Shown here: positions 1-64,000 of the stretch, in pieces
Numbering within the stretch: position 1 is the first letter of the stretch
Layout: each line of letters starts with the position of its first letter
Assembly: GCF_019139535.1 (NCBI RefSeq)
Contig: NZ_CP077073.1
Coordinates: forward strand, 4,182,501-4,246,500
Source of the DNA: Pseudomonas muyukensis
Lineage (GTDB): Bacteria > Pseudomonadota > Gammaproteobacteria > Pseudomonadales > Pseudomonadaceae
Reading direction: 5' to 3'
DNA length: 64,000 nt
Translations under genes and position numbers: made by a program
Notes under the pieces: generated by a model
What the model saw: only the letters and a program-made list of their open reading frames with translations
Databases searched by the model: none
What the model was told of the DNA's origin: nothing

Positions 1-709
1 CAGCATGCAGTTCATGCTCCCAGGCCACCTTGCAACCGGCCAGGTCACTGTACTCGCGTACCTGCAGCAACCATTGCACGCGGTCATGCCAATCGCCCAG
101 ATCGCCCTGGGCCTTCTTCAGCAAGCGCTGGAGCTTGCGCCCCGCATGGTCGAGTTGCGGGTAGGCTTCGTCGCCGTAGCGCACCCGCTTGATCAGCAGG
201 CGCAGGCGATGGCGGTCGTGCGCCGGGTCGTCGAGGGCCTTGCCCAGTTTGCGCCACTGCTTTTCCAGACGCTGGTCGATACGCTTGGCCAGGCGCCGCG
301 CCAGGCCCTCACGAGCGGCGGCGCGCAGGAACAGCGGGAAGGCATCGAGAATCGCCAGCACCCGGGCCAGCTGGGGGCTGGCCGCGACATCGGCAAAGGT
401 CCGCGCCCTGCCCGCCTGGCGGCGCTCGCCGGCCTGCACATGGCCGCGCCCGATCAGTTGCGCAGCCAACACCTCGCGGTCACGCAATGGCGTGGTCAGG
501 GTGCCCAGCGCCCGCGCCGCGCCCTCCAGTTGTTCGACACCCGGCAGCCCGCGCAACGGCCGCAACAGGCTACGCAGCCGCCGCAGGGTGGTGCGCAGCG
601 CGTGCAGCGCCTCGCTGTCGGTATCGGCGCCAAGGCGCTCGCGGCAAGCCAGCAAGCCAACCTGCAGGGCAAGCACCTGGGCAACCACATGATCGAGCAT
701 CGCGGACAT
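1..709 (-). CDS. CHAD domain protein, C-terminus beyond the window
   Basis: The frame is open from an ATG at 709 down to the window edge, so the C-terminus is missing. The translation starts MSAMLDHVVAQVLALQ and continues with EALHALRTTLRRLRSLLRPL and a later LLIKRVRYGDEAYPQL. These Arg/Lys/His-rich helices are typical of CHAD domains (conserved histidine alpha-helical domain), which bind polyphosphate and are often found near polyphosphate enzymes or in CYTH-CHAD proteins. No CYTH domain is seen in the visible part. A GGGAG ribosome site lies about 8 bases upstream of the ATG. The gene starts 14 bases after the lipoprotein gene on the same strand, so the two are probably co-transcribed. The family call is solid; the physiological role is inferred. 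Confidence 0.75.
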   Translation of the reverse strand, partial: MSAMLDHVVAQVLALQVGLLACRERLGADTDSEALHALRTTLRRLRSLLRPLRGLPGVEQLEGAARALGTLTTPLRDREVLAAQLIGRGHVQAGERRQAGRARTFADVAASPQLARVLAILDAFPLFLRAAAREGLARRLAKRIDQRLEKQWRKLGKALDDPAHDRHRLRLLIKRVRYGDEAYPQLDHAGRKLQRLLKKAQGDLGDWHDRVQWLLQVREYSDLAGCKVAWEHELHA

Positions 710-723
710 GAAGCACTCCCTGA

Positions 724-1002
724 TCAACGGCCTGCGCGGGACTCACGGATGTAGAAACGCGCCTTCTCGGCCTTGTGGGTACACCCTTCGAAGCCTTCGA
801 ACTGCTGCTGGGTCTTGGCCCCGGTCAACAGCGACAGCGCCTTGGAATAGCTCACGGTGCCGGCAAAGCCTTCGGCCTTGGCCAGGTCCAGTTCCTTCCA
901 GGCGGCATCGAGCTGGGTCGCGCAGCTGTCGCGGTAGGCCGTCTTGCCTGCGCAACCGGCCAGGGCCAGCACCAGCAATGGAAGGGTGATCCAGACTTTC
1001 AT
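724..1002 (-). CDS. small lipoprotein
   Basis: A 92-residue protein with a lipoprotein signal: a short basic start (MKVW), a hydrophobic stretch and the lipobox LALAGC, with Cys17 as the expected lipidated residue. The mature part is polar and has two further cysteines (DSCATQ and FEGCTHKAE), which could form a disulfide in the periplasm. Its length and composition resemble small conserved Pseudomonas envelope lipoproteins of unknown function. A GAGG ribosome site precedes the ATG. It lies just upstream of the CHAD gene in the same direction, and the divergent phospholipase gene starts about 157 bases away. No enzymatic motif is visible. Confidence 0.7.
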   Translation of the reverse strand: MKVWITLPLLVLALAGCAGKTAYRDSCATQLDAAWKELDLAKAEGFAGTVSYSKALSLLTGAKTQQQFEGFEGCTHKAEKARFYIRESRAGR

Positions 1003-1159
1003 CGGTAATACCTCGAGGGAGAGAAACTAAGGTCGCCGTTCGACGGCAAAGCAAACGAAAAGTGCCCTGCTCAGCGTAGTCCAGCGCGGACTACATTGAA
1101 GCACAGGCACCAACAGGTGCATTGTTGGACCATGGTTGCACTGGCAAGGGGAATGGCTC

Positions 1160-2200
1160 ATGGGCAAACGCGTGGCATTGGTACTGGGTTCCGGCGGGGC
1201 CCGGGGGTACGCGCATATTGGCGTGATCGAGGAAATCGAACGGCGCGGCTACGACATCGCCTGTATCGCCGGCTGCTCCATGGGCGCGGTGATCGGCGGC
1301 ATCTACGCCGCCGGCAAGCTCGACGAATACCGCAGCTGGATCGAGAGCCTGGACTACCTCGACGTGCTGCGCCTGGTGGATGTCAGCTTCCGTCTGGGCG
1401 CCATCCGCGGCGACAAGGTGTTCGGGCAGATCCGCAAGATCGTCGGCGAGATCAACATCGAGCAACTGCGCATCCCCTACACGGCGGTCGCCGCCGACCT
1501 CACCAACCAGCAGGAAATCTGGTTCCAGGAAGGCTGCCTGCACCAGGCGATGCGCGCCTCGGCGGCGATTCCCAGCCTGTTCACCCCGGTGGTGCAAGGC
1601 AACCGCATGCTGGTCGACGGCGGCATCCTCAACCCGCTGCCAATCGTGCCGGTGGTGTCGAGCCACTGCGACCTGATCATCGCGGTCAACCTCAATGCCA
1701 CCAACCAGAAGCAGTACCAGTTGCCGGTGATCGAGCGCCCGGCGGCGTTCAAGATGCGTTTCGATGCACTGATCAGCTCGCTGGGCTCGCGCCTGCCGTT
1801 TCGGCGCAAGCCGGCCGAGCAGTTGATGCGTCTTGAGCAGGAGATCGTCGCTGAAGGGCTCGCCGCGCCCAACCCCTGGCTGGGCGACAGCGCCGACCCG
1901 GAAGGCCAGCAACCGGCAGCGGCGCCGCAGAGCGAAGGCGCGCCCAAGTCGGCTACGGGTTCGTTCATTGTCGACAACGTCGGCCCGGCGTCGTTGCTCG
2001 ACCTGATCAACCAGAGCTTCGAAGTGATGCAGACGTCGCTGGCGCAGTACAAGATCGCCGGGTACCCGCCGGACGTGTTGATCAACGTGCCCAAGCGGGT
2101 ATGCCGGTTCTTCGAGTTCTACAAGGCGCCGGAGCTGATTGCCCTGGGCCGGGAGATCGCTCGGGACACGCTGGATGCGCACGAAGGCGAGCGGCGCTAG
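1160..2200 (+). CDS. patatin-like phospholipase (RssA type)
   Basis: A 346-residue protein of the bacterial patatin family, serine acyl hydrolases with a Ser-Asp dyad. The N-terminus carries the oxyanion motif GSGGARG (about residues 10-16), the nucleophile elbow GCSMG (about residues 36-40) and the catalytic Asp motif VDGGILNP (about residues 153-160). No signal peptide is seen, so it is probably cytoplasmic or membrane-associated. The C-terminal third, after about residue 200, is a family-specific extension containing a low-complexity Ala/Pro stretch. An ATG lies eight codons upstream at 1136, but the start at 1160 has an AAGGGGA ribosome site at the right distance and begins directly with the conserved MGKRVALVLGSGGARG. 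The substrate is unknown. Confidence 0.85.
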   Translation: MGKRVALVLGSGGARGYAHIGVIEEIERRGYDIACIAGCSMGAVIGGIYAAGKLDEYRSWIESLDYLDVLRLVDVSFRLGAIRGDKVFGQIRKIVGEINIEQLRIPYTAVAADLTNQQEIWFQEGCLHQAMRASAAIPSLFTPVVQGNRMLVDGGILNPLPIVPVVSSHCDLIIAVNLNATNQKQYQLPVIERPAAFKMRFDALISSLGSRLPFRRKPAEQLMRLEQEIVAEGLAAPNPWLGDSADPEGQQPAAAPQSEGAPKSATGSFIVDNVGPASLLDLINQSFEVMQTSLAQYKIAGYPPDVLINVPKRVCRFFEFYKAPELIALGREIARDTLDAHEGERR

Positions 2201-2222
2201 GCAAAGGCCGACAAACCAGCCC

Positions 2223-2625
2223 GTAGGCGCCAGCCTTGCTGGCGAACCAGGCAACGCGGTGGAGGGCACCGGCTATACCGGTGTTCGCCGGCAAGCCGGC
2301 TCCTACAGGTTTGCGGCGTACCCGCCTCGTAGGAGCCAGCTTGCTGGCGAACCAGGCGCCGCGGTGGATGGCACCGGCCATGCCGGTGTTCGCCGGCAAG
2401 GCCGGCTCCTACACGTTTGCGGCGTACCCCGCCCGTAGGAGCCAGCCTTGCTGGCGAACCAGGCGCCGCGGTGGATGGCACCGGCAAGGCCGGTGTTCGC
2501 CGGCAAGGCCGGCTCCTACAGGTTTGCGGCGTACCCCGCCTCGCAGGAGCCAGCTTGCTGGCGAACCAGGCGCCGCGGTGGCTGGCACCGGCCATGCCGG
2601 TGTTCGCCGGCACGCCGGCTCCTAC
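2223..2625 (+). repeat. tandem array of four REP-type palindromic units
   Basis: Four imperfect copies of an approximately 84-bp palindromic unit begin at about 2223, 2329, 2435 and 2543, with a period of 106-108 bp. Each begins GTAGGAGCCAGC(C)TTGCTGG and ends GCCGGCTCCTAC, so the ends are inverted repeats. The middle contains a second palindrome, CACCGGC...GCCGGTG. The spacers are also similar to one another (AGGTTTGCGGCGTACCC). The array fills the convergent gap between the phospholipase gene and ppiD and has no coding signal of its own. These are putida-group REP/BIME-like elements; the same unit recurs near 34.0, 37.9 and 48.8 kb. Confidence 0.85.
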
Positions 2626-2637
2626 GGGATCTTCAGG

Positions 2638-2672
2638 AAAAACGAAACAGGCCGCATAAGCGGCCTGTTTCG
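2638..2672 (-). terminator. Rho-independent terminator of ppiD
   Basis: A perfect 13-bp stem (CGAAACAGGCCGC at 2643-2655, its complement at 2660-2672) with a 4-base loop. On the minus strand it is followed by five T residues (2638-2642 read in reverse). It begins 15 bases beyond the ppiD stop codon. Confidence 0.85.
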
Positions 2673-2687
2673 TCATCGCGACAGCAC

Positions 2688-4547
2688 TCAGTAACGGGTG
2701 ATGTCGGCGCTGCCTTCCAATTGCTTGCGGTATGCCGCGAAGTCCTGGGAACCAGCACGCGAAGCGAGGTAACGACGGATCTGCGCCTTTTCCTCGTCAG
2801 TGGCCGCGGCGCCTTCGTTGACACCCTTGAGCTGCAGGACCACCAGGCTGCCATCACCCAGGACCGCGCTGCCATAAACCGGCTTGTCCTTGGACTCAGG
2901 CTTGCCCAGGCGGAACACGGCTTGCAGTTCGACCGGGTCGATGCCGTCCTGACCACGAGTAGCCGCTTCCTGAACCTTCCAGCTCTGGCTGGCGGCCTTG
3001 ATCGAGCCATCACGCAGGCCGGCGATCAGCGTGTCGGCCTTGGCCTTGAGCTCGGCGGTCGCCTTTTCCTTGGCCAGGTGTGCGCTGATGTTCCTGGCCA
3101 CGGCTTCCAGTGGCAGCTGCTCGGGCTTGCGGTGCTCCTTGACGCGCAGGACCACCACCGTCTCCGGATCCAGCTCGATGCCGTTGCTGTTGGCGCCCTC
3201 TTCCAGCACTTCCTCGCTGAACGCGGCCTGGATCACCGCGCGGTTGGCGGTGATGCCTTCGCCACCTTCACGACCAAAGGCTGTGGAAGTCTGGACCTTC
3301 AGGTTCAGGTCCTGGGCCGGCTGGGCCAGGTCGGAAGCTTCGAAGGCGGCATCCTCGAGCTGCTTGGTGGCCTCGACGAAGCGCTGCTCCACTTGCTGGG
3401 TCTTCAGCTCATGGGTCAGCTTGTCCTTGAGGCTGGCGAAGCTCGGCACATCCGGCGCCTCTACGCCCAACAGCTTGATCAGGTGATAGCCGTACTCGGT
3501 ACGCACCGGCGCGGACACCTGGTCCTTGTTCAGCTTGTACAGCGCCTCCTCGAAGGCCGGGTCGTACACGCCAGGGCCGGCGAAGCCAAGGTCACCACCG
3601 GTGCTGGCCGAACCTGGGTCCTGGGAGAACTCCTTGGCCAGCTTGGCGAAGTCCTCGCCTTTGGCCAGGCGCTGCTGGATTTCCTCGATGCGGGCCTTGG
3701 CCTGGGCATCGGTGGCCTTGTCGTTGACTTCGATCAGGATGTGCGCGGCATGGCGCTGCTCGCCGAGGTTGGCGATTTCCTTCTCGTACAGGGCCTTGAG
3801 CTCGTCCTCGTTGACCTTGACCTGGTCGAAGAAGGCCGACTTCTTCAGCTCGATGTAGTCGATGACCACCTGGTCGGGGGTCATGAATTCCTTGGCGTGC
3901 TGGTCGTAGTGGGCCTTGACCTCGTCATCGCTCACCTTGACCGCGGCCGCATCGGCCTTGAAGGTCAGCGAGGCGAAGTCACGGGTCTGCTTCTCCAGGC
4001 GGGCGAATGCCTCGACCTGCTTGTCGGTGACGAAGCTGCTGCCGGCAAGGCCGGTGCGCAGCTGGCCGATGAGCATTTCCTGGGCGAGCATCTCGCGGAA
4101 CTGCATGCGGCCGTAACCCATCTGGCGGATGACGGCGTCGAAGCGCTCGGCGCTGAACTTGCCATCGACCTGGAATTCAGGCGTCTGCAGGATCAGCTGA
4201 TCCAGCGCGGCCTCGGAGAAAGCGAACTTGGCGTCTTCGGCACCCTGCAACAGCAGCTTGCGATCGATCAGCCCTTTGAGCGCGGCTTCGCGCAGCATCT
4301 TGTCGTCCAGCAGCGCGGGGTCGAAATCCTTGCCCAGCTGTTGCATCAGCTGGCGGCGCTGCATGTCCACGGCCTGGCTCAGCTCGTTCTGGCTGATGGT
4401 CTGGCCGTTCACCTTGGCGGCGTCCTGGCTATGGCTGGCGGCCTGGAAAATGGCCTCGAAGCCGGTCAACGCCATCAGTACGACGATGAGGCCGATGATG
4501 GTCTTGGCAATCCAACCTTGTGAATTGTCCCTGATATTCTGCAGCAT
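2688..4547 (-). CDS. ppiD: periplasmic folding chaperone PpiD (SurA/parvulin-type PPIase)
   Basis: A 619-residue inner-membrane-anchored periplasmic protein that helps outer-membrane and secreted proteins leave the Sec translocon. It starts MLQNIRDNSQGWIAK with one transmembrane anchor (about residues 13-35, TIIGLIVVLMALTGF). A SurA-like N-terminal chaperone region follows, then a parvulin domain at about residues 265-360 (HAAHILIEV, GGDLGFAGPG, YGYHLIKL) and a long C-terminal SurA_N-like part. The chosen ATG has a GGGGGA ribosome site; a longer frame from 4625 lacks the family start. It lies downstream of hupB, as in other pseudomonads, and ends at a strong terminator. The length matches the family (about 620). 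Confidence 0.95.
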   Translation of the reverse strand: MLQNIRDNSQGWIAKTIIGLIVVLMALTGFEAIFQAASHSQDAAKVNGQTISQNELSQAVDMQRRQLMQQLGKDFDPALLDDKMLREAALKGLIDRKLLLQGAEDAKFAFSEAALDQLILQTPEFQVDGKFSAERFDAVIRQMGYGRMQFREMLAQEMLIGQLRTGLAGSSFVTDKQVEAFARLEKQTRDFASLTFKADAAAVKVSDDEVKAHYDQHAKEFMTPDQVVIDYIELKKSAFFDQVKVNEDELKALYEKEIANLGEQRHAAHILIEVNDKATDAQAKARIEEIQQRLAKGEDFAKLAKEFSQDPGSASTGGDLGFAGPGVYDPAFEEALYKLNKDQVSAPVRTEYGYHLIKLLGVEAPDVPSFASLKDKLTHELKTQQVEQRFVEATKQLEDAAFEASDLAQPAQDLNLKVQTSTAFGREGGEGITANRAVIQAAFSEEVLEEGANSNGIELDPETVVVLRVKEHRKPEQLPLEAVARNISAHLAKEKATAELKAKADTLIAGLRDGSIKAASQSWKVQEAATRGQDGIDPVELQAVFRLGKPESKDKPVYGSAVLGDGSLVVLQLKGVNEGAAATDEEKAQIRRYLASRAGSQDFAAYRKQLEGSADITRY

Positions 4548-4616
4548 GCGTCCCCCAGAAACGGTTGTACCACTGCGTCGACAACCGCGGAGCGTGGGTA
4601 GAGTCCTGATAGAAGA

Positions 4617-4641
4617 AAGGCGCATCCAGTGGATGCGCCTT
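4617..4641 (-). terminator. probable hupB terminator
   Basis: A perfect 11-bp stem (AAGGCGCATCC at 4617-4627 and its complement at 4631-4641) with a 3-base loop, followed on the minus strand by TCTTCT. It lies between the hupB stop and the ppiD start. The T-tract is interrupted, so some read-through into ppiD is likely. Confidence 0.6.
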
Positions 4642-4726
4642 CTCGAAGCGAGCGTGCCAGCGGGAACGTTTGCGACCCGCCGTCACGCGGTCGGCCCAGG
4701 CGTGCCCGGGCCGGCTGAAAGACGAC

Positions 4727-4999
4727 TTAGTTGACGGCGTCTTTCAGGCCCTTGCCAGCCTTGAAGCCTGGAACCTTGGCGGCAGCGATCTTGATCGCCT
4801 TGCCGGTTTGCGGGTTGCGGCCGGTGCGCTCGGCGCGCTCCTTGACCGAGAAAGTACCGAAGCCGACCAGGACGACGTCGTCGCCTGCTTTCAGGGCACC
4901 GGTCACGGAGTCGATCACAGCGTCCAGAGCTTTGCCAGCGGCAGCCTTGGAAATGTCAGCCGATGCAGCGATAGCGTCAATCAGTTCCGACTTGTTCAC
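4727..4999 (-). CDS. hupB: DNA-binding protein HU-beta
   Basis: A 90-residue nucleoid protein that bends and wraps DNA non-specifically as a dimer. The sequence is a standard [22 protein letters not shown] at the start, the core [21 protein letters not shown] with the DNA-contacting beta-arm and its proline (RNPQTGK), and a C-terminal helix ending [12 protein letters not shown]. The length is exactly that of the family. It lies between lon and ppiD on the same strand, the usual proteobacterial order. About 150 AT-richer bases separate it from lon and presumably hold its own promoter. Confidence 0.97.
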
Positions 5000-5152
5000 T
5001 CTAAGTCCCCTTATATCACTATTGAGTTTGTTTCTAAGTATGTATTGAAAAGCTTATGAAACGTGCGCTGGGTGGCCTGTTGACACTGGCGTGCCGCTTT
5101 ATAGCAAGGGGCCGAAAATGCTGTCAACCGAAGCCCCCCAGCGAAATACGTA

Positions 5153-7549
5153 CTAATGCGTGCTGATTCTTTCCTTAGCATCGCCGTCGCGCTTCTCATC
5201 TTTCGCGACAATCTCCGGAGCCACATCTGGCAAGGGCTCCGGGGCGTATTGCAGCGCAATTTGGAGGACTTCGTCAATCCATTTGACCGGTTTGATCTGC
5301 AGATCCTGCTTGATATTTTCCGGAATCTCCTTGAGATCGCGAACATTCTCTTCCGGAATGATCACGGTCTTGATTCCACCGCGGTGTGCCGCCAGCAGTT
5401 TTTCCTTGAGCCCACCGATGGCCAGGACCTGGCCACGCAAGGTGATCTCGCCGGTCATTGCGACATCGGCGCGTACCGGAATCTGGGTCAGCGCCGAGAC
5501 CAGCGCGGTGCACATGCCGATACCGGCGCTCGGGCCATCCTTGGGCGTGGCGCCTTCGGGCATATGGATATGAACGTCGTGCTTCTCGTGGAAATCTGCA
5601 GCGATCCCCAGGCTACGCGCGCGACTGCGCACAACGGTTTGCGCGGCCGTGATCGACTCGACCATGACGTCGCCGAGCGAGCCGGTCTTGATCAACTGAC
5701 CCTTGCCAGGGATGACCACAGCCTCGATGGTCAGCAATTCGCCGCCCACCTGGGTCCAGGCCAGGCCCGTGACCTGGCCGATCTGGTCCTGCTGCTCGGC
5801 CAGGCCATAGCGGAACTTACGCACGCCCAGCAGGTGCTCGAGCTGCTCGCCGCTGACCTTGACCTTCACCTGCTTGTGCCCGGTGTGCTCCTTGACCACC
5901 TTGCGGCAGACCTTGGCGATCTGCCGCTCCAGGCCACGCACGCCGGCTTCGCGGGTGTAGTAGCGGATGATGTCGCGGATGGCCGAGACATCGACCTCCA
6001 GCTCGTCCTTCTTCAGACCGTTGGCCTTGACCTGCTTGGGCACCAGGTACTTGACCGCGATGTTGATCTTCTCGTCCTCGGTGTAGCCCGGCAGGCGGAT
6101 GACTTCCATCCGGTCCAGCAACGCCGGCGGGATGTTCATCGAGTTCGAGGTGCACAGGAACATCACGTCCGAGAGGTCGTAATCGACTTCCAGGTAATGG
6201 TCGTTGAAGTTGTGGTTCTGCTCGGGGTCGAGCACCTCCAACAACGCCGAGGCCGGATCGCCGCGCATGTCGCTGCCCATCTTGTCGATTTCGTCGAGCA
6301 AGAACAGCGGATTGCGTACACCAACCTTGGTCATCTTCTGGATCAGGCGCCCTGGCATCGAGCCGATGTAGGTACGGCGGTGGCCGCGGATCTCGGCCTC
6401 GTCACGCACGCCACCGAGGGCCATGCGCACGAACTTGCGGTTGGTGGCCGCTGCAATCGACTCGGCCAGCGAGGTCTTGCCCACGCCAGGCGGGCCGACC
6501 AGGCACAGCACCGGGCCACGAATCTTCTTCACCCGCTTCTGCACGGCGAGGTACTCAAGGATGCGCTCCTTGACCTCTTCCAGGCCGTAGTGGTCCGCGT
6601 CGAGGATTTCCTCGGCCTTGGCCAGGTCCAGGCGCACCTTGCTCTGGGCCTTCCACGGCACCTGCACCAGCCAGTCCAGGTAGGAGCGCACCACGGTGGC
6701 CTCGGCCGACATCGGCGACATCTGCTTGAGCTTGTTCAGCTCGGCCTGGGCCTTGGCCAGGGCATCCTTCGGCAGGCCGGCGGCATCGATGCGCTTTTTC
6801 AGCTCCTCGATTTCGTTGTGGCCTTCGTCGCCATCGCCGAGTTCTTTCTGAATGGCCTTCATCTGCTCGTTCAGGTAGTACTCGCGCTGGCTGCGCTCCA
6901 TTTGTTTCTTGACCCGGCCACGGATGCGCTTCTCCACCTGCAGCAGGTCGATTTCGGCATCCAGCAACGCCAGCACGTGTTCGACACGCGCGGCCAGGTC
7001 GACGATCTCGAGGATCTCCTGCTTCTGCTCGATCTTCAGCGCCATGTGCGCAGCCATGGTGTCGACCAGGCGGCCGGGCTCCTCGATGCTGTTGAGCGAG
7101 GAGAGCACCTCGGCCGGGACTTTCTTGCCCAGCTGCACGTACTGCTCGAACTGCGACAGCAAGGTGCGCACGAACACCTCGGACTCGCGCTCGGCGGTCT
7201 CGGTTTCGTCGATCAGGCTGACTTCGGCCCGGATATGGCCGTCGACTTCGTTGAAGCGCTCGACCGCGCCGCGCTGCTCGCCCTCGACCAGCACCTTGAC
7301 GGTGCCATCGGGCAGCTTGAGCAGTTGCAGAACGGTGGCGACGGTGCCCACGCGATACAGGGCGTCTTCACCTGGATCGTCATCGGCGGGATTCTTCTGG
7401 GCCAGCAGGAGGATCTGCTTTTCGCCCGTCATCGCGGCCTCAAGGGCCTCGATGGACTTCTCACGCCCCACGAACAGCGGGATGACCATATGCGGATAGA
7501 CGACAACGTCACGCAATGGCAGAAGAGGCAAGTCGAGGGTGGTCTTCAT
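5153..7549 (-). CDS. lon: ATP-dependent protease La (Lon)
   Basis: A 798-residue cytoplasmic AAA+ serine protease that degrades misfolded and regulatory proteins. The N-terminal substrate-recognition domain begins [24 protein letters not shown] coiled linker precedes the ATPase domain, which has the Walker A motif GPPGVGKT at about residues 352-359, Walker B ([11 protein letters not shown]) and the sensor region. The C-terminal protease domain carries the Ser-Lys dyad: Ser674 in PKDGPSAG and Lys717 in the [16 protein letters not shown] region. The length and motif spacing match E. coli Lon. It follows clpX on the same strand, and a candidate heat-shock promoter lies about 60 bases upstream. 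Many pseudomonads have a second Lon elsewhere; this one is in the canonical clpX-lon-hupB context. Confidence 0.97.
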
Positions 7550-7606
7550 GATTTCGCCTCTACAGCGGCCTTGTGGCCGGAAACCTTTGGAAATGGTGCT
7601 TGGGGC

Positions 7607-7637
7607 TAATGTGGGGGCAGCCCCGGTAAATTACAAG
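7607..7637 (-). promoter_or_regulatory. candidate sigma-32 (heat-shock) promoter of lon
   Basis: On the minus strand the -35-like CTTGTAA (7631-7637) is separated by 13 bases from the -10-like CCCCCACAT (7609-7617), close to the RpoH consensus CTTGAAA-N11/16-CCCCATNT. It lies about 60 bases upstream of the lon ATG. Lon is a known RpoH target in E. coli; use here is inferred from sequence only. Confidence 0.55.
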
Positions 7638-7657
7638 CGCCGAGTCCATGAAATGCA

Positions 7658-7681
7658 AAAAGGGGCCCGAAGGCCCCTTTT
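7658..7681 (-). terminator. clpX terminator
   Basis: A stem of AGGGGCC (7661-7667) and GGCCCCT (7672-7678) around a CGAA tetraloop, extended by A/T pairs (AAAA on the left, TTTT on the right). It is followed on the minus strand by a T-run and sits 22 bases after the clpX stop. The symmetrical A and T flanks may let it work in both directions. Confidence 0.8.
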
Positions 7682-7702
7682 CATCACGCTACCCTTGCCC
7701 GA

Positions 7703-8986
7703 TCAGGCGTCGGGGGCAGCCTTGGCTTGCGGCTCGCTGTTCTCGTAGATCAACAGCGGCTGCGAGGTGCCTTCGATGACGCTCTCGTCGATGACCACCT
7801 TGCTGACTTCCTTCTGCGAAGGAATTTCGTACATGGTGTCGAGCAGCACGCCTTCGAGGATCGAACGCAGGCCACGGGCGCCGGTCTTGCGCTCCAGGGC
7901 CTTGCGGGCAACGGCCTTGAGCGCATCGCTGCGGAACTCGAGGTCGACGCTTTCCATCTCGAACAGCTTGGCGTATTGCTTGGTCAAGGCGTTCTTCGGC
8001 TCGGTGAGGATCTGCATCAATGCAGCCTCGTCCAGCTCGTCCAGGGTCGCCAGAACCGGCAGACGGCCGACGAATTCCGGAATCAGGCCGAACTTGACCA
8101 GATCGTCCGGCTCGACTTCACGCAGCGACTCGCCGACTTTCTTGCCCTCTTCCTTGCTGCGCACTTCGGCGCTGAAGCCGATGCCGCCCTTGGTGGAGCG
8201 GTTCTGGATGACCTTTTCCAGGCCCGAGAACGCGCCACCGCAGATGAACAGGATATTGCGGGTATCAACCTGCAGGAACTCCTGTTGCGGGTGCTTGCGA
8301 CCGCCCTGCGGCGGTACCGAGGCCACGGTGCCCTCGATCAGCTTCAGCAATGCCTGCTGCACGCCCTCGCCCGAGACGTCACGGGTGATGGACGGGTTGT
8401 CCGACTTGCGCGAGATCTTGTCGATCTCGTCGATGTAGACAATGCCCATCTGGGCCTTTTCCACGTCGTAGTCGCACTTTTGCAGCAGTTTCTGAATGAT
8501 GTTCTCGACATCCTCACCCACGTAACCGGCTTCGGTCAGGGTGGTGGCGTCGGCAATGGTGAACGGTACGTTCAACAGGCGCGCGAGCGTCTCGGCGAGC
8601 AGGGTCTTGCCCGAGCCAGTTGGCCCGATCAGCAGGATGTTGCTCTTGCCCAGTTCGACTTCGTCGCCCTTCTTGTCACGCTGGTTCAGGCGCTTGTAGT
8701 GGTTGTACACCGCTACGGACAGCACCTTCTTGGCGCGTTCCTGACCAATGACGTACTGGTCCAGGATTCCGCTGATTTCTTTCGGCGAGGGTAGTTTGTG
8801 CGCGCTGCTCTCGGCCTGGGCTTCCTGCACCTCCTCACGGATGATGTCGTTGCACAGGTCGACGCACTCGTCGCAGATAAATACCGAGGGGCCGGCAATC
8901 AACTTGCGCACTTCGTGCTGGCTTTTGCCGCAGAAGGAGCAATAGAGCAATTTGCCGTTGTCCTCGCCGTTACGGGTGTCAGTCAT
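7703..8986 (-). CDS. clpX: ATP-dependent Clp protease, ATP-binding subunit ClpX
   Basis: A 427-residue AAA+ unfoldase that feeds tagged substrates into the ClpP chamber. The N-terminal zinc-binding domain has four cysteines ([10 protein letters not shown] and [10 protein letters not shown], about residues 14-42), which dimerises and recognises adaptors. The ATPase part has Walker A GPTGSGKT, Walker [11 protein letters not shown] and the [20 protein letters not shown] region. The length matches the family. The start at 8986 ([12 protein letters not shown]) agrees with homologues; a longer open frame to 9031 lacks family support. clpP lies directly upstream in the same direction, 108 bases away, and lon directly downstream. 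Confidence 0.97.
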
Positions 8987-9094
8987 TCGATCGATCCAAT
9001 CCGGTAGGCTTGAAACACAAGATGAAGGCAATCGCTGGCTTTTTCAAGTCCGCGGATGGGCGCATTCCGCGCCCACCCGCTCTGGCGCATTGCT

Positions 9095-9736
9095 TCAGGA
9101 TGCCAGTTGCCGCTTGTCGTAGACCGAGTCGATCAGGCCGTACTCGGCCGCGCGCGCGGCGCTCATGAAGTTGTCGCGCTCGGTGTCGCGCTTGATGGTC
9201 TCGAGGTCCTGGCCGGTGTGATGGGCCAGCAGCTCGTTCAGGCGCGCCTTGATGTTGAGGATTTCCTGGGCGTGGATCTCGATGTCGGTGGCCTGACCCT
9301 GGAAGCCGCCGAGCGGCTGGTGGATCATCACCCGCGAGTTCGGCAGGCAGTGGCGCTTGCCGGCGGCACCAGCCGCGAGCAGGAAGGCGCCCATGCTGCA
9401 GGCCTGGCCGATGCAGATGGTCGAGACGTCCGGCTTGATGAACTGCATGGTGTCGTAGATCGACATGCCGGCAGTCACCGAGCCGCCCGGGGAGTTGATG
9501 TACAGATGGATATCCTTGTCCGGGTTTTCCGCTTCAAGGAACAAGAGCTGCGCCACCACCAGGTTGGCCATGTAGTCTTCTACCGGGCCAACCAGGAAGA
9601 TCACGCGCTCCTTGAGGAGGCGTGAATAGATGTCGTAGGCACGTTCGCCACGGGCGGACTGCTCGATAACCATCGGGACCAGACCGCCTGCGGCCTGGAT
9701 GTCAGAGCTTTGCTGAATATAAGAATTGCGGGACAT
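9095..9736 (-). CDS. clpP: ATP-dependent Clp protease, proteolytic subunit ClpP
   Basis: A 213-residue serine protease subunit that forms the double-heptamer chamber used by ClpX and ClpA. The catalytic triad is visible: Ser114 in GQACSMGAF, His139 in [10 protein letters not shown] and Asp188 in TERDNF. The [20 protein letters not shown] region is a family hallmark. A short N-terminal propeptide (about 14 residues) before the conserved [21 protein letters not shown] is usual. The ATG at 9736 is preferred over one 14 codons upstream because MSRNSYIQQ matches Pseudomonas homologues. The gene lies between tig and clpX in the conserved order. Confidence 0.97.
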
Positions 9737-9775
9737 GTCCTGCACTCGCTCCCAAATAGTCATGGCTTGAATACA

Positions 9776-9803
9776 CACAAGCCAGCGCGAAGGCTGGCTT
9801 GTG
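9776..9803 (-). terminator. hairpin between tig and clpP
   Basis: A perfect 11-bp stem (CACAAGCCAGC at 9776-9786, complement 9793-9803) with a 6-base loop, in the 91-bp gap after the tig stop. No real T-tract follows on the minus strand, so it is more likely an attenuator or RNA-stabilising hairpin than a full stop. Confidence 0.45.
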
Positions 9804-9827
9804 GGGGTTTCCTACGAGAGTAGCCTG

Positions 9828-11141
9828 TTACTCAGCGTCGGCGGCTGCCTGTGCTGGCTTGACGGCTTCTTCGTACGAGACCGATTTGTCGGTCACAGTC
9901 GCTTTCTGCAGGACAGTATCTACAACTTGTTCTTCCAGTACAACCGAACGAACTTCGTTCAGTTGCTGGTCGTTCTTGTAGTACCAGGCCACAACCTGCT
10001 CAGGCTCCTGGTAGGCCGAGGCCATTTCCTCGATCATCTTGCGAACTTCGGCTTCATCAGGCTTGAGTTCGAACTGCTTGACCACTTCGGCGACGATCAG
10101 GCCCAGGACCACGCGACGCTTGGCCTGCTCTTCGAACAGCTCGGCTGGCAGCTGGTCTGGCTTGATGTTGCCACCGAACTGCTGAACAGCCTGCACGCGC
10201 AGACGGTTGACTTCGTTCTCCTGCAGGGCCTTTGGCACTTCGATCGGGTTGGCGGCCAGCAGACCGTCCATGACCTGGTTCTTGACCTTGGTCTTGATCG
10301 CCTGGCGCAGCTCACGCTCCATGTTCTTGCGAACCTCGGCGCGGAAACCTTCCAGGGTCGATTCCTTGATGCCGAACTGAGCGAAGAAGGCTTCGTTCAA
10401 CTCTGGCAGCACAGGCGCGCTGACGCTGTTGACGGTAATGGTGAACTCGGCGGCTTTGCCTGCCAGGTCGAGGTTCTGGTAGTCCTCGGGGAAGGTCACG
10501 TTGACCACGCGCTCTTCACCCGCCTTGGCGCCCACCAGGCCTTCTTCGAAGCCAGGGATCATGCGGCCGGAACCCAGTACCAGCTGGGTGCCCTGGGCCG
10601 AACCGCCGGCGAAGGCTTCGCCGTCGATCTTGCCGACGAAGTCGATGTTGACCTGGTCGTCGTTTGCAGCGGCACGCTCGGCAGCCTCGAAGCGGGTGTT
10701 CTGCTTGCGCAGGACTTCCAGCATGTTGTCCAGGTCGGCGTCAGCCACTTCAGCGCTCAGGCGCTCGACGGCGATCGACTCGAAACCGGCAACGGTGAAC
10801 TCAGGGAAGACTTCGAAGATGGCGACGAACTCGAGGTCCTTGCCCTTTTCGAAAGATTTTGGCTCGACGGCCGGAGCGCCAGCCGGGTTCAGCTTCTGCT
10901 CGACGATAGCTTCGTAGAAGGAAGCCTGGACCAGGTCGCCGAAGGCTTCCTGACGGGCATCGGCTTCAAAACGCTGGCGGATCACGCTCATCGGCACCTT
11001 GCCTGGGCGGAAGCCCGCGACCTTGGCGCGCTTGGCAGTCTGCTGCAGACGCTTGTTGACTTCGTTCTCGACGCGCTCGGCCGGAACGGCGATGGTCATG
11101 CGGCGCTCGAGAGCGGAAGTGTTTTCAACAGAAACTTGCAT
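9828..11141 (-). CDS. tig: trigger factor
   Basis: A 436-residue ribosome-associated chaperone with peptidyl-prolyl isomerase activity. The N-terminal ribosome-binding domain ([20 protein letters not shown]) contains the signature loop GFRPGKVP at about residues 43-50. The FKBP-like PPIase domain follows at about residues 150-245 ([40 protein letters not shown]). A long helical C-terminal substrate-cradling domain ends in an Ala-rich tail. The length fits the family. A longer frame to 11201 is not supported; MQVSVE is the conserved start. It is the first gene of the tig-clpP-clpX-lon block. Confidence 0.97.
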
Positions 11142-11316
11142 GGATATTCCTCGTTGCACAGACGTTAGCCGGCGATAGCCCGACTCCAGAATCAAGGGCA
11201 AGCATTCTAGTGACTCAAGCCACAGAAGTCACCCCACCCAGATTGCAGGCCGAGCACGCCGGTCGATTTCCTTGAAAGGCCCGCGCGCCGGGGCGTCGAG
11301 CCTATTTCAGCCAGGC

Positions 11317-11343
11317 CCGCGCGGCGCCTTGAGCGCCGCGCGG
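11317..11343. terminator. GC-rich hairpin upstream of tig
   Basis: A perfect 11-bp stem (CCGCGCGGCGC at 11317-11327, complement 11333-11343) with a 5-base loop. It lies in the 310-bp gap between tig and the small coiled gene. Neither strand has a convincing T-run after it, so the terminator role is uncertain. Nothing else is recognisable in 11142-11451. Confidence 0.35.
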
Positions 11344-11451
11344 TTGTAAAACCTTGTCAAACAAACAGCGATTGACTGGGATATGGGAATTTTGCGTGGG
11401 ATTTCAAGGGGGAGCGGGATAAAAGACTATCGCCGTACTCCCCCCCCTACC

Positions 11452-11751
11452 TCACTCCAGCTCTATATCATTGAACTGGCAATACTCCTCCCAGCCCAAC
11501 CCCAGCGCCTCGGCCACTTCGCGATGGGTCTCCAGGCGCATGGCCTGCAGCTGCTCCGGCGATTCGGCAATCAACTGCAGCGCATACTCCCAAGGCTGCA
11601 CACCCAACTCAGCGGCGGCGTCCTCGAACGCCCATTCGATCTGCTGGGCCTGCTCGCGCTCATCGAGCTCGCGAATCTCCTCGAGCAGTTGCCGGTTCTG
11701 CTCGGCGAACCGTTGCAGCGCCAGGGCCTGGCGCGCCTCTTTTGCAATCAT
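11452..11751 (-). CDS. conserved hypothetical coiled-coil protein
   Basis: A 99-residue acidic, helical protein (start MIAKEARQALALQRFAEQN). Residues 1-40 are rich in Glu, Gln and Arg with heptad-like spacing (RQLLEEIRELDEREQAQQIE), suggesting a coiled coil. The C-terminal half is also helical (LGVQPWEYALQLIAESPEQL, EALGLGWEEYCQFNDIELE). The start at 11751 is chosen over 11913 because an AGGAG ribosome site lies 8 bases before it, and the longer version would run into the tRNA-His gene. No function is recognised. It lies downstream of the tRNA cluster on the same strand. Confidence 0.6.
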   Translation of the reverse strand: MIAKEARQALALQRFAEQNRQLLEEIRELDEREQAQQIEWAFEDAAAELGVQPWEYALQLIAESPEQLQAMRLETHREVAEALGLGWEEYCQFNDIELE

Positions 11752-11880
11752 TTGCGCCACTCCTGCGCGGGCATTCAACCGGCTGAAATTTATCAGCTTT
11801 CTGGGCAAGGCCACCAGTAGCGCCACACCCCGGAAACGACAAAGGCGCCCGATCTCACGATGCGGGCGCCTTCGAAAATA

Positions 11881-11957
11881 TGGGGTGGACGATGGGAATC
11901 GAACCCACGACAACTGGAATCACAATCCAGCGCTCTACCAACTGAGCTACGCCCACC
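11881..11957 (-). tRNA. tRNA-His (GTG)
   Basis: A 77-nt cloverleaf on the minus strand, starting with the extra G(-1) typical of tRNA-His (GGTGGGCG) and ending in encoded CCA. The anticodon loop TTGTGAT gives anticodon GTG, and the T-arm reads GGGTTCGAATCCC. It is one of two nearly identical tRNA-His genes here; the other is at 12132-12208. Confidence 0.95.
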
Positions 11958-11992
11958 ATAATGCGATGTTGCGGTACAGCCTTACAGAAACA

Positions 11993-12077
11993 TGGTGCGG
12001 ACGAAGAGACTCGAACTCTTACAGCTTGCGCCGCTGGAACCTAAATCCAGTGTGTCTACCAATTTCACCACGTCCGC
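11993..12077 (-). tRNA. tRNA-Leu (TAG)
   Basis: An 85-nt class II tRNA on the minus strand, from GCGGACG to encoded CCA. The anticodon loop ATTTAGG gives TAG (Leu). A long variable arm (CGGCGCAAGCTG) and the T-arm GAGTTCGAGTCTC are present. It lies between the two tRNA-His copies. Confidence 0.95.
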
Positions 12078-12131
12078 ATAACTCAAAAACAAAGGCGCCG
12101 GATTATACAATCAAGGCGCCCCTGCAGAATC

Positions 12132-12208
12132 TGGGGTGGACGATGGGAATCGAACCCACGACAACTGGAATCACAATCCAGCGCTCTACCAACTGAGCTA
12201 CGCCCACC
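12132..12208 (-). tRNA. tRNA-His (GTG), second copy
   Basis: Identical in sequence over the 77-nt tRNA to the copy at 11881-11957, including G(-1) and encoded CCA. The flanks are also similar on both sides (GGGGTGGACGATGG... and CCCACCATA.TGCG), which points to a local duplication spanning the tRNA. Confidence 0.95.
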
Positions 12209-12247
12209 ATAGTGCGGTACTGCTGTTGCTTACTTGCCCAGGCCTGA

Positions 12248-12324
12248 TGGCGCACCCGGCAGGACTCGAACCTGCGACCATCCGCTTAGAAGGCGGATGC
12301 TCTATCCAGCTGAGCTACGGGCGC
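12248..12324 (-). tRNA. tRNA-Arg (TCT)
   Basis: A 77-nt cloverleaf on the minus strand from GCGCCCG to encoded CCA. The anticodon loop CTTCTAA gives TCT, decoding AGA. It is the first tRNA transcribed in the Arg-His-Leu-His series. The 253 bases between it and folD (12325-12577) include an AT-rich patch near 12450-12475 but no recognisable gene. Confidence 0.95.
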
Positions 12325-12577
12325 TTAAGCTATCAGTCCGACCGAACAAACGAACCGCCTATTCTGCCTGACCTTGCCAACCCGTGCCAGGCAGTGCCCG
12401 ACAAGTGCGGCGAATCTTATAGGCGACCCTTTAGGTCGTCAACACCTTTCTCTAAAAAATTTAAATTATTGAAGGGGTTAGGGAATTTGCCCGACCACCC
12501 GCCTTTGCCCTCGGGCCAGGTCGTGCGAGAATACGCGCTTCTTATATGTTCCCTTCTCGATGGTTAATCACGCGTCT

Positions 12578-13432
12578 ATGACTGCACACCTTATCGATGG
12601 CAAGGCGATCGCCGCCAACCTGCGCCAGCAGATCGCCCAACGTGTCGCCGAGCGTCGCCAGCAAGGCCTGCGCACCCCGGGCCTGGCGGTGATCCTGGTC
12701 GGCACCGACCCGGCCTCCCAAGTCTATGTCTCGCACAAGCGCAAGGACTGCGAAGAGGTCGGCTTCATTTCCCAGGCGTTCGACCTGCCCAGCGAGACCA
12801 CGCAGCAAGCCCTGACCGAGCTGATCGACCGGCTCAACGACGACCCGGCCGTCGACGGCATCCTGCTGCAACTGCCGCTGCCGGCGCACCTGGACGCCTC
12901 GCTGCTGCTCGAGCGCATTCGCCCGGACAAGGACGTCGACGGCTTCCATCCCTACAACATCGGCCGCCTGGCCCAACGCATCCCGCTGCTGCGCCCGTGC
13001 ACCCCGAAGGGCATCATGACCCTGCTGGAAAGCACCGGGCAGGACCTGTACGGCATGAACGCGGTGATCGTTGGCGCCTCCAACATCGTGGGCCGCCCCA
13101 TGGCCATGGAATTGCTGCTGGCCGGTTGCACCGTCACCGTCTGCCACCGCTTCACCAAGGACCTGCCCGGCCACGTCGGCCGCGCCGACCTGGTGGTGGT
13201 GGCTGCCGGCAAGCCGGGCTTGGTCAAGGGTGAATGGATCAAGGAAGGCGCCATCGTCATCGACGTCGGCATCAACCGCCAGGACGACGGCAAGCTGGTC
13301 GGCGACGTGGTCTACGACACCGCCCTGCCTCGCGCTGGCTGGATCACCCCGGTACCGGGCGGGGTCGGCCCGATGACCCGCGCCTGCCTGCTGGAGAACA
13401 CCCTGTATGCAGCCGAGGAGCTGCACAAATAG
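12578..13432 (+). CDS. folD: bifunctional methylenetetrahydrofolate dehydrogenase/cyclohydrolase FolD
   Basis: A 284-residue cytoplasmic enzyme of one-carbon metabolism. It oxidises 5,10-methylene-THF with NADP and hydrolyses the product to 10-formyl-THF. Signature motifs are present: the catalytic Tyr50/Lys54 in [35 protein letters not shown], the nucleotide-binding [15 protein letters not shown] and [18 protein letters not shown] near the end. The start at 12578 ([12 protein letters not shown]) is preferred to an ATG/Met six codons upstream by family alignment. The length matches (about 284). It is followed by a Rho-independent terminator and so is probably monocistronic. Confidence 0.97.
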
Positions 13433-13450
13433 GTTGTTCGAGGCATGACG

Positions 13451-13476
13451 ACGGCGCCTTTCGAGGCGCCGTTTTC
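13451..13476 (+). terminator. folD terminator
   Basis: An 8-bp stem (ACGGCGCC at 13451-13458, complement 13465-13472) with loop TTTCGA followed by TTTTCGTTT. It starts 18 bases after the folD stop codon. Confidence 0.8.
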
Positions 13477-13642
13477 GTTTGCGCTCCCACGCGTGTGGCG
13501 AGCTTTTCTGCGACACCAGCCGATTCCGCTGCCAAGCAAGCCTTTTCAGCTGGACCCGCTGCCCGCCCCACCCGCTTCAGCCGGGATTTCACCGCCAACC
13601 CCCCGACAATGGTCACACAGCCCACCCGTGGATGCGTGCCCA

Positions 13643-14560
13643 ATGCAAACAACAAATACCGTCCTCATGATTCGCCCGGCGCGGTTCGCCTTCAACCCGG
13701 ACACCGCCATCAACAACCGCTTCCAGCAAGCGCCGCTGGACCCTCGGGCCGCCAGCGAAAAGGCCCTGGAAGAGTTCGACGGCTACGTCGCCAGCTTGCG
13801 CCAGCACGGCGTCGAGGTGCTGGTGGTGCAAGACACCCCCGAGCCCCATACCCCGGATTCGATCTTCCCCAACAACTGGTGGAGCAGCCACGCCGACGGT
13901 AGCCTGGTGCTCTATCCGATGGAGGGCGAGAACCGCCGCCTGGAGCGCGACAAGGGCGTGCTCGGCGTATTGGCCGAGCGCTTCGCCATCCAGCGCACCA
14001 TCGACCTGAGCCCATTGGAACAGCAGAATCTGTTCCTCGAAGGCACCGGCAGCATGGTCCTGGACCGCGAACACCGGATCAGCTACGCCTGCCACTCCGG
14101 GCGCACCCACGAACGCGCCCTGCGCCAGTTCGCCGAACACCTCGACTACCGCCTGTGCCTGTTCCACGCCGTGGACCGCCAGCAAGCGCCGATCTACCAC
14201 AGCAACGTGATGATGAACGTCGGCCGCCAGCTCGCCGTGGCCTGCCTCGACGCCCTGCCCCACGCCGATGAGCGCCGGGCATTGGAACGGTCCCTGCGCG
14301 ACACCGGCAAGCAGCTGCTGGCCCTGGACTTCGACCAGCTGGAGAACTTCGCCGGCAACATGCTCGAAGTCCACGACCGCGACGGCCGCTCGCTGCTGGT
14401 GATGTCGCGCAGCGCCTGGGCCGCACTCGATGCCGGCCAGCGCCGCCAAGTGGAACGCCACAGCCACCCGCTGGTGGTGAATATCGACCATATCGAACGC
14501 ATCGGCGGTGGCAGCGCGCGCTGCATGCTCGCCGAAGTGCACCTGCCCTCGCGCCACTGA
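13643..14560 (+). CDS. ctlX: citrulline utilization hydrolase CtlX (amidinotransferase fold)
   Basis: A 305-residue protein of the guanidino-group-modifying superfamily (arginine deiminase/DDAH fold), matching the CtlX branch. It starts MQTTNTVLMIRPARFAFN and contains the conserved FPNNWWSSH segment (about residues 76-84), LEGTGSMVLDRE, YHSNVMMNVG with the His expected in the active site, and the C-terminal GGGSARCM, whose Cys294 is the predicted nucleophile. It presumably attacks citrulline or a related ureido/guanidino compound to release ornithine, and the ornithine cyclodeaminase gene 19 bases downstream fits this. The ATG at 13643 agrees with the family; 66 extra upstream codons are open but unconserved and overlap the folD terminator. 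Confidence 0.88.
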   Translation: MQTTNTVLMIRPARFAFNPDTAINNRFQQAPLDPRAASEKALEEFDGYVASLRQHGVEVLVVQDTPEPHTPDSIFPNNWWSSHADGSLVLYPMEGENRRLERDKGVLGVLAERFAIQRTIDLSPLEQQNLFLEGTGSMVLDREHRISYACHSGRTHERALRQFAEHLDYRLCLFHAVDRQQAPIYHSNVMMNVGRQLAVACLDALPHADERRALERSLRDTGKQLLALDFDQLENFAGNMLEVHDRDGRSLLVMSRSAWAALDAGQRRQVERHSHPLVVNIDHIERIGGGSARCMLAEVHLPSRH

Positions 14561-14579
14561 CTTGAAAAGGAGCCTCACC

Positions 14580-15626
14580 ATGACCCGCTATATCGACGTG
14601 CAAGACCTCGCCTGCCTGGTCAACCGCAAAGGCCTGCCCACCTGCCTGGCCGAAATGGCCGACTACATTCGCCAGGACTACCTGCGCTGGCACGACTTCG
14701 AAAAATGCGCGCGCCTGGCCAACCATTCGCCGGACGGGGTGATCGAGCTGATGCCGGTGTCCGACGCCAACCTTTATGCCTTCAAGTACGTCAACGGCCA
14801 CCCGAAGAACACCCATAACGGCCTGCTCACGGTGATGGCATTCGGCGCCCTGGGCGATGTCGACACCGGCGCGCCGGTGCTGCTCAGCGAAATGACCCTG
14901 ACCACCGCGATCCGCACCGCCGCCACCTCGGCCCTGGCCGCCCGCTACCTGGCGCGCCCGGACAGCAAGCGCATGGCGCTGATCGGCAACGGCTCGCAAA
15001 GCGAGTTCCAGGCCATCGCCTTCCATACCTTGCTGGGCATCGAGGAAATCCGCTTGTTCGACATCGACCGCCGGGCCTCGGAGAAGCTGGCGGCCAACCT
15101 GGCCGGCTTCCCTCAACTGCGGTTGGTCATCGCCGGTAGCGTGGCCGAGGCGGTGCGCGGTGCCGACATCGTCACCACGGTCACCGCCGACAAGGCCTAC
15201 GCCACCATCCTCACTGCGGACATGATCGAGCCGGGCATGCACCTGAACGCCGTCGGAGGCGACTGCCCGGGCAAGACCGAGCTGCACCGCGACATCGTCG
15301 AGCGCGCCCGGGTGATCGTCGAGTACGAGCCGCAGAGCCGCATCGAGGGCGAGATCCAGCAGATGCCAGCAGATTCGCCGACCACCGAGTTCTGGCAGGT
15401 AGTCGACGGCAGCGCAGCAGGCCGCGAAAGCGCCGCGCAAGTCACGCTGTTCGACTCGGTCGGCTTTGCCCTGGAGGACTACTCGGCGCTGCGCTATGTG
15501 CTGGATGTGGCCAAGGCACTGGACATCGGGCATGACATTGCGCTGGTGCCAGAGCTGGAGAATCCGAAGGACCTGTTTGCCCTGCTGCAGCCGAAAGTGG
15601 CGGCGCGCAAGGCCAGCGCTGCCTGA
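14580..15626 (+). CDS. ornithine cyclodeaminase
   Basis: A 348-residue member of the ornithine cyclodeaminase/mu-crystallin family, which converts L-ornithine to L-proline and ammonia using bound NAD. The N-terminus MTRYIDVQDLACLVNRKGLP and the KYVNGHPKNTHNGLLTV and VLLSEMTLTTAIRTAATSAL segments are typical of true ornithine cyclodeaminases. The Rossmann region reads LIGNGSQSEFQAIAFHTLLG and the NAD-adenine segment LFDIDRRASEKL. AAGGAG lies 8 bases before the ATG. Its position right after ctlX suggests a route citrulline to ornithine to proline. Relatives include alanine or arginine dehydrogenases, but the overall sequence favours ornithine. Confidence 0.9.
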   Translation: MTRYIDVQDLACLVNRKGLPTCLAEMADYIRQDYLRWHDFEKCARLANHSPDGVIELMPVSDANLYAFKYVNGHPKNTHNGLLTVMAFGALGDVDTGAPVLLSEMTLTTAIRTAATSALAARYLARPDSKRMALIGNGSQSEFQAIAFHTLLGIEEIRLFDIDRRASEKLAANLAGFPQLRLVIAGSVAEAVRGADIVTTVTADKAYATILTADMIEPGMHLNAVGGDCPGKTELHRDIVERARVIVEYEPQSRIEGEIQQMPADSPTTEFWQVVDGSAAGRESAAQVTLFDSVGFALEDYSALRYVLDVAKALDIGHDIALVPELENPKDLFALLQPKVAARKASAA

Positions 15627-15642
15627 CCGGCTTTACACAATC

Positions 15643-15763
15643 GCTGTAGGAGCGGCCTTGTGTCGCGAAAGGGGCGCAGAGCGGCCCCGGCAATGTCGGC
15701 TGCGTAGCTGAAACCCTGGGGCCGCTTCGCAGCCCTTTCGCGACACAAGGCCGCTCCTACAGC
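15643..15763. repeat. long REP-type inverted repeat
   Basis: A 121-bp imperfect palindrome. The left arm GCTGTAGGAGCGGCCTTGTG TCGCGAAAGGGGC is mirrored by a right arm ending CACAAGGCCGCTCCTACAGC. It follows the ornithine cyclodeaminase stop and probably forms a very stable hairpin at the end of that transcript. The same element type recurs at 41446-41554. The rest of 15764-15993 shows no gene. Confidence 0.8.
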
Positions 15764-15993
15764 GGTACGTATATGCCCAAAGGCCGCCTGTCGCACATCC
15801 ATAAATCTTTGTCGATACAGCCGATTCGGCTGCCAGGAGATTCCTAACAGCCGAATCCGGCCTCCCGCGCGCTAGCAAACGACACAAAAAACCCGTCTAT
15901 CTCGCGCATTCTGAGCCCGACCCATGAGTCACCGACAGACCTACACGCGGTAATCGCCCTACTACCAATAACAACACCCAGGGATCCACGACC

Positions 15994-16776
15994 ATGCTCT
16001 CCATGCGAAAACGCCTCGGCGTGCTGCTGTTCTCCTTGTGCGCCACCACCTTTTCCCAGGCCAAGGAGTGGACCGAGATCCGCTTCGGCGTCTACCCCGA
16101 ATACCCACCCTTCGAATCGGTTGCCGCCGACGGCAGCCTGCAAGGCTTCGACATCGAGCTGGGCAATGCCATCTGCGAAAAATTGCAGGTCAAGTGCACC
16201 TGGGTGCACAACGAGTTCGACGGCATGATCCCGGCCCTGCGCGCCCGCAAGTTCGACGCCATCATGTCGTCGATGGCGGTCACCCCGGCACGCCTGAAAC
16301 AGATCGACTTCAGCAACCGCCTGTTCCTCAGCCCGACCGCGGTGATCGTGCGCAAGTCCGCCGCCTTCGGCGACACCGTCGAATCGCTCAAGGGCAAGCA
16401 GGTCGGCGTGCTCCAGGGCTCGCTGCAAGAGGCCTACGCCCGCGCCGTGCTGGCGCCGCTGGGCGCCCAGGTCAAGGCCTACCAGGCCCAGGACCAGAAC
16501 TACGCCGACCTTATGAACGGCCGCCTCGACGCCACCGTCACCGACAAGCTCGAAGCCCAGCTCAACTTCCTCTCCAAGCCCGAAGGCGCCGACTTCAAGA
16601 GCGGCCCGGCGATCAAGGACCCGACCTTGCCGCTGGACATCGCCATGGGCCTGCGCAAGACCGACCCCGAGCTCAAGGCCCTGCTCGACAAGGGCATCGC
16701 CCTGATCCACGCCGATGGCACCTACGCCGCGATCCAGCAGAAGTACGTCGGCGAGCTGGACATCTACAACGAGTGA
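15994..16776 (+). CDS. ABC transporter periplasmic polar amino acid-binding protein
   Basis: A 260-residue family 3 solute-binding protein. A Sec signal peptide covers about residues 1-23 (MLSMRKRLGVLLFSLCATTFSQA, cleavage before KEWTEI). The mature protein begins with the typical IRFGVYPEYPPFESV, followed by GFDIELGNAICEKL, DGMIPALRARKFDAIMSSMAVTP and ERLKQIDFSNRL-like segments. This is the fold of the His/Arg/Lys/ornithine-binding group. The genes around it argue for citrulline, ornithine or arginine as ligand. A Met three codons in (16003) is an alternative start; 15994 has AGGGA upstream. Two permeases and an ATPase follow, separated by a REP hairpin. Confidence 0.9.
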   Translation: MLSMRKRLGVLLFSLCATTFSQAKEWTEIRFGVYPEYPPFESVAADGSLQGFDIELGNAICEKLQVKCTWVHNEFDGMIPALRARKFDAIMSSMAVTPARLKQIDFSNRLFLSPTAVIVRKSAAFGDTVESLKGKQVGVLQGSLQEAYARAVLAPLGAQVKAYQAQDQNYADLMNGRLDATVTDKLEAQLNFLSKPEGADFKSGPAIKDPTLPLDIAMGLRKTDPELKALLDKGIALIHADGTYAAIQQKYVGELDIYNE

Positions 16777-16788
16777 CCTACAGCGCCG

Positions 16789-16850
16789 ATCGCGGGGCCA
16801 GCCCGCTCCCACGGGCCGAGCGATGCGTGGGAGCGGGCTTGCCCCGCGAT
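16789..16850 (+). repeat. REP hairpin between binding-protein and permease genes
   Basis: A near-perfect 24-bp inverted repeat (16789-16812 against 16827-16850, core GCCCGCTCCCAC / GTGGGAGCGGGC) with a 14-base loop. It lies within the operon between the solute-binding protein stop and the first permease start. Such intra-operonic REP structures usually protect the upstream mRNA and lower downstream expression, giving binding protein in excess over permease. Confidence 0.75.
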
Positions 16851-16873
16851 GGCCTCCCCGCGAGATTCCTGTC

Positions 16874-17581
16874 ATGCACGACTTCTTCTCCCACGGCCTG
16901 CAGGGCTTCGGCCCGTTGCTGGCCCAAGGCGCCTGGATGACCGTCAAGCTGGCCCTGCTGTCGCTGGCCGTCAGCCTGCTGCTGGGCCTTGTCGGCGCCT
17001 GCGCCAAGCTGTCGCGCAACAAGCTGTTGCGCATCCCGGCCAGCCTCTACACCACCTTGATTCGCAGCGTCCCCGACCTGGTACTGATCCTGCTGATCTT
17101 CTACAGCATGCAGATCTGGCTCAACGACCTCACCGAGGCGCTGGGCTGGGACTACCTCGAGATCGACCCGTTCAGCGCCGGGGTACTCACCCTGGGCTTC
17201 ATCTACGGCGCGTACTTCACCGAAAATTTCCGCGGCGCCATCCTCAGCGTGCCGGCCGGCCAGCTGGAGGCCGCCACCGCCTATGGCCTGAGCCGCGCAC
17301 AGCGGTTTCGGCTGGTGCTGTTCCCGCAGCTGATGCGCTTCGCCCTGCCGGGGCTGGGCAACAACTGGCTGGTGCTGCTCAAGTCCACCGCGCTGGTGTC
17401 GATCATCGGCCTGGCCGACCTGGTCAAGGCCGCGCAGAACGCCGGCAAGACCACCAACCAGGTGTTGTTCTTCCTGTGCCTGGCCGGGCTGGTGTACCTG
17501 CTGATCACCACCCTCTCCAACCATCTGCTGCGGCGCCTGGAACGGCGTTACAACATCGGCATCAAGGAGCTGGCGCGATGA
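16874..17581 (+). CDS. ABC transporter permease, HisQ/ArtQ type
   Basis: A 235-residue inner-membrane permease with about five transmembrane segments (for example MTVKLALLSLAVSLLLGLVG near the start and VLFFLCLAGLVYLLITTL near the end). The cytoplasmic EAA loop reads EAATAYGLSRAQRFRLVLFPQ, the ATPase contact in this family. The ATG at 16874 follows the REP hairpin by 23 bases. It would pair with the next permease, whose ATG overlaps its stop (ATGA at 17578-17581), showing translational coupling. It transports the ligand captured by the protein encoded at 15994-16776. Confidence 0.9.
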   Translation: MHDFFSHGLQGFGPLLAQGAWMTVKLALLSLAVSLLLGLVGACAKLSRNKLLRIPASLYTTLIRSVPDLVLILLIFYSMQIWLNDLTEALGWDYLEIDPFSAGVLTLGFIYGAYFTENFRGAILSVPAGQLEAATAYGLSRAQRFRLVLFPQLMRFALPGLGNNWLVLLKSTALVSIIGLADLVKAAQNAGKTTNQVLFFLCLAGLVYLLITTLSNHLLRRLERRYNIGIKELAR

Positions 17582-18291
17582 TCGAACTCCTCCAGCAATA
17601 CGGCCTGGCCTACCTGTACACCGACGGCAACGGGCTGTCGGGCCTGGCCATGACCTTGTGGCTGTTCCTGGCCAGCATGCTGCTGGGCTTCGCCCTGTCG
17701 CTGCCGCTGGCCCTGGCGCGCACCTCGCGCCATGCCTGGCTGCGCCTGCCGGTGCAGCTGTACACCTTGGTGTTCCGCGGCACGCCCCTCTATATACAGT
17801 TGCTGATCTGCTACACCGGGCTCTACAGCCTGCAGGTGGTGCGCGAGCATGCCCTGCTCGACCAGTTTTTGCGCAATGCGCTCAACTGCACGCTGCTGGC
17901 CTTTGTGCTCAATACCTGCGCCTACACCGTGGAGATCTTCGCCGGGGCCATCCGCAACCTGCCCGCCGGCGAGCTGGAAGCGGCCCAGGCCTATGGCCTG
18001 CGCGGCTGGAAGCTCAACCTGTTCCTGGTGTTGCCAGCCGCCTTGCGCCGCTCTCTGCCGGCCTACAGCAACGAGCTGATCCTGATGCTGCACGCCACCT
18101 CGCTGGCCTTCACCGCCACCGTCGCCGACATCCTCAAGGTGGCCCGCGACGCCAACGCCGCGACCTTCCTCACCTTCCAGGCCTTCGGCGTGGCCGCCCT
18201 GCTGTACATGCTGTTGTCCTTCGTCCTGGTCGGCCTGCTGCGCATGGCCGAACGGCGCTGGATGCGCTTCCTTGACCCTGCCCGAGGCTGA
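17578..18291 (+). CDS. ABC transporter permease, HisM type
   Basis: A 237-residue second permease of the same importer. It starts MIELLQQYGLAYLYTDGNGL with an ATG overlapping the previous stop. Predicted membrane segments include LAMTLWLFLASMLLGFALSL, TLLAFVLNTCAYTVEIFAGA and a C-terminal ALLYMLLSFVLVGLL. The EAA loop reads ELEAAQAYGLRGWKLNLFLV. The segment VFRGTPLYIQLLICYTGLY is a HisM hallmark. The ATPase gene starts 4 bases after its stop, so all three inner-membrane and ATPase genes are tightly coupled. Confidence 0.9.
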   Translation: MIELLQQYGLAYLYTDGNGLSGLAMTLWLFLASMLLGFALSLPLALARTSRHAWLRLPVQLYTLVFRGTPLYIQLLICYTGLYSLQVVREHALLDQFLRNALNCTLLAFVLNTCAYTVEIFAGAIRNLPAGELEAAQAYGLRGWKLNLFLVLPAALRRSLPAYSNELILMLHATSLAFTATVADILKVARDANAATFLTFQAFGVAALLYMLLSFVLVGLLRMAERRWMRFLDPARG

Positions 18292-18295
18292 ACCC

Positions 18296-19114
18296 ATGAC
18301 CGCTACCGCACTGCCACTCCCCTCCTTCGCCCAGGCCCCGAGCGCCCACAGCCATGCCGGCGCGATCAAGCTCAGCGTCGAGGACCTGCACAAGCACTAC
18401 GGCGAGCACCAGGTGCTCAAGGGCGTTTCGCTGAACGCGCGCAAGGGCGACGTGATCAGCCTGATCGGCGCCAGCGGCTCGGGCAAGAGCACGTTCCTGC
18501 GCTGCATCAACTTCCTCGAGCAGCCCAACGCCGGCAGCATCACCCTCGACGGCCAGACCCTGGCGATCCACCCCGGTACCCGCACCCCGCCCGCGGCGCA
18601 ACTGCATAACCTGCGCACGCGCCTGGCCATGGTGTTCCAGCATTTCAACCTGTGGAGCCACCTGACGGTGCTGGAGAACATCTGCCTGGCACCGCGCAAG
18701 GTGCTGGGCATCAGCGCCGGCGAAGCCCAGGCACGGGCGCGCAAGTACCTGGACAAGGTCGGCCTGCCGGCCCGGGCCGCCGAGCAGTACCCGGCGTTTC
18801 TCTCCGGCGGCCAGCAACAGCGCGTGGCGATTGCCCGGGCCTTGGCCATGGAACCGGAGATCATCCTGTTCGACGAACCCACCTCGGCGCTGGACCCGGA
18901 GCTGGTCGGCGAAGTGCTCAAGGTGATACAGACGCTTGCCGAGGAAGGACGTACCATGCTCATGGTCACCCACGAAATGGGTTTCGCCCGCCAGGTGTCG
19001 AGCCAGGTGCTGTTCCTGCACCAGGGCCTGGTCGAGGAGCACGGCAGCGCCGAAATCCTCGACCGGCCACAGAGTGAGCGCCTGCGCCAGTTCCTCTCCA
19101 ATCGTCTGAAGTGA
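18296..19114 (+). CDS. ABC transporter ATP-binding protein (HisP type)
   Basis: A 272-residue ATPase of the polar amino acid importer. Motifs in order: Walker A GASGSGKST (about residues 60-68), Q-loop VFQHFNLWSH, signature LSGGQQQRVAIARAL, Walker B ILFDEPTSALDPEL and the H-loop MVTHEMGFAR. The first 25 residues (TATALPLPSFAQAPSAHSHA) are an unusual Ala/Pro/Ser-rich extension before the usual start of the domain (IKLSVEDLHKHYG). The ATG at 18296 has a GAGG ribosome site; an in-frame ATG at 18272 lies inside the previous gene and is less likely. Confidence 0.92.
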   Translation: MTATALPLPSFAQAPSAHSHAGAIKLSVEDLHKHYGEHQVLKGVSLNARKGDVISLIGASGSGKSTFLRCINFLEQPNAGSITLDGQTLAIHPGTRTPPAAQLHNLRTRLAMVFQHFNLWSHLTVLENICLAPRKVLGISAGEAQARARKYLDKVGLPARAAEQYPAFLSGGQQQRVAIARALAMEPEIILFDEPTSALDPELVGEVLKVIQTLAEEGRTMLMVTHEMGFARQVSSQVLFLHQGLVEEHGSAEILDRPQSERLRQFLSNRLK

Positions 19115-19127
19115 AATCACGCCGCCT

Positions 19128-19619
19128 ATGGATATCAAGGCCACCACACCCGTCGCAGCACCGCTGGATCGCATCGATGAAGCCATCATCGACGTGCTGC
19201 GCCACCAAGGAAGGATCACCTACGAAAAACTCTCCACCCTCGTGCACCTGACGCCCAGGCCCTGCCTGGAGCGGGTGCGCAAGCTGGAGCGGCGCGGGGT
19301 GATCCGCGGTTACGGGGCGATCATCGACCTGCAGCAGGTCTCCCCGGGGCTGTCGCTGCTGGTGCTGGTGGCCTTGTCCAACCAGAGCGGGCGCTCGGCG
19401 CAGCGAGCCTTCGAGGCGACCGTGCGGGCCTGCCCGCCGGTCTACGAATGCCAGCTGATCAGCGGGCATTTCGACTACAGCCTGCGCATGCGCTGCCGCG
19501 ACATGGAGCACTACCGGGTGCTGACCGAGACCTGGATGAACAACGACGAGCTGCACATCGACAAGCTGGTGGCGCACCCGGAGCTGGCCGCGGTCAAAAG
19601 CACCGCGCCACAGCTGTAG
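19128..19619 (+). CDS. Lrp/AsnC family transcriptional regulator
   Basis: A 163-residue regulator. The N-terminal winged helix-turn-helix covers about residues 13-70 (LDRIDEAIIDVLRHQGRITY, LVHLTPRPCLERVRKLERRG), followed by the RAM ligand-binding domain (LLVLVALSNQ, VYECQLISGHFDYSLRM). It lies 13 bases after the ABC ATPase on the same strand and ends the ctlX-ocd-transporter cluster. It probably controls that cluster in response to an amino acid such as ornithine, citrulline or arginine. The effector is inferred from context only. Confidence 0.9.
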   Translation: MDIKATTPVAAPLDRIDEAIIDVLRHQGRITYEKLSTLVHLTPRPCLERVRKLERRGVIRGYGAIIDLQQVSPGLSLLVLVALSNQSGRSAQRAFEATVRACPPVYECQLISGHFDYSLRMRCRDMEHYRVLTETWMNNDELHIDKLVAHPELAAVKSTAPQL

Positions 19620-19706
19620 CCCGCACGCCGCACGGCGGTATCCCGCTACCCCGTCGCGGCCGGCCAACCTCGCTAGCCTCGCTGCTTTCCCCACTGGAGA
19701 GCAGCC

Positions 19707-22700
19707 ATGCCCCTGTCCACACACTTGAGCTTCATCCCCCGGCAGCATCCCGACTGGCACAAGCAAGCCAGCCCAGAACAACGTGCCCGCCTCAAGCAAC
19801 GCACCCTCGCCAGCTATCGCGCCAGTCGCCAGGTGGCCCAGGCGCTCAAGCCGGTGCAGGCCATCGACACCTTCTGTCGCCCCCTGCTGCAAACCGCGCT
19901 CGCCCACTGGTTCCCCGGCAGCGCCTTGCCGACGCTGGACAATGCGCTGCTCTGGCACCTCGACGAACGTCGTGAAATGCCGTGGCTGGAAGCGGCCCTG
20001 CAGAACTTCGACGAAGGCGCGAAGGTCAAGCTGTATCGTGCCGGCGCCCCGAACAGCCCGCTGGGGGTCGACGCTGAACGCTTGGTCAAGGGCGTGCGCA
20101 ACCTCGACCTCGGCCAACGTTATTTCAACCACCTCAGCGAGCATATCGACAACGACACCTTCCGCACGCTGCTGCGCCAGCAGGACCATGGCGCATTCGC
20201 CGCCGAGCTGACCCAGGCGCGCCTGCAGGGCCGCCTCGATGCCCTGGGTGAACAGTTGGGCGAGGCAGCCCTGGCCAACAGCGTCGAATTGACGGTCGCA
20301 GGCCAGGCACGGCGCCTGCAGTGCGGCTACCTGAGCCTGTTCGATATCCCCCTGGACGGCCCGCTGCTGGTGCGACTCGACCCCCTGCTGGCCAACGAAC
20401 CCTGTTTGCTGTACCTGCCCGGCCATGCCCAGCCGCTGCGCCAATATCCGTCCATGCAGGCACTGGGCCAGGCGCTGACCGAAGCGCTGTGGCAACACCA
20501 GGAACGGGCGTTCTTCAGCCGCTTCGTCAAGCACGCGCAACAGGCCCAGTTCGTCGCCCGACTGCGCGGCGCGCTGTACCCGCGCTATCCCTATGCCAGC
20601 GTGCAGCGCACCGTGCCGGTCGTGGAAAAGGGCCAGCGCTTCAGCTGGCTGAAGCGGTTGTTCCCCGCCCCTGCCGACCTCTGGCAAGAGACCCTGGACA
20701 AGAACGCCCGCCTGCCAATGCGTTTCACCCCCTGGGCGGGCAATGCCTTCCAGGCGAGGGCGCGCATTCAGGTCGAACGCAAGCTGGCCGATGCCGCCAG
20801 CTTGGCGGTACCGGTAGCGCAGCGCGATGCTGCCGCGTTGCGCGCCCGTATCGAAGGTTGGCTGGGCCTGGGAATGACCGTGCTGAATATCGCGGCCTTC
20901 TTCGTGCCGGCACTTGGCGAAGTGATGATGGTGGTCGGTGGCGCACAACTGGTCGGTGAGTTTCTCGACGGCGTGCATGCGGCCAACGAAGGGGATAGCG
21001 AAGGCGCCATCGAGCACCTGTTCGATGTGCTGGAGAACCTGGCCCAGGTCGCGGCACTGGGCGCGGCCGGTGCAATTGCCCAGCGCCAGGGCATTTTGCA
21101 TGACTGGCTGCTGGTTGAGCACGGCGGTCGCCAGCGCCTGTGGCAAGACGACCTCTCCCCCTTCGCTCGCCCACAGCCCTGGCCCGCCGGCACCCAGCCC
21201 GGCAGCGACGGCCTAGTTCGCTGGAACGGACAAAGCTGGCTGCAACGCAAGGGCCAGTGCTATCCGCTCGAACGGGACACTTCGGGTCAATGGCGCCTGT
21301 ACAAGGCAACTGGCATGCGCCATCGCCCGACCCTGCGCGGCACTGGCGAGCAGCGCTGGTTGCTGGACCACGACCGACCATTGGGCTGGAGCGAGCAACG
21401 CCTGCTCGAACACTCAGGGCCATCGCACACCCCCCACGCTCGACAGACCCTGGCCCTGCGCTGCAGTGGCTATGACAGTGCCGTCATACGTCGTGCGTTG
21501 ACCGACCAGCAACCCTTGCCGGCCTTGCTGGTCGACAGTTTCGAAAGCTTCTCTAGCGCAGCCAAGTACAGCAAAGCCAGCGCACTACCGGGCAGCCAGG
21601 TGCTGAGCCGCGACTTCCCTGGCTTGAGCGAACGGGCCTGCAACGAGATCCTCGCCCAGGCCAGCCCCGAAGCCCTCGAGCAGTTGAACAGTACCGCCCG
21701 GGTGCCGATCGTACTGGCCGAAAAGGCACGCCGCTATCTGCGTGAGGCCCGCATCAACAAAGCACTGGCGCGCTTTTACCTGGAGACAGGCAGCGCGCTG
21801 GACCGAGATCGGTTGGTGATGCAAACCTTGCAACGCCTGCCGGGCTGGTCGGGTGAGGTGCGCCTCGAATTATGCGAGAACGGCCAGTTGCAGCACGTCG
21901 CCGGCGAATCAGGCCAGACGGTCAAGTCCGTCTGGCGTTCCGCCGACCGCTACGAGCCACGTGATGAGCAGAATCAACCGCTGGCCAGCGCCAGCGACCT
22001 GTTCCAGGCCATCCTGCAGGCCTTGCCCGACAGCGAGCGCAACGCCCTTGGGCTGCAGATCCATGAGCCCGAGCGACTGCGCGATGCGCTGTTCGACCTT
22101 GCCATGAAGGACCGCCGGCAAACGGCGCAGGACCTTGGCATGGCGCCGCTACGCCCGCTGTATCGCCTGCCGAGCCGGCTGCCCGGCACCAGGCGCCTGG
22201 GCCACAGGCTCAGCGGCCATGGCCGGCAGGGTTGGTTGAGCGAGGACGACCTGTTCGACCAGCTCTACCCCGCCTCGCCCCATGACAACCGGGCGCTGTT
22301 GCGCAGCAGCCTGCGCGAGCAGGCGGGCCCTGTTCCCGGCGCTTTCGCACGCCTGCTGGAACAACTGCGCAACGACTACCAGCGGCTCGACGCCAGCCTG
22401 CGGCGCTGGGCCAGCGATGCCGATGGCATCGCAGTCGGCGCACTGGATCAACGCCGGGTCTACCGCGGCGTCATGGCCGAACGTATCCGCGCGGCCTGGC
22501 GCAGGGAAGCGCAACCGGGCACGATCAATCAGTTCGACTACGTCACGCTGCTGATCCATGGCCTGCATGTCGATGAACTGCCCACCTTGCCCGTGCAATT
22601 ACCCCACGTCCGACAACTGACCGTGAACGGGCTGAGCAACGCCGGCGCTGCCAACCTGAACCACTTCCTGCGGGCCTTTCCCCAGGTCCGCTACGTCGAC

Positions 22701-24500
22701 CTGACGGAAAATGCGCTGACGACACTGCCGTCATCCTTGAGCGAACTGGCCCAGCTCGACACCCTCGACCTGTCGGAAAACCGCCTGGGCCTGGACAGCG
22801 AGGCATCACGGGCAATCCTCGGCCAGCTGACACGCCTGACCCATCTGAACCTCACGGGCGCCATCGACACCCTCTCGGCAAGCACCCTCGAGTACCTCGC
22901 CAGGCTGCCCACGCTCAGCACCTTGCAGGCGGATGTCAACGAGCTGGAGCTGGGCGCCGCCCATTTTCTAGCGCTGCAGCGCTGGCCTTCGCTGCGCGTA
23001 CTGTTGCTGGGGCAGAACCAGATCGTGCTGGACGAAGCTGCGCGCAATGCCCTGGCCGGCCTGAACCGGCTAAGCCGGCTGTCGTTGAGCGAGAACCCAC
23101 TCGAGTTGCCCCCGGACGTCACTGGCTGGAGCCAGCTCGAGGAGCTGGACCTGGAAAGCACCGGCATCGATGCCTGGCCCATCGGTTTGCAGCCCTTGCT
23201 CGATCAACAGCCCCTGACCCTGCGCGAGCTGGACCTGAGCCGCAACGCCCTCACCGACGCGCCCGACTTGACCGACAGCGCCTTTGCCCGCGCCATCCGC
23301 GCAGGGGAAGACAACCTGTTCTTCTCCTTCCAGGACAACCCATTTACCGAGGCGGCCCTGGAGCGCCTGAATGCCGCCGGCCTTGAGACCCCGGCGTATG
23401 CCGACACCCCGCCAGCATGGTCCGAGGATTGGCCCGAGGCGTTGCTCGACCACATCGCCGACACCGCGCCAGAGCCACAATGGTCGCCCTTGTACGCATT
23501 GTTCCAGCGCCTGCCCGACACCATCGACTACCAACGCAACCCGACGGCCCTGCGCCAACGCATGCAACAGCTGCTGCAGACCCTCGTCGACGCCCAGGCC
23601 TCCAGCGATACCTGGGGCCAGGCGCAATTGCAGGAGCAGATCAACGACTTGCTCAACGATGCCAGCCAGGCATGCGTTGACCAGGCCAGCCTGCTGTTCC
23701 AGCAGGTCGAGACCGACGTCCTGGTCTGGCGCGCCGCAAGCCATGCCAGCCCAGGCGCCAGCGATGAACAGGTGGCCGTCGGCTGCGCCCGGAGCGTGTT
23801 CCGCCTGCGTCTGCTCGATGCCCGCGTGGGCGACCTGTACAACGCCCGGGTCGCCAGGCGCCAGGCCCTGCGCGAGGGGCAGGCCAGCGTGCCGGCGCTG
23901 GCTGCGGGCGACGATATCAGCGATGCCAGCCTCAGCGAGGCGCAGTACCCACTCGACGAAGTGGAAATGGCCCTGCATGCACGGATGCACTTGCGTGAAT
24001 CCCTGGGCCTGCCAGCCCAACCCGAGGCCATCGCCTTCGACTATCTGGCGCGACTGAGCGAGTCGACCCTGCAACACCTGGCCAACGCCGTGCGGGCCGC
24101 CAGCGATGGGCCGCGCCTGGTCGACTGGGCGATCGACCAAGGGTTCTGGCGCACCTGGCTGCAGCGTTTGCAGCCCCAGGAGTTCGAACAGTTCGAACAC
24201 ACCTGGGCGGGCGCTTCGGAGTACTTCGACAGCTTGAGCGAGGCCAGCACGGCGTTCGGCGCCTATCTCGGCTCGCCGGTACCCGCCCCGTTCATCCAGG
24301 CGCTGGAGCGAGCAGTGCCCAGCCTGAGCTGGCGCATCGACGGCGTGCTGCAACGCATCGACCTGGTGTCGAACCGCTATGCCGATGAAGGGGCGCTGTA
24401 TCAGCGTATCGCCGCCCTGCTTCTGAGCAGCCGCGACGCCGCCAGGCTCGCCTTGTTGCGCCAACTGAGCACGGCCATGGTCCAGGCCAATCCGCGCTAA
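19707..24500 (+). CDS. large LRR protein with NEL-type E3 ubiquitin ligase domain (putative effector/toxin)
   Basis: A 1597-residue protein of the Pseudomonas dermonecrotic-toxin-like/NEL family. Residues 1-950 form a long N-terminal region without a Sec signal; a hydrophobic stretch at about 385-425 (MTVLNIAAFFVPALGEVMMV) could insert into or sit against a membrane. Leucine-rich repeats occupy about 960-1185 (LDTLDLSENRLGL, LRVLLLGQNQIVL, LRELDLSRNALTD). The C-terminal 400 residues look like the NEL domain of IpaH/SspH ubiquitin ligases, with candidate catalytic Cys1360 in VAVGCARSVFRLRLLDARVG. IpaH-type proteins ubiquitinate host proteins after type III delivery. No secretion genes lie nearby and the delivery route is unknown. 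GGAGAG precedes the ATG. The domain call is good; the activity and target are inferred. Confidence 0.82.
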   Translation: MPLSTHLSFIPRQHPDWHKQASPEQRARLKQRTLASYRASRQVAQALKPVQAIDTFCRPLLQTALAHWFPGSALPTLDNALLWHLDERREMPWLEAALQNFDEGAKVKLYRAGAPNSPLGVDAERLVKGVRNLDLGQRYFNHLSEHIDNDTFRTLLRQQDHGAFAAELTQARLQGRLDALGEQLGEAALANSVELTVAGQARRLQCGYLSLFDIPLDGPLLVRLDPLLANEPCLLYLPGHAQPLRQYPSMQALGQALTEALWQHQERAFFSRFVKHAQQAQFVARLRGALYPRYPYASVQRTVPVVEKGQRFSWLKRLFPAPADLWQETLDKNARLPMRFTPWAGNAFQARARIQVERKLADAASLAVPVAQRDAAALRARIEGWLGLGMTVLNIAAFFVPALGEVMMVVGGAQLVGEFLDGVHAANEGDSEGAIEHLFDVLENLAQVAALGAAGAIAQRQGILHDWLLVEHGGRQRLWQDDLSPFARPQPWPAGTQPGSDGLVRWNGQSWLQRKGQCYPLERDTSGQWRLYKATGMRHRPTLRGTGEQRWLLDHDRPLGWSEQRLLEHSGPSHTPHARQTLALRCSGYDSAVIRRALTDQQPLPALLVDSFESFSSAAKYSKASALPGSQVLSRDFPGLSERACNEILAQASPEALEQLNSTARVPIVLAEKARRYLREARINKALARFYLETGSALDRDRLVMQTLQRLPGWSGEVRLELCENGQLQHVAGESGQTVKSVWRSADRYEPRDEQNQPLASASDLFQAILQALPDSERNALGLQIHEPERLRDALFDLAMKDRRQTAQDLGMAPLRPLYRLPSRLPGTRRLGHRLSGHGRQGWLSEDDLFDQLYPASPHDNRALLRSSLREQAGPVPGAFARLLEQLRNDYQRLDASLRRWASDADGIAVGALDQRRVYRGVMAERIRAAWRREAQPGTINQFDYVTLLIHGLHVDELPTLPVQLPHVRQLTVNGLSNAGAANLNHFLRAFPQVRYVDLTENALTTLPSSLSELAQLDTLDLSENRLGLDSEASRAILGQLTRLTHLNLTGAIDTLSASTLEYLARLPTLSTLQADVNELELGAAHFLALQRWPSLRVLLLGQNQIVLDEAARNALAGLNRLSRLSLSENPLELPPDVTGWSQLEELDLESTGIDAWPIGLQPLLDQQPLTLRELDLSRNALTDAPDLTDSAFARAIRAGEDNLFFSFQDNPFTEAALERLNAAGLETPAYADTPPAWSEDWPEALLDHIADTAPEPQWSPLYALFQRLPDTIDYQRNPTALRQRMQQLLQTLVDAQASSDTWGQAQLQEQINDLLNDASQACVDQASLLFQQVETDVLVWRAASHASPGASDEQVAVGCARSVFRLRLLDARVGDLYNARVARRQALREGQASVPALAAGDDISDASLSEAQYPLDEVEMALHARMHLRESLGLPAQPEAIAFDYLARLSESTLQHLANAVRAASDGPRLVDWAIDQGFWRTWLQRLQPQEFEQFEHTWAGASEYFDSLSEASTAFGAYLGSPVPAPFIQALERAVPSLSWRIDGVLQRIDLVSNRYADEGALYQRIAALLLSSRDAARLALLRQLSTAMVQANPR

Positions 24501-24538
24501 CCCGCCAACCCCGCTCAAACGCGTGCCACGACGTGGTC

Positions 24539-24579
24539 GCGGGCTTGCCCGGCGATGAATGATCGCTGTTCAAGCCCGC
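24539..24579. terminator. convergent-gap hairpin
   Basis: A 9-bp inverted repeat (GCGGGCTTG at 24539-24547 and CAAGCCCGC at 24571-24579) in the 88-bp gap between the convergent LRR gene and the PAS-GGDEF-EAL gene. It resembles half of a REP unit and may end transcripts from both sides, though no T-tract is present. Confidence 0.4.
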
Positions 24580-24588
24580 CTTCGCCCA

Positions 24589-26307
24589 TCAGCAGTTCGC
24601 GCGCGCCGGCCTGGCCGGCGCGGCCCCCTTCCACTCCAGCGGCTGGCGGTACGCGGCCACCCACTGCGCCACCGCTGCCACCGGCATCGGCCGAGCGATC
24701 CCGTAGCCTTGCGCCAGCTCGCAGCCCAGCCCCATCAGCACCCGCCCGTGCTCGACCGTTTCCACCCCCTCGGCCACCACCTCGCGGCCGAATGCCCGGG
24801 CCAGGCCGATCACCGCCCCCGCCAGGGCCAGGTCATCCTGGTCGCGCAGAATGTCGCGCACGAACGACTTGTCGATCTTGATGGTCTGCGCCGGCAGGCG
24901 CTTGAGGTAGCTCAGTGAGGAGTAGCCGGTGCCGAAGTCGTCCAGGGAAAAACGCACGCCCAATGCCCGGCAGGCATCCAGGCAACGCCCCACCCGGGGC
25001 AGGTTGTCGATGGCCACCGACTCGACGATTTCCAGGTCCAGCCGCGCCGGCTCGACACCGGGATAACGCCCCAGCAACCGCGCCAGCCGCTCGACGAAAT
25101 CGCCGCGCTGCAGTTGGCGGGCAGCGATGTTGACGCTCAACGACCAGTCACGCCCCGACAACTGCCACTGCTGCAGTTGCTGCAACGCCTGGTCGATGAC
25201 CCACTCGCCCAGCTCGACGATCAGGTCGGTCTGCTCCACCAGCGGCAGGAAGTCCCCCGGCGGCACCGGCCCCTTGGACGGGTGCATCCAGCGCAGCAAG
25301 GCCTCGAAGCCCATGACCTGACCACTGCGCATGTTCACCTTGGGCTGGTAGTGCAGGCACAGCTCGCCCTGGCGCAAGGCCCGCCGCACCCGCGCCACGG
25401 TCTGGTGGGTGGCCTTGAGCTCCAGCGCCTGGGACACATCGAACACATGGTAGCGGTTGCGCCCTTGCTGCTTGGCCACGTACATGGCCTGGTCGGCATT
25501 GCGCACCAGCGCGTCGGCGTCGTCATCGTCCTGGGGAAACAGGGTCACGCCGATACTCGCGCTCAGGCTCAAGGCCTGCTCACGCACCACATAGGGTGCG
25601 GCCAGCGCGCGCAAAACCCGTTGCAACGCGGCATCGAGCTGTTGCGGGCCTTCGATATGGCGCAGGATCAGCACGAACTCGTCGCCCGACAACCGCGCCA
25701 CCGCGTCGCCACCGCGCAGGATGCTCTGCAGGCGCTGGGCCACCTCCACCAGCAGCAGGTCGCCGGTGGCATGGCCATAGCCGTCGTTGACCGCCTTGAA
25801 ACCGTCCAGGTCGAGCATGCACACCGCCAGCGGGATGCTCTCGCGCCGGGAAAAGGCCAGGGCCTGGTTGAGCAGGTCGGAAAGATAGGCACGGTTGGGC
25901 AGGCCGGTCAGCACATCGTGGCCCACGCGCCATTGCAGGGTGTGCAGCAACTGGCGCTTCTCGGTGACGTCAAAGCGGATCGACACGTACTTGCGCACCT
26001 TGTTGGTGTGCGGATCGATCAGCGGCACCATGGTGCTGTCCACCCAGTACAGCGAGCCGTCCTTGGCGCGGTTGCAGATCTCGCCCTTCCACACCCGGCC
26101 TGCCGCCAGGGCGCGCCACATGTCGAGGAAGAACGTCGGCTCGTGCAGGCCGGAATTGAGGATGCGGTGGTTCGCCCCCAGCAGCTCTTCGCGGCTGTAG
26201 CCGGAGATGCTGCAGAACTGCTGGTTGACATAGGTGATGCAACCGCGCAGGTCGGTCTCGGAAAAGATCGCGGCCGCATCCACGGCCGCGCGATAGTTGT
26301 CGTCCAT
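24589..26307 (-). CDS. PAS-GGDEF-EAL cyclic-di-GMP signalling protein
   Basis: A 572-residue cytoplasmic protein. A PAS domain lies at about residues 5-125 (CITYVNQQFCSISGYSREEL, LYWVDSTMVPLI) and is close to the PAS of Aer. The GGDEF domain covers about 130-300 (DVLTGLPNRAYL, MLDLDGFKAVNDGYGHATGD), but its signature is SGDEF rather than GGDEF, so cyclase activity is uncertain. The EAL domain covers about 310-560 and keeps its metal and catalytic residues: GFEALLRW, VNIAARQL, LEIVES, DDFGTGYSSL, IKIDKSFV and VVAEGVET, so phosphodiesterase activity is likely. It starts 12 bases after the Aer-type receptor gene and is probably co-transcribed, linking redox sensing to c-di-GMP. Confidence 0.9.
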   Translation of the reverse strand: MDDNYRAAVDAAAIFSETDLRGCITYVNQQFCSISGYSREELLGANHRILNSGLHEPTFFLDMWRALAAGRVWKGEICNRAKDGSLYWVDSTMVPLIDPHTNKVRKYVSIRFDVTEKRQLLHTLQWRVGHDVLTGLPNRAYLSDLLNQALAFSRRESIPLAVCMLDLDGFKAVNDGYGHATGDLLLVEVAQRLQSILRGGDAVARLSGDEFVLILRHIEGPQQLDAALQRVLRALAAPYVVREQALSLSASIGVTLFPQDDDDADALVRNADQAMYVAKQQGRNRYHVFDVSQALELKATHQTVARVRRALRQGELCLHYQPKVNMRSGQVMGFEALLRWMHPSKGPVPPGDFLPLVEQTDLIVELGEWVIDQALQQLQQWQLSGRDWSLSVNIAARQLQRGDFVERLARLLGRYPGVEPARLDLEIVESVAIDNLPRVGRCLDACRALGVRFSLDDFGTGYSSLSYLKRLPAQTIKIDKSFVRDILRDQDDLALAGAVIGLARAFGREVVAEGVETVEHGRVLMGLGCELAQGYGIARPMPVAAVAQWVAAYRQPLEWKGAAPARPARANC

Positions 26308-26319
26308 ATCCTTGGCAAC

Positions 26320-27885
26320 CTAGCGGTTGAAGCGCTCCACCAACGCGCGCAAGCCGGCGCACACCTGCTCCAGCTCGGTACCGCGCGAGGCGGCGGCGTT
26401 GGCGCTGCGGGCGCTCTGCTGGACAGTGCCGGCCACGCCGTTGATCTGCCGCGAGACATCCTCGGCCACGGCCGACTGCTGCTGGGCGGCGGCAGCCATC
26501 TGCTGGCTCATGTCGCTGATCCGCGACACGGCATGGCGAATCCCCTGCAAGGCCTCCTGGGCCAGGGCCACCTGGGTCACGCCCTGCTCGGCACCCGCGA
26601 TACCCTGGCTGGCGATGTTCACCGCCTGTTCGGCGCCGCCGCGCAGGCTGTCGATGATGCTCTGGATGTGCAAGGTGGACTGGCGAGTCTTGTCGGCCAA
26701 GGCGCGCACCTCGTCGGCCACCACCGCGAAGCCGCGGCCCTGCTCGCCGGCCCGGGCGGCCTCGATGGCCGCATTGAGCGCCAGCAGGTTGGTCTGCTCG
26801 GCGATGGCGCGGATCATCCCGGCGGCCTCGGCGATGGCACCGGTCTGACCGGCCAGGTCGTTGACCGCCTGGTTGATCTGCCCGACCGTAGCGGCCAGGC
26901 CATGGATCGCCGCACCCGTGGCATCGGCCACCTGGCTGCCCTGCTGGGCCAGCAGGTGCGCGGTCTGGGCCTGCTCGGCGGTCAACTGCACATGCCCGGC
27001 GACTTCACCGATCGAGGCGGCCATCTCGGTCATCGCGGTGGCGGTCAAATCGGTTTCGGCGCGCTGTTCCAGCAAGGCCGTCTCGGTACCCCGGGACAGC
27101 CGCCCGGCATCCTCGGCCGCCCCGGCCATCTGCGCGGCCAGGTCGCTCAGGCGGGTGAGCGCGGTCTTCAGCCGCGCCTCCTCGCTGATCAGGATCAGTT
27201 GCAGTTGCCCGGCGGCACCGGCCAGGTCGCTGTAGGTCAGTGCCGCCACCGGGTCGCCGAAGGTATTGTCGGCGCCTTCGACGATACCCCGCAGGTGCCG
27301 GCCCATGCGGCTCTGCGCCCACAGCCCGACACCGGCGAACAGCGCCACCGTCAGCCCCTGGGCGGGCAGGCCCGGCCATAGCTGGTTGGCGCCGACGGCC
27401 AGCGCGCCGCCCGCCAGGGGCACCGCGAGGCCACGGCCGAGCAGGGCCAGGCGCCGGCCAGGCGACAGCGCCGCCTTGCCTTGGCGCAAGCGGGCATACA
27501 GGGCCTCGGCCCGGGCCACCTGTGCGCGGGTCGGGCACACCCGTACCGACTCGTAGCCGACCACCCGGCCGTCTTCGAGGATCGGCGTGACGTAGGCATT
27601 GACCCAGTAGAAATTGCCGTTCTTGCAGCGGTTCTTGACGATGCCCATCCAGCTGCGGCCCGCCTTGAGGTACTGCCACATCCGTTCGAACACCGCCTCG
27701 GGCATGTCTGGATGGCGCACCAGGTTGTGCGGGCTGCCGATCAGCTCGTCCTGGCTATAGCCGCTGATGGCGGCGAATTCGGCATTGCAGTAGGTGATCA
27801 GGCTGGCCGTGTCGGTCGCCGAAATGAGCCGCTGGTGCTCGGGGAAGCTTTGCTCGACCGGGTTGACCGGCAGGTTCTGACGCAC
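26320..27885 (-). CDS. aer: Aer-type aerotaxis receptor (PAS methyl-accepting chemotaxis protein)
   Basis: A 521-residue chemoreceptor. The N-terminal PAS domain (about residues 20-120: [51 protein letters not shown]) matches the FAD-binding PAS of Aer. A hydrophobic anchor at about 155-200 and a HAMP-like linker follow. The signalling hairpin tip [20 protein letters not shown] lies near residue 385. No periplasmic domain is present, as expected for Aer. The start is taken as GTG at 27885 ([15 protein letters not shown]), since GGAG lies 7 bases upstream and homologues begin here. An ATG seven codons earlier (27906) has no clear ribosome site. It likely senses internal redox state and signals to CheA. 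Confidence 0.88.
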
Positions 27886-28161
27886 GCTGAGACTCCATTC
27901 ATACACGGCCCGACGACCTGCCTGACAGAAAGCCAGGGATGCCGGAACCGTTCATCGTGGATCAGTTCCAATGTCCGACAACGCAGGCTCATGGGCCGGC
28001 ACTTGGCCGGATCGCCCTGGACAATCACTTGAATGACTGATCAATCAAAGCGGCCAATTCTACGAACTCCATCACATTTTGCAAATAAAGGTGATGGATC
28101 ATGGCGTTGCGCTATAGCGCCATATATCGTTAAGTGCTTGATTCTAAATGGGAATTAAGCG

Positions 28162-28476
28162 ATGACGAGAACAGGTCTAGGCCCTGCCCTGCGCCGCTAC
28201 CGCAAACTGGCGGGCTTCACTCAGGCACAACTGGGCGAGCGCACCGGCTTCGACCCCAAGACCATAAGCCGCTTCGAAACCGGCACCTATACCCCCAGCG
28301 TCGAGGCCCTGCTGGGCTTTGCCGAGGCGCTGGGGGTCAAGCCCAAAGCCTTCTTCGTCGAGCCCGACGACGAGCAAGAGCAGCGTGCCTATCTGTTCGG
28401 TGTCATCCATAACGCCCCGCCCAAGGACCTGGGCAAGCTGATCGCCGCCGTCGATCAGGTCCTGGCCAAAGTCTGA
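28162..28476 (+). CDS. XRE-family HTH regulator
   Basis: A 104-residue protein with a Cro/CI-type helix-turn-helix at about residues 7-62 (LRRYRKLAGFTQAQLGERTG, ISRFETGTYTPSVEALLGFA), followed by a short acidic, helical tail (VEPDDEQEQRAYLF). It has no enzymatic or cupin domain. It stands alone between the divergent aer gene and the symporter gene. The 276 bases upstream include an AT-rich patch at 28060-28160 that probably holds its promoter. The target is unknown; plausible roles are autoregulation or control of a neighbour. Confidence 0.75.
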   Translation: MTRTGLGPALRRYRKLAGFTQAQLGERTGFDPKTISRFETGTYTPSVEALLGFAEALGVKPKAFFVEPDDEQEQRAYLFGVIHNAPPKDLGKLIAAVDQVLAKV

Positions 28477-28686
28477 AATCCCGCCACGCACCACGCTAGA
28501 GCAAACCCTGAGTCGATGTGCCCCAACTGGTCAGACCGGTCAGGCCAAAATCCCTTGCAATGTCGGAATTTTCGGCGTTTCATGGCCCTCGCAGTGAACA
28601 AACCGGTAAGACCACAATAATTAAGTCCTGCACTCTTTCGCTCCGTGTGGCTTGGGGGGCAAGGACACCGACCAGAGACTCCTCCC

Positions 28687-29997
28687 ATGCTCAAATGGTG
28701 TTCGCGTTCGATCTTCCTCCAGGTGGTGCTCGGCCTCGCCCTCGGCGTTGTCTGCGGCCTGAGCTTCCCCGACCTGTCCCTGCAACTCAAACCCCTCGGT
28801 GATGGCTTCATCAAGCTGATCAAGATGCTCATCGGCCTGATCGTGTTCTGCGTGGTGGTCAGCGGCATCTCCGGCGCCGGCGACCTGAAGAAAGTCGGGC
28901 GCATCGGCCTTAAATCGGTGATCTACTTCGAAGTGCTGACCACCCTGGCCCTGGTGATCGGCCTGGTGTTCGCCTTCACCAGCGGCATCGGCAGCGGCGC
29001 CAACATCCACCTCGACCAGCTCTCCAGCAGCGATGCCGGCGCCCTGGCCGAACGCGGCGCGCATATCCACAGCACCACCACCTTTCTCATGGACCTGATC
29101 CCCACCTCGGTGGTGGGCGCCTTTGCCGACAACAATATCCTCCAGGTCCTGCTGTTCTCGGTACTGTTCGGCAGCGCCCTGAACCTGGTGGGCGAATCGG
29201 CCTCGGGCATCTCGCGGCTGATCAACGAGCTGAGCCATGTGATCTTCCGCATCATGGGCATGATCGTGCGCCTGGCGCCGATCGGCGTGTTCGGCGCCAT
29301 CGCCTTCACCACCAGCAAGTACGGCCTGAGCTCGCTGCAGCACCTGGGCGGGCTGGTGGCGCTGTTCTACCTGACCTGCGCCGGCTTCGTGCTGATCGTG
29401 CTGGGCACCGTCATGCGCCTGTCGGGCCTCAAGCTGCTGCCGTTCATCAAGTACCTGCGCGAAGAGCTGTCCATCGTCCTCGGCACCGCCTCCTCCGACG
29501 CCGTGCTGCCGCAGGTGATGCGCAAGCTCGAACACCTGGGCATCGGCAGCTCCACCGTCGGCCTGGTGATCCCCACCGGCTACTCGTTCAACCTCGATGG
29601 TTTTTCCATCTACCTGACCCTGGCCATCGTGTTCATCGCCAACGCCACCGGCACGCCACTGGCGATGACCGACCTGTTGACCATCCTGTTGGTGTCGCTG
29701 GTGACTTCCAAGGGGGCTCATGGCATCCCAGGCTCGGCCCTGGTGATCCTGGCCGCCACCTTGACCGCCGTGCCAGCGATCCCGGTGGTGGGCCTGGTGC
29801 TGGTACTGGCGGTGGACTGGTTCATGGGCATCGGCCGCGCGCTGACCAACCTGATCGGCAACTGCGTCGCCACCGTGGCCATCGCCCGCTGGGAGAAGGA
29901 CATCGACCTGGAGCGGGCCAACAATGTGCTGGCCAACAAGCCGGGCTTCGCCCCCGCCAGCCGCAAGCAGGGCCAACCCCATCAACAGGAATTCTAA
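28687..29997 (+). CDS. dicarboxylate/amino acid:cation symporter (DctA/GltP family)
   Basis: A 436-residue inner-membrane carrier of the DAACS family with about eight transmembrane helices and two re-entrant loops. Signature segments: KPLGDGFIKLIKMLIGLIVF, the Ser-rich STTTFLMDLIPTSVVGAFAD, LGTASSDAVLPQVMRKLEHL (first re-entrant loop), IPTGYSFNLDGFSIYLTLAI (substrate and cation site) and SKGAHGIPGSALVILAATLT. It couples uptake of a C4-dicarboxylate or acidic amino acid to cation entry. It differs from the usual Pseudomonas DctA in its N-terminus, so the substrate may differ. Two GntR regulator genes follow in the same direction. Confidence 0.88.
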   Translation: MLKWCSRSIFLQVVLGLALGVVCGLSFPDLSLQLKPLGDGFIKLIKMLIGLIVFCVVVSGISGAGDLKKVGRIGLKSVIYFEVLTTLALVIGLVFAFTSGIGSGANIHLDQLSSSDAGALAERGAHIHSTTTFLMDLIPTSVVGAFADNNILQVLLFSVLFGSALNLVGESASGISRLINELSHVIFRIMGMIVRLAPIGVFGAIAFTTSKYGLSSLQHLGGLVALFYLTCAGFVLIVLGTVMRLSGLKLLPFIKYLREELSIVLGTASSDAVLPQVMRKLEHLGIGSSTVGLVIPTGYSFNLDGFSIYLTLAIVFIANATGTPLAMTDLLTILLVSLVTSKGAHGIPGSALVILAATLTAVPAIPVVGLVLVLAVDWFMGIGRALTNLIGNCVATVAIARWEKDIDLERANNVLANKPGFAPASRKQGQPHQQEF

Positions 29998-30067
29998 GCC
30001 CCTGGCCGCCGGCGCCCCGCGCCGGCCGGCCTTGCGCAAAGATGCCACGTCAACCAAGGAGCGAACC

Positions 30068-30769
30068 GTGATCAGCTCGTCGACCGTAGTCAATTCAGTG
30101 GTGGAGAAACTCCGCCAGGCCCTGGCCCGTGGCCAGTGGCGCAGCGGCGACATGCTGCCCGGCCAGCGCGAGCTGGCCGAGCAACTGGGCATCAGCCGCC
30201 CCAGCCTGCGCGAGGCGGTAATCGTGCTGGAAACCCTGGGCCTGGTGCGCTCGCTGCCGGGCAAGGGCGTGCTGGTGCTCGAGGCCGACGCCGCCCAGGC
30301 CCAGGAGCCAGAGGCCGTTGCCGCGGCCAGCCTGGCCGACGTGCTCGAACTGCGCTACACCCTCGAACCCTTCATCGCCGGCCTGGTCGCGCAATCGGCC
30401 GGCAGCCAGGACATCGGCCAACTGCGCCTGACCCTGATGGACCTGCGCGAAGCCCTCGAGGCCCAGGACCACGAGGCCGGGGTCAACGCCTACATCGCTT
30501 TCCACGAGGCGCTGTTCGCCCTGACCACCAACCCGATCTTCCAGAGCGTGGTGCAACAGACCGGCAACGCCCTCAAGCAAAGTGCCGAGATGCTGCGCAA
30601 TTCGCCCGAGCACCTGGCCGCGCGGCTGAACGAGAACGAGGCGGTGGTGCGGGCCATCCGCGAGCGCAACAGCGCCCTGGCCAGCCTGCAGATGCGCCGG
30701 CACATCCTCGCCGAGGGCCAGCGCATGGGCATTGCCCTGAACATCCCGGACGACCACCCCGGCACCTGA
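30068..30769 (+). CDS. FadR-subfamily GntR transcriptional regulator
   Basis: A 233-residue regulator starting at GTG 30068, which has AAGGAG at good spacing. The longer frame from 29924 overlaps the symporter gene and is rejected. The N-terminal winged HTH reads VVEKLRQALARGQWRSGDML and LAEQLGISRPSLREAVIVLE, and the all-helical FCD effector domain follows from about residue 90 (VLELRYTLEPFIAGLVAQSA, AYIAFHEALFALTTNPIF). FCD regulators usually bind carboxylates through a metal, which fits control of the dicarboxylate symporter 70 bases upstream. This is inferred from position. Confidence 0.87.
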   Translation: MISSSTVVNSVVEKLRQALARGQWRSGDMLPGQRELAEQLGISRPSLREAVIVLETLGLVRSLPGKGVLVLEADAAQAQEPEAVAAASLADVLELRYTLEPFIAGLVAQSAGSQDIGQLRLTLMDLREALEAQDHEAGVNAYIAFHEALFALTTNPIFQSVVQQTGNALKQSAEMLRNSPEHLAARLNENEAVVRAIRERNSALASLQMRRHILAEGQRMGIALNIPDDHPGT

Positions 30770-30789
30770 ATAAAAGAAGGAGAGCGACC

Positions 30790-31476
30790 ATGAGCGCCTG
30801 CGCCCCCCACCTGCCTGCCCTGCTCGGCGTCGGCGAGACCCGCCTGTCGGCCGAGCAGATCTACCCCCGGCTGTTCGACGCCATCCTCGAACAGCGCCTG
30901 CCGCCGGGCAGCCCGCTGCCCGAGCAGGCGCTGGGCAACGCCTTCGGCGTCAGCCGCACGGTGATCCGCCGGGTGCTCGGGCGCCTGTCCGATCAGCAGG
31001 TGGTGGTGCAACGCCCCAGCCACACCGCGCACCTGGCCGCGCCCGACCCTGAGCAGGCGCGCCAGGTGCTCAGTGCCCGACGCCTGGCCGAGACCACGCT
31101 GATCGGCCTGGCTACCCAGCGCGCGCGCCCGGCGCAGATCCGCCAACTGCGCCAACTGGTCGAACGCGAGCGCCAGCACCATGAGCGCGGCGAGCGCTGC
31201 ACGGCCATTCGCCTGGGCGGCGAGTTCCACATGAAACTTGCGCAAATGGCCGCCAACGCCCCGCTGGCGCGCTTTCTCGACGGCCTGGTGCCAATGACCT
31301 CGCTGATCATCGCCCGCTATGAGTCACCTTGCTGCGAGCACTGCGCCTGGCAGGAGCACGCGGCGATCATCGATGCGGTGGAGCGCGCCGACGAGGCCTG
31401 CGCCCTGGCCCTGATGCACGAGCATCTGGACCGCCTGGAAGCCAAGCTCGACCTCGATCAGAACGGCTGCGCGTAG
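30790..31476 (+). CDS. GntR-family transcriptional regulator (FCD type)
   Basis: A 228-residue second GntR regulator, 20 bases after the first. The winged HTH lies at about residues 18-80 (AEQIYPRLFDAILEQRLPPG, GNAFGVSRTVIRRVLGRLSD) and the helical FCD domain from about 95 (RRLAETTLIGLATQ, GGEFHMKLAQMAANAPLARF). It carries a cysteine-rich spot, SPCCEHCAWQEH, unusual for the family, which could bind metal or sense redox. AGGAG precedes the ATG. It is not a recent duplicate of its neighbour, since the sequences differ throughout. The target may be the symporter upstream or another gene set. Confidence 0.85.
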   Translation: MSACAPHLPALLGVGETRLSAEQIYPRLFDAILEQRLPPGSPLPEQALGNAFGVSRTVIRRVLGRLSDQQVVVQRPSHTAHLAAPDPEQARQVLSARRLAETTLIGLATQRARPAQIRQLRQLVERERQHHERGERCTAIRLGGEFHMKLAQMAANAPLARFLDGLVPMTSLIIARYESPCCEHCAWQEHAAIIDAVERADEACALALMHEHLDRLEAKLDLDQNGCA

Positions 31477-31565
31477 CGCTTGCGCGACCACGTGCTCGGC
31501 CTGCACCACCCAGCCGGCGCGCACTGCAAGGCCCCCGACGCTGCACCCCGGCAACGCGTGCAGCA

Positions 31566-32138
31566 TCATCCGCCAGTCGGGCTGGCCGCGCTGAAGCCCA
31601 GGGCGTCGACCCCGGCCAGGATCTGCACCTCGTCACCCAGCGACCACTCCGCCGCCCGCGCCGCCAGGGCGGCTGGCACCCCTGGCGAGCCGCCCGGCCC
31701 CGGCGGCACGTCATAGGTGGCATGGGCATCGTGGGGCAGCAGCACATCGAACCCCCGTTGCAGCGCGGCACGCGCGGTAGCGGCCAGGCACATGTCCGAA
31801 AGCACCCCGCACAGGGCCAGCCGGCGAACGCCAAGCGCGTTCAGCAGCGCTTGCAGTTCGGTTTCGCCAAAGCCGTCGTCCTCGGTCTTGAACAGCAGGT
31901 GCTCTCCCCGAACAGGCGCGAAGTACAGTTGCCAGCCCGCGCTGTGCGGGGCGTCCGGGCTACCAGGCGCCCCGTCGTTCTGCAGGAAGACCACCGGCAC
32001 CCCGGCCTGGCGGGCGCGGGCCAGCAGGCGGGCGATGCTCGCCTGCAAGGCCAGGTGTGCAGGCACCGCATCGGCACCCTCCATGAACGCGCACTGCACA
32101 TCCACCAACAGCAGGGCATCGGCCTTGGCAAGGGTCAT
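31566..32138 (-). CDS. isochorismatase-family cysteine hydrolase
   Basis: A 190-residue protein with the isochorismatase/nicotinamidase-like fold. The expected catalytic triad is visible: Asp in ALLLVDVQ (about residue 12), Lys in LLFKTEDDGF (about residue 84) and Cys in GVLSDMCLAATA (about residue 117). The cis-peptide motif is replaced by CGVLSDMC, within family variation. It starts at 32138 (MTLAKADALLL); 12 further upstream codons are open but not conserved. The substrate cannot be told from sequence; members hydrolyse amides, vinyl ethers or carbamoyl groups. It is convergent with the GntR gene and divergent from the GNAT gene. Confidence 0.85.
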   Translation of the reverse strand: MTLAKADALLLVDVQCAFMEGADAVPAHLALQASIARLLARARQAGVPVVFLQNDGAPGSPDAPHSAGWQLYFAPVRGEHLLFKTEDDGFGETELQALLNALGVRRLALCGVLSDMCLAATARAALQRGFDVLLPHDAHATYDVPPGPGGSPGVPAALAARAAEWSLGDEVQILAGVDALGFSAASPTGG

Positions 32139-32227
32139 CGGTGCTCCAAAGGTCGCAAGAGAAGTGCCGAGCATAGCCTAATGCCGTACCCTGTCCGGCG
32201 TTTCCACCACAGAGCCTTGGAGGGCTT

Positions 32228-32671
32228 ATGAACCACAGCATCGCGCCGGTTGGCGCGGAACACTTCGATCGGCTTGCCGATCTCTGGGAAGCCTCGGTGC
32301 GGGCAACCCATGACTTTCTCCCCGAGGGCTATATCGAGCGCTTGAAGCCGCTGGTGCGCGAGCAGTACCTGGGCTTTGTCCAGCTGCGGGCCTGGCGCGA
32401 TGCCCAGGGGCAGATCCAGGGCTTTGCCGGGGTGCATGACGGCAAGCTGGAAATGCTCTTCGTCGACCCGGCGTGCCGGGGCCAGGGCATCGGCAAGGCG
32501 CTGCTGGCCCAGGTGATCGAGGAGCTGGGCGTGCGGGAGGTCGATGTCAACGAGCAGAACCCGCAGGCGGTGGGCTTCTACCTGAAGCACGGGTTCGTCC
32601 AGGCCGGGCGCAGCGAAGTCGATGGCCAAGGCGACCCCTACCCATTGCTGCAACTGAAACTGGAGCACTGA
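32228..32671 (+). CDS. GNAT-family acetyltransferase
   Basis: A 147-residue acetyl-CoA-dependent N-acetyltransferase of the YiaC/YjaB type. The acetyl-CoA-binding motif A is KLEMLFVDPACRGQGIGKALL (about residues 72-92, with RGQGIG). The beta-bulge and C-terminal motif VDVNEQNPQAVGFYLKHGF follows. The N-terminal part (HDFLPEGYIERLKPLVREQY) is also typical. It starts 90 bases from the divergent isochorismatase gene. The substrate is not predictable; a small molecule or a protein N-terminus are both possible. Confidence 0.85.
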   Translation: MNHSIAPVGAEHFDRLADLWEASVRATHDFLPEGYIERLKPLVREQYLGFVQLRAWRDAQGQIQGFAGVHDGKLEMLFVDPACRGQGIGKALLAQVIEELGVREVDVNEQNPQAVGFYLKHGFVQAGRSEVDGQGDPYPLLQLKLEH

Positions 32672-32724
32672 ACATGCCTTGCCAACCTGCAAAGGGGGCC
32701 GCTCTGCGGCCCATCGCAGGGCGA

Positions 32725-32766
32725 GCCCGCTCCTACCGGTATTGCCCAGTACCGGTAGGAGCGGGC
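32725..32766. repeat. perfect REP hairpin
   Basis: A perfect 17-bp inverted repeat (GCCCGCTCCTACCGGTA at 32725-32741, complement 32750-32766) with an 8-base loop. It lies between the GNAT and lipoprotein genes and may end the GNAT transcript. Confidence 0.75.
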
Positions 32767-32835
32767 TTGTCTGGCGCCCCGTCCAGCAGGACGAACCTAT
32801 ACTGCCGATAGCCCCTTTTCTGGGAGGCCGTCGGC

Positions 32836-33831
32836 GTGAAACCCAGCCTGGTGATTGTCCTACTGTGCCTGTTGCTGGCCCTGGCCGGCTGCGCCGGCAA
32901 ACGCCCGCCCGCCCCGCCGCCGCCGCAGAACCTGCCGCCAGCCGTGTGGCAGCGCATCGACCAGGACATCGTCGAGGCCTCGGTTGCCGCCGCAGGCTCG
33001 GCCAACGACTATGCCCGGCGCTCGATGCGGGTGTGGAAAGAGCAAGTTCAGCAACGTACCGAGAACGATTTCATCCCCTGGTTCACCGGCTACTGGACCC
33101 AGCAATGGCTCACCCTCAAGGTGGCCTGGTACAAGATGAACAGCGGCAACGGCCAGGCGCCGCCGGAAAAACGCCTGGGCCTGTACCTGCAGGAACAATA
33201 CCGCCAGCGGGTGATCGAGCCGGTGGCCGAGCAGATCAACCCCGAAGGCATTCGCGACCGCGCCAGCGAGCTGTACCTGCAACTGCTCGGCCAGCAATTG
33301 CCGGCGATCATCCAGCGCTACAACGCACCGCCCGAGCAGTTCAGCCAGCGCCTCAACCGCATCCCGATCATCGCCCTGGGCCCGCCGCCGGCGCGCAACG
33401 CCTCGCTCTATCAACTGCTGCGGGCCCAGTCGCTGGCGCAGCAACCGGCCTGGCAGTCGCTGCGCCAGCACCTGCACCAGCAGGCCGCCAAGGCGCCCGG
33501 GCAGACCGAGGCGGGGCTGTCGTCGGTGGCCACCCAGGCCAGCGAGAAGCTCGGTGCCACGCTGGCCCCGCGCGGTGCGGCCAGCGCCATCGCCGCCGCG
33601 GTGGGCAAGGCGGCGGGGGCGTTGATCTCGGTGGCGGCAACCGGTTACGGGCTGATCACCCATGACCGTGAGCAGCCACAGATGGTCGAGCAGTTGCGGG
33701 TGATCCTCAATGTGGCGCTGAACCAGGAATGGCGGGAGCTGATGGAGAACCGCCAGAGCGGCGCCATGGCCGGGGTGTATTACTTGTCGGGGCAGGTGGA
33801 GGACAGTTTGCTGGGCAACCGAGCGCCCTGA
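32836..33831 (+). CDS. lipoprotein of unknown function
   Basis: A 331-residue protein starting at GTG 32836 with GGGAGG upstream. The lipoprotein signal is clear: MKPSLVIVLLCLLLALAGC, with Cys19 as the lipidated residue. A Pro-rich linker (KRPPAPPPPQNLPP) follows. The mature domain is helical and rich in Gln and Arg, with conserved-looking aromatic segments (DFIPWFTGYWTQQWLTLK, YWKM-like). A Gly/Ala-rich hydrophobic stretch near residues 245-275 (AASAIAAAVGKAAGALISVA) could insert into a membrane. No known enzyme motif was found. It is flanked by REP elements on both sides. Confidence 0.7.
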   Translation: MKPSLVIVLLCLLLALAGCAGKRPPAPPPPQNLPPAVWQRIDQDIVEASVAAAGSANDYARRSMRVWKEQVQQRTENDFIPWFTGYWTQQWLTLKVAWYKMNSGNGQAPPEKRLGLYLQEQYRQRVIEPVAEQINPEGIRDRASELYLQLLGQQLPAIIQRYNAPPEQFSQRLNRIPIIALGPPPARNASLYQLLRAQSLAQQPAWQSLRQHLHQQAAKAPGQTEAGLSSVATQASEKLGATLAPRGAASAIAAAVGKAAGALISVAATGYGLITHDREQPQMVEQLRVILNVALNQEWRELMENRQSGAMAGVYYLSGQVEDSLLGNRAP

Positions 33832-33963
33832 CCCGAAGCCGACACGCCCCTGTAGAAGCGGCCTTGCGTCGCGAAAAGGGCTGCGCAGCAGCCCCTGGAT
33901 TTCAGCCCTTATGCAAAGATCGCCGGGGCCGGCGCCTACGCCGGTTGCGGCCCTGCAATGTCC

Positions 33964-34432
33964 GTAGCCGGCCTTGCTGGCGAGCCAGGCGACGCGGTGG
34001 ATGGCACCGGCTACGCCGGTGTTCGCCGGCTACGCCGGCTCCTACGCCGATTACGGCCTGCAATGCCCGTAGGAGCCAGCCTTGCTGGCGAACCAGGCGA
34101 TGCGGAGGATGGCACCGGCAACGCCGGTGTTCGCCGGCAAGGCCGGCTCCTACGCCGATTATGGCCTGCAACACCCGTAGCCAGCTTGCTGGCGAGCCAG
34201 GCGATGCGGAGGATGGCACCGGCAACGCCGGTGTTCGCCGGCAAGCCGGCTCCTACGCCGATTACGGCCTGCAATGCCCGTAGGAGCCAGCCTTGCTGGC
34301 GAACCAGGCGATGCGGAGGATGGCACCGGCAACGCCGGTGTTCGCCGGCAAGGCCGGCTCCTACGCCGATTACGGCCTGCAATGCCCGTAGGCCAGCTTG
34401 CTGGCCAGTGGCTGGCACCGGCCATGCCGGTG
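33964..34432 (+). repeat. second REP array, five units
   Basis: Five units of the same 82-bp REP type as at 2.2 kb begin at about 33964, 34069, 34177, 34280 and 34388, with a 103-108 bp period. The last is truncated and runs into the stop codon of the PACE transporter gene. Spacers share ...GCCGATTACGGCCTGCAATGCC. A further degenerate element (GAAGCGGCCTTGCGTCGCGAAAAGGG) lies just before the array at 33851-33900. No gene is present in 33832-34432. Confidence 0.85.
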
Positions 34433-34888
34433 TCAGGCCGCCGCCATGGCCGAGGTCGGCAGGCCGAAGATCCGGTCGAACGCCCAGTTGTAGAGGAAGG
34501 TGTAGCAAGGGATCAGGATGATGAACGCCAGGTCCACCACGAACGCCTCCAGCAAGCTCATGCCCAGCCACCAGGCGATCAGCGGGATCAGGTACACCAC
34601 CAGGGTCAGCTGGAAACCAACCGCATGGGCCACCCGCCGCGCCACGCTGCGCCCGCGGGTGGCCTGGCGGCTTTCCCAGTACTCGAACAGGCTGTTGTAG
34701 ATGAAGTTCCAGGCCATGGCGATGGTGGTGATCATCACCGCCAGGGGGCCGGTGTGCGAGGCCTGGGTATCGGACAGGTAGGCCAGCCCCAGGGTCGACA
34801 TGCACAGGCCGATCAGTTCATAGAAGGTCACGTAGACCAGTTTGCGTTTGAGTCCTTGCACGGGGGTTACCTTGACTGCGGGTTTCAC
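34433..34888 (-). CDS. PACE family efflux transporter
   Basis: A 151-residue inner-membrane protein made of two tandem bacterial transmembrane-pair units, four helices in all. Unit one reads KLVYVTFYELIGLCMSTLGL and MAWNFIYNSLFEYWE; unit two reads VGFQLTLVVYLIPLIAWWLG and YTFLYNWAFDRIFGLP. The FxYNxxF/YWE motifs and the length match AceI-like proton-coupled exporters of biocides (such as chlorhexidine) and polyamines. A LysR regulator gene lies divergently 76 bases away, the same arrangement as aceI-aceR in Acinetobacter. The substrate is not known here. Confidence 0.87.
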   Translation of the reverse strand: MKPAVKVTPVQGLKRKLVYVTFYELIGLCMSTLGLAYLSDTQASHTGPLAVMITTIAMAWNFIYNSLFEYWESRQATRGRSVARRVAHAVGFQLTLVVYLIPLIAWWLGMSLLEAFVVDLAFIILIPCYTFLYNWAFDRIFGLPTSAMAAA

Positions 34889-34937
34889 GAAAGGCGCGCA
34901 GGATGCATCAATGGTCTTGACAGAAAAAGTTGGCAGC

Positions 34938-34954
34938 TTTCAGATTTACTGAAA
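34938..34954. promoter_or_regulatory. candidate LysR operator in the PACE/LysR gap
   Basis: A 17-bp perfect dyad TTTCAG-ATTTA-CTGAAA lies in the 76-bp divergent gap, 10 bases before the LysR gene start. A TTGACA hexamer at 34917-34922 lies upstream. The position suits autoregulation and control of the transporter. Inferred from symmetry only. Confidence 0.5.
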
Positions 34955-34964
34955 GGAGACTGCC

Positions 34965-35843
34965 ATGAACTTTTCCAGCGACACCATCCTGCTGTTCCTC
35001 GCCGTGCTCGACCGCGGTTCGTTTTCCGCTGCCGCCCGGGCCTGCGGGCGCGTGCCCTCGGCGGTCAGCATGGCCATCGGCAACCTCGAGGCGGAGCTGG
35101 GCTACCCGCTGTTCCTGCGCGGCTCGCGCGAGGCGCGCCCCACCGCCCAGGCCCAGGCCCTGGAACCCCACGCGCGGTTGATCGCCGAGCAACTGGGCCT
35201 GCTGCAGGTGCATGCCCTGGAGCTGTCCCGCGGGCTGGAAAGCAGCCTGGCCATCGCCGTGGTGCCGGATATCGACCAACGCCCGCTGCTCACGGCCATC
35301 AGCCGCCTGGGCGAGCGCTACCCACTGCTGGACATCGAGCTGCTGGCCGCGCCCCAGGAGGAGGCCCTGCAACTGCTCGACAGCGGCCGGGTCAACCTGT
35401 GCCTGGCCTTTGCCGGGTTGCAGGTCGATGCCCGGCGCAGCTTCCAGTACATCGCCATGGAGTCATTGGTGGCCACCCTGTCGCCCCACCACCCTGCCCT
35501 GCGCGAAGGGCGTATCCGCCACCTCGAGGACCTGGTCAGCCTGCGCCAGATCCTGGTCCGCAGCCGCGACCTGCCGTTGTCCGACCCCCGCTCGTTGATC
35601 GGCACCTCGCACTGGCGCACCGACAGCCTCGACCTGGCGGTGCAGATGGTCGAGGCCGGCCTGGGCTGGGGCGACCTGCCGTTGTCGCGGATCGCCCCGG
35701 CGCTGGCCGCCGGGCGCCTGGTGCGCCTGCGCTTCCAGAACACCCGCAACGAGCTGCAACTGCCGGTGCACGCCTTCTGGCTCAAGCAGCAAGCCCTCGG
35801 CCAGGCCGCCCGGGCCTTGGTCGGCTTGCTGTCGCCGCAATAA
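34965..35843 (+). CDS. LysR-family transcriptional regulator
   Basis: A 292-residue regulator. The N-terminal winged HTH (FLAVLDRGSFSAAARACGRV, SAVSMAIGNLEAELGYPLFL) occupies about residues 9-66. The periplasmic-binding-like effector domain starts near residue 90 (LESSLAIAVVPDIDQRPLLT, RSLIGTSHWRTDSLDLAVQM). GAAAGGAG lies just before the ATG. It is divergent from the PACE transporter gene and is the likely regulator of it, by analogy with AceR. The ligand is unknown. Confidence 0.9.
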   Translation: MNFSSDTILLFLAVLDRGSFSAAARACGRVPSAVSMAIGNLEAELGYPLFLRGSREARPTAQAQALEPHARLIAEQLGLLQVHALELSRGLESSLAIAVVPDIDQRPLLTAISRLGERYPLLDIELLAAPQEEALQLLDSGRVNLCLAFAGLQVDARRSFQYIAMESLVATLSPHHPALREGRIRHLEDLVSLRQILVRSRDLPLSDPRSLIGTSHWRTDSLDLAVQMVEAGLGWGDLPLSRIAPALAAGRLVRLRFQNTRNELQLPVHAFWLKQQALGQAARALVGLLSPQ

Positions 35844-35994
35844 TTTGTCACGACCTTATGGCGTATCCGCCAACAACTGCGACATTTAGTCTTTCAACAT
35901 TTTTCAAAAGCGGCCGATAACCGTGGCAACAGGTCCCGCCACTCGTGCCACAAGCGCGCGGCGCCCTCCTTTCACTGGCTCAAGGTCTCGAAAC

Positions 35995-37881
35995 ATGAAC
36001 CTGAAATTCCGCCACAAGATCCTGCTCAGTGCCTGCGCCGTCGTGGTCCTGGCCTTCGCGCTGTTCACCCTCTACAACGATTACCTGCAACGCAACACCA
36101 TCCGCCAGAACATCGAGTCGTCGGTGCGTCAGGCTGGCGCGCAAACCGCCAGCAGCGTGCAGAACTGGATGAGCGGGCGCATCCTGGTGCTGGAAAACCT
36201 GGCCCAGGACATCGCCCAGCAAGGCGCTGGCAACAACGTGCCGGGGCTGGTCGACCAGCCGTCGTACACCAGCAACTTCCAGTTCACCTACTTCGGCCAG
36301 AACACCGGCCTGTTCACCCAGCGCCCCGACGCCAAGATGCCTGACGGCTACGACCCGCGTCAGCGCCCCTGGTACACCCAGGCCGTGGCCGCCAACCAGA
36401 CCATGCTGACCCCGCCCTACATGGCCGCGGTCGGTGGCCTGGTGGTGACCATCGCCATGCCGGTCAAGGCCAAGTCCAGCGGCGAGCTGATCGGCGTGGT
36501 CGGCGGCGACCTGAGCCTGAACACCCTGGTCGACATCATCAATGCCGTGGACTTCGGTGGCCTGGGCCACGCGTTCCTGGTGGACCGTAATGGCCAGGTG
36601 ATCGTCAGCCCGGACAAGGACCGGGTGATGAAGAACCTCAAGGACATCTACCCAGGCTCGCCGCTGCGGGTGGAAACCGGCATCCAGGAAGTCAGCCTCG
36701 ATGGCAAGGACCGCATCATCTCCTTCGCCCCGGTGGACGGCCTGCCGTCGGCACAGTGGTACATCGGCCTGTCGATCGACAAAGAAAAGGCCTACGCCCC
36801 GCTGAGCCAGTTCCGCACCTCGGCCATCATCGCCATGCTCATCGCCGTGGCCGTCATCGCCGGCCTGCTGGGCCTGCTGATCCCGGTGCTGATGCGTCCG
36901 CTGACCACCATGGGCCGCGCCATGCAGGACATCGCCGAAGGTGAAGGCGACCTGACCCGCCGCCTGACCGTCGAGCAGAAGGACGAGTTCGGCGAACTGG
37001 CCACCTCGTTCAACCGCTTCGTCGAGCGTATCCACGCCTCGATCAGCGAAGTGTCCTCGGCCACCCGCCTGGTCCACGACCTGTCGGAAAAAGTCGTCGG
37101 TGCCTCCAACGCCTCGCTGTCTGGCTCCGAAGAGCAGAGCATGCGCACCAACAGCGTCGCCGCGGCGATCAACGAGCTGGGCGCCGCCACCCAGGAAATC
37201 GCCCGCAACGCCGCCGATGCCTCGCAGCACGCCAGCGGCGCCAGCGAGCAGGCCAACGGTGGCCGCGAAGTGGTCGAGGAAGCGATCAGCGCCATGACCG
37301 CGCTGTCCGAGCGCATCAGCGAGTCGTGCGAGCAGATCGAGACCCTCAACGCCAGCACCGACGAGATCGGCAAGATCCTCGACGTGATCAAGGGCATTTC
37401 CCAGCAGACCAACCTGCTGGCGCTCAACGCCGCGATCGAGGCGGCCCGTGCCGGTGAAGCCGGCCGTGGCTTCGCCGTGGTCGCCGACGAGGTGCGCAAC
37501 CTGGCCCACCGGACCCAGGAATCGGCCGAAGAAATCCACCGCATGATCACCAGCCTGCAGGTGGGCTCGCGCGAGGCGGTGCACACCATGAACACCAGCC
37601 AGGTGTCCAGCGAGCAGACCGTGCAGGTGGCCAACCAGGCCGGCGAGCGCTTGGCCAGCGTGACCCAGCGCATCGGCGAGATCGACGGCATGAACCAGTC
37701 GGTGGCCACCGCCACCGAGGAACAGACCGCCGTGGTCGAGAGCCTGAACCTGGACATCACCCAGATCAACGCGCTGAACCAGCAAGGGGTGGAGAACCTC
37801 AACGAAACCCTGCGCCACTGCGACGCCCTGAGCCAGCAGGCCGGGCGCCTGAAGCAGCTGGTGGGCAGCTTCCGCATCTAA
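35995..37881 (+). CDS. methyl-accepting chemotaxis protein with dCache sensor
   Basis: A 628-residue transmembrane chemoreceptor. TM1 is at about residues 9-31 ([18 protein letters not shown]). A periplasmic dCache domain covers about 35-275 and contains [13 protein letters not shown] and [15 protein letters not shown], positions used for ligand binding in amino-acid-sensing dCache receptors such as PctA and McpA. TM2 is at about 280-302 ([20 protein letters not shown]). A HAMP domain follows, then the signalling domain with the tip [20 protein letters not shown] near residue 470. An amino acid ligand is likely but not proven. The ATG at 35995 starts the conserved [11 protein letters not shown]; 24 upstream codons are discarded. 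Confidence 0.9.
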
Positions 37882-37888
37882 GCCACCC

Positions 37889-37996
37889 GTTTCGCCGGCA
37901 AGGCCGGCTCCTACGGCAGTCGCGCCCCTGCAACCCGTAGGAGCCAGCCTTGCTGGCGAACCCAGGCGACGCGGTGGCTGGCCGGCCGGCTCCTAC
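37889..37996 (+). repeat. REP unit plus half-unit
   Basis: A half-unit ending GCCGGCTCCTAC (37889-37913) is followed by a shortened complete unit from GTAGGAGCCAGCC at 37937 to GGCTCCTAC at 37996. It lies in the convergent gap between the chemoreceptor and the YkvI-like gene. Same family as the arrays at 2.2 and 34.0 kb. Confidence 0.75.
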
Positions 37997-38039
37997 AGCA
38001 ATCCCGTGTAGGCGTCGGCCTTGCCGGCGAAGACGCCGG

Positions 38040-39104
38040 TCAAACCACCGCCACCCTCCCCGCCTTGCCCCGCCGCAGCCAGCCCACCAGCACCGCCACC
38101 ATCAGCACCAGCCCCAGGTAGCCGAACAGCGGATACACCTGCCCCACCAGGCTGATGAACCCCACCAGGCTGCACGCGAACCCCACGCCCCCGGTCACCA
38201 CCGCCGCCCAGCGAAACTTCGCCGTGCCTGCCGGCAGCAACCGCGACAGGAACGAGAACAGCGTGCCCACGGCGGTGTTGACGATCATGCCGAAGATGAT
38301 CAGGCACATCAGCAACCCCAGCAGCGGCGACACCTCGCTGGCAATCGACAGCATCGGCATCGGCAAGGCGGCCACGCTGTCCAGGCGCGACAGCAACCCC
38401 GCGCTCATCACCAGCATCAAGCCGCCCAGCGCCGCGCCACCGAGCAGGCCGCCGACCACCGCCACCCGGCCCGTGCGCGCCGAGCCGCCGAGAATCGCCA
38501 GGATCGGCGCCCCGGCGACGATGTTGTAGGACACATACAGGAACGCCCCGAGCAACCAATGCCGCGCGCCGGCCACCTGCTGGCTGGCCAGCTGGTCGAG
38601 GGCGGCGAAGCTCTGGCTGCGGCTGCACACGGCGTACAAGGCGATGGCCGATGCCACCAGGATCAACAGCGGGGTGATCGCGCCGATGGCGACCATGACC
38701 TTTTGCACCTCCAGGCAGACGATGGCCACCACCAGCACGGTGACCAGCACGCTGCCGGCCAGCGCCGCAATGCCGAACTGCTGCTCGAGCAAGGCGCCGC
38801 CCCCGGCGAGCATGACCACGGTCACGCCGAACATGAAGAAGGTGATGAGCCAGTCGACGAAACGGCCCAGGTGACGGCCGCAGATGGCCTCGATGACGGC
38901 CTTGTGCGAAGTGGCCCGCAGGCGGTTGCCCAACCCGGCCAGGGCCATGCCGAGGAAGGTGAACAAGGCGGCGCTGACCAGCGCGCCGACCAGGCCCCAC
39001 AGGCCGAAATCGACGAAGAACAACAGCAGTTCCCGCCCGGACGCGAAGCCCGCCCCCACGATCACGCCGACGAATGCGCCGGCGATCTTCAGCTGCTCTT
39101 GCAT
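38040..39104 (-). CDS. YkvI-like membrane transporter
   Basis: A 354-residue integral membrane protein with about ten hydrophobic segments (for example AGAFVGVIVGAGFASGRELL at the start, ITPLLILVASAIALYAVCS, LLGLLMCLIIFGMIVNTAVG). The N-terminal unwound motif VGAGFASGRE is typical of the APC/NSS-like YkvI group of putative amino acid permeases. The ATG at 39104 (MQEQLKIAG) is preferred over GTG two codons upstream because AGAGG lies 5 bases before it. It is downstream of, and in the same direction as, the ridA/DauA-like pair, so it may carry the same amino acid. The substrate is unproven. Confidence 0.8.
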   Translation of the reverse strand: MQEQLKIAGAFVGVIVGAGFASGRELLLFFVDFGLWGLVGALVSAALFTFLGMALAGLGNRLRATSHKAVIEAICGRHLGRFVDWLITFFMFGVTVVMLAGGGALLEQQFGIAALAGSVLVTVLVVAIVCLEVQKVMVAIGAITPLLILVASAIALYAVCSRSQSFAALDQLASQQVAGARHWLLGAFLYVSYNIVAGAPILAILGGSARTGRVAVVGGLLGGAALGGLMLVMSAGLLSRLDSVAALPMPMLSIASEVSPLLGLLMCLIIFGMIVNTAVGTLFSFLSRLLPAGTAKFRWAAVVTGGVGFACSLVGFISLVGQVYPLFGYLGLVLMVAVLVGWLRRGKAGRVAVV

Positions 39105-39164
39105 GTGCACCTCTGGTTCTTATTGTTGTATCGCGCTCAGGGTAGGAGCCGGCTTGCCGGCGAT

Positions 39165-39181
39165 GGGCCGCGGCGCGGCCC
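39165..39181 (-). terminator. hairpin after ridA
   Basis: A perfect 7-bp GC stem (GGGCCGC at 39165-39171 and GCGGCCC at 39175-39181) with a 3-base loop, 8 bases beyond the ridA stop codon. It is adjacent to a REP half-unit (GTAGGAGCCGGCTTGCCGGCG). No T-run follows. Confidence 0.4.
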
Positions 39182-39189
39182 TGGGTCAT

Positions 39190-39567
39190 TCACGCCTGGC
39201 CGAGATAGGCCTGCACCTCGATTTCCACATCCACCCCCAGCGCCAGCGCCGAGGCCACGGTCGAACGCACCGGCAACGCCGCGCCGAAGAATGCCTTGTA
39301 CACCTCGTTGAAACCGGCGAAGTGGCTCATGTCCGACAGCCACACGGTGGCTTTCACCACCTGGTCGAAACCCGCGCCGCAGGCTGCCAGGCTCTCGCCG
39401 ATACGCTCACAGGCGGCGCGGGTCTGGGCCTGGATATCGCCCTTGACCACCTCGCCATCGGCGTTCATCGGGATCTGCCCGGACAGGAACAGGAAGCCAC
39501 CGGCTTTCACCGCGCGGGAGAAAGGAAACGGCAGGCTGCTGGGAAAACGCTGGATGTCATTGCTCAT
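39190..39567 (-). CDS. ridA: RidA family reactive imine/enamine deaminase
   Basis: A 125-residue trimeric protein of the YjgF/YER057c/UK114 family that hydrolyses reactive imines and enamines. Diagnostic segments are present: PFSRAVKAGGFLFLSGQIPM, QTRAACERIGESLAACGAGF and the C-terminal active-site region ALPVRSTVASALALGVDVEI, where the Arg binds the substrate carboxylate. Its start codon lies within the last 11 bases of the dehydrogenase gene, so translation is coupled. DauA-type dehydrogenases release 2-imino acids, and RidA would speed their hydrolysis to 2-keto acids. It is a dedicated paralogue in this operon, probably separate from the housekeeping RidA. Confidence 0.9.
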   Translation of the reverse strand: MSNDIQRFPSSLPFPFSRAVKAGGFLFLSGQIPMNADGEVVKGDIQAQTRAACERIGESLAACGAGFDQVVKATVWLSDMSHFAGFNEVYKAFFGAALPVRSTVASALALGVDVEIEVQAYLGQA

Positions 39568-40717
39568 GGGTAGTCTCCATGGAAGGTTGGCTGAAACGTG
39601 CCGGGGACAGCCGAGCAGGCTCGACGCCCTGGCGGACAAGGCTGGCACACAGCGGCTGGCCCAGCAGCAGGTCGGCGGCCAGGCGCGAGGCCCCGGCAGC
39701 GGACTGGATGCCATAGCCGCCCTGCGCGGCCAGCCAGAAGAACGCCGGTGCCAGCGGGTCGAAGCCGATCACCAGGTCGCCATCGGCGACGAACGAGCGC
39801 AGGCCCGCCCAGCTGTGGCTCGGGCGGCGGATCTCGAGGGTGGTCATGGCTTCGATGTTGTAGATGCCCAGGGCCAGGTCCAGCTCTTCCGGGGCGGCGT
39901 CCTGGGGCTCGACCGGGTCGGCGTTGGCCGGTGAGCCGAGCAACTGGCCGGCGTCGGGCTTGAAGTAGAAGCTCTCGTCGACCCCGATCACCGCCGGCCA
40001 ACGGGCGAAGTCGTGCTGGGCGGGGCCAGGGAAGGTGAAGGCGCTGCGCCGGCAGGGTTGCAGGCCAACCCTGGCCACGCCGCACTGCTCGGCCACCTGG
40101 TCGGCCCAGGCCCCGGCGGCGTTGACCAACTGCCGCGCGCGCAGTCGGCTGCCATCGGCCAGCTCGATCTGCCACAGCGGGTCCAGGTAATGGGCCCGGG
40201 CCACTTCGGCGTTGCAGCGCAGTTCGCCACCGGCCTGGCGGAAACCGCGCAGGAAGCCCTGGTGCAGGGCATGCACGTCCAGGTCCATGGCGCCGGTTTC
40301 GTGCACCGCCCCGGCCAGCCGTTCAGCGCGCAGGCTCGGCACCAGTGCCAGCGCCGCCTCGCGGTCGAGCAGGCGGACGGCGGTGCCGTTGGCCAGGTTC
40401 TGCGCGTAGGTCGCCTCCAGCAGGTCGCGTTGCGCAAGGTCGGCCACATACAGGCAGCCGCGCGGTTCCAGCAGCGGATGCTCGCAGAAACCCGTCGGCG
40501 GCTGCTGGTAGAACGCCCGGCTGGCGCGAGTCAGCGCCTGGATCTGCGGGGTGCCGTAGGCCTCCATGAACATCGCCGCCGAGCGCCCGGTGGAGTGGTA
40601 GCCCGGCTGCGCCTCGCGCTCGAGCATCAGCACCTGGCGCTGGCCGGCCAGGCGGTAGCCCAGGGAAGCACCGGCAATGCCGGCGCCAATGATCAAGGTG
40701 TCGTGGATCGGTCCCAT
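39557..40717 (-). CDS. dauA: DauA-like FAD-dependent D-amino-acid (D-arginine) dehydrogenase
   Basis: A 386-residue D-amino-acid-oxidase-fold flavoprotein. The FAD-binding motif is LIIGAGIAGASLGYRL near residue 8. The segments MLEREAQPGYHSTGRSAAMF, GFCEHPLLEPRG, LVNAAGAWADQVAEQ, DESFYFKPDAGQLLGSPANA and WAGLRSFVADGDLVIGFDP closely match the catabolic D-arginine dehydrogenase DauA of P. aeruginosa. It would oxidise D-arginine or another D-amino acid to the imino acid, passing electrons to the respiratory chain rather than to oxygen. ridA overlaps its 3' end. The start at 40717 (MGPIHDTLIIGAG) follows the family; 31 upstream codons are discarded. The exact substrate is inferred. Confidence 0.85.
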   Translation of the reverse strand: MGPIHDTLIIGAGIAGASLGYRLAGQRQVLMLEREAQPGYHSTGRSAAMFMEAYGTPQIQALTRASRAFYQQPPTGFCEHPLLEPRGCLYVADLAQRDLLEATYAQNLANGTAVRLLDREAALALVPSLRAERLAGAVHETGAMDLDVHALHQGFLRGFRQAGGELRCNAEVARAHYLDPLWQIELADGSRLRARQLVNAAGAWADQVAEQCGVARVGLQPCRRSAFTFPGPAQHDFARWPAVIGVDESFYFKPDAGQLLGSPANADPVEPQDAAPEELDLALGIYNIEAMTTLEIRRPSHSWAGLRSFVADGDLVIGFDPLAPAFFWLAAQGGYGIQSAAGASRLAADLLLGQPLCASLVRQGVEPARLSPARFSQPSMETTHEQ

Positions 40718-40746
40718 GCGCGTTCCTGTCGGGCTAATTATCATTT

Positions 40747-40773
40747 GTGAGAATTCTAATATATGAGAATTTC
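40747..40773. promoter_or_regulatory. candidate operator between the dehydrogenase and the XRE-cupin regulator
   Basis: Direct repeats TGAGAATT at 40748-40755 and 40764-40771, 16 bases apart, lie in an AT-rich part of the 113-bp divergent gap. The spacing places both on one face of DNA at about 1.5 turns. They are probable binding sites for the divergent XRE-cupin protein or overlap its promoter. Confidence 0.45.
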
Positions 40774-40830
40774 GGATTGTGCAAGCCGACACGGTAAGAT
40801 GCCCGACCAAAGACCTGCCTGAGTACCCCG

Positions 40831-41433
40831 ATGCCCGACACCCCCGCCACCGGCCCCCAACTCGACCGCAGCGCGGTCGGCGCGCGCCTGCGCCAGCTGC
40901 GCAAGCGCCGGCAGATGACCCTCAAGCAACTGTCGGCGCAAAGCGGCGTGCCGCTGTCGACCTTGTCGAAGATGGAGCTGGCGCAGGTGTCGGTAAGCTA
41001 CGAGAAACTGGCCGCGGTCGCCCGCGCGCTGAACCTGGACATCGCCCAGCTGTTTCGCGCCAGCAGCCCGAGCGTGGCGGCGCAACCGGCCAGCGTGGTG
41101 GTCGACTCGCTAAGCGCCGTGGCCGGTTACGCCACCGGCACCTACGACTACTACCCGCTCGCCGGGGCTTTCCCGGAACGGCGCATGACCCCGGCCTATG
41201 CCCGCATCATCGCCCGCGAACGCGGCCAGTTCGCCGATTTCATCCGCCACCCTGGGCAGGAGTTCGCCATGGTCATCAGCGGGCGGGTGCGCATCGAGTT
41301 CGAGACCGGCGAGGCGGTGAGCATCGGGCCGCAGGAGACTGCCTATTTCGACAGCCAGGTGGGGCATATCTACCTGTCGGAGAGCGAGGATGGCGGCGAT
41401 GCGCAGGTGATGGTGGTGATGACCGATCGTTGA
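40831..41433 (+). CDS. XRE-family regulator with C-terminal cupin domain
   Basis: A 200-residue regulator. The N-terminal Cro/CI HTH is at about residues 15-70 (LRQLRKRRQMTLKQLSAQSG, PLSTLSKMELAQVSVSYEKL). The C-terminal cupin (about residues 125-195) reads PGQEFAMVISGRVRIEFETG and IGPQETAYFDSQVGH. Such proteins (PuuR-like) usually bind a small metabolite in the cupin and repress an adjacent catabolic operon. It is divergent from the DauA-like/ridA genes, making it their likely regulator. The first ten residues (PDTPATGPQL) look like a flexible lead. Confidence 0.88.
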   Translation: MPDTPATGPQLDRSAVGARLRQLRKRRQMTLKQLSAQSGVPLSTLSKMELAQVSVSYEKLAAVARALNLDIAQLFRASSPSVAAQPASVVVDSLSAVAGYATGTYDYYPLAGAFPERRMTPAYARIIARERGQFADFIRHPGQEFAMVISGRVRIEFETGEAVSIGPQETAYFDSQVGHIYLSESEDGGDAQVMVVMTDR

Positions 41434-41445
41434 CGATCTGGGCCT

Positions 41446-41554
41446 TGTAGGAGCGGTCTTGTGCCGCGAAAGGGCTGCGCAGCGGCCCCGGCGATCTTTG
41501 CCCAATACGGAAATCCTGGGGCCGCTGCGCAGCCCTTCGCGACGCTCCTACAGG
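41446..41554. repeat. long REP-type inverted repeat
   Basis: A 109-bp imperfect palindrome. The left arm TGTAGGAGCGGTCTTGTG...GGGCTGCGCAGCGGCCCC is mirrored by GGGGCCGCTGCGCAGCCC...CGCTCCTACAG. It is the same type as 15643-15763 and lies after the XRE-cupin gene. Downstream, 41580-41640 is AT-rich (ATAACGAACAAGTCTATTTGG) and probably carries the promoter of the next gene. Confidence 0.75.
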
Positions 41555-41675
41555 AAGAGGCGCAGGCCGCCAGCGAGCGGTTATAACCTAATAACGAACA
41601 AGTCTATTTGGCTATAAAAAAATCTATATGCTGGGCAGCATCCGATCACGGGCAAAGCTGGGCGTCGAGTAGCGT

Positions 41676-42461
41676 ATGGATGTAGGTTCTTTCGGTTTCA
41701 CCATTGCCGGGCTGGTTGTCGGTTTCATCGTCGGCATGACCGGCGTCGGCGGCGGCTCGCTGATGACCCCGATCCTGCTGTGGTTCGGCATCAACCCAGC
41801 CACCGCTGTGGGCACCGACCTGCTCTACGCCGCCATCACCAAGGCCAGTGGCGTCTGGGTGCATGGCCGCAACAAGAACATCGACTGGAAGATCACCGGC
41901 TGGCTGAGCCTGGGCAGCGTGCCCGCGGCAGCCCTGACCCTGTGGTTCCTCAGCACCCTGCACGCCGACACCTCGGCGCTCAACGCCATCATCAAGCAAG
42001 GCCTGGCGGTGGTGCTGATCCTCACGGCCCTGGCGATCCTGTTCAAGTCCAAGCTGCAGGCCTTCGCCAGCAAGCACGCCGGCGATCACTACCACCTCAG
42101 CGACCGCACCCTGAACACCCTCACCGTGGTCACCGGCGTGGTGCTGGGGGTGATGGTCACCCTCACCTCCATCGGCGCCGGCGCCCTGGGCACCGTGGCG
42201 CTGTTCCTGCTCTACCCGTTCCTGGTCACCCGCCGCCTGGTCGGCACCGAGATCGCCCACGCCGTGCCGCTGACCCTGGTCGCCGGCCTGGGCCACGCCG
42301 GCATGGGCAACATGGACTGGTCGCTGCTGGGCTACCTGCTGCTGGGTTCGCTGCCGGGGATCTACCTGGGCAGCCACCTGACCGGGCGCATCTCCGACCG
42401 GGTGCTGCGGCCATGCCTGGCGACCATGCTGTTGCTGATCGGCTACAAGCTGGCGTTCTGA
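41676..42461 (+). CDS. TauE/SafE (TSUP) family sulfite/sulfonate permease
   Basis: A 261-residue membrane protein with about eight hydrophobic segments. The N-terminal GFIVGMTGVGGGSLMTPILL is the family motif, repeated in degenerate form in the second half (LGVMVTLTSIGAGALGTVALF). An in-frame pair GTDLLYAAITKASG and GTEIAHAVPLTLVAGLGHAG reflects the internal duplication of TSUP proteins. Members export sulfite, taurine or sulfoacetate, or import sulfate-like anions. The AT-rich leader (ATAACGAACAAGTCTATTTG) resembles promoter regions of sulfur-responsive genes, but CysB control is only a guess. Confidence 0.87.
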   Translation: MDVGSFGFTIAGLVVGFIVGMTGVGGGSLMTPILLWFGINPATAVGTDLLYAAITKASGVWVHGRNKNIDWKITGWLSLGSVPAAALTLWFLSTLHADTSALNAIIKQGLAVVLILTALAILFKSKLQAFASKHAGDHYHLSDRTLNTLTVVTGVVLGVMVTLTSIGAGALGTVALFLLYPFLVTRRLVGTEIAHAVPLTLVAGLGHAGMGNMDWSLLGYLLLGSLPGIYLGSHLTGRISDRVLRPCLATMLLLIGYKLAF

Positions 42462-42572
42462 GGCGACGGCTGATGGTGGCACCGGCTGCGCCGGTGTGCG
42501 CCGGCAAGGCAGGCCAGGACAGGCAGGTAGCGATCTGTCACTATCGGCCCTCGCCCGCCAGATTCCCCAGCC

Positions 42573-43145
42573 ATGCCTGATACGCCCCAATCGTTGCTGC
42601 TCGCCCTGCGCGCAGCCACCCGTGCCAGCCACAAGCGGCTAGAGGCGCGCCTGCCGTTTTTCAGCGCAGGCTTCGACCTGGCGCGCTACCGCGACCTGAT
42701 GGCCGCCTACCACGGCTTCCACGCGCCACTGGAGGCCCGCCTGGCCGGCTACCAGGGGCGCGAGCGCGCCAAGACTCCAGCCCTGGCCCAGGACCTGCGC
42801 AGCCTTGGCGTCGAGCTCGAGGCCTTGCCGCGCTGCCAGCAGCTGCCGCGGATCGATGACGAGGCCAGTGCCCTGGGGGTGATGTACGTGCTCGAGGGTT
42901 CCACCCTCGGCGGCCAGGTGCTCAAGCAGGCCATGGCCGAACGCCTGGGCATCGACGCGGCCAGCGGCGGCGCTTTTCTCGACGTCTACGGCCCGCTGAC
43001 CGGCACGCACTGGCGCAGCTTCCTCGGCAGGCTCGGCGCCTTCGCCCACCAGCCCGACAGCGAAGCCCGGGCGCTGCAGGCCGCAGTGGCCACCTTCGAA
43101 TGCTTCGAGCACTGGCTCGAGCAGCGCAACACCTTGCTCGACTAG
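42573..43145 (+). CDS. biliverdin-producing heme oxygenase
   Basis: A 190-residue protein of the bacterial heme oxygenase family (BphO type). The proximal heme-ligand His is expected in ATRASHKRLEARLPFF (about residue 20). The distal helix GVMYVLEGSTLGGQVLKQAM (about residues 98-117) carries the GxxxG-like SxLGG kink over the heme. It would cleave heme to biliverdin, CO and iron. In many pseudomonads this gene is paired with a bacteriophytochrome gene, but none is present within the window. A role in iron recovery is also possible given the siderophore-like genes downstream. Confidence 0.85.
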   Translation: MPDTPQSLLLALRAATRASHKRLEARLPFFSAGFDLARYRDLMAAYHGFHAPLEARLAGYQGRERAKTPALAQDLRSLGVELEALPRCQQLPRIDDEASALGVMYVLEGSTLGGQVLKQAMAERLGIDAASGGAFLDVYGPLTGTHWRSFLGRLGAFAHQPDSEARALQAAVATFECFEHWLEQRNTLLD

Positions 43146-43160
43146 CCACGCCACAGGCGT

Positions 43161-43189
43161 TTGACATCGCTTTGCCAGCAGACTATCTT
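43161..43189 (+). promoter_or_regulatory. sigma-70 promoter before the cupin gene
   Basis: TTGACA (43161-43166) and TATCTT (43184-43189) are separated by 17 bases, a near-consensus sigma-70 promoter reading toward the cupin gene at 43249. A T-run (43196-43204) follows. No clear Fur box overlaps it. Confidence 0.65.
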
Positions 43190-43248
43190 CGCGTGCTTTT
43201 TTTTGAAAAGCCCATGGAAGAATAAGAGTTGCCAAGGAGGCAATACGC

Positions 43249-43725
43249 GTGTCTCGCCTGTCCGCAATCCCTCTCGCCTGTGTGTTGCTCGCCGCCAGTT
43301 CGGCCGTTTTCGCCAGCACCGGCAGCGCCCCTGCAGCGCCATCCCCCAGCACCCTGTCGATCCCGCGCAGCGTGCCGGCCAGCGTGCCGTCCGTGACCAC
43401 CCCGGACACCTCCGAATTCTATACGGCGCTCAAGGGCACCCATTACAGCTACCGCTGCCTCTCGCCCTTCACCGCCCCCGGTGAACAGGCCGCGGTCGAG
43501 GTCTGCGAAATCCCGCCGGTGGAGCTGCAACTGCACGGCTGGCCCGAGACCGAAGTCATCCAGCTGATCAGCGGGCAAGTCCAGATCAGCGAAGCCGATG
43601 GCACCCAGAAGCACTACCAGGCCGGCGATATCTTCGTCCTGCCACAAGGTTTCAAGGGCATCTGGAAACAGCCGGGCACCATCACCAAGGTGACGGTCCG
43701 CCACCCGCTGTACTGGAAAGACTGA
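43249..43725 (+). CDS. exported cupin-domain protein
   Basis: A 158-residue protein starting at GTG with AAGGAGG 8 bases upstream. A Sec signal peptide covers about residues 1-22 (LSAIPLACVLLAASSAVFA, cleavage after VFA). A Ser/Pro/Ala-rich linker of about 30 residues follows, then a single cupin domain (ELQLHGWPETEVIQLISGQV, YQAGDIFVLPQGFKGIWK), which resembles the DUF861/ethanolamine-type small cupins. Metal-binding histidines of classic cupins are mostly absent, with only one His in the first motif. It lies 112 bases upstream of the KASIII-like gene and may be the first gene of that cluster. The function is unknown. Confidence 0.75.
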   Translation: MSRLSAIPLACVLLAASSAVFASTGSAPAAPSPSTLSIPRSVPASVPSVTTPDTSEFYTALKGTHYSYRCLSPFTAPGEQAAVEVCEIPPVELQLHGWPETEVIQLISGQVQISEADGTQKHYQAGDIFVLPQGFKGIWKQPGTITKVTVRHPLYWKD

Positions 43726-43837
43726 CCCACTGATAACCCCACACCCGCCGCCACCCGGCGCCGGGTGCCTGCGCTCGCATCCCCTCGGCAGCGTTGGCGC
43801 GGGCTTGCCTTCACCCTTTGAACAAGATGAGCGAATC

Positions 43838-44764
43838 GTGACCCCAACCGTTTACCTGGGCGGCATCGCCTGTGAAACCGGCCAAGCCGTGGACATCGAA
43901 GCGGCGCAGATGGCGCCACAGACACGCGCGCTGCTGCAATCGGCAGCCAATGGCGTGCGCTGTTTTTCCCATCACCCTGGCCAGCCCTGGGAGCTGGTGA
44001 CCCGCGCGGTGACCCGTGCCTTGGCCGACAGTGGCCGCCAGCCCGGCGACATCGGCGCGGTGCTGCTGGTATCGGGCCAGCTCGATGCCCAGAACACCCT
44101 CGACGCCCAGTGGCTCGCCGAGCTCGGCCGCACCCTGCACATGCAGACCGTGCCGTTCTACAGCGTCGGCCTGGCCGGCTGCGCGGGCTTTCATGCCGGC
44201 CTGAAACTGGCCGCGGCGCTGACTGCCAGCGGCGAGGCCGAGCAGGTGCTGCTGGTCACCTTCGACCAGGCCGGCGACGCCCTGCAACGGGTGTATGGCG
44301 AGGGCAGCGACTTCGTCTACGTCACCGGCGACGCTGCCGCGGCCTGCGTTGTCAGCCGCGAGCCGACCCGCATGCAGTACGCCCTGCGCGGCAAGGTGCA
44401 GTACAGCGCCAACACCGAGCAGATCGAGCACTTCTCCAACGACACCGACATGCGCAGCATCGCCGCGCTGGTCAAGCAGGCCTGCCAGCAAGCCGAGCTC
44501 GCCCCGCGCGCTGTGCAGCATTTCATTTGCAACAACTACACCCTCGAGGCGACCCGGCTGTTCTGCCAGCTGGCCGGTATCAGCTTCAGCAAGGCGGTGA
44601 CCGCGCCGTTGGCCCGCCATGCCCACTGCTTCAGCGCCGACAACCTGATCAACCTCAGCCACCTGCACAGCGCAGGCACGCTGCAAGCGGGCGAGCATGC
44701 CTTGCTGTTCAGCACCGGGCCGTTCCAGCTGGGGGCGTGCCTGGTCACGCGCCTGGACGCCTGA
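43838..44764 (+). CDS. KASIII-like 3-oxoacyl-ACP synthase
   Basis: A 308-residue thiolase-fold protein. The nucleophile Cys115 lies in SVGLAGCAGFHAG, and His228 in HFICNNYTLEA takes the place of the KASIII HQAN motif. A C-terminal HSAGTLQAGEHALLFSTGPF segment forms the usual strand near the active-site entrance. The GTG at 43838 is the more likely start; an in-frame TTG 11 codons upstream is possible. It is followed 11 bases later by an adenylation-carrier protein, suggesting that it condenses or transfers an acyl group to or from the carrier-bound amino acid, as stand-alone KASIII enzymes do in several natural product pathways. The substrate is unknown. Confidence 0.8.
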   Translation: MTPTVYLGGIACETGQAVDIEAAQMAPQTRALLQSAANGVRCFSHHPGQPWELVTRAVTRALADSGRQPGDIGAVLLVSGQLDAQNTLDAQWLAELGRTLHMQTVPFYSVGLAGCAGFHAGLKLAAALTASGEAEQVLLVTFDQAGDALQRVYGEGSDFVYVTGDAAAACVVSREPTRMQYALRGKVQYSANTEQIEHFSNDTDMRSIAALVKQACQQAELAPRAVQHFICNNYTLEATRLFCQLAGISFSKAVTAPLARHAHCFSADNLINLSHLHSAGTLQAGEHALLFSTGPFQLGACLVTRLDA

Positions 44765-44775
44765 GGGCCGCGCCG

Positions 44776-46452
44776 ATGACTTGCGTAATCCAGCGCTTGT
44801 ACGCCAGCGCCCAGCGCCACCCACGCCAGCCCGCCCTGATTGCCGGCGAGCAACAGCTCGACTACGCCGGGTTGCTGGCCCGGGTCGAGGCCATGGCGGC
44901 GCAGTTGCAGGACCAGGTTGCCCGCGAGCATGGCCGGGCCATCGCGCCCACCGACAAGATCGGCCTGTCCCTGGGCAAGGGCATCGACCTGTATGTCGCG
45001 CTGCTGGCCATCCTGCGCACGGGCGCCAGCTATGTGCCGATCGACCCGGCCTTGAACGAAGACAGCCGCCAGCAGTTGCGCGAGCGCTGCCGCTGCGCGT
45101 TGGTGCTGACCCCGCAGTGGTTGCAAGCCCATGGCCAGGCCGACCTCCCCGCCCCTGCGCCAGCGGCCAGCATTGCCAGCGACATCGCCTACACCATCTT
45201 CACCTCGGGCTCCACCGGGCGCCCGAAAGGGGTCAGCGTCACTCACCTGAGCCTGCTCAACCTGGTCGACTGGGCCATCGCGGCCTTCGACCTGGGCCCA
45301 GGCGCGCGGGTGCTGCAGTACTCGACCATCAACTTCGATGCCTCGGTGCTGGATATCTTCCCGACCCTGCTCAGCGGCGCCGCCTTGTGCATCGCCAGCG
45401 ACCAGGAGCGGATGTCCGAAGCCGCGCTGGCGGCCTTCTGCGCCCGCCACGGCGTGACCCAGGCGTTTCTGCCGCCACCGCTGCTGACCATCTTCGACCC
45501 CGCCCGCTTCCCCAGCCTGGCCACCGTGCTGACCGGCGGCGAAGCCTGCCACCCGCGCGCCATCGAGGCCTGGTCGCAGGGCCGACGCCTGTACAACCTC
45601 TATGGCCCGACCGAGGCCACGGTGCTGGTCAGCTGCAAGCGCATGGGCGCCAACACCGCCGCGCAGAACATCGGCCAGGCGATCGGTGGCGTGCGCCTGT
45701 ACGTGCTCGACGAACAGCAGCGCCCGGCCGAACAGGGCGAGCTGCATATCGCCGGCCTGGCCCTGGCCGCCGGCTACCTGGACGACCCTGCCAGCAGCGC
45801 CGAGCGCTTTATCAGCCTGCCGGCCCTGGACGCCTCGCGGCTGTACCGCAGCGGTGACCTGGTGCAGCGCGGCGCCGACGGCGAAATCCACTTCCTCGGC
45901 CGCCTCGACCGGCAGGTGAAGGTGCGCGGCTATCGTATCGAGCTGGAGGAAATCGAAGCGGCGCTGCAGCGCCTGGGCTACCAGGAAGTGGCGGTGACCG
46001 CCGACCCGCAGGCCGGGCTGGTGGCCTATATCGTCGCGCCAGCGCCCTTGAGCAGCCCACAGCTGCGCGACCAGTTGGGCCAGCACTTGCCGGACTACAA
46101 GGTGCCCCAGCAGGTGGTGCGCCTGGCGGCCATGCCCTACAAGCCCAACGGCAAGGTCGACCTGGGCCAGTTGCCCGCTCAGGTTCCGGCCGCGCAAGCG
46201 CAGGCCGGCAGCCAAGACCACGGCGACACCTTCGCGCGCCTGGCCGAGCTCTGGGCCAACGAATTGCACGTGCCGCTGGCCTCGCTGAGCCCGGCGTCGG
46301 ATTTCCGCGCCTTGGGCGGTTCGTCGATCAACATCATGCACCTGTTGTCCGCGGTGGAAACCGAGTTCGGCGAGCTGGTCGACTTCATCGATTTCCTCGA
46401 AACCCCCACCCTTGCCTTCCTCACCCACACCCTTGCAAGCCGGAGCCAGTAA
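44776..46452 (+). CDS. amino acid adenylation and carrier protein (stand-alone NRPS A-PCP)
   Basis: A 558-residue protein with one adenylation domain and one C-terminal peptidyl-carrier domain, lacking condensation or thioesterase domains. Core motifs: IFTSGSTGRPKG (A3, about residue 142), FDASVLDIF (A4, with the Asp that binds the alpha-amino group), NLYGPTEATV (A5, about residue 275), YRSGDLVQRGADGEIHFLGR (A7-A8) and PNGKVDL (A10 with Lys, about residue 458). The carrier serine is Ser516 in LGGSSIN. It should activate an alpha-amino acid and hold it as a thioester. The neighbouring KASIII-like, VOC, GNAT and N-hydroxylase genes would act on it. The specificity code was not resolved. Confidence 0.87.
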   Translation: MTCVIQRLYASAQRHPRQPALIAGEQQLDYAGLLARVEAMAAQLQDQVAREHGRAIAPTDKIGLSLGKGIDLYVALLAILRTGASYVPIDPALNEDSRQQLRERCRCALVLTPQWLQAHGQADLPAPAPAASIASDIAYTIFTSGSTGRPKGVSVTHLSLLNLVDWAIAAFDLGPGARVLQYSTINFDASVLDIFPTLLSGAALCIASDQERMSEAALAAFCARHGVTQAFLPPPLLTIFDPARFPSLATVLTGGEACHPRAIEAWSQGRRLYNLYGPTEATVLVSCKRMGANTAAQNIGQAIGGVRLYVLDEQQRPAEQGELHIAGLALAAGYLDDPASSAERFISLPALDASRLYRSGDLVQRGADGEIHFLGRLDRQVKVRGYRIELEEIEAALQRLGYQEVAVTADPQAGLVAYIVAPAPLSSPQLRDQLGQHLPDYKVPQQVVRLAAMPYKPNGKVDLGQLPAQVPAAQAQAGSQDHGDTFARLAELWANELHVPLASLSPASDFRALGGSSINIMHLLSAVETEFGELVDFIDFLETPTLAFLTHTLASRSQ

Positions 46453-46454
46453 TC

Positions 46455-46889
46455 ATGCTTGAGACACTCAACCACGTAGGCCTCACCGTCCTGAACATCG
46501 AAGAAACCCTAGCCTTCTACCGCCAGCTGACCTGCGTGGAAGTCTACGAAGAGGCGGTCCGCATCAGCGGCGACGGCGTGGGCCAGGTCATCAATGTGCA
46601 CAAGCCCGACTACACCTCGTGCATGGTGCGCATCGGCCAGCGCGACTTCGAGCTGATCGAGCATCACAGCTCCAAGGGCCGTCATATCATTTCCCAGCAC
46701 AACGACTCCGGCGGCATCCACCTGGCGTTCATGGTCGACAACATCGACGAGGTGTTCGCGCGGGTCAAGGCCATGGGCATCACCCCCACCACCGAGCAGC
46801 CCTACACCGCCCGCGAGCTGGAAGGGTACCGGGCGTTCTTCTTCCGCGACATCAACAACGTGCAGATCGAAATCGGCCAGATCCACTGA
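46455..46889 (+). CDS. VOC superfamily protein (glyoxalase/epimerase-like)
   Basis: A 144-residue vicinal-oxygen-chelate protein with two beta-alpha-beta-beta-beta units (LNHVGLTVLNIEETLAFYRQ and IHLAFMVDNIDEVFARVKAM). Metal ligands are probably His7, Glu/His in FELIEHHSSK, His in GIHLAF and the C-terminal Glu in VQIEIGQ. It resembles methylmalonyl-CoA epimerase and glyoxalase I in layout. It starts 2 bases after the A-PCP stop and is surely co-transcribed. In this setting it may epimerise or cyclise a thioester intermediate or give self-resistance; both are guesses. Confidence 0.8.
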   Translation: MLETLNHVGLTVLNIEETLAFYRQLTCVEVYEEAVRISGDGVGQVINVHKPDYTSCMVRIGQRDFELIEHHSSKGRHIISQHNDSGGIHLAFMVDNIDEVFARVKAMGITPTTEQPYTARELEGYRAFFFRDINNVQIEIGQIH

Positions 46890-46904
46890 AGACGAGACCC
46901 AGCC

Positions 46905-47354
46905 ATGCCCATCATTGCCTGTGAACTGCAACACCTCGATGCCGCCGCGGACCTGTTCAACCAGTACCGCATGTTCTATGAGGAAGCCGACGACCTGCCG
47001 ACCGCCCGGGCGTTTCTGCAAAAGAACCTGGAAACCGGCAACTCGCGGATCTTCCTGCTGCAGGATGACAACGACCAGGCGATCGCCTTCGCCCAGCTGT
47101 ACCCGGCCACCTGCTCGCTGGCGATGAAGCGCTTCTACTGGCTGTACGACCTGTTCGTGGTGCCCCACGCCCGCCGCGGCGGCCATGCACGCACGCTGAT
47201 GAACCACCTCAGCGCCACCTTCAAGGCCGAAGGCGCCCAGCGCCTGAGCCTGGACACCGCGCGCAGCAACACAGCGGCGCAGGCCCTGTACGAGTCACTG
47301 GGCTACCAGGCCGAACAGGACTTCATCACCTACCACCAGATGTTGAACGACTGA
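46905..47354 (+). CDS. GNAT-family acetyltransferase of the biosynthetic cluster
   Basis: A 149-residue GNAT protein. The acetyl-CoA motif is LYDLFVVPHARRGGHARTLM (about residues 83-102), with the R-R-G-G-H variant of RxxGxG/A. The C-terminal motif is LDTARSNTAAQALYESLGY. It lies between the VOC protein and the N-hydroxylase, the usual place for an acyltransferase that modifies an N-hydroxylated amine to form a hydroxamate. It does not resemble the larger IucB/PvdY-type enzymes, so acyl donor and acceptor are uncertain. The spacing of 15 bases from the VOC gene indicates an operon. Confidence 0.8.
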   Translation: MPIIACELQHLDAAADLFNQYRMFYEEADDLPTARAFLQKNLETGNSRIFLLQDDNDQAIAFAQLYPATCSLAMKRFYWLYDLFVVPHARRGGHARTLMNHLSATFKAEGAQRLSLDTARSNTAAQALYESLGYQAEQDFITYHQMLND

Positions 47355-47429
47355 GGCGCAGGGTCACTGGGCGCTGTTCAGTTCAAGGAATACGGCTGCC
47401 AGCGGCAGCCAGGGCATGGAAACTCCAAC

Positions 47430-48794
47430 GTGAAACATTCAACTGATCGCATCTACGATCTGCTCGGGGTGGGCGTCGGCCCGTTCAACCTCGGGCTCTG
47501 CGCCTTGCTGCAACCGCTGGAGCAGGTCGCCAGCCTGTTCTTCGAAGCCAAGCCGCGCTTCGAGTGGCATGCCGGCATGCTGATCGGCGACGCGACCCTG
47601 CAAGTGCCATTCACCGCCGACCTGGTGACCATGGTCGAACCGCGCAGCCGCTTCACCTACCTGAACTACCTGCATGAACAGGGCCGGCTGCACCAGTTCT
47701 GCTCCTACGAGAGCTTCTACGCGCCGCGGGTCGAGTACAACCGCTACTGCCAATGGGTCAGCGAGCAGATGGACAACATCCGCTTCTCGTCCCGAGTGGT
47801 GGCGCTGGAAGTGATCGACGACATTTTCCACCTGACGGTGCTCGACCTGGCCAGCCAGCAGCAACTGACCTATCGCGGGCGCAACCTGGTGCTGGGGGTG
47901 GGCACCGAGCCGACCTGGCCGGCCATGGCCGATGCGGCGATGGGCCAAGGCAACTGCATCCACTCCAGCGCCTACCTGCAGAACAAGCAGGCGCTGCAGA
48001 CCCGACGCGACATCACCATCGTCGGCAGTGGCCAGAGCGCCGCGGAGATCTTCCTCGACCTGTTGCGCGAACAGCCGCGCCATGGCTATGCGTTGAACTG
48101 GCTGTCGCGCAGCCGCGGCTTCATCGCGATGGAGTACTCCAAGCTCGGCTCGGAACATTTTTCCCCGGATTACGCCGAGCACTTCCATGCCCTGCCCGAG
48201 CACAGCCGCCTGGCGGCGCTGCAAGGGCAAAGCCACTGGTACAAGGGCATTTCCCTGGACACCATCAAGGACATCTACGACTGCCTGTACCTGCAATCGA
48301 TCGACAAACCCGTGCCGGTGGTGCTGCAGTCGCGCACCGAGCTTGAGCGCATCGACAGCCACGGCCAGCGCCTGGCCCTGGATTTCCGCCAGCTGGACAT
48401 GCACAAGCGGTTTCGTTTCGACACCGACGCGCTGGTGCTGGCCACCGGTTACGACTATGTGTTCCCGCCGTTCCTGCGCAGCCTCGAGCAATGGCTGGAG
48501 TTCGACAGCAAGGGCCATGCCGCGGTGAATCGCGACTACACCCTGAAGACCTCAGGGCACATCAAGGGGCGGATCTACGTGCAGAACGCCGAGATCCACT
48601 CCCACGGCGTCGGCGCGCCCGACCTGGCCATGGGCGCCTTGCGCAGCGCCAGCATCATCAACCACCTGACCGGCACCGAGCATTACCAGCTGCGCAACCG
48701 CAACGTGTTCCAGACCTTCGGCATCGCCCCGCAGTGGTTGCCGGGAGCCGAGGCCGAGGTCAAGGCCCTGCACGGCAATCCCGCACGGGCCTGA
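47430..48794 (+). CDS. L-lysine/L-ornithine (or diamine) N-monooxygenase
   Basis: A 454-residue class B flavin monooxygenase of the IucD/PvdA/AlcA family. The FAD motif is LLGVGVGPFNLGLCALL (about residues 11-27), followed by the substrate region FEWHAGMLIGDATLQVPF. The NADPH motif is ITIVGSGQSAAEIFLDLL (about residues 195-212) and the C-terminal ATGY motif VLATGYDYVFPPFLRSL (about residue 337). It starts at GTG with no strong ribosome site. Enzymes of this family N-hydroxylate the side-chain amine of lysine or ornithine, or a diamine, as the first step in hydroxamate siderophores. It is the last gene of the cluster, followed by a REP unit. Confidence 0.88.
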   Translation: MKHSTDRIYDLLGVGVGPFNLGLCALLQPLEQVASLFFEAKPRFEWHAGMLIGDATLQVPFTADLVTMVEPRSRFTYLNYLHEQGRLHQFCSYESFYAPRVEYNRYCQWVSEQMDNIRFSSRVVALEVIDDIFHLTVLDLASQQQLTYRGRNLVLGVGTEPTWPAMADAAMGQGNCIHSSAYLQNKQALQTRRDITIVGSGQSAAEIFLDLLREQPRHGYALNWLSRSRGFIAMEYSKLGSEHFSPDYAEHFHALPEHSRLAALQGQSHWYKGISLDTIKDIYDCLYLQSIDKPVPVVLQSRTELERIDSHGQRLALDFRQLDMHKRFRFDTDALVLATGYDYVFPPFLRSLEQWLEFDSKGHAAVNRDYTLKTSGHIKGRIYVQNAEIHSHGVGAPDLAMGALRSASIINHLTGTEHYQLRNRNVFQTFGIAPQWLPGAEAEVKALHGNPARA

Positions 48795-48824
48795 GGGGGA
48801 CCGAGCTCGCGCAGACGCCCCTCT

Positions 48825-48905
48825 GTAGGAGCCAGCCTTGCTGGCGAACCAGCCGACGCGGTGCATGGCACCGGCTGCGCCGGTGTTCGCGGGTAAGGCC
48901 GCCGC
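48825..48905 (+). repeat. REP unit after the N-monooxygenase
   Basis: One unit of the GTAGGAGCCAGCCTTGCTGG family from 48825, with the internal CACCGGCTGCGCCGGTG palindrome. The right end is degenerate (GGTAAGGCCGCCGCC). It lies 31 bases after the stop codon. Confidence 0.7.
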
Positions 48906-48920
48906 CATTGGGGGCGCGCC

Positions 48921-49424
48921 GGCCTTAGAACCAGCCCTTTCCAGGTCTTGGGTGCGAGGGCCACGAGGTGTCTGCCTAGATCCATGCGGCGCCTGGCGGC
49001 CTTGACGCGGTCCTTTCCCTGGTGTCTGTCTGGGGAGGGGGGTTGGCGTTCAGAGGTGTCCGCCGTTAGCTATGCAGCGCCTATGAAATCGAGCGCCGCC
49101 CGCGCGGCGCATCGCGGATGCTCCTACATTTGTTGCAACGTACCGAACCTGTCAGGCCACAGTTGCCAGCCTTGGCGCAGGGCGCAAGACCGCTGAGGCG
49201 GCGGCAACGCTCACGCAAACATCGCGTCGAGCGCACAAGGCTAACAACCATGGCCCATCAGGCATGGCCACGTTGCAACAGATGTAGGAGCGGATTCATC
49301 CGCGATGCGCCGCGCGGGCGGCGCTCGATCTGATAGGCGCTGCAAGGGTTGTGGCGGGCCCCTGGCGGCCTTCATGCCGCCAACCCTCGCGCCTAAAGAC
49401 CTTGAAAGGGCTGGGCCTTAGAAC
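48921..49424. repeat. 500-bp imperfect palindrome bounded by an 11-bp direct repeat
   Basis: The inner arms 49073-49140 and 49271-49344 are about 68-74 bp and nearly complementary (TGCAGCGCCTAT...GTTGCAACG). The outer arms near 48931-48960 and 49382-49412 also match in inverse (AGCCCTTTC.AGGTCTT). The direct repeat GGCCTTAGAAC lies at 48921-48931 and 49414-49424; the right copy contains the stop codon of the TonB receptor gene. The 130-bp centre has no coding signal. This fills most of the 623-bp gap 48795-49417. It could be a non-autonomous mobile element or a very large hairpin terminator between convergent genes. Confidence 0.6.
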
Positions 49425-51628
49425 GAGATATTCAACGCCGCGAACAACGCCCGGCCCGGCTGGTTGTAGGTGTTGGCCCCCGAGCTGCTGGCGTTGCCGC
49501 CACGCAGGATCTGCTTGTCGAAGAGGTTGTTCACCCCCAGGCGCACATCGTAGGTGGCGTTGAAACGGTAGCCGGCGCTGACGTCCACCAGCCCGTAGGC
49601 CTCGACATCCTGCTGCGCCTGGCTGTCGTACTGCTCCTGGGTGCGGTAGTTGTAGGTCGGCGACTTCTGCTTGCCGTACCAGGTACCGGCCACCTGCAGC
49701 GACAGCTTGTCGGTGGCCTGCCAGTCGAGGCTGGTGTTGACCGTGTACTGCGGGATCACCGACAGCGGCTCACCGGTTTCGCGGTTGTCGTTATCGAGCA
49801 TCCAGGTCAGGTTGGTGTTCCAGTCCAGGGTCGGGCTCAGCTCGACGAACAGGTTGCCCTCGATCCCCTCGACCCGCGCCTTGCCGGCGTTTTCCCACTG
49901 GGTCACGCGGCGACCGCTGTTGATGGTGTAGAGCACATCGGTGTCGCCGATGATCTTGTTCTGGTAGTCGTTGCGAAAGTACGTCGCGCTGGCACGCCAG
50001 TCACCCTGGTCGTAGGCCAGGCCAATCTCCTTGTTGACGCTGATTTCCGGCTTGAGGTCGGCGTTGCCCTGCAGATAGCAGCCACCCGAGTTGGCCTGCT
50101 GCACGCTGCAACCGTTGCCACGGCTGTAGAGCAGGTAGTTGGGGTTGGCCTGGTACAGGTTGGGCGTCTTGTAGGCGCGGGCGATACCGCCCTTGACCGT
50201 CCACTGCTCGGTGAGCCGGTGCGCCAGGTTCAGGCTCGGGCTGAAGTTGTCGCCGAAGCTGTCGTGGTGGTCGAAGCGCAAGCCCGGGGTGATGGTGGTG
50301 TCGCCGACGATGATGTTGTCCTCGACGAACAGCGCATGGCTGCGGGCGTTCATCTTCGTGTCGGCGCGGTTGAAGCCGACGATGGCATTGTTGCCAGTGC
50401 CGCTGGGGTCGAAACTCTGCGGGCGGAACGAGCCCTGGTCGTTGAGGGTTTCGTAGAGGTACTCGCCGCCCAGGGTCAGCACATGCTCGGTGCTGCCCAG
50501 GGCGAACGGCAGGTTGACCTCGCTGCTCAGGCGCGTGTTGCGCAGCCGCGACAGCGCCGCGCCGCTGTCGTTGATCGAACCCTCCGGGCCGCCGGCCAGG
50601 CCTTCGTTGAGGCGCCAGTTGCGCACGTACTCATAGGCCAGCACGGTCTTGCTGGTGCCCCAGGCGAAGTCGCCCAGGTGGGTCAGGTCGTAGGTGTTGC
50701 GCTGCATCACGTTGGTTTCGTGGCCATACAGGCTGGAGATCAGGCCGATGTTGCCGCCGCCGTTGCTGTTCATGGTGTCGCCGGCGTAGATATTGCCCTG
50801 GCGGCTATAGCCGGCGCTGGCCTCGAGGCGGTGCTCGTCGTTGAGCTTCCAGCTCAGCAGGCCGTTGATATCCTTGTTGCGCACCCCTTCGCGACCGGCG
50901 ACCAGGGCACTGTTGGCATGCCCGGCGTTGATGTCCAGGTCGTCGGCGTCGGTCTTGGCCAGGCCGCCATAGACACGGAACCCGAGGTTGTCGGTGAGCC
51001 CGCCACCGAGGTTGAAGTTGGCCCGGCGGCTGGCGCCCTCGGCGCTGTCCTGGGGCATTTGCGTGTACAGGTTGAGGCTGCCCTTGAGCTCATCGGTGGG
51101 GCGCTTGGTGATGATGTTGACCACCCCGCCCATGGCGCCGGAGCCGTAGCGCGCCGCCGCCGGACCACGCAGGATCTCGATGCGCTCGACTGCCTCGGCC
51201 GGCACCCAGTTGGTTTCGCCGCGGGTATCGCGGTCGCCGTTCCAGCCGTAGCGCACGGCATTGCGCGCGCTCGAAGGCTTGCCGTCGATGAGGATCAGGG
51301 TGTTTTCCGGGCCCATGCCGCGCAGGTCGATCTGCCGGTTGTTGCCCCGCGCGCCGCTGGCGCTGTTGCCGGTGAGGTTGACCCCAGGCTCGCGGCGGAT
51401 GATGTCGGAGAGGTCGTTGGCCGGCGGCCGGCGCTGGATGTCCTCGGCGGTGATGGTCGACGAACCCAGGGCCTGGCGCGCCTCGCGTTCGGCGGTGACC
51501 AGGGTGTCCTCGATCACCAGCGCGCCACCGCGCTTGTCCTCGACCTCCACGGCCGCCAGGGCCAGGGTCGGTGAAGCCAGGGTCATCAGCGCCAGGGCCA
51601 GGTGGCGGGGCGAGGTGCTCGGTTGCAT
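49418..51628 (-). CDS. FepA-family TonB-dependent catecholate siderophore receptor (PirA/PfeA-like)
   Basis: A 736-residue outer membrane receptor. The signal peptide covers about residues 1-26 (LALALMTLASPTLALA). A TonB-box-like segment DTLVTAE follows, then the plug domain with IIRREPGVNLTGNSASGARG, IDLRGMGPENTLILIDGKP and ILRGPAAARYGSGAMGGVVN, which are FepA/PfeA/PirA hallmarks. The 22-strand barrel ends in NQPGRALFAALNISF with the terminal Phe. FepA-type receptors import ferric enterobactin and related catechols. The ATG at 51628 has AGGAGATG upstream. The gene faces the N-monooxygenase cluster from the other strand, so a shared role in iron supply is plausible, although the receptor family suits catechols better than hydroxamates. 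Confidence 0.9.
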   Translation of the reverse strand: MQPSTSPRHLALALMTLASPTLALAAVEVEDKRGGALVIEDTLVTAEREARQALGSSTITAEDIQRRPPANDLSDIIRREPGVNLTGNSASGARGNNRQIDLRGMGPENTLILIDGKPSSARNAVRYGWNGDRDTRGETNWVPAEAVERIEILRGPAAARYGSGAMGGVVNIITKRPTDELKGSLNLYTQMPQDSAEGASRRANFNLGGGLTDNLGFRVYGGLAKTDADDLDINAGHANSALVAGREGVRNKDINGLLSWKLNDEHRLEASAGYSRQGNIYAGDTMNSNGGGNIGLISSLYGHETNVMQRNTYDLTHLGDFAWGTSKTVLAYEYVRNWRLNEGLAGGPEGSINDSGAALSRLRNTRLSSEVNLPFALGSTEHVLTLGGEYLYETLNDQGSFRPQSFDPSGTGNNAIVGFNRADTKMNARSHALFVEDNIIVGDTTITPGLRFDHHDSFGDNFSPSLNLAHRLTEQWTVKGGIARAYKTPNLYQANPNYLLYSRGNGCSVQQANSGGCYLQGNADLKPEISVNKEIGLAYDQGDWRASATYFRNDYQNKIIGDTDVLYTINSGRRVTQWENAGKARVEGIEGNLFVELSPTLDWNTNLTWMLDNDNRETGEPLSVIPQYTVNTSLDWQATDKLSLQVAGTWYGKQKSPTYNYRTQEQYDSQAQQDVEAYGLVDVSAGYRFNATYDVRLGVNNLFDKQILRGGNASSSGANTYNQPGRALFAALNISF

Positions 51629-51736
51629 CGGTACATCTCCTGAAAGCGTGGGCGTATGGCAGGGCCCCGTACCGGCAGGCCCCTCGCCCACCGATTACTC
51701 AGGCAGGGCCTGGGGAACCGTCAGGGATGGTAAATA

Positions 51737-51755
51737 TAGGTATTCTCATATGCAT
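51737..51755 (-). promoter_or_regulatory. weak Fur-box-like site upstream of the TonB receptor
   Basis: On the minus strand the AT-rich stretch around ATATGAGAATACCTATA matches the left half of the Fur consensus (AATGAGAAT) about 110 bases upstream of the receptor start. The second half is poor. Iron control is expected for this family; the site itself is tentative. Confidence 0.4.
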
Positions 51756-51775
51756 TTAAATCTTATTTACGAAAT

Positions 51776-52174
51776 TTACAGGTTGCACCCTGCCCGCCTC
51801 CAGCGTTTGCGCGCCACCCGCAGCAAGGCCGCCAGCGGCCCGGTCAGCAGGATCGCCGCTGCGCACAGTGCCACGCAGACTGCGGCAAAGCCCAGGGCGC
51901 GCACGGGGTGATGGGGGTTGAAGTAGCCCAGCACCAGCACTGCCAGCAGGACCGTCAACGCCCAACGGATCACCAGGCGCGGGATCGCCACCATCAGCAG
52001 GTTGAAGAACACGAAGGTGTAGAACACCAGCATCGTGGCCAGGCCCACGCCGACGCCGCGGGCCAGTGGCGGGCCGACATGCAGGCGATACAGGTCGAAG
52101 CCCAGCGCGAGCAGATAGGGAAACGCCACGCAGGCGAGTGCGTGGAGCAACAAACGGGAAAACAGCGCCAGCAT
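51776..52174 (-). CDS. small integral membrane protein
   Basis: A 132-residue protein with four hydrophobic segments (LLLHALACVAFPYLLALGFD, VGLATMLVFYTFVFFNLLMV, WALTVLLAVLVLGYF, AAVCVALCAAAILLTGPLAA) and a basic C-terminus (RVARKRWRRAGCNL). It starts MLALFSRLL at 52174; the frame is open for 23 further codons upstream. Nothing identifies a function. It lies upstream of the TonB receptor in the same direction, 147 bases away, and may share its control. Confidence 0.6.
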   Translation of the reverse strand: MLALFSRLLLHALACVAFPYLLALGFDLYRLHVGPPLARGVGVGLATMLVFYTFVFFNLLMVAIPRLVIRWALTVLLAVLVLGYFNPHHPVRALGFAAVCVALCAAAILLTGPLAALLRVARKRWRRAGCNL

Positions 52175-52320
52175 GCGTCCATGGTCCTTGAGCCGGCCAT
52201 TGATCCCGCATGGCCGTGGGCGGAGGGGGCGCATGCTAAGCATGCGAAACGGCTCTGTGCAACCGGCTGGATACTCGATGTGGATGGGCAGCTACTGCCT
52301 GCCGCTGAGCGCAAATAGAA

Positions 52321-52344
52321 CAACACCGGCGCGGGGCCGGCGTT
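52321..52344 (-). terminator. terminator-like hairpin at the end of the CDI locus
   Basis: A 9-bp stem with one mismatch (AACACCGGC at 52322-52330, complement 52336-52344). On the minus strand it is followed by GTTCTATTT, just beyond the stop of the last CDI-region gene. It marks the left end of the AT-rich region. Confidence 0.5.
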
Positions 52345-52356
52345 GGGTGATTAGCG

Positions 52357-52908
52357 TCAACGCACATCTCGCGCAATCAAGAGCGCGCGCGCTATCATGT
52401 CTTGGGTGATATACGGAACAAACCCTGATCTGTCACCCTGCTCGAAGCTGAACTGATAGTGTGCAAGACAGCTAACGTCTCCAGCTATCGCCAACGCTGC
52501 CAAGTGCCGCAACGGCATAGCGCCCTTCGAATTTGTTGGCAAAGCTCTATAAGCTGCCAAGCCTTTTTCTATATCTTGAGCAGACGCCCAAGATATAGCA
52601 CTTCGAGAAAGTCTAACGACATCATCCAGCGAGAAATCGACTATTTTCTCCGGCACGTCATTACTTACAATGATCGGTACATAATCACGGGCCTCACCCA
52701 AAACGAATGCAGCTGCCGCCGTAAAACTCCTTGTAGAAACAGATGGCATTAATGAAACCCTAAAATGATCAGAGCGCTTCCCTATAGCCGGAATAATCTG
52801 AACCTGGACATCGCCAACGTCCATTAGGCAAAAACAATCCCCAACCTCATCTTTGCCGCGTCTCCAGCCAAGCCCCTCTAGAGCTGGCAACATCTCTATT
52901 TCTTTCAC
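52357..52908 (-). CDS. putative CDI immunity protein, displaced module 1
   Basis: A 183-residue cytoplasmic protein without recognised domain. It starts at GTG 52908; the G of that codon is the last base of the TAG stop of a toxin remnant (TAGTG), the overlap expected of a toxin-immunity pair. The sequence has a beta-rich first half (DVGDVQVQIIPAIGKRSDHF, ARDYVPIIVSNDVPEK) and a helical second half with repeats of Ala (MPLRHLAALAIAGDVSCLAH). Its base composition is AT-richer than the flanking genes. Only the last 20 or so codons of its partner toxin remain. Complete and apparently intact, so it could still protect against an incoming toxin of the same type. Confidence 0.65.
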   Translation of the reverse strand: MKEIEMLPALEGLGWRRGKDEVGDCFCLMDVGDVQVQIIPAIGKRSDHFRVSLMPSVSTRSFTAAAAFVLGEARDYVPIIVSNDVPEKIVDFSLDDVVRLSRSAISWASAQDIEKGLAAYRALPTNSKGAMPLRHLAALAIAGDVSCLAHYQFSFEQGDRSGFVPYITQDMIARALLIARDVR

Positions 52909-52967
52909 TACTTAGCACCTGGAAAATTCATGATCTCAACCGGAATTCCATTGGGATAGCCTTGCGA
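52908..52967 (-). pseudogene. 3' remnant of a CdiA-CT toxin gene (module 1)
   Basis: On the minus strand a frame reads S-QGYPNGIPVEIMNFPGAK-stop and overlaps the start codon of the putative immunity gene by one base. Upstream of about 52967 the sequence switches abruptly to the inverted-repeat element (GAAAAGGGGAC ends). The rest of the toxin is missing. The combination of an open frame, an overlap with an immunity gene and a sharp junction argues for a truncated toxin rather than chance; the tail alone is too short to name the toxin family. Confidence 0.6.
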
Positions 52968-52984
52968 AAAGGGGACCGCGAAAA

Positions 52985-53091
52985 GGGGACAGATTTATTT
53001 TCCCTACTCTAATTTCGACCTACCCTGCCTGACAGCTATATCGCGACGCCTCAGGAACCGAATTTAAAGTAGAGAAAATAAATCCATCCCC
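52985..53091. mobile_element. MITE-like inverted-repeat element, copy A
   Basis: A 107-bp element. The left end GGGGACAGATTTATTTTCCC and the right end (GGGGATGGATTTATTTTCTC in inverse) flank a core TCGACCTACCCTGCCTGACAGC. An extra partial end (GGGGACCGCGAAAAGGGGAC) precedes it at 52971. The stretch 53092-53168 holds further partial ends plus a small coding-like remnant. Confidence 0.8.
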
Positions 53092-53116
53092 TTTCACCGT
53101 GTCCCCTTTTACCCAC

Positions 53117-53170
53117 CTTTCACCCGTGTCCCCTTTCACCCGATCCACAAACCGATTGTTACCCGTCAGG
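53117..53170 (-). pseudogene. tiny coding remnant resembling the end of a REP-associated transposase
   Basis: On the minus strand the segment reads LTGNNRFVDRVKGDTGE before running into element ends. The G-N-x-R-F pattern recalls the C-terminal region of TnpA-REP (RAYT, Y1-type) transposases, the enzymes that mobilise REP-like inverted elements. The fragment is too short to be sure; it is trapped between copies A and B. Confidence 0.25.
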
Positions 53171-53303
53171 AAAAATAAATCCGCCCCCTTTTCGGTCCCC
53201 TTTTCGTGATTTTCCCTACTCTAATTTCGACCTACCCTGCCTGACAGCTAGATCGCGACGCCCCAGGAACCGAATTTAGAGTAGGGAAAATAAATCTGTC
53301 CCC
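53169..53303. mobile_element. MITE-like element, copy B with an extra partial right end
   Basis: A lone right end (GGAAAAATAAATCCGCCCC, 53169-53187) is followed by a copy lacking its outer left terminus: ATTTTCCCTACTCTAATTTC from 53209, the common core, and a full right end AAAATAAATCTGTCCCC finishing at 53303. The arrangement suggests one copy inserted into or recombined with another. Confidence 0.75.
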
Positions 53304-53328
53304 TTTTTCGCTGTCCCCTTTTTCGCTA

Positions 53329-53403
53329 ACCATTGCAGCCTGATCTTGCTGGCGCATCGCTTCAATACTTTGATATCGGTTGAGCAGCCAGCTCTCCAAG
53401 GAG
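53329..53403 (-). pseudogene. trapped coding remnant of unknown origin
   Basis: Between copies B and C, 75 bases on the minus strand keep an open frame reading LESWLLNRYQSIEAM and RQQDQAAMVS. The amino acid pattern looks like real protein sequence. It has no start or stop of its own and is bounded on both sides by element ends. Family not recognised. Confidence 0.35.
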
Positions 53404-53409
53404 CGAAAA

Positions 53410-53516
53410 GGGGACAGATTTATTTTCCCTGCTCTAATTTCGACCTACCCTGCCTGACAGCTAGATAGCTACGCCCCAGGAACCAAATTTAGAGTAGAAA
53501 AAATAAATCTGTCCCC
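53410..53516. mobile_element. MITE-like element, copy C
   Basis: A 107-bp copy with both ends intact: GGGGACAGATTTATTTTCCC on the left and AAATAAATCTGTCCCC on the right. A few core changes (AGATAGCTACG for AGATCGCGACG) separate it from copy B. It lies about 55 bp beyond the stop codon of the module 2 immunity gene. Confidence 0.85.
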
Positions 53517-53571
53517 TTTCCCTCCCCTTTCCCCCTGTCCCCTTGCTCCTCTTTTTAGTCGCCTTTATCGA

Positions 53572-54084
53572 TCATCTCTCCTCGACTCTCCCCCCCTCTA
53601 ATGGGTGCAACCTCAAGAACTCAATATAAAACTCATGAAGCTTATAAAAGTTCGCATCAGGATCACTTTTTAATTCTTGATAGCGGGCCAAAAGACTTTC
53701 AAATAACCCTTCCGGAACAGCATGCTCATCTACGTCACGCCTTGCATAACAGAAATACTCAAACGCTTCTTTTAGCATTTCAACGGAAAGGCTTTTGCTA
53801 TATCTCAGCAGAAACAAGAATGCATATCCCCACTCATCCTGGGACATCAGCAAATAATATAGACAAGCTGCTCGCAAGGAGTCACTGAATGGCACATCGG
53901 ACTCCAGAATAAGCTTGCAATATTCAAGTCCTTTTCTTACGTCAGCCACATAAAGCCCACTTAGATACTCTAAGGCATCTTGTGCAGGATCCTCAAAGGA
54001 GAGTTCATTAATGTATCCATTCGCCAGATAATTATCTAGCCCACGAAGAAACTCATGAACAGAATGCCTCATTAAATTTATCAC
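53572..54084 (-). CDS. putative CDI immunity protein, module 2
   Basis: A 170-residue helical protein (start GTG 54084, then [17 protein letters not shown]). The GTG overlaps the TGA stop of the orphan toxin (GTGA), so translation is coupled; a GGGAG lies 8 bases upstream. An in-frame ATG four codons in is an alternative start. The sequence is rich in aromatic and acidic residues ([40 protein letters not shown]), as is common for immunity proteins. No named family is recognised. It is AT-rich compared with the chromosome around it and likely neutralises the CT encoded at 54081-55718. Confidence 0.75.
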
Positions 54085-55718
54085 TTAAAGGCTCCCACCT
54101 GCATAGTTGACAACCGCTTTGACCCATCATCCAAAATCGTCCAAGTTGCATTCACCCGCACATTCCCTTGAGGACCAGAAAGCACAATAGAGGACCGCCT
54201 ATTTGCCACTGTAATATCGCGAGCAGAAGCCAGCAGCTCGGCTATGATCATTTTATTATTCTTAGCCGTATCAATAATCCCCGCACTATCAAGAACCCGC
54301 GCCATATCTCGCGACCTTTCAACATTATGCATTTGACTAGAAAGCAGTCTCAATCTAGCTTCATTTTCGGGATTCTTTGCAAACTCCTTCTGACTTGCAG
54401 CTCGCAAGGATCTCAGAGATTCATATTCAGTCTGCAACGCGCCCAGATCACCGGAAGACTTACCCCGCATGTACAGCTCAACCTTATCAAGCGGCACCCT
54501 TGCATCACCTTTCACTGCCGTCGCATGAAGTCTCCCATTTGCATCTGGCAACCACTTAAGACCAATATCAAATGCGAATCGTTTATTTGCACTAGCCGCA
54601 AGAGATCCCGCTTTACTAGCCACTTTAGTAACAATTTTCTCGGTAACGTTAACCGAGACCTTGGCCGCTCCTACCCCGCCCCCAAGTAAAGCGGCAATTT
54701 CCGACAACAGCTTGCCGCCTTCAACCCCTGCCTTGAACGACCCGCCGGCCCCTGCTCTCTCGTACTCGGCCTCCATTTGATCGATACGTTCAATATACGA
54801 CTGTTTCACCGCATCAGCGATGTTCCCAAGCACATCATCACTCTGGAACAGTGACTTCAAGGCATCGAACGTTTCACCCGGGCTGCTGGCCGTCTGCACG
54901 ATCCCTTTGACGGTGTCATACAACCCCTCCGGCACGCCGGCGATCATACCAGCGGCAAAGCTGCCATCCTGTCCTACGTCGATCGCTAGCCACTTCGCCT
55001 CTTTCTGGGCCGTGCAGGCAGTGTTGTCGCAGGATGCCAATTCTGCGGCCTTCTGCGCTTTCTGCTCCTTGCTCAGATAGTTGTTTTCTACAGCATTGCG
55101 ACCGGCCCCAGCACCGGTGACGGCACCCGCGCTATTGCCCTCTACAAGGCCTCCCGAAAGGCCGGCCGCCAACGTCGACAATGCCGAAATCGTCTGCTTC
55201 TGCTCCTCACTCAACGCACTGGTATCACTGGTACCATACAGTTGCTGAGCAATAAGGCGTGCGGATAGCTCGCCGCCAGCAGCCCCGGCCGCACCCGCTG
55301 CCGCCGAGTTGCCTTGCGCCTGGGCCACCACGGCCCCAAGCACAGCGTGGGCCATGACATTCAGCGCCGCGTTGTCTCCAGTGGACTTCTTGATCAACTG
55401 CGCCAGGTACGGCGCCGAGGCGCCAGCCAGTGCCGAGCCGATATTCCCGCCGGCCAGCCCCTGCAGAGCCGCCGTCACCGCCTGGGTAACGCGCTGGTAA
55501 TCACCGCTGGTACCGTGCTTGCCCATAATCTTCTGGTAAGCCTCGGTCGCAACCAGCTTATTCTGATAGTCCTCGACAGCTTTCGGGTCAGCGCCTTGCC
55601 CAGGCTCGTGAGTACCCTGCTTCGCAAGCTCAGCCTTTGCCTCCTCCTTGGCCTTGCGCAGCCCCTCGGTCCGCACGATGTCCGACACCTGGGTCCCGAT
55701 CTCACCGATCAGTTGCAC
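54081..55718 (-). CDS. orphan CdiA-CT toxin module, 5'-truncated
   Basis: A 545-residue C-terminal piece of a CdiA-like protein. Homology to the main CdiA begins at 55759 (in frame with [19 protein letters not shown]), so the true 5' end is a truncation, and the nominal GTG start at 55718 is arbitrary. Residues 1-210 match the pretoxin part of the main protein ([36 protein letters not shown]), ending in a VENN motif at 55080-55091 (AVENNYLS). Beyond it the sequence is unrelated to the main toxin: [14 protein letters not shown], a Gly/Ala-rich helical region and a C-terminal domain ending [20 protein letters not shown]. The toxin activity is unknown. It overlaps the immunity gene at 53572-54084. 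Orphan modules like this are silent until recombined onto the main gene. Confidence 0.8.
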
Positions 55719-55775
55719 CTGCTGCAGGCGCCGTTGCTCTTTCTCCTTGTCAAAGATCGCGAAAAGGCGCGAAAA

Positions 55776-55882
55776 GGGGACAGATTTATTTTCCCTACTC
55801 TAATTTCGACCTATCCTGCCTGATAGCTATATCGCGACGCCCCAGGAACCGAATTTAGAGTAGGGAAAATAAATCTGTCCCC
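55776..55882. mobile_element. MITE-like element, copy D
   Basis: A 107-bp copy with both ends intact (GGGGACAGATTTATTTTCCC and its inverse). It lies 17 bases from the point (55759) where the orphan CdiA module loses homology to the main gene, and its other end truncates the module 3 immunity gene. A partial tandem end (CGCGAAAAGGCGCGAAAAGG) precedes it. Confidence 0.85.
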
Positions 55883-56142
55883 TTTTTCTGCACATCCCTC
55901 TCGATCCAAACCATTACTGAACAAAGTGATGGATCACTGGCAAATCCAAGAATAGCCCCTGAGTCGAACTCAACACTCGCAGGCCCTGCTGTCAACGTAA
56001 ATATTTCATTCTTAGAAACTCCGTGCTCGACAGCCTCTTCAGGCGCCCACCAACTATACCGCTTAACCGATATCAGCTTGCAACCTATAAGCTGTTTCAG
56101 CTCATTCAAAAAATCTGCTGGAATTACAGAATAGCCACTCAT
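55855..56142 (-). pseudogene. truncated immunity gene, module 3
   Basis: The frame starts at ATG 56142 (MSGYSVIPADFLNELKQLIG) with a ribosome site and runs for about 85 native residues (to VMVWIERDVQ). It then enters copy D of the inverted element, which supplies the last residues [10 protein letters not shown] and the stop. The ATG overlaps the TGA of a toxin remnant (ATGA). The native part has a beta-rich, acidic character (EIFTLTAGPASVEFDSGAIL) resembling small immunity proteins. The C-terminus is lost, so it is probably non-functional. Confidence 0.65.
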
Positions 56143-56189
56143 TTCCCTACCGCCTTTTGCGCCTGCCCAATCAACAAATCAATCGGAAA
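56139..56189 (-). pseudogene. 3' remnant of a CdiA-CT toxin gene (module 3)
   Basis: A minus-strand frame reads F-PIDLLIGQAQKAVGK-stop, with the TGA overlapping the ATG of the truncated immunity gene. Upstream of 56189 the sequence is replaced by tandem element ends (GGAAAAGGGGACACCGGAAAAG). Only about 16 codons remain. Confidence 0.55.
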
Positions 56190-56218
56190 AGGGGACACCG
56201 GAAAAGGGGACCGGAAAA

Positions 56219-56297
56219 GGGGACAGATTTATTTTTCCTACTCTAATTTCGACCTACCCTGCCTGACAGCTAGATTAGGAAAAATAAATCTGTCCCC
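56219..56297. mobile_element. MITE-like element, copy E (internally deleted)
   Basis: A 79-bp copy with both ends (GGGGACAGATTTATTTTTCC and AAAATAAATCTGTCCCC) but lacking about 30 bp of the core. It is preceded by two extra tandem ends at 56185-56218 (GGAAAAGGGGACACC and GGAAAAGGGGACC). It lies 7 bases from the CdiA fragment at 56305. Confidence 0.8.
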
Positions 56298-56304
56298 TTT
56301 CCCC

Positions 56305-56705
56305 GTAGTTGTCGGTGTCCTGCAGGCTCTGCAGCGTCAGGTCGCGTCCAACGTCGGCGACGACCTTGTCGGCGTTGGCCTGGGCGCCTTTGAGCGTGGT
56401 ATCCCACCCGCTGAGCAAGCTGGCCTGGTTCCCGGCATCCAGGGTCGTTTCCGTCCAGGTGGTGCCATTGCCCTTCTCGTTGCCCGAGCCTTTGTTGGCA
56501 TTGGCAAAGATGCTCAGGCCCGCGCCACTCGAACCGACACCGATACTGGCGCCGATGGCACCGCCGCTGCTGCTGTTCTTGCCGTCCAGTTTCTACGTAT
56601 TGGCCGCGGCTTCCAGCAGGATGTCGCGCTTGGCTTCGAGCGACAGGTCGTTGCCCGCCTTGAGCTGGCTGCCCTGCACACGGATATCGCCGCCCGTGGC
56701 ATCAC
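56305..56705 (-). pseudogene. internal cdiA fragment with a nonsense codon
   Basis: This 401-bp stretch matches the main cdiA at 60062-60462 without gaps and with only five differences that I can count by eye. It encodes part of the haemagglutinin-repeat region (around EAAANTQKLDGKNSSSGGAI). One change turns CAG (Gln) into TAG at 56593-56595. The fragment has no start and is bounded by copies E and F of the inverted element. It is a recent, non-functional copy. Confidence 0.85.
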
Positions 56706-56715
56706 AGTGGGAAAA

Positions 56716-56822
56716 GGGACAGATTTAGTTTCTCTACTCTAATTTTCGGCCTACCCTGCCTGACAGCTAGATCGCTACGCTCCAGGAACCTAAGTTAGAG
56801 TAAGGGAAATAAATTTGTCTCC
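56716..56822. mobile_element. MITE-like element, copy F (diverged)
   Basis: A 107-bp copy with mutated ends (GGGACAGATTTAGTTTCTCT on the left, AAATAAATTTGTCTCC on the right) and several core changes. It is the most decayed copy and hence probably the oldest. It separates the cdiA fragment from the immunity gene at 56893. Confidence 0.8.
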
Positions 56823-56892
56823 TTTTTACTCTCTTCCCGTCCACTTTTCCCGTCTTTTTTCTGCCACCCAAACAGAAAAATATAATTATAAA

Positions 56893-57384
56893 TTATATTT
56901 TCAACAAGTCGCCCGAGGTTGCAAGACTTCTCTCTCCAGACAACTGCATAAGCAAACAATTTAGAAACCCACGCAAGTCATACGAAAGCGAACACACAGA
57001 CTCCTCATTTGAGTCATAATGAAAAACCTGATCCCCCAACCCACTCTGTACAAAATAATACTGGCTATCAGAAATAAACGAAAAAACAAAAGGGCGATTC
57101 AAATATTTCTTACCACCACACTCTCTCAAGTCAGCCAAAAACACCTCTTGAAACAGAAGATGCTCCCTAACACGCCATGCGGGGCGATACAATTGAATAA
57201 TAGAGTCACCCAACCAACCTCCATCACTGCGCCCCATTACCGACAAAAAATCACTTAACTGCCCCGTCACACTTATATCATATAGTCGCGCAATAGCTGA
57301 CATTTCAGTCTCGCTATACCCTACACATCCCCTCACATCACCCGACACTCCTGAAAAGACCCGCTCAACGAAACTGCTCAACAT
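56893..57384 (-). CDS. second SUKH (SMI1/KNR4-like) immunity protein
   Basis: A 163-residue protein paralogous to the product of the next gene upstream. Shared pattern: GYSETEMSAIARLYDISVTG, then LSDFLSVMGRSDGG, W-G-x-x-I and HLLFQEVF. These fit the SUKH fold seen in yeast Smi1 and in bacterial immunity proteins for nuclease and deaminase toxins. AGGAGG lies 3 bases before the ATG. It starts 26 bases after the first immunity gene and is probably translated from the same mRNA. It may be a relic from an earlier toxin or a second layer of protection. It is AT-rich. Confidence 0.75.
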   Translation of the reverse strand: MLSSFVERVFSGVSGDVRGCVGYSETEMSAIARLYDISVTGQLSDFLSVMGRSDGGWLGDSIIQLYRPAWRVREHLLFQEVFLADLRECGGKKYLNRPFVFSFISDSQYYFVQSGLGDQVFHYDSNEESVCSLSYDLRGFLNCLLMQLSGERSLATSGDLLKI

Positions 57385-57410
57385 ACACCTCCTATCAAAA
57401 AGCTGCTCCT

Positions 57411-57896
57411 CTAAATTTCGAGCAACCCACTTTTCTTTGAAACCCCACTTCCACGAGGCGCAACACTTATCTTCAAAAATGCCTTGAGATCATACCCAGT
57501 TTCTGCAACCGACTGCCCACAACCATCAAAGCTATACACAGCATCCCCCTCCTTAGTCCTTAAGTAATAGTATTCGCCCGACGGCAAATAGCAAATCACG
57601 AATGGCTTTCCCAAAAACTTATGAAGCCCTGCATCTTGCATTTTATCGCAGAACTCAGTTTGAAATAGCACATGCTGACGAACCCCCCACCCAGCATTAT
57701 AAATTGCTATCGCATCAGACTTAAACAAACCTCCATCTGAAAGCCCCAACACAGAAAGAAAACCCTTTAACTGACCTTCAACATTAATATTATATAGCCT
57801 TGAAATTGCAGCCAAGTCTTCATCACTGTATCCCAGGCAATCTTCCTGCCTTACGGATGTCCCCACTAACATATCTTGCAGTAGATCCTTACTCAT
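57411..57896 (-). CDS. cdiI: CdiI-type SUKH immunity protein for the main CdiA toxin
   Basis: A 161-residue protein. The ATG (57894-57896) overlaps the cdiA stop codon (ATGA), the standard toxin-immunity coupling. The sequence has the SUKH-like pattern GYSDEDLAAISRLYNINVEG, LKGFLSVLGLSDGGLF and VLFQTEF, a mixed alpha/beta core, and a C-terminal helix before the basic tail GSGVSKKSGLLEI. SUKH proteins are commonly paired with nuclease and deaminase toxins, which agrees with the HAE/CxxC motifs of the adjacent toxin. Roughly a third of its residues are shared with the paralogue downstream. The specific partner is inferred from position. Confidence 0.8.
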   Translation of the reverse strand: MSKDLLQDMLVGTSVRQEDCLGYSDEDLAAISRLYNINVEGQLKGFLSVLGLSDGGLFKSDAIAIYNAGWGVRQHVLFQTEFCDKMQDAGLHKFLGKPFVICYLPSGEYYYLRTKEGDAVYSFDGCGQSVAETGYDLKAFLKISVAPRGSGVSKKSGLLEI

Positions 57897-58880
57897 GGAT
57901 TCACCCCCGTAGTCCCCTGAAAGAATCGCACATCAAACTTCGGGTTCTTCTCAGCAAATATTGCGCTACTAATCGCACAACCTGAACACATACCCGGCTT
58001 TGCAGCCGAAGTATTCTCAACCCCAATAGATACGACTGCTTTTTTTCCAGCATATACATCTTGGAAGTAACTCATCAATTTCTGCTCAGCATGATTGAAG
58101 TTTGTACTACCGTTACTCCCATTCACCACACTGGGCAACGCCCGACTATCCGCTGTAATGATTTGATACTGCACTCCTCCAATTTCCACTTTTGTAGGCG
58201 AGTTTTGCTTCCAGTTTTTTCCACTAACCGATAGCACATACTGAACATTTCCGTCAACACTGATAGAGCCTGCTGCTACAGATAGGCCTTGAGTATTGCC
58301 TTTTTTCACGTAATCACTGAGGGCGTCTCGGAGCAGGGCAGGATTTATAGCCGTATCCGGGATTTTGTTGAGCTCCTTGACTGACAGGTTTTTAGGCAGC
58401 CCGTCTACCCGACCACCTTTGCTTGCGCCAGCAACCCCCGCCAATGCAGTAACAACTGCATGAAGCTTCATAACAGTATCGTACTGGCTTGCTACCTCAT
58501 CAAAGCTTTTATTACTCTCCTTGGCGATCGCTGAAATAGCCGCATCCCGAGTAACCCCACCAGCATCAAGCCCTGAAAGTATACGACTAGCGTTTTCTGC
58601 ATCTTGGGGATACAGCTCTTTATAGAGCAAGCGATAGCTTACCTCTTCACCGTAGGACTTTAATGCCTCCTGGGCTTTAGCCACCAAAGTCAAGCAGCCA
58701 GCAGAGCTCTTATTACCCTGGGTGCATGCATCAAGAACAGCCTGATCACGTTCACTATCCAGTCGTCTAGTGTCCGCCAATTCCCGACTTTCTTCAGCTG
58801 TAAGCGAACCAGCCTTCTCCCGCCGCTCCAAAACTTTCTTTCGCTCAGCCTCTGCCGCACTTAGATAGTTATTCTGAACA
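57893..58880 (-). other. CdiA-CT toxin module with predicted deaminase-fold domain
   Basis: The last approximately 325 residues of CdiA after VQNN. The first 200 form a helical translocation-like region (LLYKELYPQDAENASRILSG). The last 120 contain FNHAEQKLMSYF (HAE at 58085-58093) and KPGMCSGCAISSAIF (CxxC around 57980-57991), the zinc-ligand pattern of the cytidine-deaminase superfamily, with the expected beta-strand VVSIGV between them. This predicts a base- or nucleotide-modifying toxin, not a nuclease. The motif match is direct; the activity is inferred. Confidence 0.7.
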
Positions 58881-61800
58881 GCGTTTATGCTTGATTGAAT
58901 TGCAGTAGCAGCGCCATTTGCGTCCCCCCCAGTTACACCACCAGCTAACCCAGCCGCTAATGCAGAAAGCGCGGTGATGTTCTGCTTCTGGTCTTCACTA
59001 AGAGTCGATGTGTCGCGAGTTCCATATAACCGCTCGCTAAGCAGTTGCGCAGTCAGCTCTCCTCCGACTGCCCCTGCAGCCCCGGCAACTACCGAGTTAC
59101 CCTGAGCCTGTGCCACAACTGCGCCCAGGACGGCATGAGCCATGACTCGAATGCTGTCATTTTCACCGGCAACCTGCTTGATCACACCTGCCAGATAGGG
59201 AGCTGAGGCTCCAGCCAAAGCACCGCTGATATTTCCCCCAGCCAAACCTTGCAGCGCTGAGGTTACAGCTTGAGCGACCTTCTGATAGTCGCCACCGGTA
59301 CCGTACTTGCCCATGACCTTCTGGTAAGCATCGGTAGCGACCAGTTTTTTCTGGTACTCCTCGATTTCCTTTGTGCTGGCCCCATCCTTAGGCTCACTGA
59401 TACCACGCTCCCTGAGCTCAGCCTTCGCCTCATCCTTGGCCTTGCGCAGCCCCTCGGTCCGCACGATGTCCGACACCTGGGTCCCGATCTCACCGATCAG
59501 TTGCACCTGCTGCAGGCGCCGTTGCTCTTTCTCCTTGTCAAAGATCGGGCTGATGCTGTCATTGGCATGCTCGACGTCATGGCTCAGGGTCGCGACGTCT
59601 TGCTTCTGCTGGCCAGGATCACGGATCTCCAGGGTGCCCTCGGAAATCGCCGATGACGTGGTACCGCTGGCGCTGCCGCTGTGGTTGTAGGCAATCAGCG
59701 TGCCGCTGGGCATGTTGCTGGTGAAGCCCGTCGAGCCGCTGTTGCCACCGCTGACGCTGGCGCTGGCCATCTGGCTCTTGAACTCGGCCTTGTTCTCGAT
59801 ATCGCTCCAACCCAGGGTGCCGGTGCTCAGGCGGTTCTTGTCGGCCTCGGCAGTGCTGGCGATGACGCTGCCGTCCAACTGAGTGTGCTTACCGACATCG
59901 ACCTGGTAGCCACCCTTGCCGGCGAACAACCCGGTCTGCTCCTGCACGCTCTGGTACTTGGAGTCGAGCTTGTTCTGGCTGACGCTGAGACTACCGCTTG
60001 CCCCACCCGCACCGATGATGGTGACGCTTACCCCGCCGCTGACATTGGTCTGCTTGGACTTGTAGTTGTCGGTGTCCTGCAGGCTCTGCAGCGTCAGGTC
60101 GCGTCCAACGTCGGCGACGACCTTGTCGGCGTTGACCTGGGCGCCTTTGAGCGTGGTATCCCGCCCGCTGAGCAAGCTGGCCTGGTTCCCGGCATCCAGG
60201 GTCGTTTCCGTCCAGGTGGTGCCGTTGCCCTTCTCGTTGCCCGAGCCTTTGTTGGCATTGGCAAAGATGCTCAGGCCCGCGCCACTCGAACCGACACCGA
60301 TACTGGCGCCGATGGCACCGCCGCTGCTGCTGTTCTTGCCGTCCAGTTTCTGCGTATTGGCCGCGGCTTCCAGCAGGATGTCGCGCTTGGCTTCAAGCGA
60401 CAGGTCGTTGCCCGCCTTGAGCTGGCTGCCCTGCACACGGATATCGCCGCCCGTGGCATCACTGCCATTACCCTTGGCGACGATGGTCAGGTCGTTGCCG
60501 CTGGTCAGGCTGCTGCCCTGGCTGACGGTCTGCTCCTGGGTCTGGCGCGAGCTGGACTTCTGCCCGCCGAGCGAGATGGCGATGCCGACGAACTGGCCGG
60601 CGTTCTCCGACGTCATGCCGCCATTTTCCTGCGCGGCCTGCCAGGCCTGCACACCGGTCAGGCCGGCCTTGATGCCTTGCAGGGCCGAGAGTCGGCTGTC
60701 CTCCTCCTTGGTGGCCTGCTTGGCTATCTGGTAGGCGGTATCGACAGCACTGCCTACCGTGCCGGACAAGGCCAGGGTCAGGCCGCTGCTCTTGCTCTTG
60801 GCGGTCTGCTCGCTGCTGTTGTGGTGCTCGGCCGCGACGATCTCGACGTTCTGCCCGACCAGGGTGATGTCCTTGCCGGCGATCAGCTCGGAGCCCTTCA
60901 CCCCCAGGTCCTTGCCGGCCTCGATGGACACGTTGCCGAGCACGCTGCCGACGGTGCTGGCCTTGCCGTTCTCGGTCTTGCTGGTGGCGGTGTTCTCCAG
61001 GCTGGTCGAGCCGAGGGTGAAGCCGATCCCGCCGCTGCTGAGCAAGCCGGACTTCTTCTTCGAGCTCGAGTGGCTTTGCTCGAAGGTTTGCGTGGCACTC
61101 TCGATCTGGATGTTGCCCCCGGCCAGCAGGCTCGTGTCGTTGGTGGACACGATGTTGCTGCCCGATACGCCAATATCCTGCCCGGCGTGGATCGCTACCG
61201 TGTCGCCGCTGACCGACGAACCTTCCTGGGTGACGGCATGCGTGCTGTCGATACGGGTCTTCTGGCTGCTGGAGAGTCCGGAGCGGCTGGTCTTGGTCTT
61301 GCGGTAGTAGCTGTAGTCGCTGTTCTCCTCGGCGACCAGGTTCACGTCACCACCGGCATAGAGATAAGCCTCATTGCCCGCCGTCACCTTGCTGGCACTC
61401 AGGCTCAGGTCGTCCCCGGCCTTGAGCGCCACGTTACCGCCGGCCGCCACAGTGCTGGACACTTGCTGGACGTGATCTTCCTGGCTGGTGACCTTCCTGG
61501 TCTTGCTCGCCGAATGCTGCTCATTGGCGGCGGACACCAGGCTCAGGTCGCCGGTCGCGGTCATTGCCACATCGCGCTTGGCCTCGATCGCGCTGGCCAC
61601 CGCATTGATGTCGCGTCCGGCGCTGACGGTCAGGTCGCGCCCGGCCTGCAGGCTGGAGCCGTTCTGGGTCACGCTGTAGTCGCTGTGGCGCACGCCCTGG
61701 TCATTGCTGACCACCTGCTGCACCGAGGTCAGCTTGACGTCGCGCCCGGCCTTGAGGTTGGTGTCGGCGCCACTGGTGAGCACGCCGCCGCTGTTGAGCA

Positions 61801-64000
61801 GATCACGCCCGGCGTTGATCGCCAGGTTGTTGGCCGCCTCGACCCTGGCCGCGCTGTCGACGAAGTCGCGCTGCTGGGCGTAGCTGCCGTTGCTGCTCTG
61901 GTGCGAGGTCGCGCTGCGCTCGTTGGTCACGTCGCGGGTGGCGGTGAGGGTCACGTCACGCCCGGCGATGATGCCGCCGGCCTTGTTCGACAGGTTGTTG
62001 CCCGCCAGCAGGTCGAGACGGTCGCCGGCCTCCACCAGGCCGCTGTTGACCAGGTTGTTGCCGGCCTGGGCCGACAGGTTGTGGGTCGCGCGCAGGGTAC
62101 CGACGTTGTCGAGGTTCTGCCCGGCGATCAGGTTGACGTCGCTGCCGGCAATCAACGCGCCGTTGGGCGCCAGGCGGTCATTGGAGTGGGCCAGGTAGAG
62201 CACCGGCACCAACACCTGCTCGCCATTGACCTCGGCGTTTTCCAGCCACACGATGTCGTGGGTCAGGGCCGCCACCTGCTCGGCGGTCAGGCTCACGCCC
62301 ACCGCCAGGTTGAGCTGCTGCTTGCTCTGGATGGCGTTGTCCATCAGGTACTTGAACAGCTTCTCGTCGGTGTCCTGGCCGTCGATGAAGCGCTGGCCGG
62401 TACGGGCGACCACGGCCTGCTGCACCAGTTTCTGCTCGTAGAAACCGTCACCCAGGCGCTTGGCGCTCAGGTCGGGGTCGTAGCCGAGGTTCGCCAGCAG
62501 GTAGTCCGAACTCATGAACTGCTTGAGGTCGGTGAGTACCGGGTTGGTTTCGATCAGGTACTTGTGCGGGTTGCTGCGCACGCTGCTGTCGGGCAGGCCC
62601 TGCACACGGTCGATGGTGATCGGCGCCGGGCCCTGGGCGTTCAGCGCGGCGGCCTGGGTGATACCGTCGTTCACCTGCGTACGCCCCGGCAGCAGCGGGC
62701 CGCTGCCTGCGCCCGGCAAGGCGGTGTCGATGGCGCTGGCATCGCCGACAACGGTGGCCTGGCCACGGCTGGCGGTACTTAGCTCGGTGCTGCGGCCGGC
62801 CGCCTGGGTGACGTCACCCAGGTTGATGTCGCGCGCCAGCACCTGCGGCAGCGGCTGCTGGCGCTGCACGGCGCTCAGGCTGGCGCCGCCCAGGGTCCAG
62901 CTTTGCGGGCCGCTGTTGGCCGGCGTGCTGCCGGCGTCGGTGCTCAGGCGGAACAAGCCGTGCTGGCCGCTGGGCAGGCTGAAGCCCGGCAGCGCCAGCG
63001 GGTTGACCTGCTGCTGGGCCAGGTCTGGCGGCAACTGCTGGTTGAGGTTGATCCGAGTGGAGAACGCGGTGCCCGGCGCCGAGGTGTCGGTACGCGCGCC
63101 ACTGCCGATGTAGTCGTAGCCCGGGCGCACCACGCTGTTGCTGATGCCGTTGCCGGCGCTGATGCTCACCGCGCCGCCGGCCTGCATCACCCCGGCATAG
63201 CTCTGGTCGCCGCCGGCGAGCTTGCGGCTGCTGCCCAGCGATACCAGCTCCGCTTCGGTCATGCCGATGAAGCCGGCCAGGGCGCCTTGCAGGCCGCCCA
63301 GGTCGTTGGGGTTGTAGCCGGCGCTCTCGTACCAGTACTTGCTGGTGACCGAGTTGGCGACGCTGTACCAGCCGCCGGCGTTCTTGGTGCGCGCCGAGCG
63401 GAAGATACGGGTGGTCTCGGTCTCGCCGGTCTCCACGCCGCTGTTGGTGAGGTTGTTCACCGACGCCACCAGGCTGCCGGCGGCAGCGATGGTGCTGCTG
63501 CTGTTGAGCAGGTCGCCGCCGCGGATCGTGAGGTTGGCGCCCGTGGTGATGCTCGACGCGGCGCTGGCCTCGGTGACATCGAACTTGTCGCGCTGGACGA
63601 TTTCCCAGACGTGGTTGCGCTTGCCACCGCAGTCGCCGGCGTTGTAGCCCTCGATACAGGCGACTTCGCCGATGCGCGCGGTGTACACGCCCTTGTTGTC
63701 GGTCTTGAGTACCGCGCGCACGTTCTGCACGGTGCTGGCGGCCAGGCTCATCGAGCCATCGCTCTGCAGCGAGCCGGAGCTGTTGACGATGCTGCTGGCC
63801 AGGGTGCCCTGGCCGTCGCGGTCGATGGTCAGGTTGCCCAGGCTGTAGACGTCGGCATAGCTGTTGGTCAGGCTGTCGACACGCAGGCCAATGTCGGCGC
63901 CGCTGAACAGCAGGCCATGGTCGTTGACCAGGGCGCCGGTGGTCAGGGTCAGGTTCTGCGCGGCGCCCAGGGTGCCCTGGTTGTTGACGGCACCTGCCGC
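57893..64000 (-). CDS. cdiA: CdiA/FhaB-type contact-dependent inhibition protein, N-terminus beyond the window
   Basis: At least 2035 codons, open to the right window edge, so the signal sequence and TPS secretion domain are not seen. The visible part has filamentous haemagglutinin repeats (AGRDVTLTATRDV, AGNNLVNSGLVEAGDRLDL) over about 59.7-64.0 kb. A pretoxin region follows ([40 protein letters not shown]), then a degenerate VENN motif VQNN at 58868-58879. After it the DNA becomes AT-rich and the toxin begins. The protein should be exported by a CdiB-type partner, presumably encoded beyond the window, and deliver its C-terminus into neighbouring bacteria. The stop overlaps the immunity gene. 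Confidence 0.88.
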   Translation of the reverse strand, partial: AAGAVNNQGTLGAAQNLTLTTGALVNDHGLLFSGADIGLRVDSLTNSYADVYSLGNLTIDRDGQGTLASSIVNSSGSLQSDGSMSLAASTVQNVRAVLKTDNKGVYTARIGEVACIEGYNAGDCGGKRNHVWEIVQRDKFDVTEASAASSITTGANLTIRGGDLLNSSSTIAAAGSLVASVNNLTNSGVETGETETTRIFRSARTKNAGGWYSVANSVTSKYWYESAGYNPNDLGGLQGALAGFIGMTEAELVSLGSSRKLAGGDQSYAGVMQAGGAVSISAGNGISNSVVRPGYDYIGSGARTDTSAPGTAFSTRINLNQQLPPDLAQQQVNPLALPGFSLPSGQHGLFRLSTDAGSTPANSGPQSWTLGGASLSAVQRQQPLPQVLARDINLGDVTQAAGRSTELSTASRGQATVVGDASAIDTALPGAGSGPLLPGRTQVNDGITQAAALNAQGPAPITIDRVQGLPDSSVRSNPHKYLIETNPVLTDLKQFMSSDYLLANLGYDPDLSAKRLGDGFYEQKLVQQAVVARTGQRFIDGQDTDEKLFKYLMDNAIQSKQQLNLAVGVSLTAEQVAALTHDIVWLENAEVNGEQVLVPVLYLAHSNDRLAPNGALIAGSDVNLIAGQNLDNVGTLRATHNLSAQAGNNLVNSGLVEAGDRLDLLAGNNLSNKAGGIIAGRDVTLTATRDVTNERSATSHQSSNGSYAQQRDFVDSAARVEAANNLAINAGRDLLNSGGVLTSGADTNLKAGRDVKLTSVQQVVSNDQGVRHSDYSVTQNGSSLQAGRDLTVSAGRDINAVASAIEAKRDVAMTATGDLSLVSAANEQHSASKTRKVTSQEDHVQQVSSTVAAGGNVALKAGDDLSLSASKVTAGNEAYLYAGGDVNLVAEENSDYSYYRKTKTSRSGLSSSQKTRIDSTHAVTQEGSSVSGDTVAIHAGQDIGVSGSNIVSTNDTSLLAGGNIQIESATQTFEQSHSSSKKKSGLLSSGGIGFTLGSTSLENTATSKTENGKASTVGSVLGNVSIEAGKDLGVKGSELIAGKDITLVGQNVEIVAAEHHNSSEQTAKSKSSGLTLALSGTVGSAVDTAYQIAKQATKEEDSRLSALQGIKAGLTGVQAWQAAQENGGMTSENAGQFVGIAISLGGQKSSSRQTQEQTVSQGSSLTSGNDLTIVAKGNGSDATGGDIRVQGSQLKAGNDLSLEAKRDILLEAAANTQKLDGKNSSSGGAIGASIGVGSSGAGLSIFANANKGSGNEKGNGTTWTETTLDAGNQASLLSGRDTTLKGAQVNADKVVADVGRDLTLQSLQDTDNYKSKQTNVSGGVSVTIIGAGGASGSLSVSQNKLDSKYQSVQEQTGLFAGKGGYQVDVGKHTQLDGSVIASTAEADKNRLSTGTLGWSDIENKAEFKSQMASASVSGGNSGSTGFTSNMPSGTLIAYNHSGSASGTTSSAISEGTLEIRDPGQQKQDVATLSHDVEHANDSISPIFDKEKEQRRLQQVQLIGEIGTQVSDIVRTEGLRKAKDEAKAELRERGISEPKDGASTKEIEEYQKKLVATDAYQKVMGKYGTGGDYQKVAQAVTSALQGLAGGNISGALAGASAPYLAGVIKQVAGENDSIRVMAHAVLGAVVAQAQGNSVVAGAAGAVGGELTAQLLSERLYGTRDTSTLSEDQKQNITALSALAAGLAGGVTGGDANGAATAIQSSINAVQNNYLSAAEAERKKVLERREKAGSLTAEESRELADTRRLDSERDQAVLDACTQGNKSSAGCLTLVAKAQEALKSYGEEVSYRLLYKELYPQDAENASRILSGLDAGGVTRDAAISAIAKESNKSFDEVASQYDTVMKLHAVVTALAGVAGASKGGRVDGLPKNLSVKELNKIPDTAINPALLRDALSDYVKKGNTQGLSVAAGSISVDGNVQYVLSVSGKNWKQNSPTKVEIGGVQYQIITADSRALPSVVNGSNGSTNFNHAEQKLMSYFQDVYAGKKAVVSIGVENTSAAKPGMCSGCAISSAIFAEKNPKFDVRFFQGTTGVNP

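Follow-up and report, generated by a model that had tools for sequence, protein, structure and literature searches.

Judged by their sequence, the six inverted-repeat elements (A to F) that lie among displaced CDI modules in Pseudomonas muyukensis are non-autonomous, MITE-like and internally deleted-looking copies of a TIRYT transposon, which encodes a RAYT-related transposase of the Y1/HUH type. The explanation that best accounts for the data as a whole, and that we hold with moderate confidence, is that these elements are mobile cassette boundaries used by homologous recombination. They are confined to one part of the window, i.e., of the whole 64-kb stretch of DNA that was analyzed, as had been noted from the sequence alone: A to F all lie within 52981-56826, and so do all nine matches that a fuzzy scan of the window returned for the 23-nt end with up to 7 mismatches.

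The array lies behind an unbroken cdiA gene (57893..64000, minus strand) that encodes hemagglutinin repeats, PT-VENN and DUF6862 and runs off the window. Directly behind it is an immunity-like ORF of 161 aa without Pfam family (57411..57896, minus), then a second one of 163 aa (56893..57384, minus), similar to the former by eye, and then element F. An internal piece of cdiA (fragment 1, 56305..56705, minus) is enclosed by F and E, and is 93% identical to positions 6600-7000 of locus L155, which lie inside the intact cdiA of a relative. Between E and D there is a short immunity-like ORF of 95 aa (55855..56142, minus), which has no Pfam family and overlaps D with its 3' end. The start of cdiA fragment 2 (54081..55759, minus), with PT-VENN and an orphan CdiA-CT, adjoins D; the first part of this fragment matches L155:7512-8192 at 81% identity. 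The orphan CT is followed by an immunity-like ORF of 170 aa, again without Pfam family (53572..54084, minus), with element C 53 bp further on, and the most distal immunity-like ORF (52357..52908, minus) belongs to DUF6990 (PF22499, E 2.7e-65). A relative of the latter, at locus L063, likewise adjoins elements. With a CT fragment behind cdiA and modules in the same orientation, the region is a CDI orphan module array, and its small ORFs are presumably immunity genes, a role that we assign to them from their position.

All six elements are on the minus strand, where strand denotes the polarity of the autonomous Y1 element, and are thus parallel to cdiA. Element A (52981..53094) has the full span, with a partly decayed right end, and B (53208..53307) lacks the left arm (the first 15 positions) and is followed by a tandem unit of flank plus GTCCCC. 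Between the two, a profile scan found a weak partial end (53168..53192, no strand assigned, 12.7 bits). C (53406..53519) and D (55772..55886) are full length, E (56215..56300) is internally deleted and adjoins cdiA fragment 1 on the downstream side, and F (56712..56826), at the upstream edge of that fragment, is a decayed copy. The proposed typical length of 107 bp, taken from outer end to outer end, holds for C and D, and A has the same span in the profile scan; it does not hold for E (79 bp) or F (108 bp). As single-stranded DNA, C, D, E and F are predicted to fold with -31.4, -40.5, -30.6 and -17.4 kcal/mol (z -8.0, -9.75, -9.85 and -2.2), respectively.

The family identity of the elements follows from their relatives. 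There, an autonomous form has the same ends around the gene for a Y1 transposase of 227-233 aa with invariant HUH and Tyr, and because the same ends flank the Y1 gene, A to F belong to a Y1/RAYT-type transposase. The anticipated Y1 gene with adjoining matching ends thus exists, in relatives. PF01797 scores above its cut-off in 3/3 transposases, as opposed to REP_Tyr_transpos (74.5-76.2 bits against a cut-off of 80, 3/3), and H60, H62 and Y121, which we take to be the catalytic residues of the HUH/Tyr motif, are invariant in all nine aligned proteins. About 110 residues follow the Y1 domain, with no Pfam HTH at E <=1 in 3/3. The gene is flanked by long terminal inverted repeats that contain the TIR motif GGGGWSAS in the form of GGGGACAG; this was present at one end or both in 15/15 transposons listed, a circular count, since they had been found via the end. 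From the protein side, 79 of 80 loci carry at least one end (<=3 mismatches), and the Y1 protein is present in 16/58 stretches found via the end. The window copies are short and non-coding, with TIRs that match the autonomous element, and an arm of the L155 transposon matches the element arm even beyond the TIR. The earlier comparison with Y1/REP-type ends is supported for the transposase type but not for the class, which is TIRYT, marked by its long terminal inverted repeats, and not GTAG-tagged REP. REPs and REPINs share with the elements a Y1 family enzyme and palindromic non-autonomous repeats. They are high-copy short hairpins, usually with more than 100 copies according to the accessible part of PMC2817692, whereas we find long TIRs and 17 end matches.

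These 17 matches are those of GGGGACAGATTTATTTT, with at most one mismatch, in the 5.53-Mb P. muyukensis genome. They fall into two clusters, 8 in this window and 9 at 4455.0-4458.4 kb, and both clusters are orphan arrays behind cdiA-like genes. The expected enrichment at cdi loci thus holds in this genome for 17/17 end matches, and the reversed GGGGACAGATTTATTTT pattern has no match genome-wide. A hemagglutinin-repeat gene at 5.01 Mb runs against the replication fork and is without element. A matching (TIRYT-type) transposase gene was not found in the P. muyukensis genome, which is why the copies look like relics that could act as recombination sites only, unless a transposase arrives in trans. 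The genome has two REP-type RAYTs elsewhere. As to carriers, a search of 50,697 phage records gave no match (E 1e-20), and 7 of 72,556 plasmid records matched (E 1e-30), one of them from Pseudomonas.

Across the genus, the link to toxin loci is one of enrichment. CdiA or Rhs was found in 27/58 stretches, but in 0/19 controls, which were RAYT loci of the same genomes (Fisher p 6.8e-5). It is not exclusive, as 31/60 stretches, some of them short contigs, have no CdiA/Rhs match. Among the neighbours of these are Mrr, Bro-N, NADAR, Imm50 and ordinary genes, and with about half of the stretches in this class an exclusive toxin link is ruled out. No toxin locus was seen in a Pseudomonas sister lineage (12 rows). 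At cdi loci, the Y1 gene is parallel to cdiA in 30/31 cases, and the left end of the transposon lies a median of 822 bp behind the cdiA stop (<1 kb in 17/29 measured), a site shortly behind unbroken cdiA that recurs across many species. One genome has two 99%-identical transposon copies, each at a cdi locus of its own, and the two loci are unrelated in CT-immunity and in the DNA downstream. Among the 60 locus pairs listed (276 total), the cdiA core is common to 37; of these 37 pairs, 35 match in the transposon and have no nucleotide match in CT-immunity.

A to F all lie between displaced pieces, as the sequence-only reading had stated, and elements are found ~20-70 bp after many small ORFs. 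At the F, E and D joints, a base-level check against the intact cdiA of L155 shows that the cdiA match stops 4-12 nt from the element and that the two sides are not contiguous in this relative. Simple insertion is therefore insufficient, and the proposal that the elements inserted into cassettes fails, as plain insertion, for the three joints checked. Some joints carry element remnants only. Modules, which have letters of their own, change status and order among relatives but retain their orientation: module A adjoins cdiA in the second P. muyukensis locus and is an element-bounded orphan in G109, module G shows the reverse, being an orphan in the former and adjoining cdiA in the latter, and in G102 modules D-E-F-G come in the reverse order without a change of orientation. 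The coincidence of joints with elements and the varying order and status of modules support this part of the sequence-only reading. Polarity is constant, too: all 28 elements of at least 40 bits, in four arrays of which three are mutually related, point one way and mark joints of modules, and in a P. aeruginosa array three copies of the transposon lie on the same strand as four MITEs. Among weaker pieces (<40 bits) 3/8 have the opposite sign, and at L071 three elements with near-tied scores have mixed sign. No joint was caught between near-identical strains, nor was any recombination event seen.

The partial tandem ends have a different origin from the repeated self-insertion that had been suggested. 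They are duplications of local flank plus GGGGAC, as seen on the left of element E, and not nested elements. Flank positions are identical between units at 281/345 positions (77 cases, period 11-17; a fraction of 0.32 is expected), and a tandem unit occurs at 119/457 ends, versus 8 in a control region at a distance of 300-345 nt. Mirrored flanks, i.e., inverted copies on either side of the element, were considered and rejected (run >=7 in 8/132 pairs; null mean 2.7, maximum 8). In a check for empty sites, the flank of the window locus was matched in part only in 14/57 genomes, P. muyukensis among the 14, and for a non-toxin element (L055) the matches listed were one-sided.

Together, these data suggest the following model. 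One TIRYT lineage in Pseudomonas lives mainly at CDI loci, with ends found at Rhs loci as well. The transposon usually sits shortly behind cdiA and parallel to it, leaving space for a single immunity gene. Most cassettes have an element at their end, so that the elements form same-direction repeats behind the cassettes. A new CT-immunity cassette would be inserted with the conserved cdiA core on one side and an element on the other, toxin parts would be cut off at elements, and the old immunity genes would remain as orphans that in most cases are bounded by an element. We infer that deletion and exchange occur through homology at the elements, with exchange by homologous recombination between same-direction elements and the cdiA core.

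It is also conceivable, although we consider it rather unlikely, that transposon and MITEs are passengers that insert harmlessly in slack DNA behind immunity genes and have no role in exchange, joints meeting elements simply because any repeat becomes a point of rearrangement in a decaying graveyard. In favour of this reading, the family is mobile in its own right, other accessory regions make up about half of the stretches, and elements such as F and B decay. Constant polarity would be expected as well. All cdi loci placed in complete genomes (7/7) run with the replication fork, so that constant polarity may reflect strand-biased insertion if Y1 uses one strand at the fork; orientation does not discriminate and was dropped as proof of function. 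A non-toxin transposon (L086) runs against the fork. Four observations speak against passengers: the site shortly behind unbroken cdiA recurs in many species, none of the 19 RAYT loci of the same genomes is near CdiA/Rhs, the sequences joined beside elements at three joints are non-contiguous, and modules with elements at their edges shift place from one relative to another.

Integrons have one oriented attC hairpin behind each cassette, a silent cassette array and a tyrosine recombinase, IntI. The arrays described here resemble them in the oriented hairpin element behind each cassette and in the array of silent cassettes, but have a Y1 transposase instead of a tyrosine recombinase, and their cassette mobility is putative. 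We regard it as improbable that TIRYT Y1 and the oriented elements form an integron-like ssDNA system that mobilizes cassettes of polymorphic toxins, in which the element behind each immunity gene would be the recombination site, and the enzyme adjoining the active cassette would insert new ones and push disarmed old ones down the array. Y1-catalyzed cassette movement as such is possible: the transposase would excise and insert ssDNA flanked by two elements that share their polarity, with cassettes as integron-like units joined at element ends. Constant polarity with about one element per cassette, reversed module order with orientation kept, precise element ends, a transposase near the first cassette and invariant HUH and Tyr would all fit, but neither a circular nor an empty-site intermediate was seen, such an enzyme was not found in the P. 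muyukensis genome, and homologous recombination accounts for most of the same facts; we consider this reading improbable as well. Very improbable, finally, is a domesticated terminator or insulator, a hairpin of A-run/GGGGACAG...CTGTCCCC/T-run that would stop transcription between modules and be kept for that purpose. The hairpins are predicted to be strong and follow many small ORFs closely, but decayed copies persist and the elements are absent from a terminator scan, whose loop limit of 8 excludes such long loops.

TIRYT/TIRtron was described by Di Nocera et al. 2013 (PMC3733652), and Quentin et al. 2018 (PMC6006769) place TIRYT in TnpA_REP subclass 2.1, with RAYT group 1 there too. As described there, these transposons share with ours a RAYT-like Y1 gene, long TIRs with GGGGWSAS, and TIR families in dimers or clusters; here, in contrast, the lineage recurs at cdi loci and MITEs punctuate cassettes. 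TIRYT enzymes also have a C-terminal extension with an HTH, which Pfam did not detect here (3 proteins). Term searches of the two texts yielded no toxin, Rhs or hemagglutinin locus (PMC3733652 has 0 matches, and PMC6006769 mentions toxin/antitoxin once), and among the literature matches listed none links TIRYT to toxins. Orphan cdiA-CT/cdiI arrays (PMC3150448, PMC4927057, PMC4725963) likewise have displaced modules behind cdiA in the same orientation, but a specific element family, regular punctuation and polarity are absent from the excerpted descriptions, in which Ruhe et al. 2016 (PMC4927057) mention intervening transposase and integrase genes. Diverse immunity genes left by displaced effector genes are also known from the V. 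cholerae T6SS, where arrays form by sequential displacement, although the available text (PMC5361080) does not name a repeat element. According to Mercy et al. 2016 (PMC4725963), orphan modules occur in P. aeruginosa only, which our data suggest is too narrow. Poole et al. 2011 (PMC3150448) described the exchange mechanism of CdiA-CT/immunity modules as unknown. As a defined element and a transposase mark cassette ends in many Pseudomonas, the question of cassette exchange becomes directly testable. The elements are a concrete candidate for the means by which bacteria accumulate and exchange toxin-immunity modules, and their sequence can guide the search for orphan immunity genes.

The short inverted-repeat elements of the window are found behind the 3' part of a cdiA gene (57893-64000, minus strand; hemagglutinin repeats, PT-VENN, DUF6862), which is followed by two similar immunity-like ORFs and then by 4.5 kb of displaced pieces, the last a DUF6990 gene. 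The two immunity-like ORFs (56893-57384 and 57411-57896) resemble paralogues by eye, and the cognate one may be either. There are six elements, A (52981-53094), B (53208-53307, left arm missing), C (53406-53519), D (55772-55886), E (56215-56300, internally deleted) and F (56712-56826, decayed), and a fuzzy scan returned no further copy, bearing out the claim of the sequence-only reading that they occur nowhere else in the window. Their ends are AAAAGGGGACAGATTTATTTTCC, with an inverted copy at the opposite side, and the arms pair over about 37 nt. Among the four copies folded as single strands, C, D and E gave -30.6 to -40.5 kcal/mol (z -8.0 to -9.9) and the decayed F gave -17.4 (z -2.2). At element ends in the window (52966-52988, 53308-53330, 56186-56214) and in many relatives there are tandem units of local flank plus GGGGAC, with a period of mostly 12-17 nt and the flank part copied (281/345 positions).

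The TIRYT/TIRtron class to which these elements belong is already known (PMC3733652; PMC6006769, excerpts). At least one exact 18-nt end is present in 40 of 149 genomes of the genus (reversed control 0 in all 149), and, with the window's own genome left aside, the remaining 39 yielded 58 stretches, several shorter than 20 kb where the contig ends. A RAYT/Y1 transposase gene with matching ends, as the sequence-only reading had envisaged, is present in some of these relatives: a Y1 protein was matched in 16 of the 58 stretches, some copies being broken or cut by the contig end. Two transposon copies of one genome (L053 and L054), 99% identical with unrelated sequence outside, set the ends as GGAAAAGGGGACAG...CTGTCCCCTTTT. 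H60, H62 and Y121 are shared by all nine unbroken proteins (227-233 aa); in 3/3 proteins Y1_Tnp was the sole Pfam family above cut-off, and NCBIfam REP_Tyr_transpos stayed under its own. Of 8000 candidates scored in a protein search, 7214 were relatives at E 1e-30; the 120 listed are mostly from Pseudomonas where named. In L155, a relative's locus whose CdiA is 87% identical to that of the window, one transposon arm matches a window element past the terminal inverted repeat (by eye); because of this match the window copies appear to derive from the transposon by internal deletion, and their polarity can be fixed. A PF01797 search of the window's own genome did not find an autonomous partner, since both matches lie away from the elements and are of REP type, one scoring 146.7 bits against REP_Tyr_transpos (cut-off 80), with REP-like flanks by eye, the other 45% identical to the first and 27% to the relatives' TIRYT enzyme. 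The REP-type RAYT gene with REP-like flanks at C1:1320913 is unrelated to elements A-F.

In the 5.53-Mb own genome, the 17-nt end occurs 17 times (at most one mismatch; reversed control 0), in two clusters, 8 in the window and 9 at 4455.0-4458.4 kb. The second cluster is at the tail of a further cdiA-like gene (DUF637, hemagglutinin repeats, PT-HINT), behind which small ORFs stand in a row with elements between. This second cdi-like locus (L011:11500-20000, C1:4454499-4462999), about 0.2 Mb from that of the window, thus has an element-punctuated orphan array of its own. CdiA/Rhs matches (tblastn, E <1e-10) were obtained at both own clusters and in 27 of the 58 stretches, one of which (L052) was counted from 53 matching residues where the contig ends, versus 0 of 19 control stretches, which surround REP-type Y1 genes from these genomes and of which one carries a lone element end at the edge (Fisher p 6.8e-5). 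The result held with a wider reference set (29/60 vs 0/19), and the toxin stretches contain 56 of the 97 exact ends. Around the elements of the other 31 stretches, 78 of the 124 nearest ORFs were scanned and gave 55 families; the 25 listed include Mrr, Bro-N, NADAR, Imm50, DUF6990 and ordinary metabolic genes. The link to toxin loci is therefore one of enrichment, as the cassette-shuffling idea of the sequence-only reading requires for cdi loci, and not of exclusiveness.

In a survey of one genome per species, the best 80 of 210 encoding stretches were analysed, nine of them presumably stretches already sampled. CdiA/Rhs matches above 100 bits were seen in 31 of the 80 and not in 33 with at least 6 kb upstream, although L197, among the latter, gave an Rhs match of 86 bits; the remaining 16 loci were cut short. 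On a quick tree the toxin label changes 14 times, against a shuffled mean of 25 (as few in 0/500 shuffles). A Pseudomonas clade of 37 rows (support 84) holds 25 toxin loci, six without, including one (L183) with a CdiB-type transporter gene upstream, and six cut. A second such clade, with 12 rows (support 85), several with a common neighbourhood, holds 11 without and one cut. Members of a sister lineage of the transposase in other Pseudomonas (L154, L168, L172-L174, L179, L181, L201) have non-toxin neighbourhoods with a 708-730-aa gene upstream on the opposite strand.

Comparison with L155, which has an intact cdiA, bears on the joints. L155 6600-7000 corresponds to window 56705-56305, in the F-E interval (93%), and L155 7512-8192 to 55759-55079 (81%), beginning beside D; the cdiA matches stop 4-12 nt short of the elements, and the E-D interval has an ORF, without match in that L155 stretch, where about 510 bp of cdiA would be expected. 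The pieces that meet at D, E and F are thus not adjacent in L155. Toxin-immunity modules (lettered independently of the elements) also change place between the second own locus and that of the related genome G109 (cdiA 96%, flank 90%): module A adjoins cdiA in the former and is an orphan between two elements in the latter, module G adjoins cdiA in G109 and is the most distal orphan in the own locus, and module B is an orphan in both. The order of orphans D-E-F-G is reversed in G102, each gene keeping its orientation. The cdiA core is common (coverage at least 0.4) to 37 of the 60 pairs listed out of 276, and in 35 of these 37 the CT-immunity stretch is without nucleotide match and the adjoining transposon matches. 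Differing CTs are expected; the telling point is that the transposon stays beside the new module. Over all loci, 124 shared segments touch an element; 41 of them are flanked by elements on both sides in one or both of the loci compared, 18 of the 41 being one transposase gene piece in L099. A 1.4-kb segment common to two Pseudomonas genomes (L050:10043-11479, L074:10673-9228; 93% identical) is bordered on both sides by element ends in L050 but not in L074.

The transposase runs parallel to all CdiA/Rhs matches in 30 of 31 toxin loci (L138 has them on both strands), and the left end of the transposon follows the cdiA stop at a median of 822 bp (29 measured, 382 to 6781; 17 within 1 kb), leaving room for one immunity gene in most cases. 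All 28 elements of at least 40 bits in four arrays (window 6, second own locus 6, G109 4, G102 12) have one polarity towards cdiA, that of the autonomous form, the last three arrays not being independent because their cdiA genes are related; weaker pieces agree in 5/8 cases and differ in 3/8, and L071 has three elements of mixed sign with near-tied scores. Three transposons with perfect ends and four MITEs occur in a P. aeruginosa record, all on the same strand as the CdiA fragments there; over 801 bp the first transposon shares 99.25% identity with either of the others. A glutamine-deamidase gene and a nuclease gene lie among these copies, and one transposon overlaps with its right end the annotated start of that nuclease. 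This record (L256, NZ_CP116719.1), a linear 24-kb "plasmid" and perhaps a chromosomal piece, is a CDI orphan array in which 2.2 kb are duplicated almost identically. The same polarity would arise without cassette logic if the transposase used one strand at the replication fork, and all seven cdi loci placed against dnaA and dif (own two, G109, G017, G010, two in G138) do run with the fork; the sole non-toxin transposon placed (L086) runs against it.

Orphan cdi arrays are already known (PMC3150448; PMC4927057), and the excerpts available mention intervening transposases in general terms (Ruhe et al., PMC4927057), transposable elements flanking two P. aeruginosa cdi loci, data not shown (Mercy et al., PMC4725963), and XerC/D recombinases adjoining some polyimmunity loci (Zhang et al., 2012, PMC3482391). 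A specific, oriented family of cassette-closing elements was not found in our search of mainly open-access literature, and may be new. Most likely, the elements are mobile cassette ends. A transposon copy would have settled behind an immunity gene and given rise to the MITEs, which, as same-direction repeats of about 110 bp, would bracket each toxin-immunity cassette together with the conserved cdiA core. Because of this bracketing, homologous recombination with foreign or neighbouring DNA could bring a new cassette in, drop one or restore an orphan, a step that we infer; a bolder alternative is that the Y1 enzyme itself joins the cassettes. The CT remnants are short at several orphans and the small ORFs are open in most modules, which fits selection for immunity without toxin.
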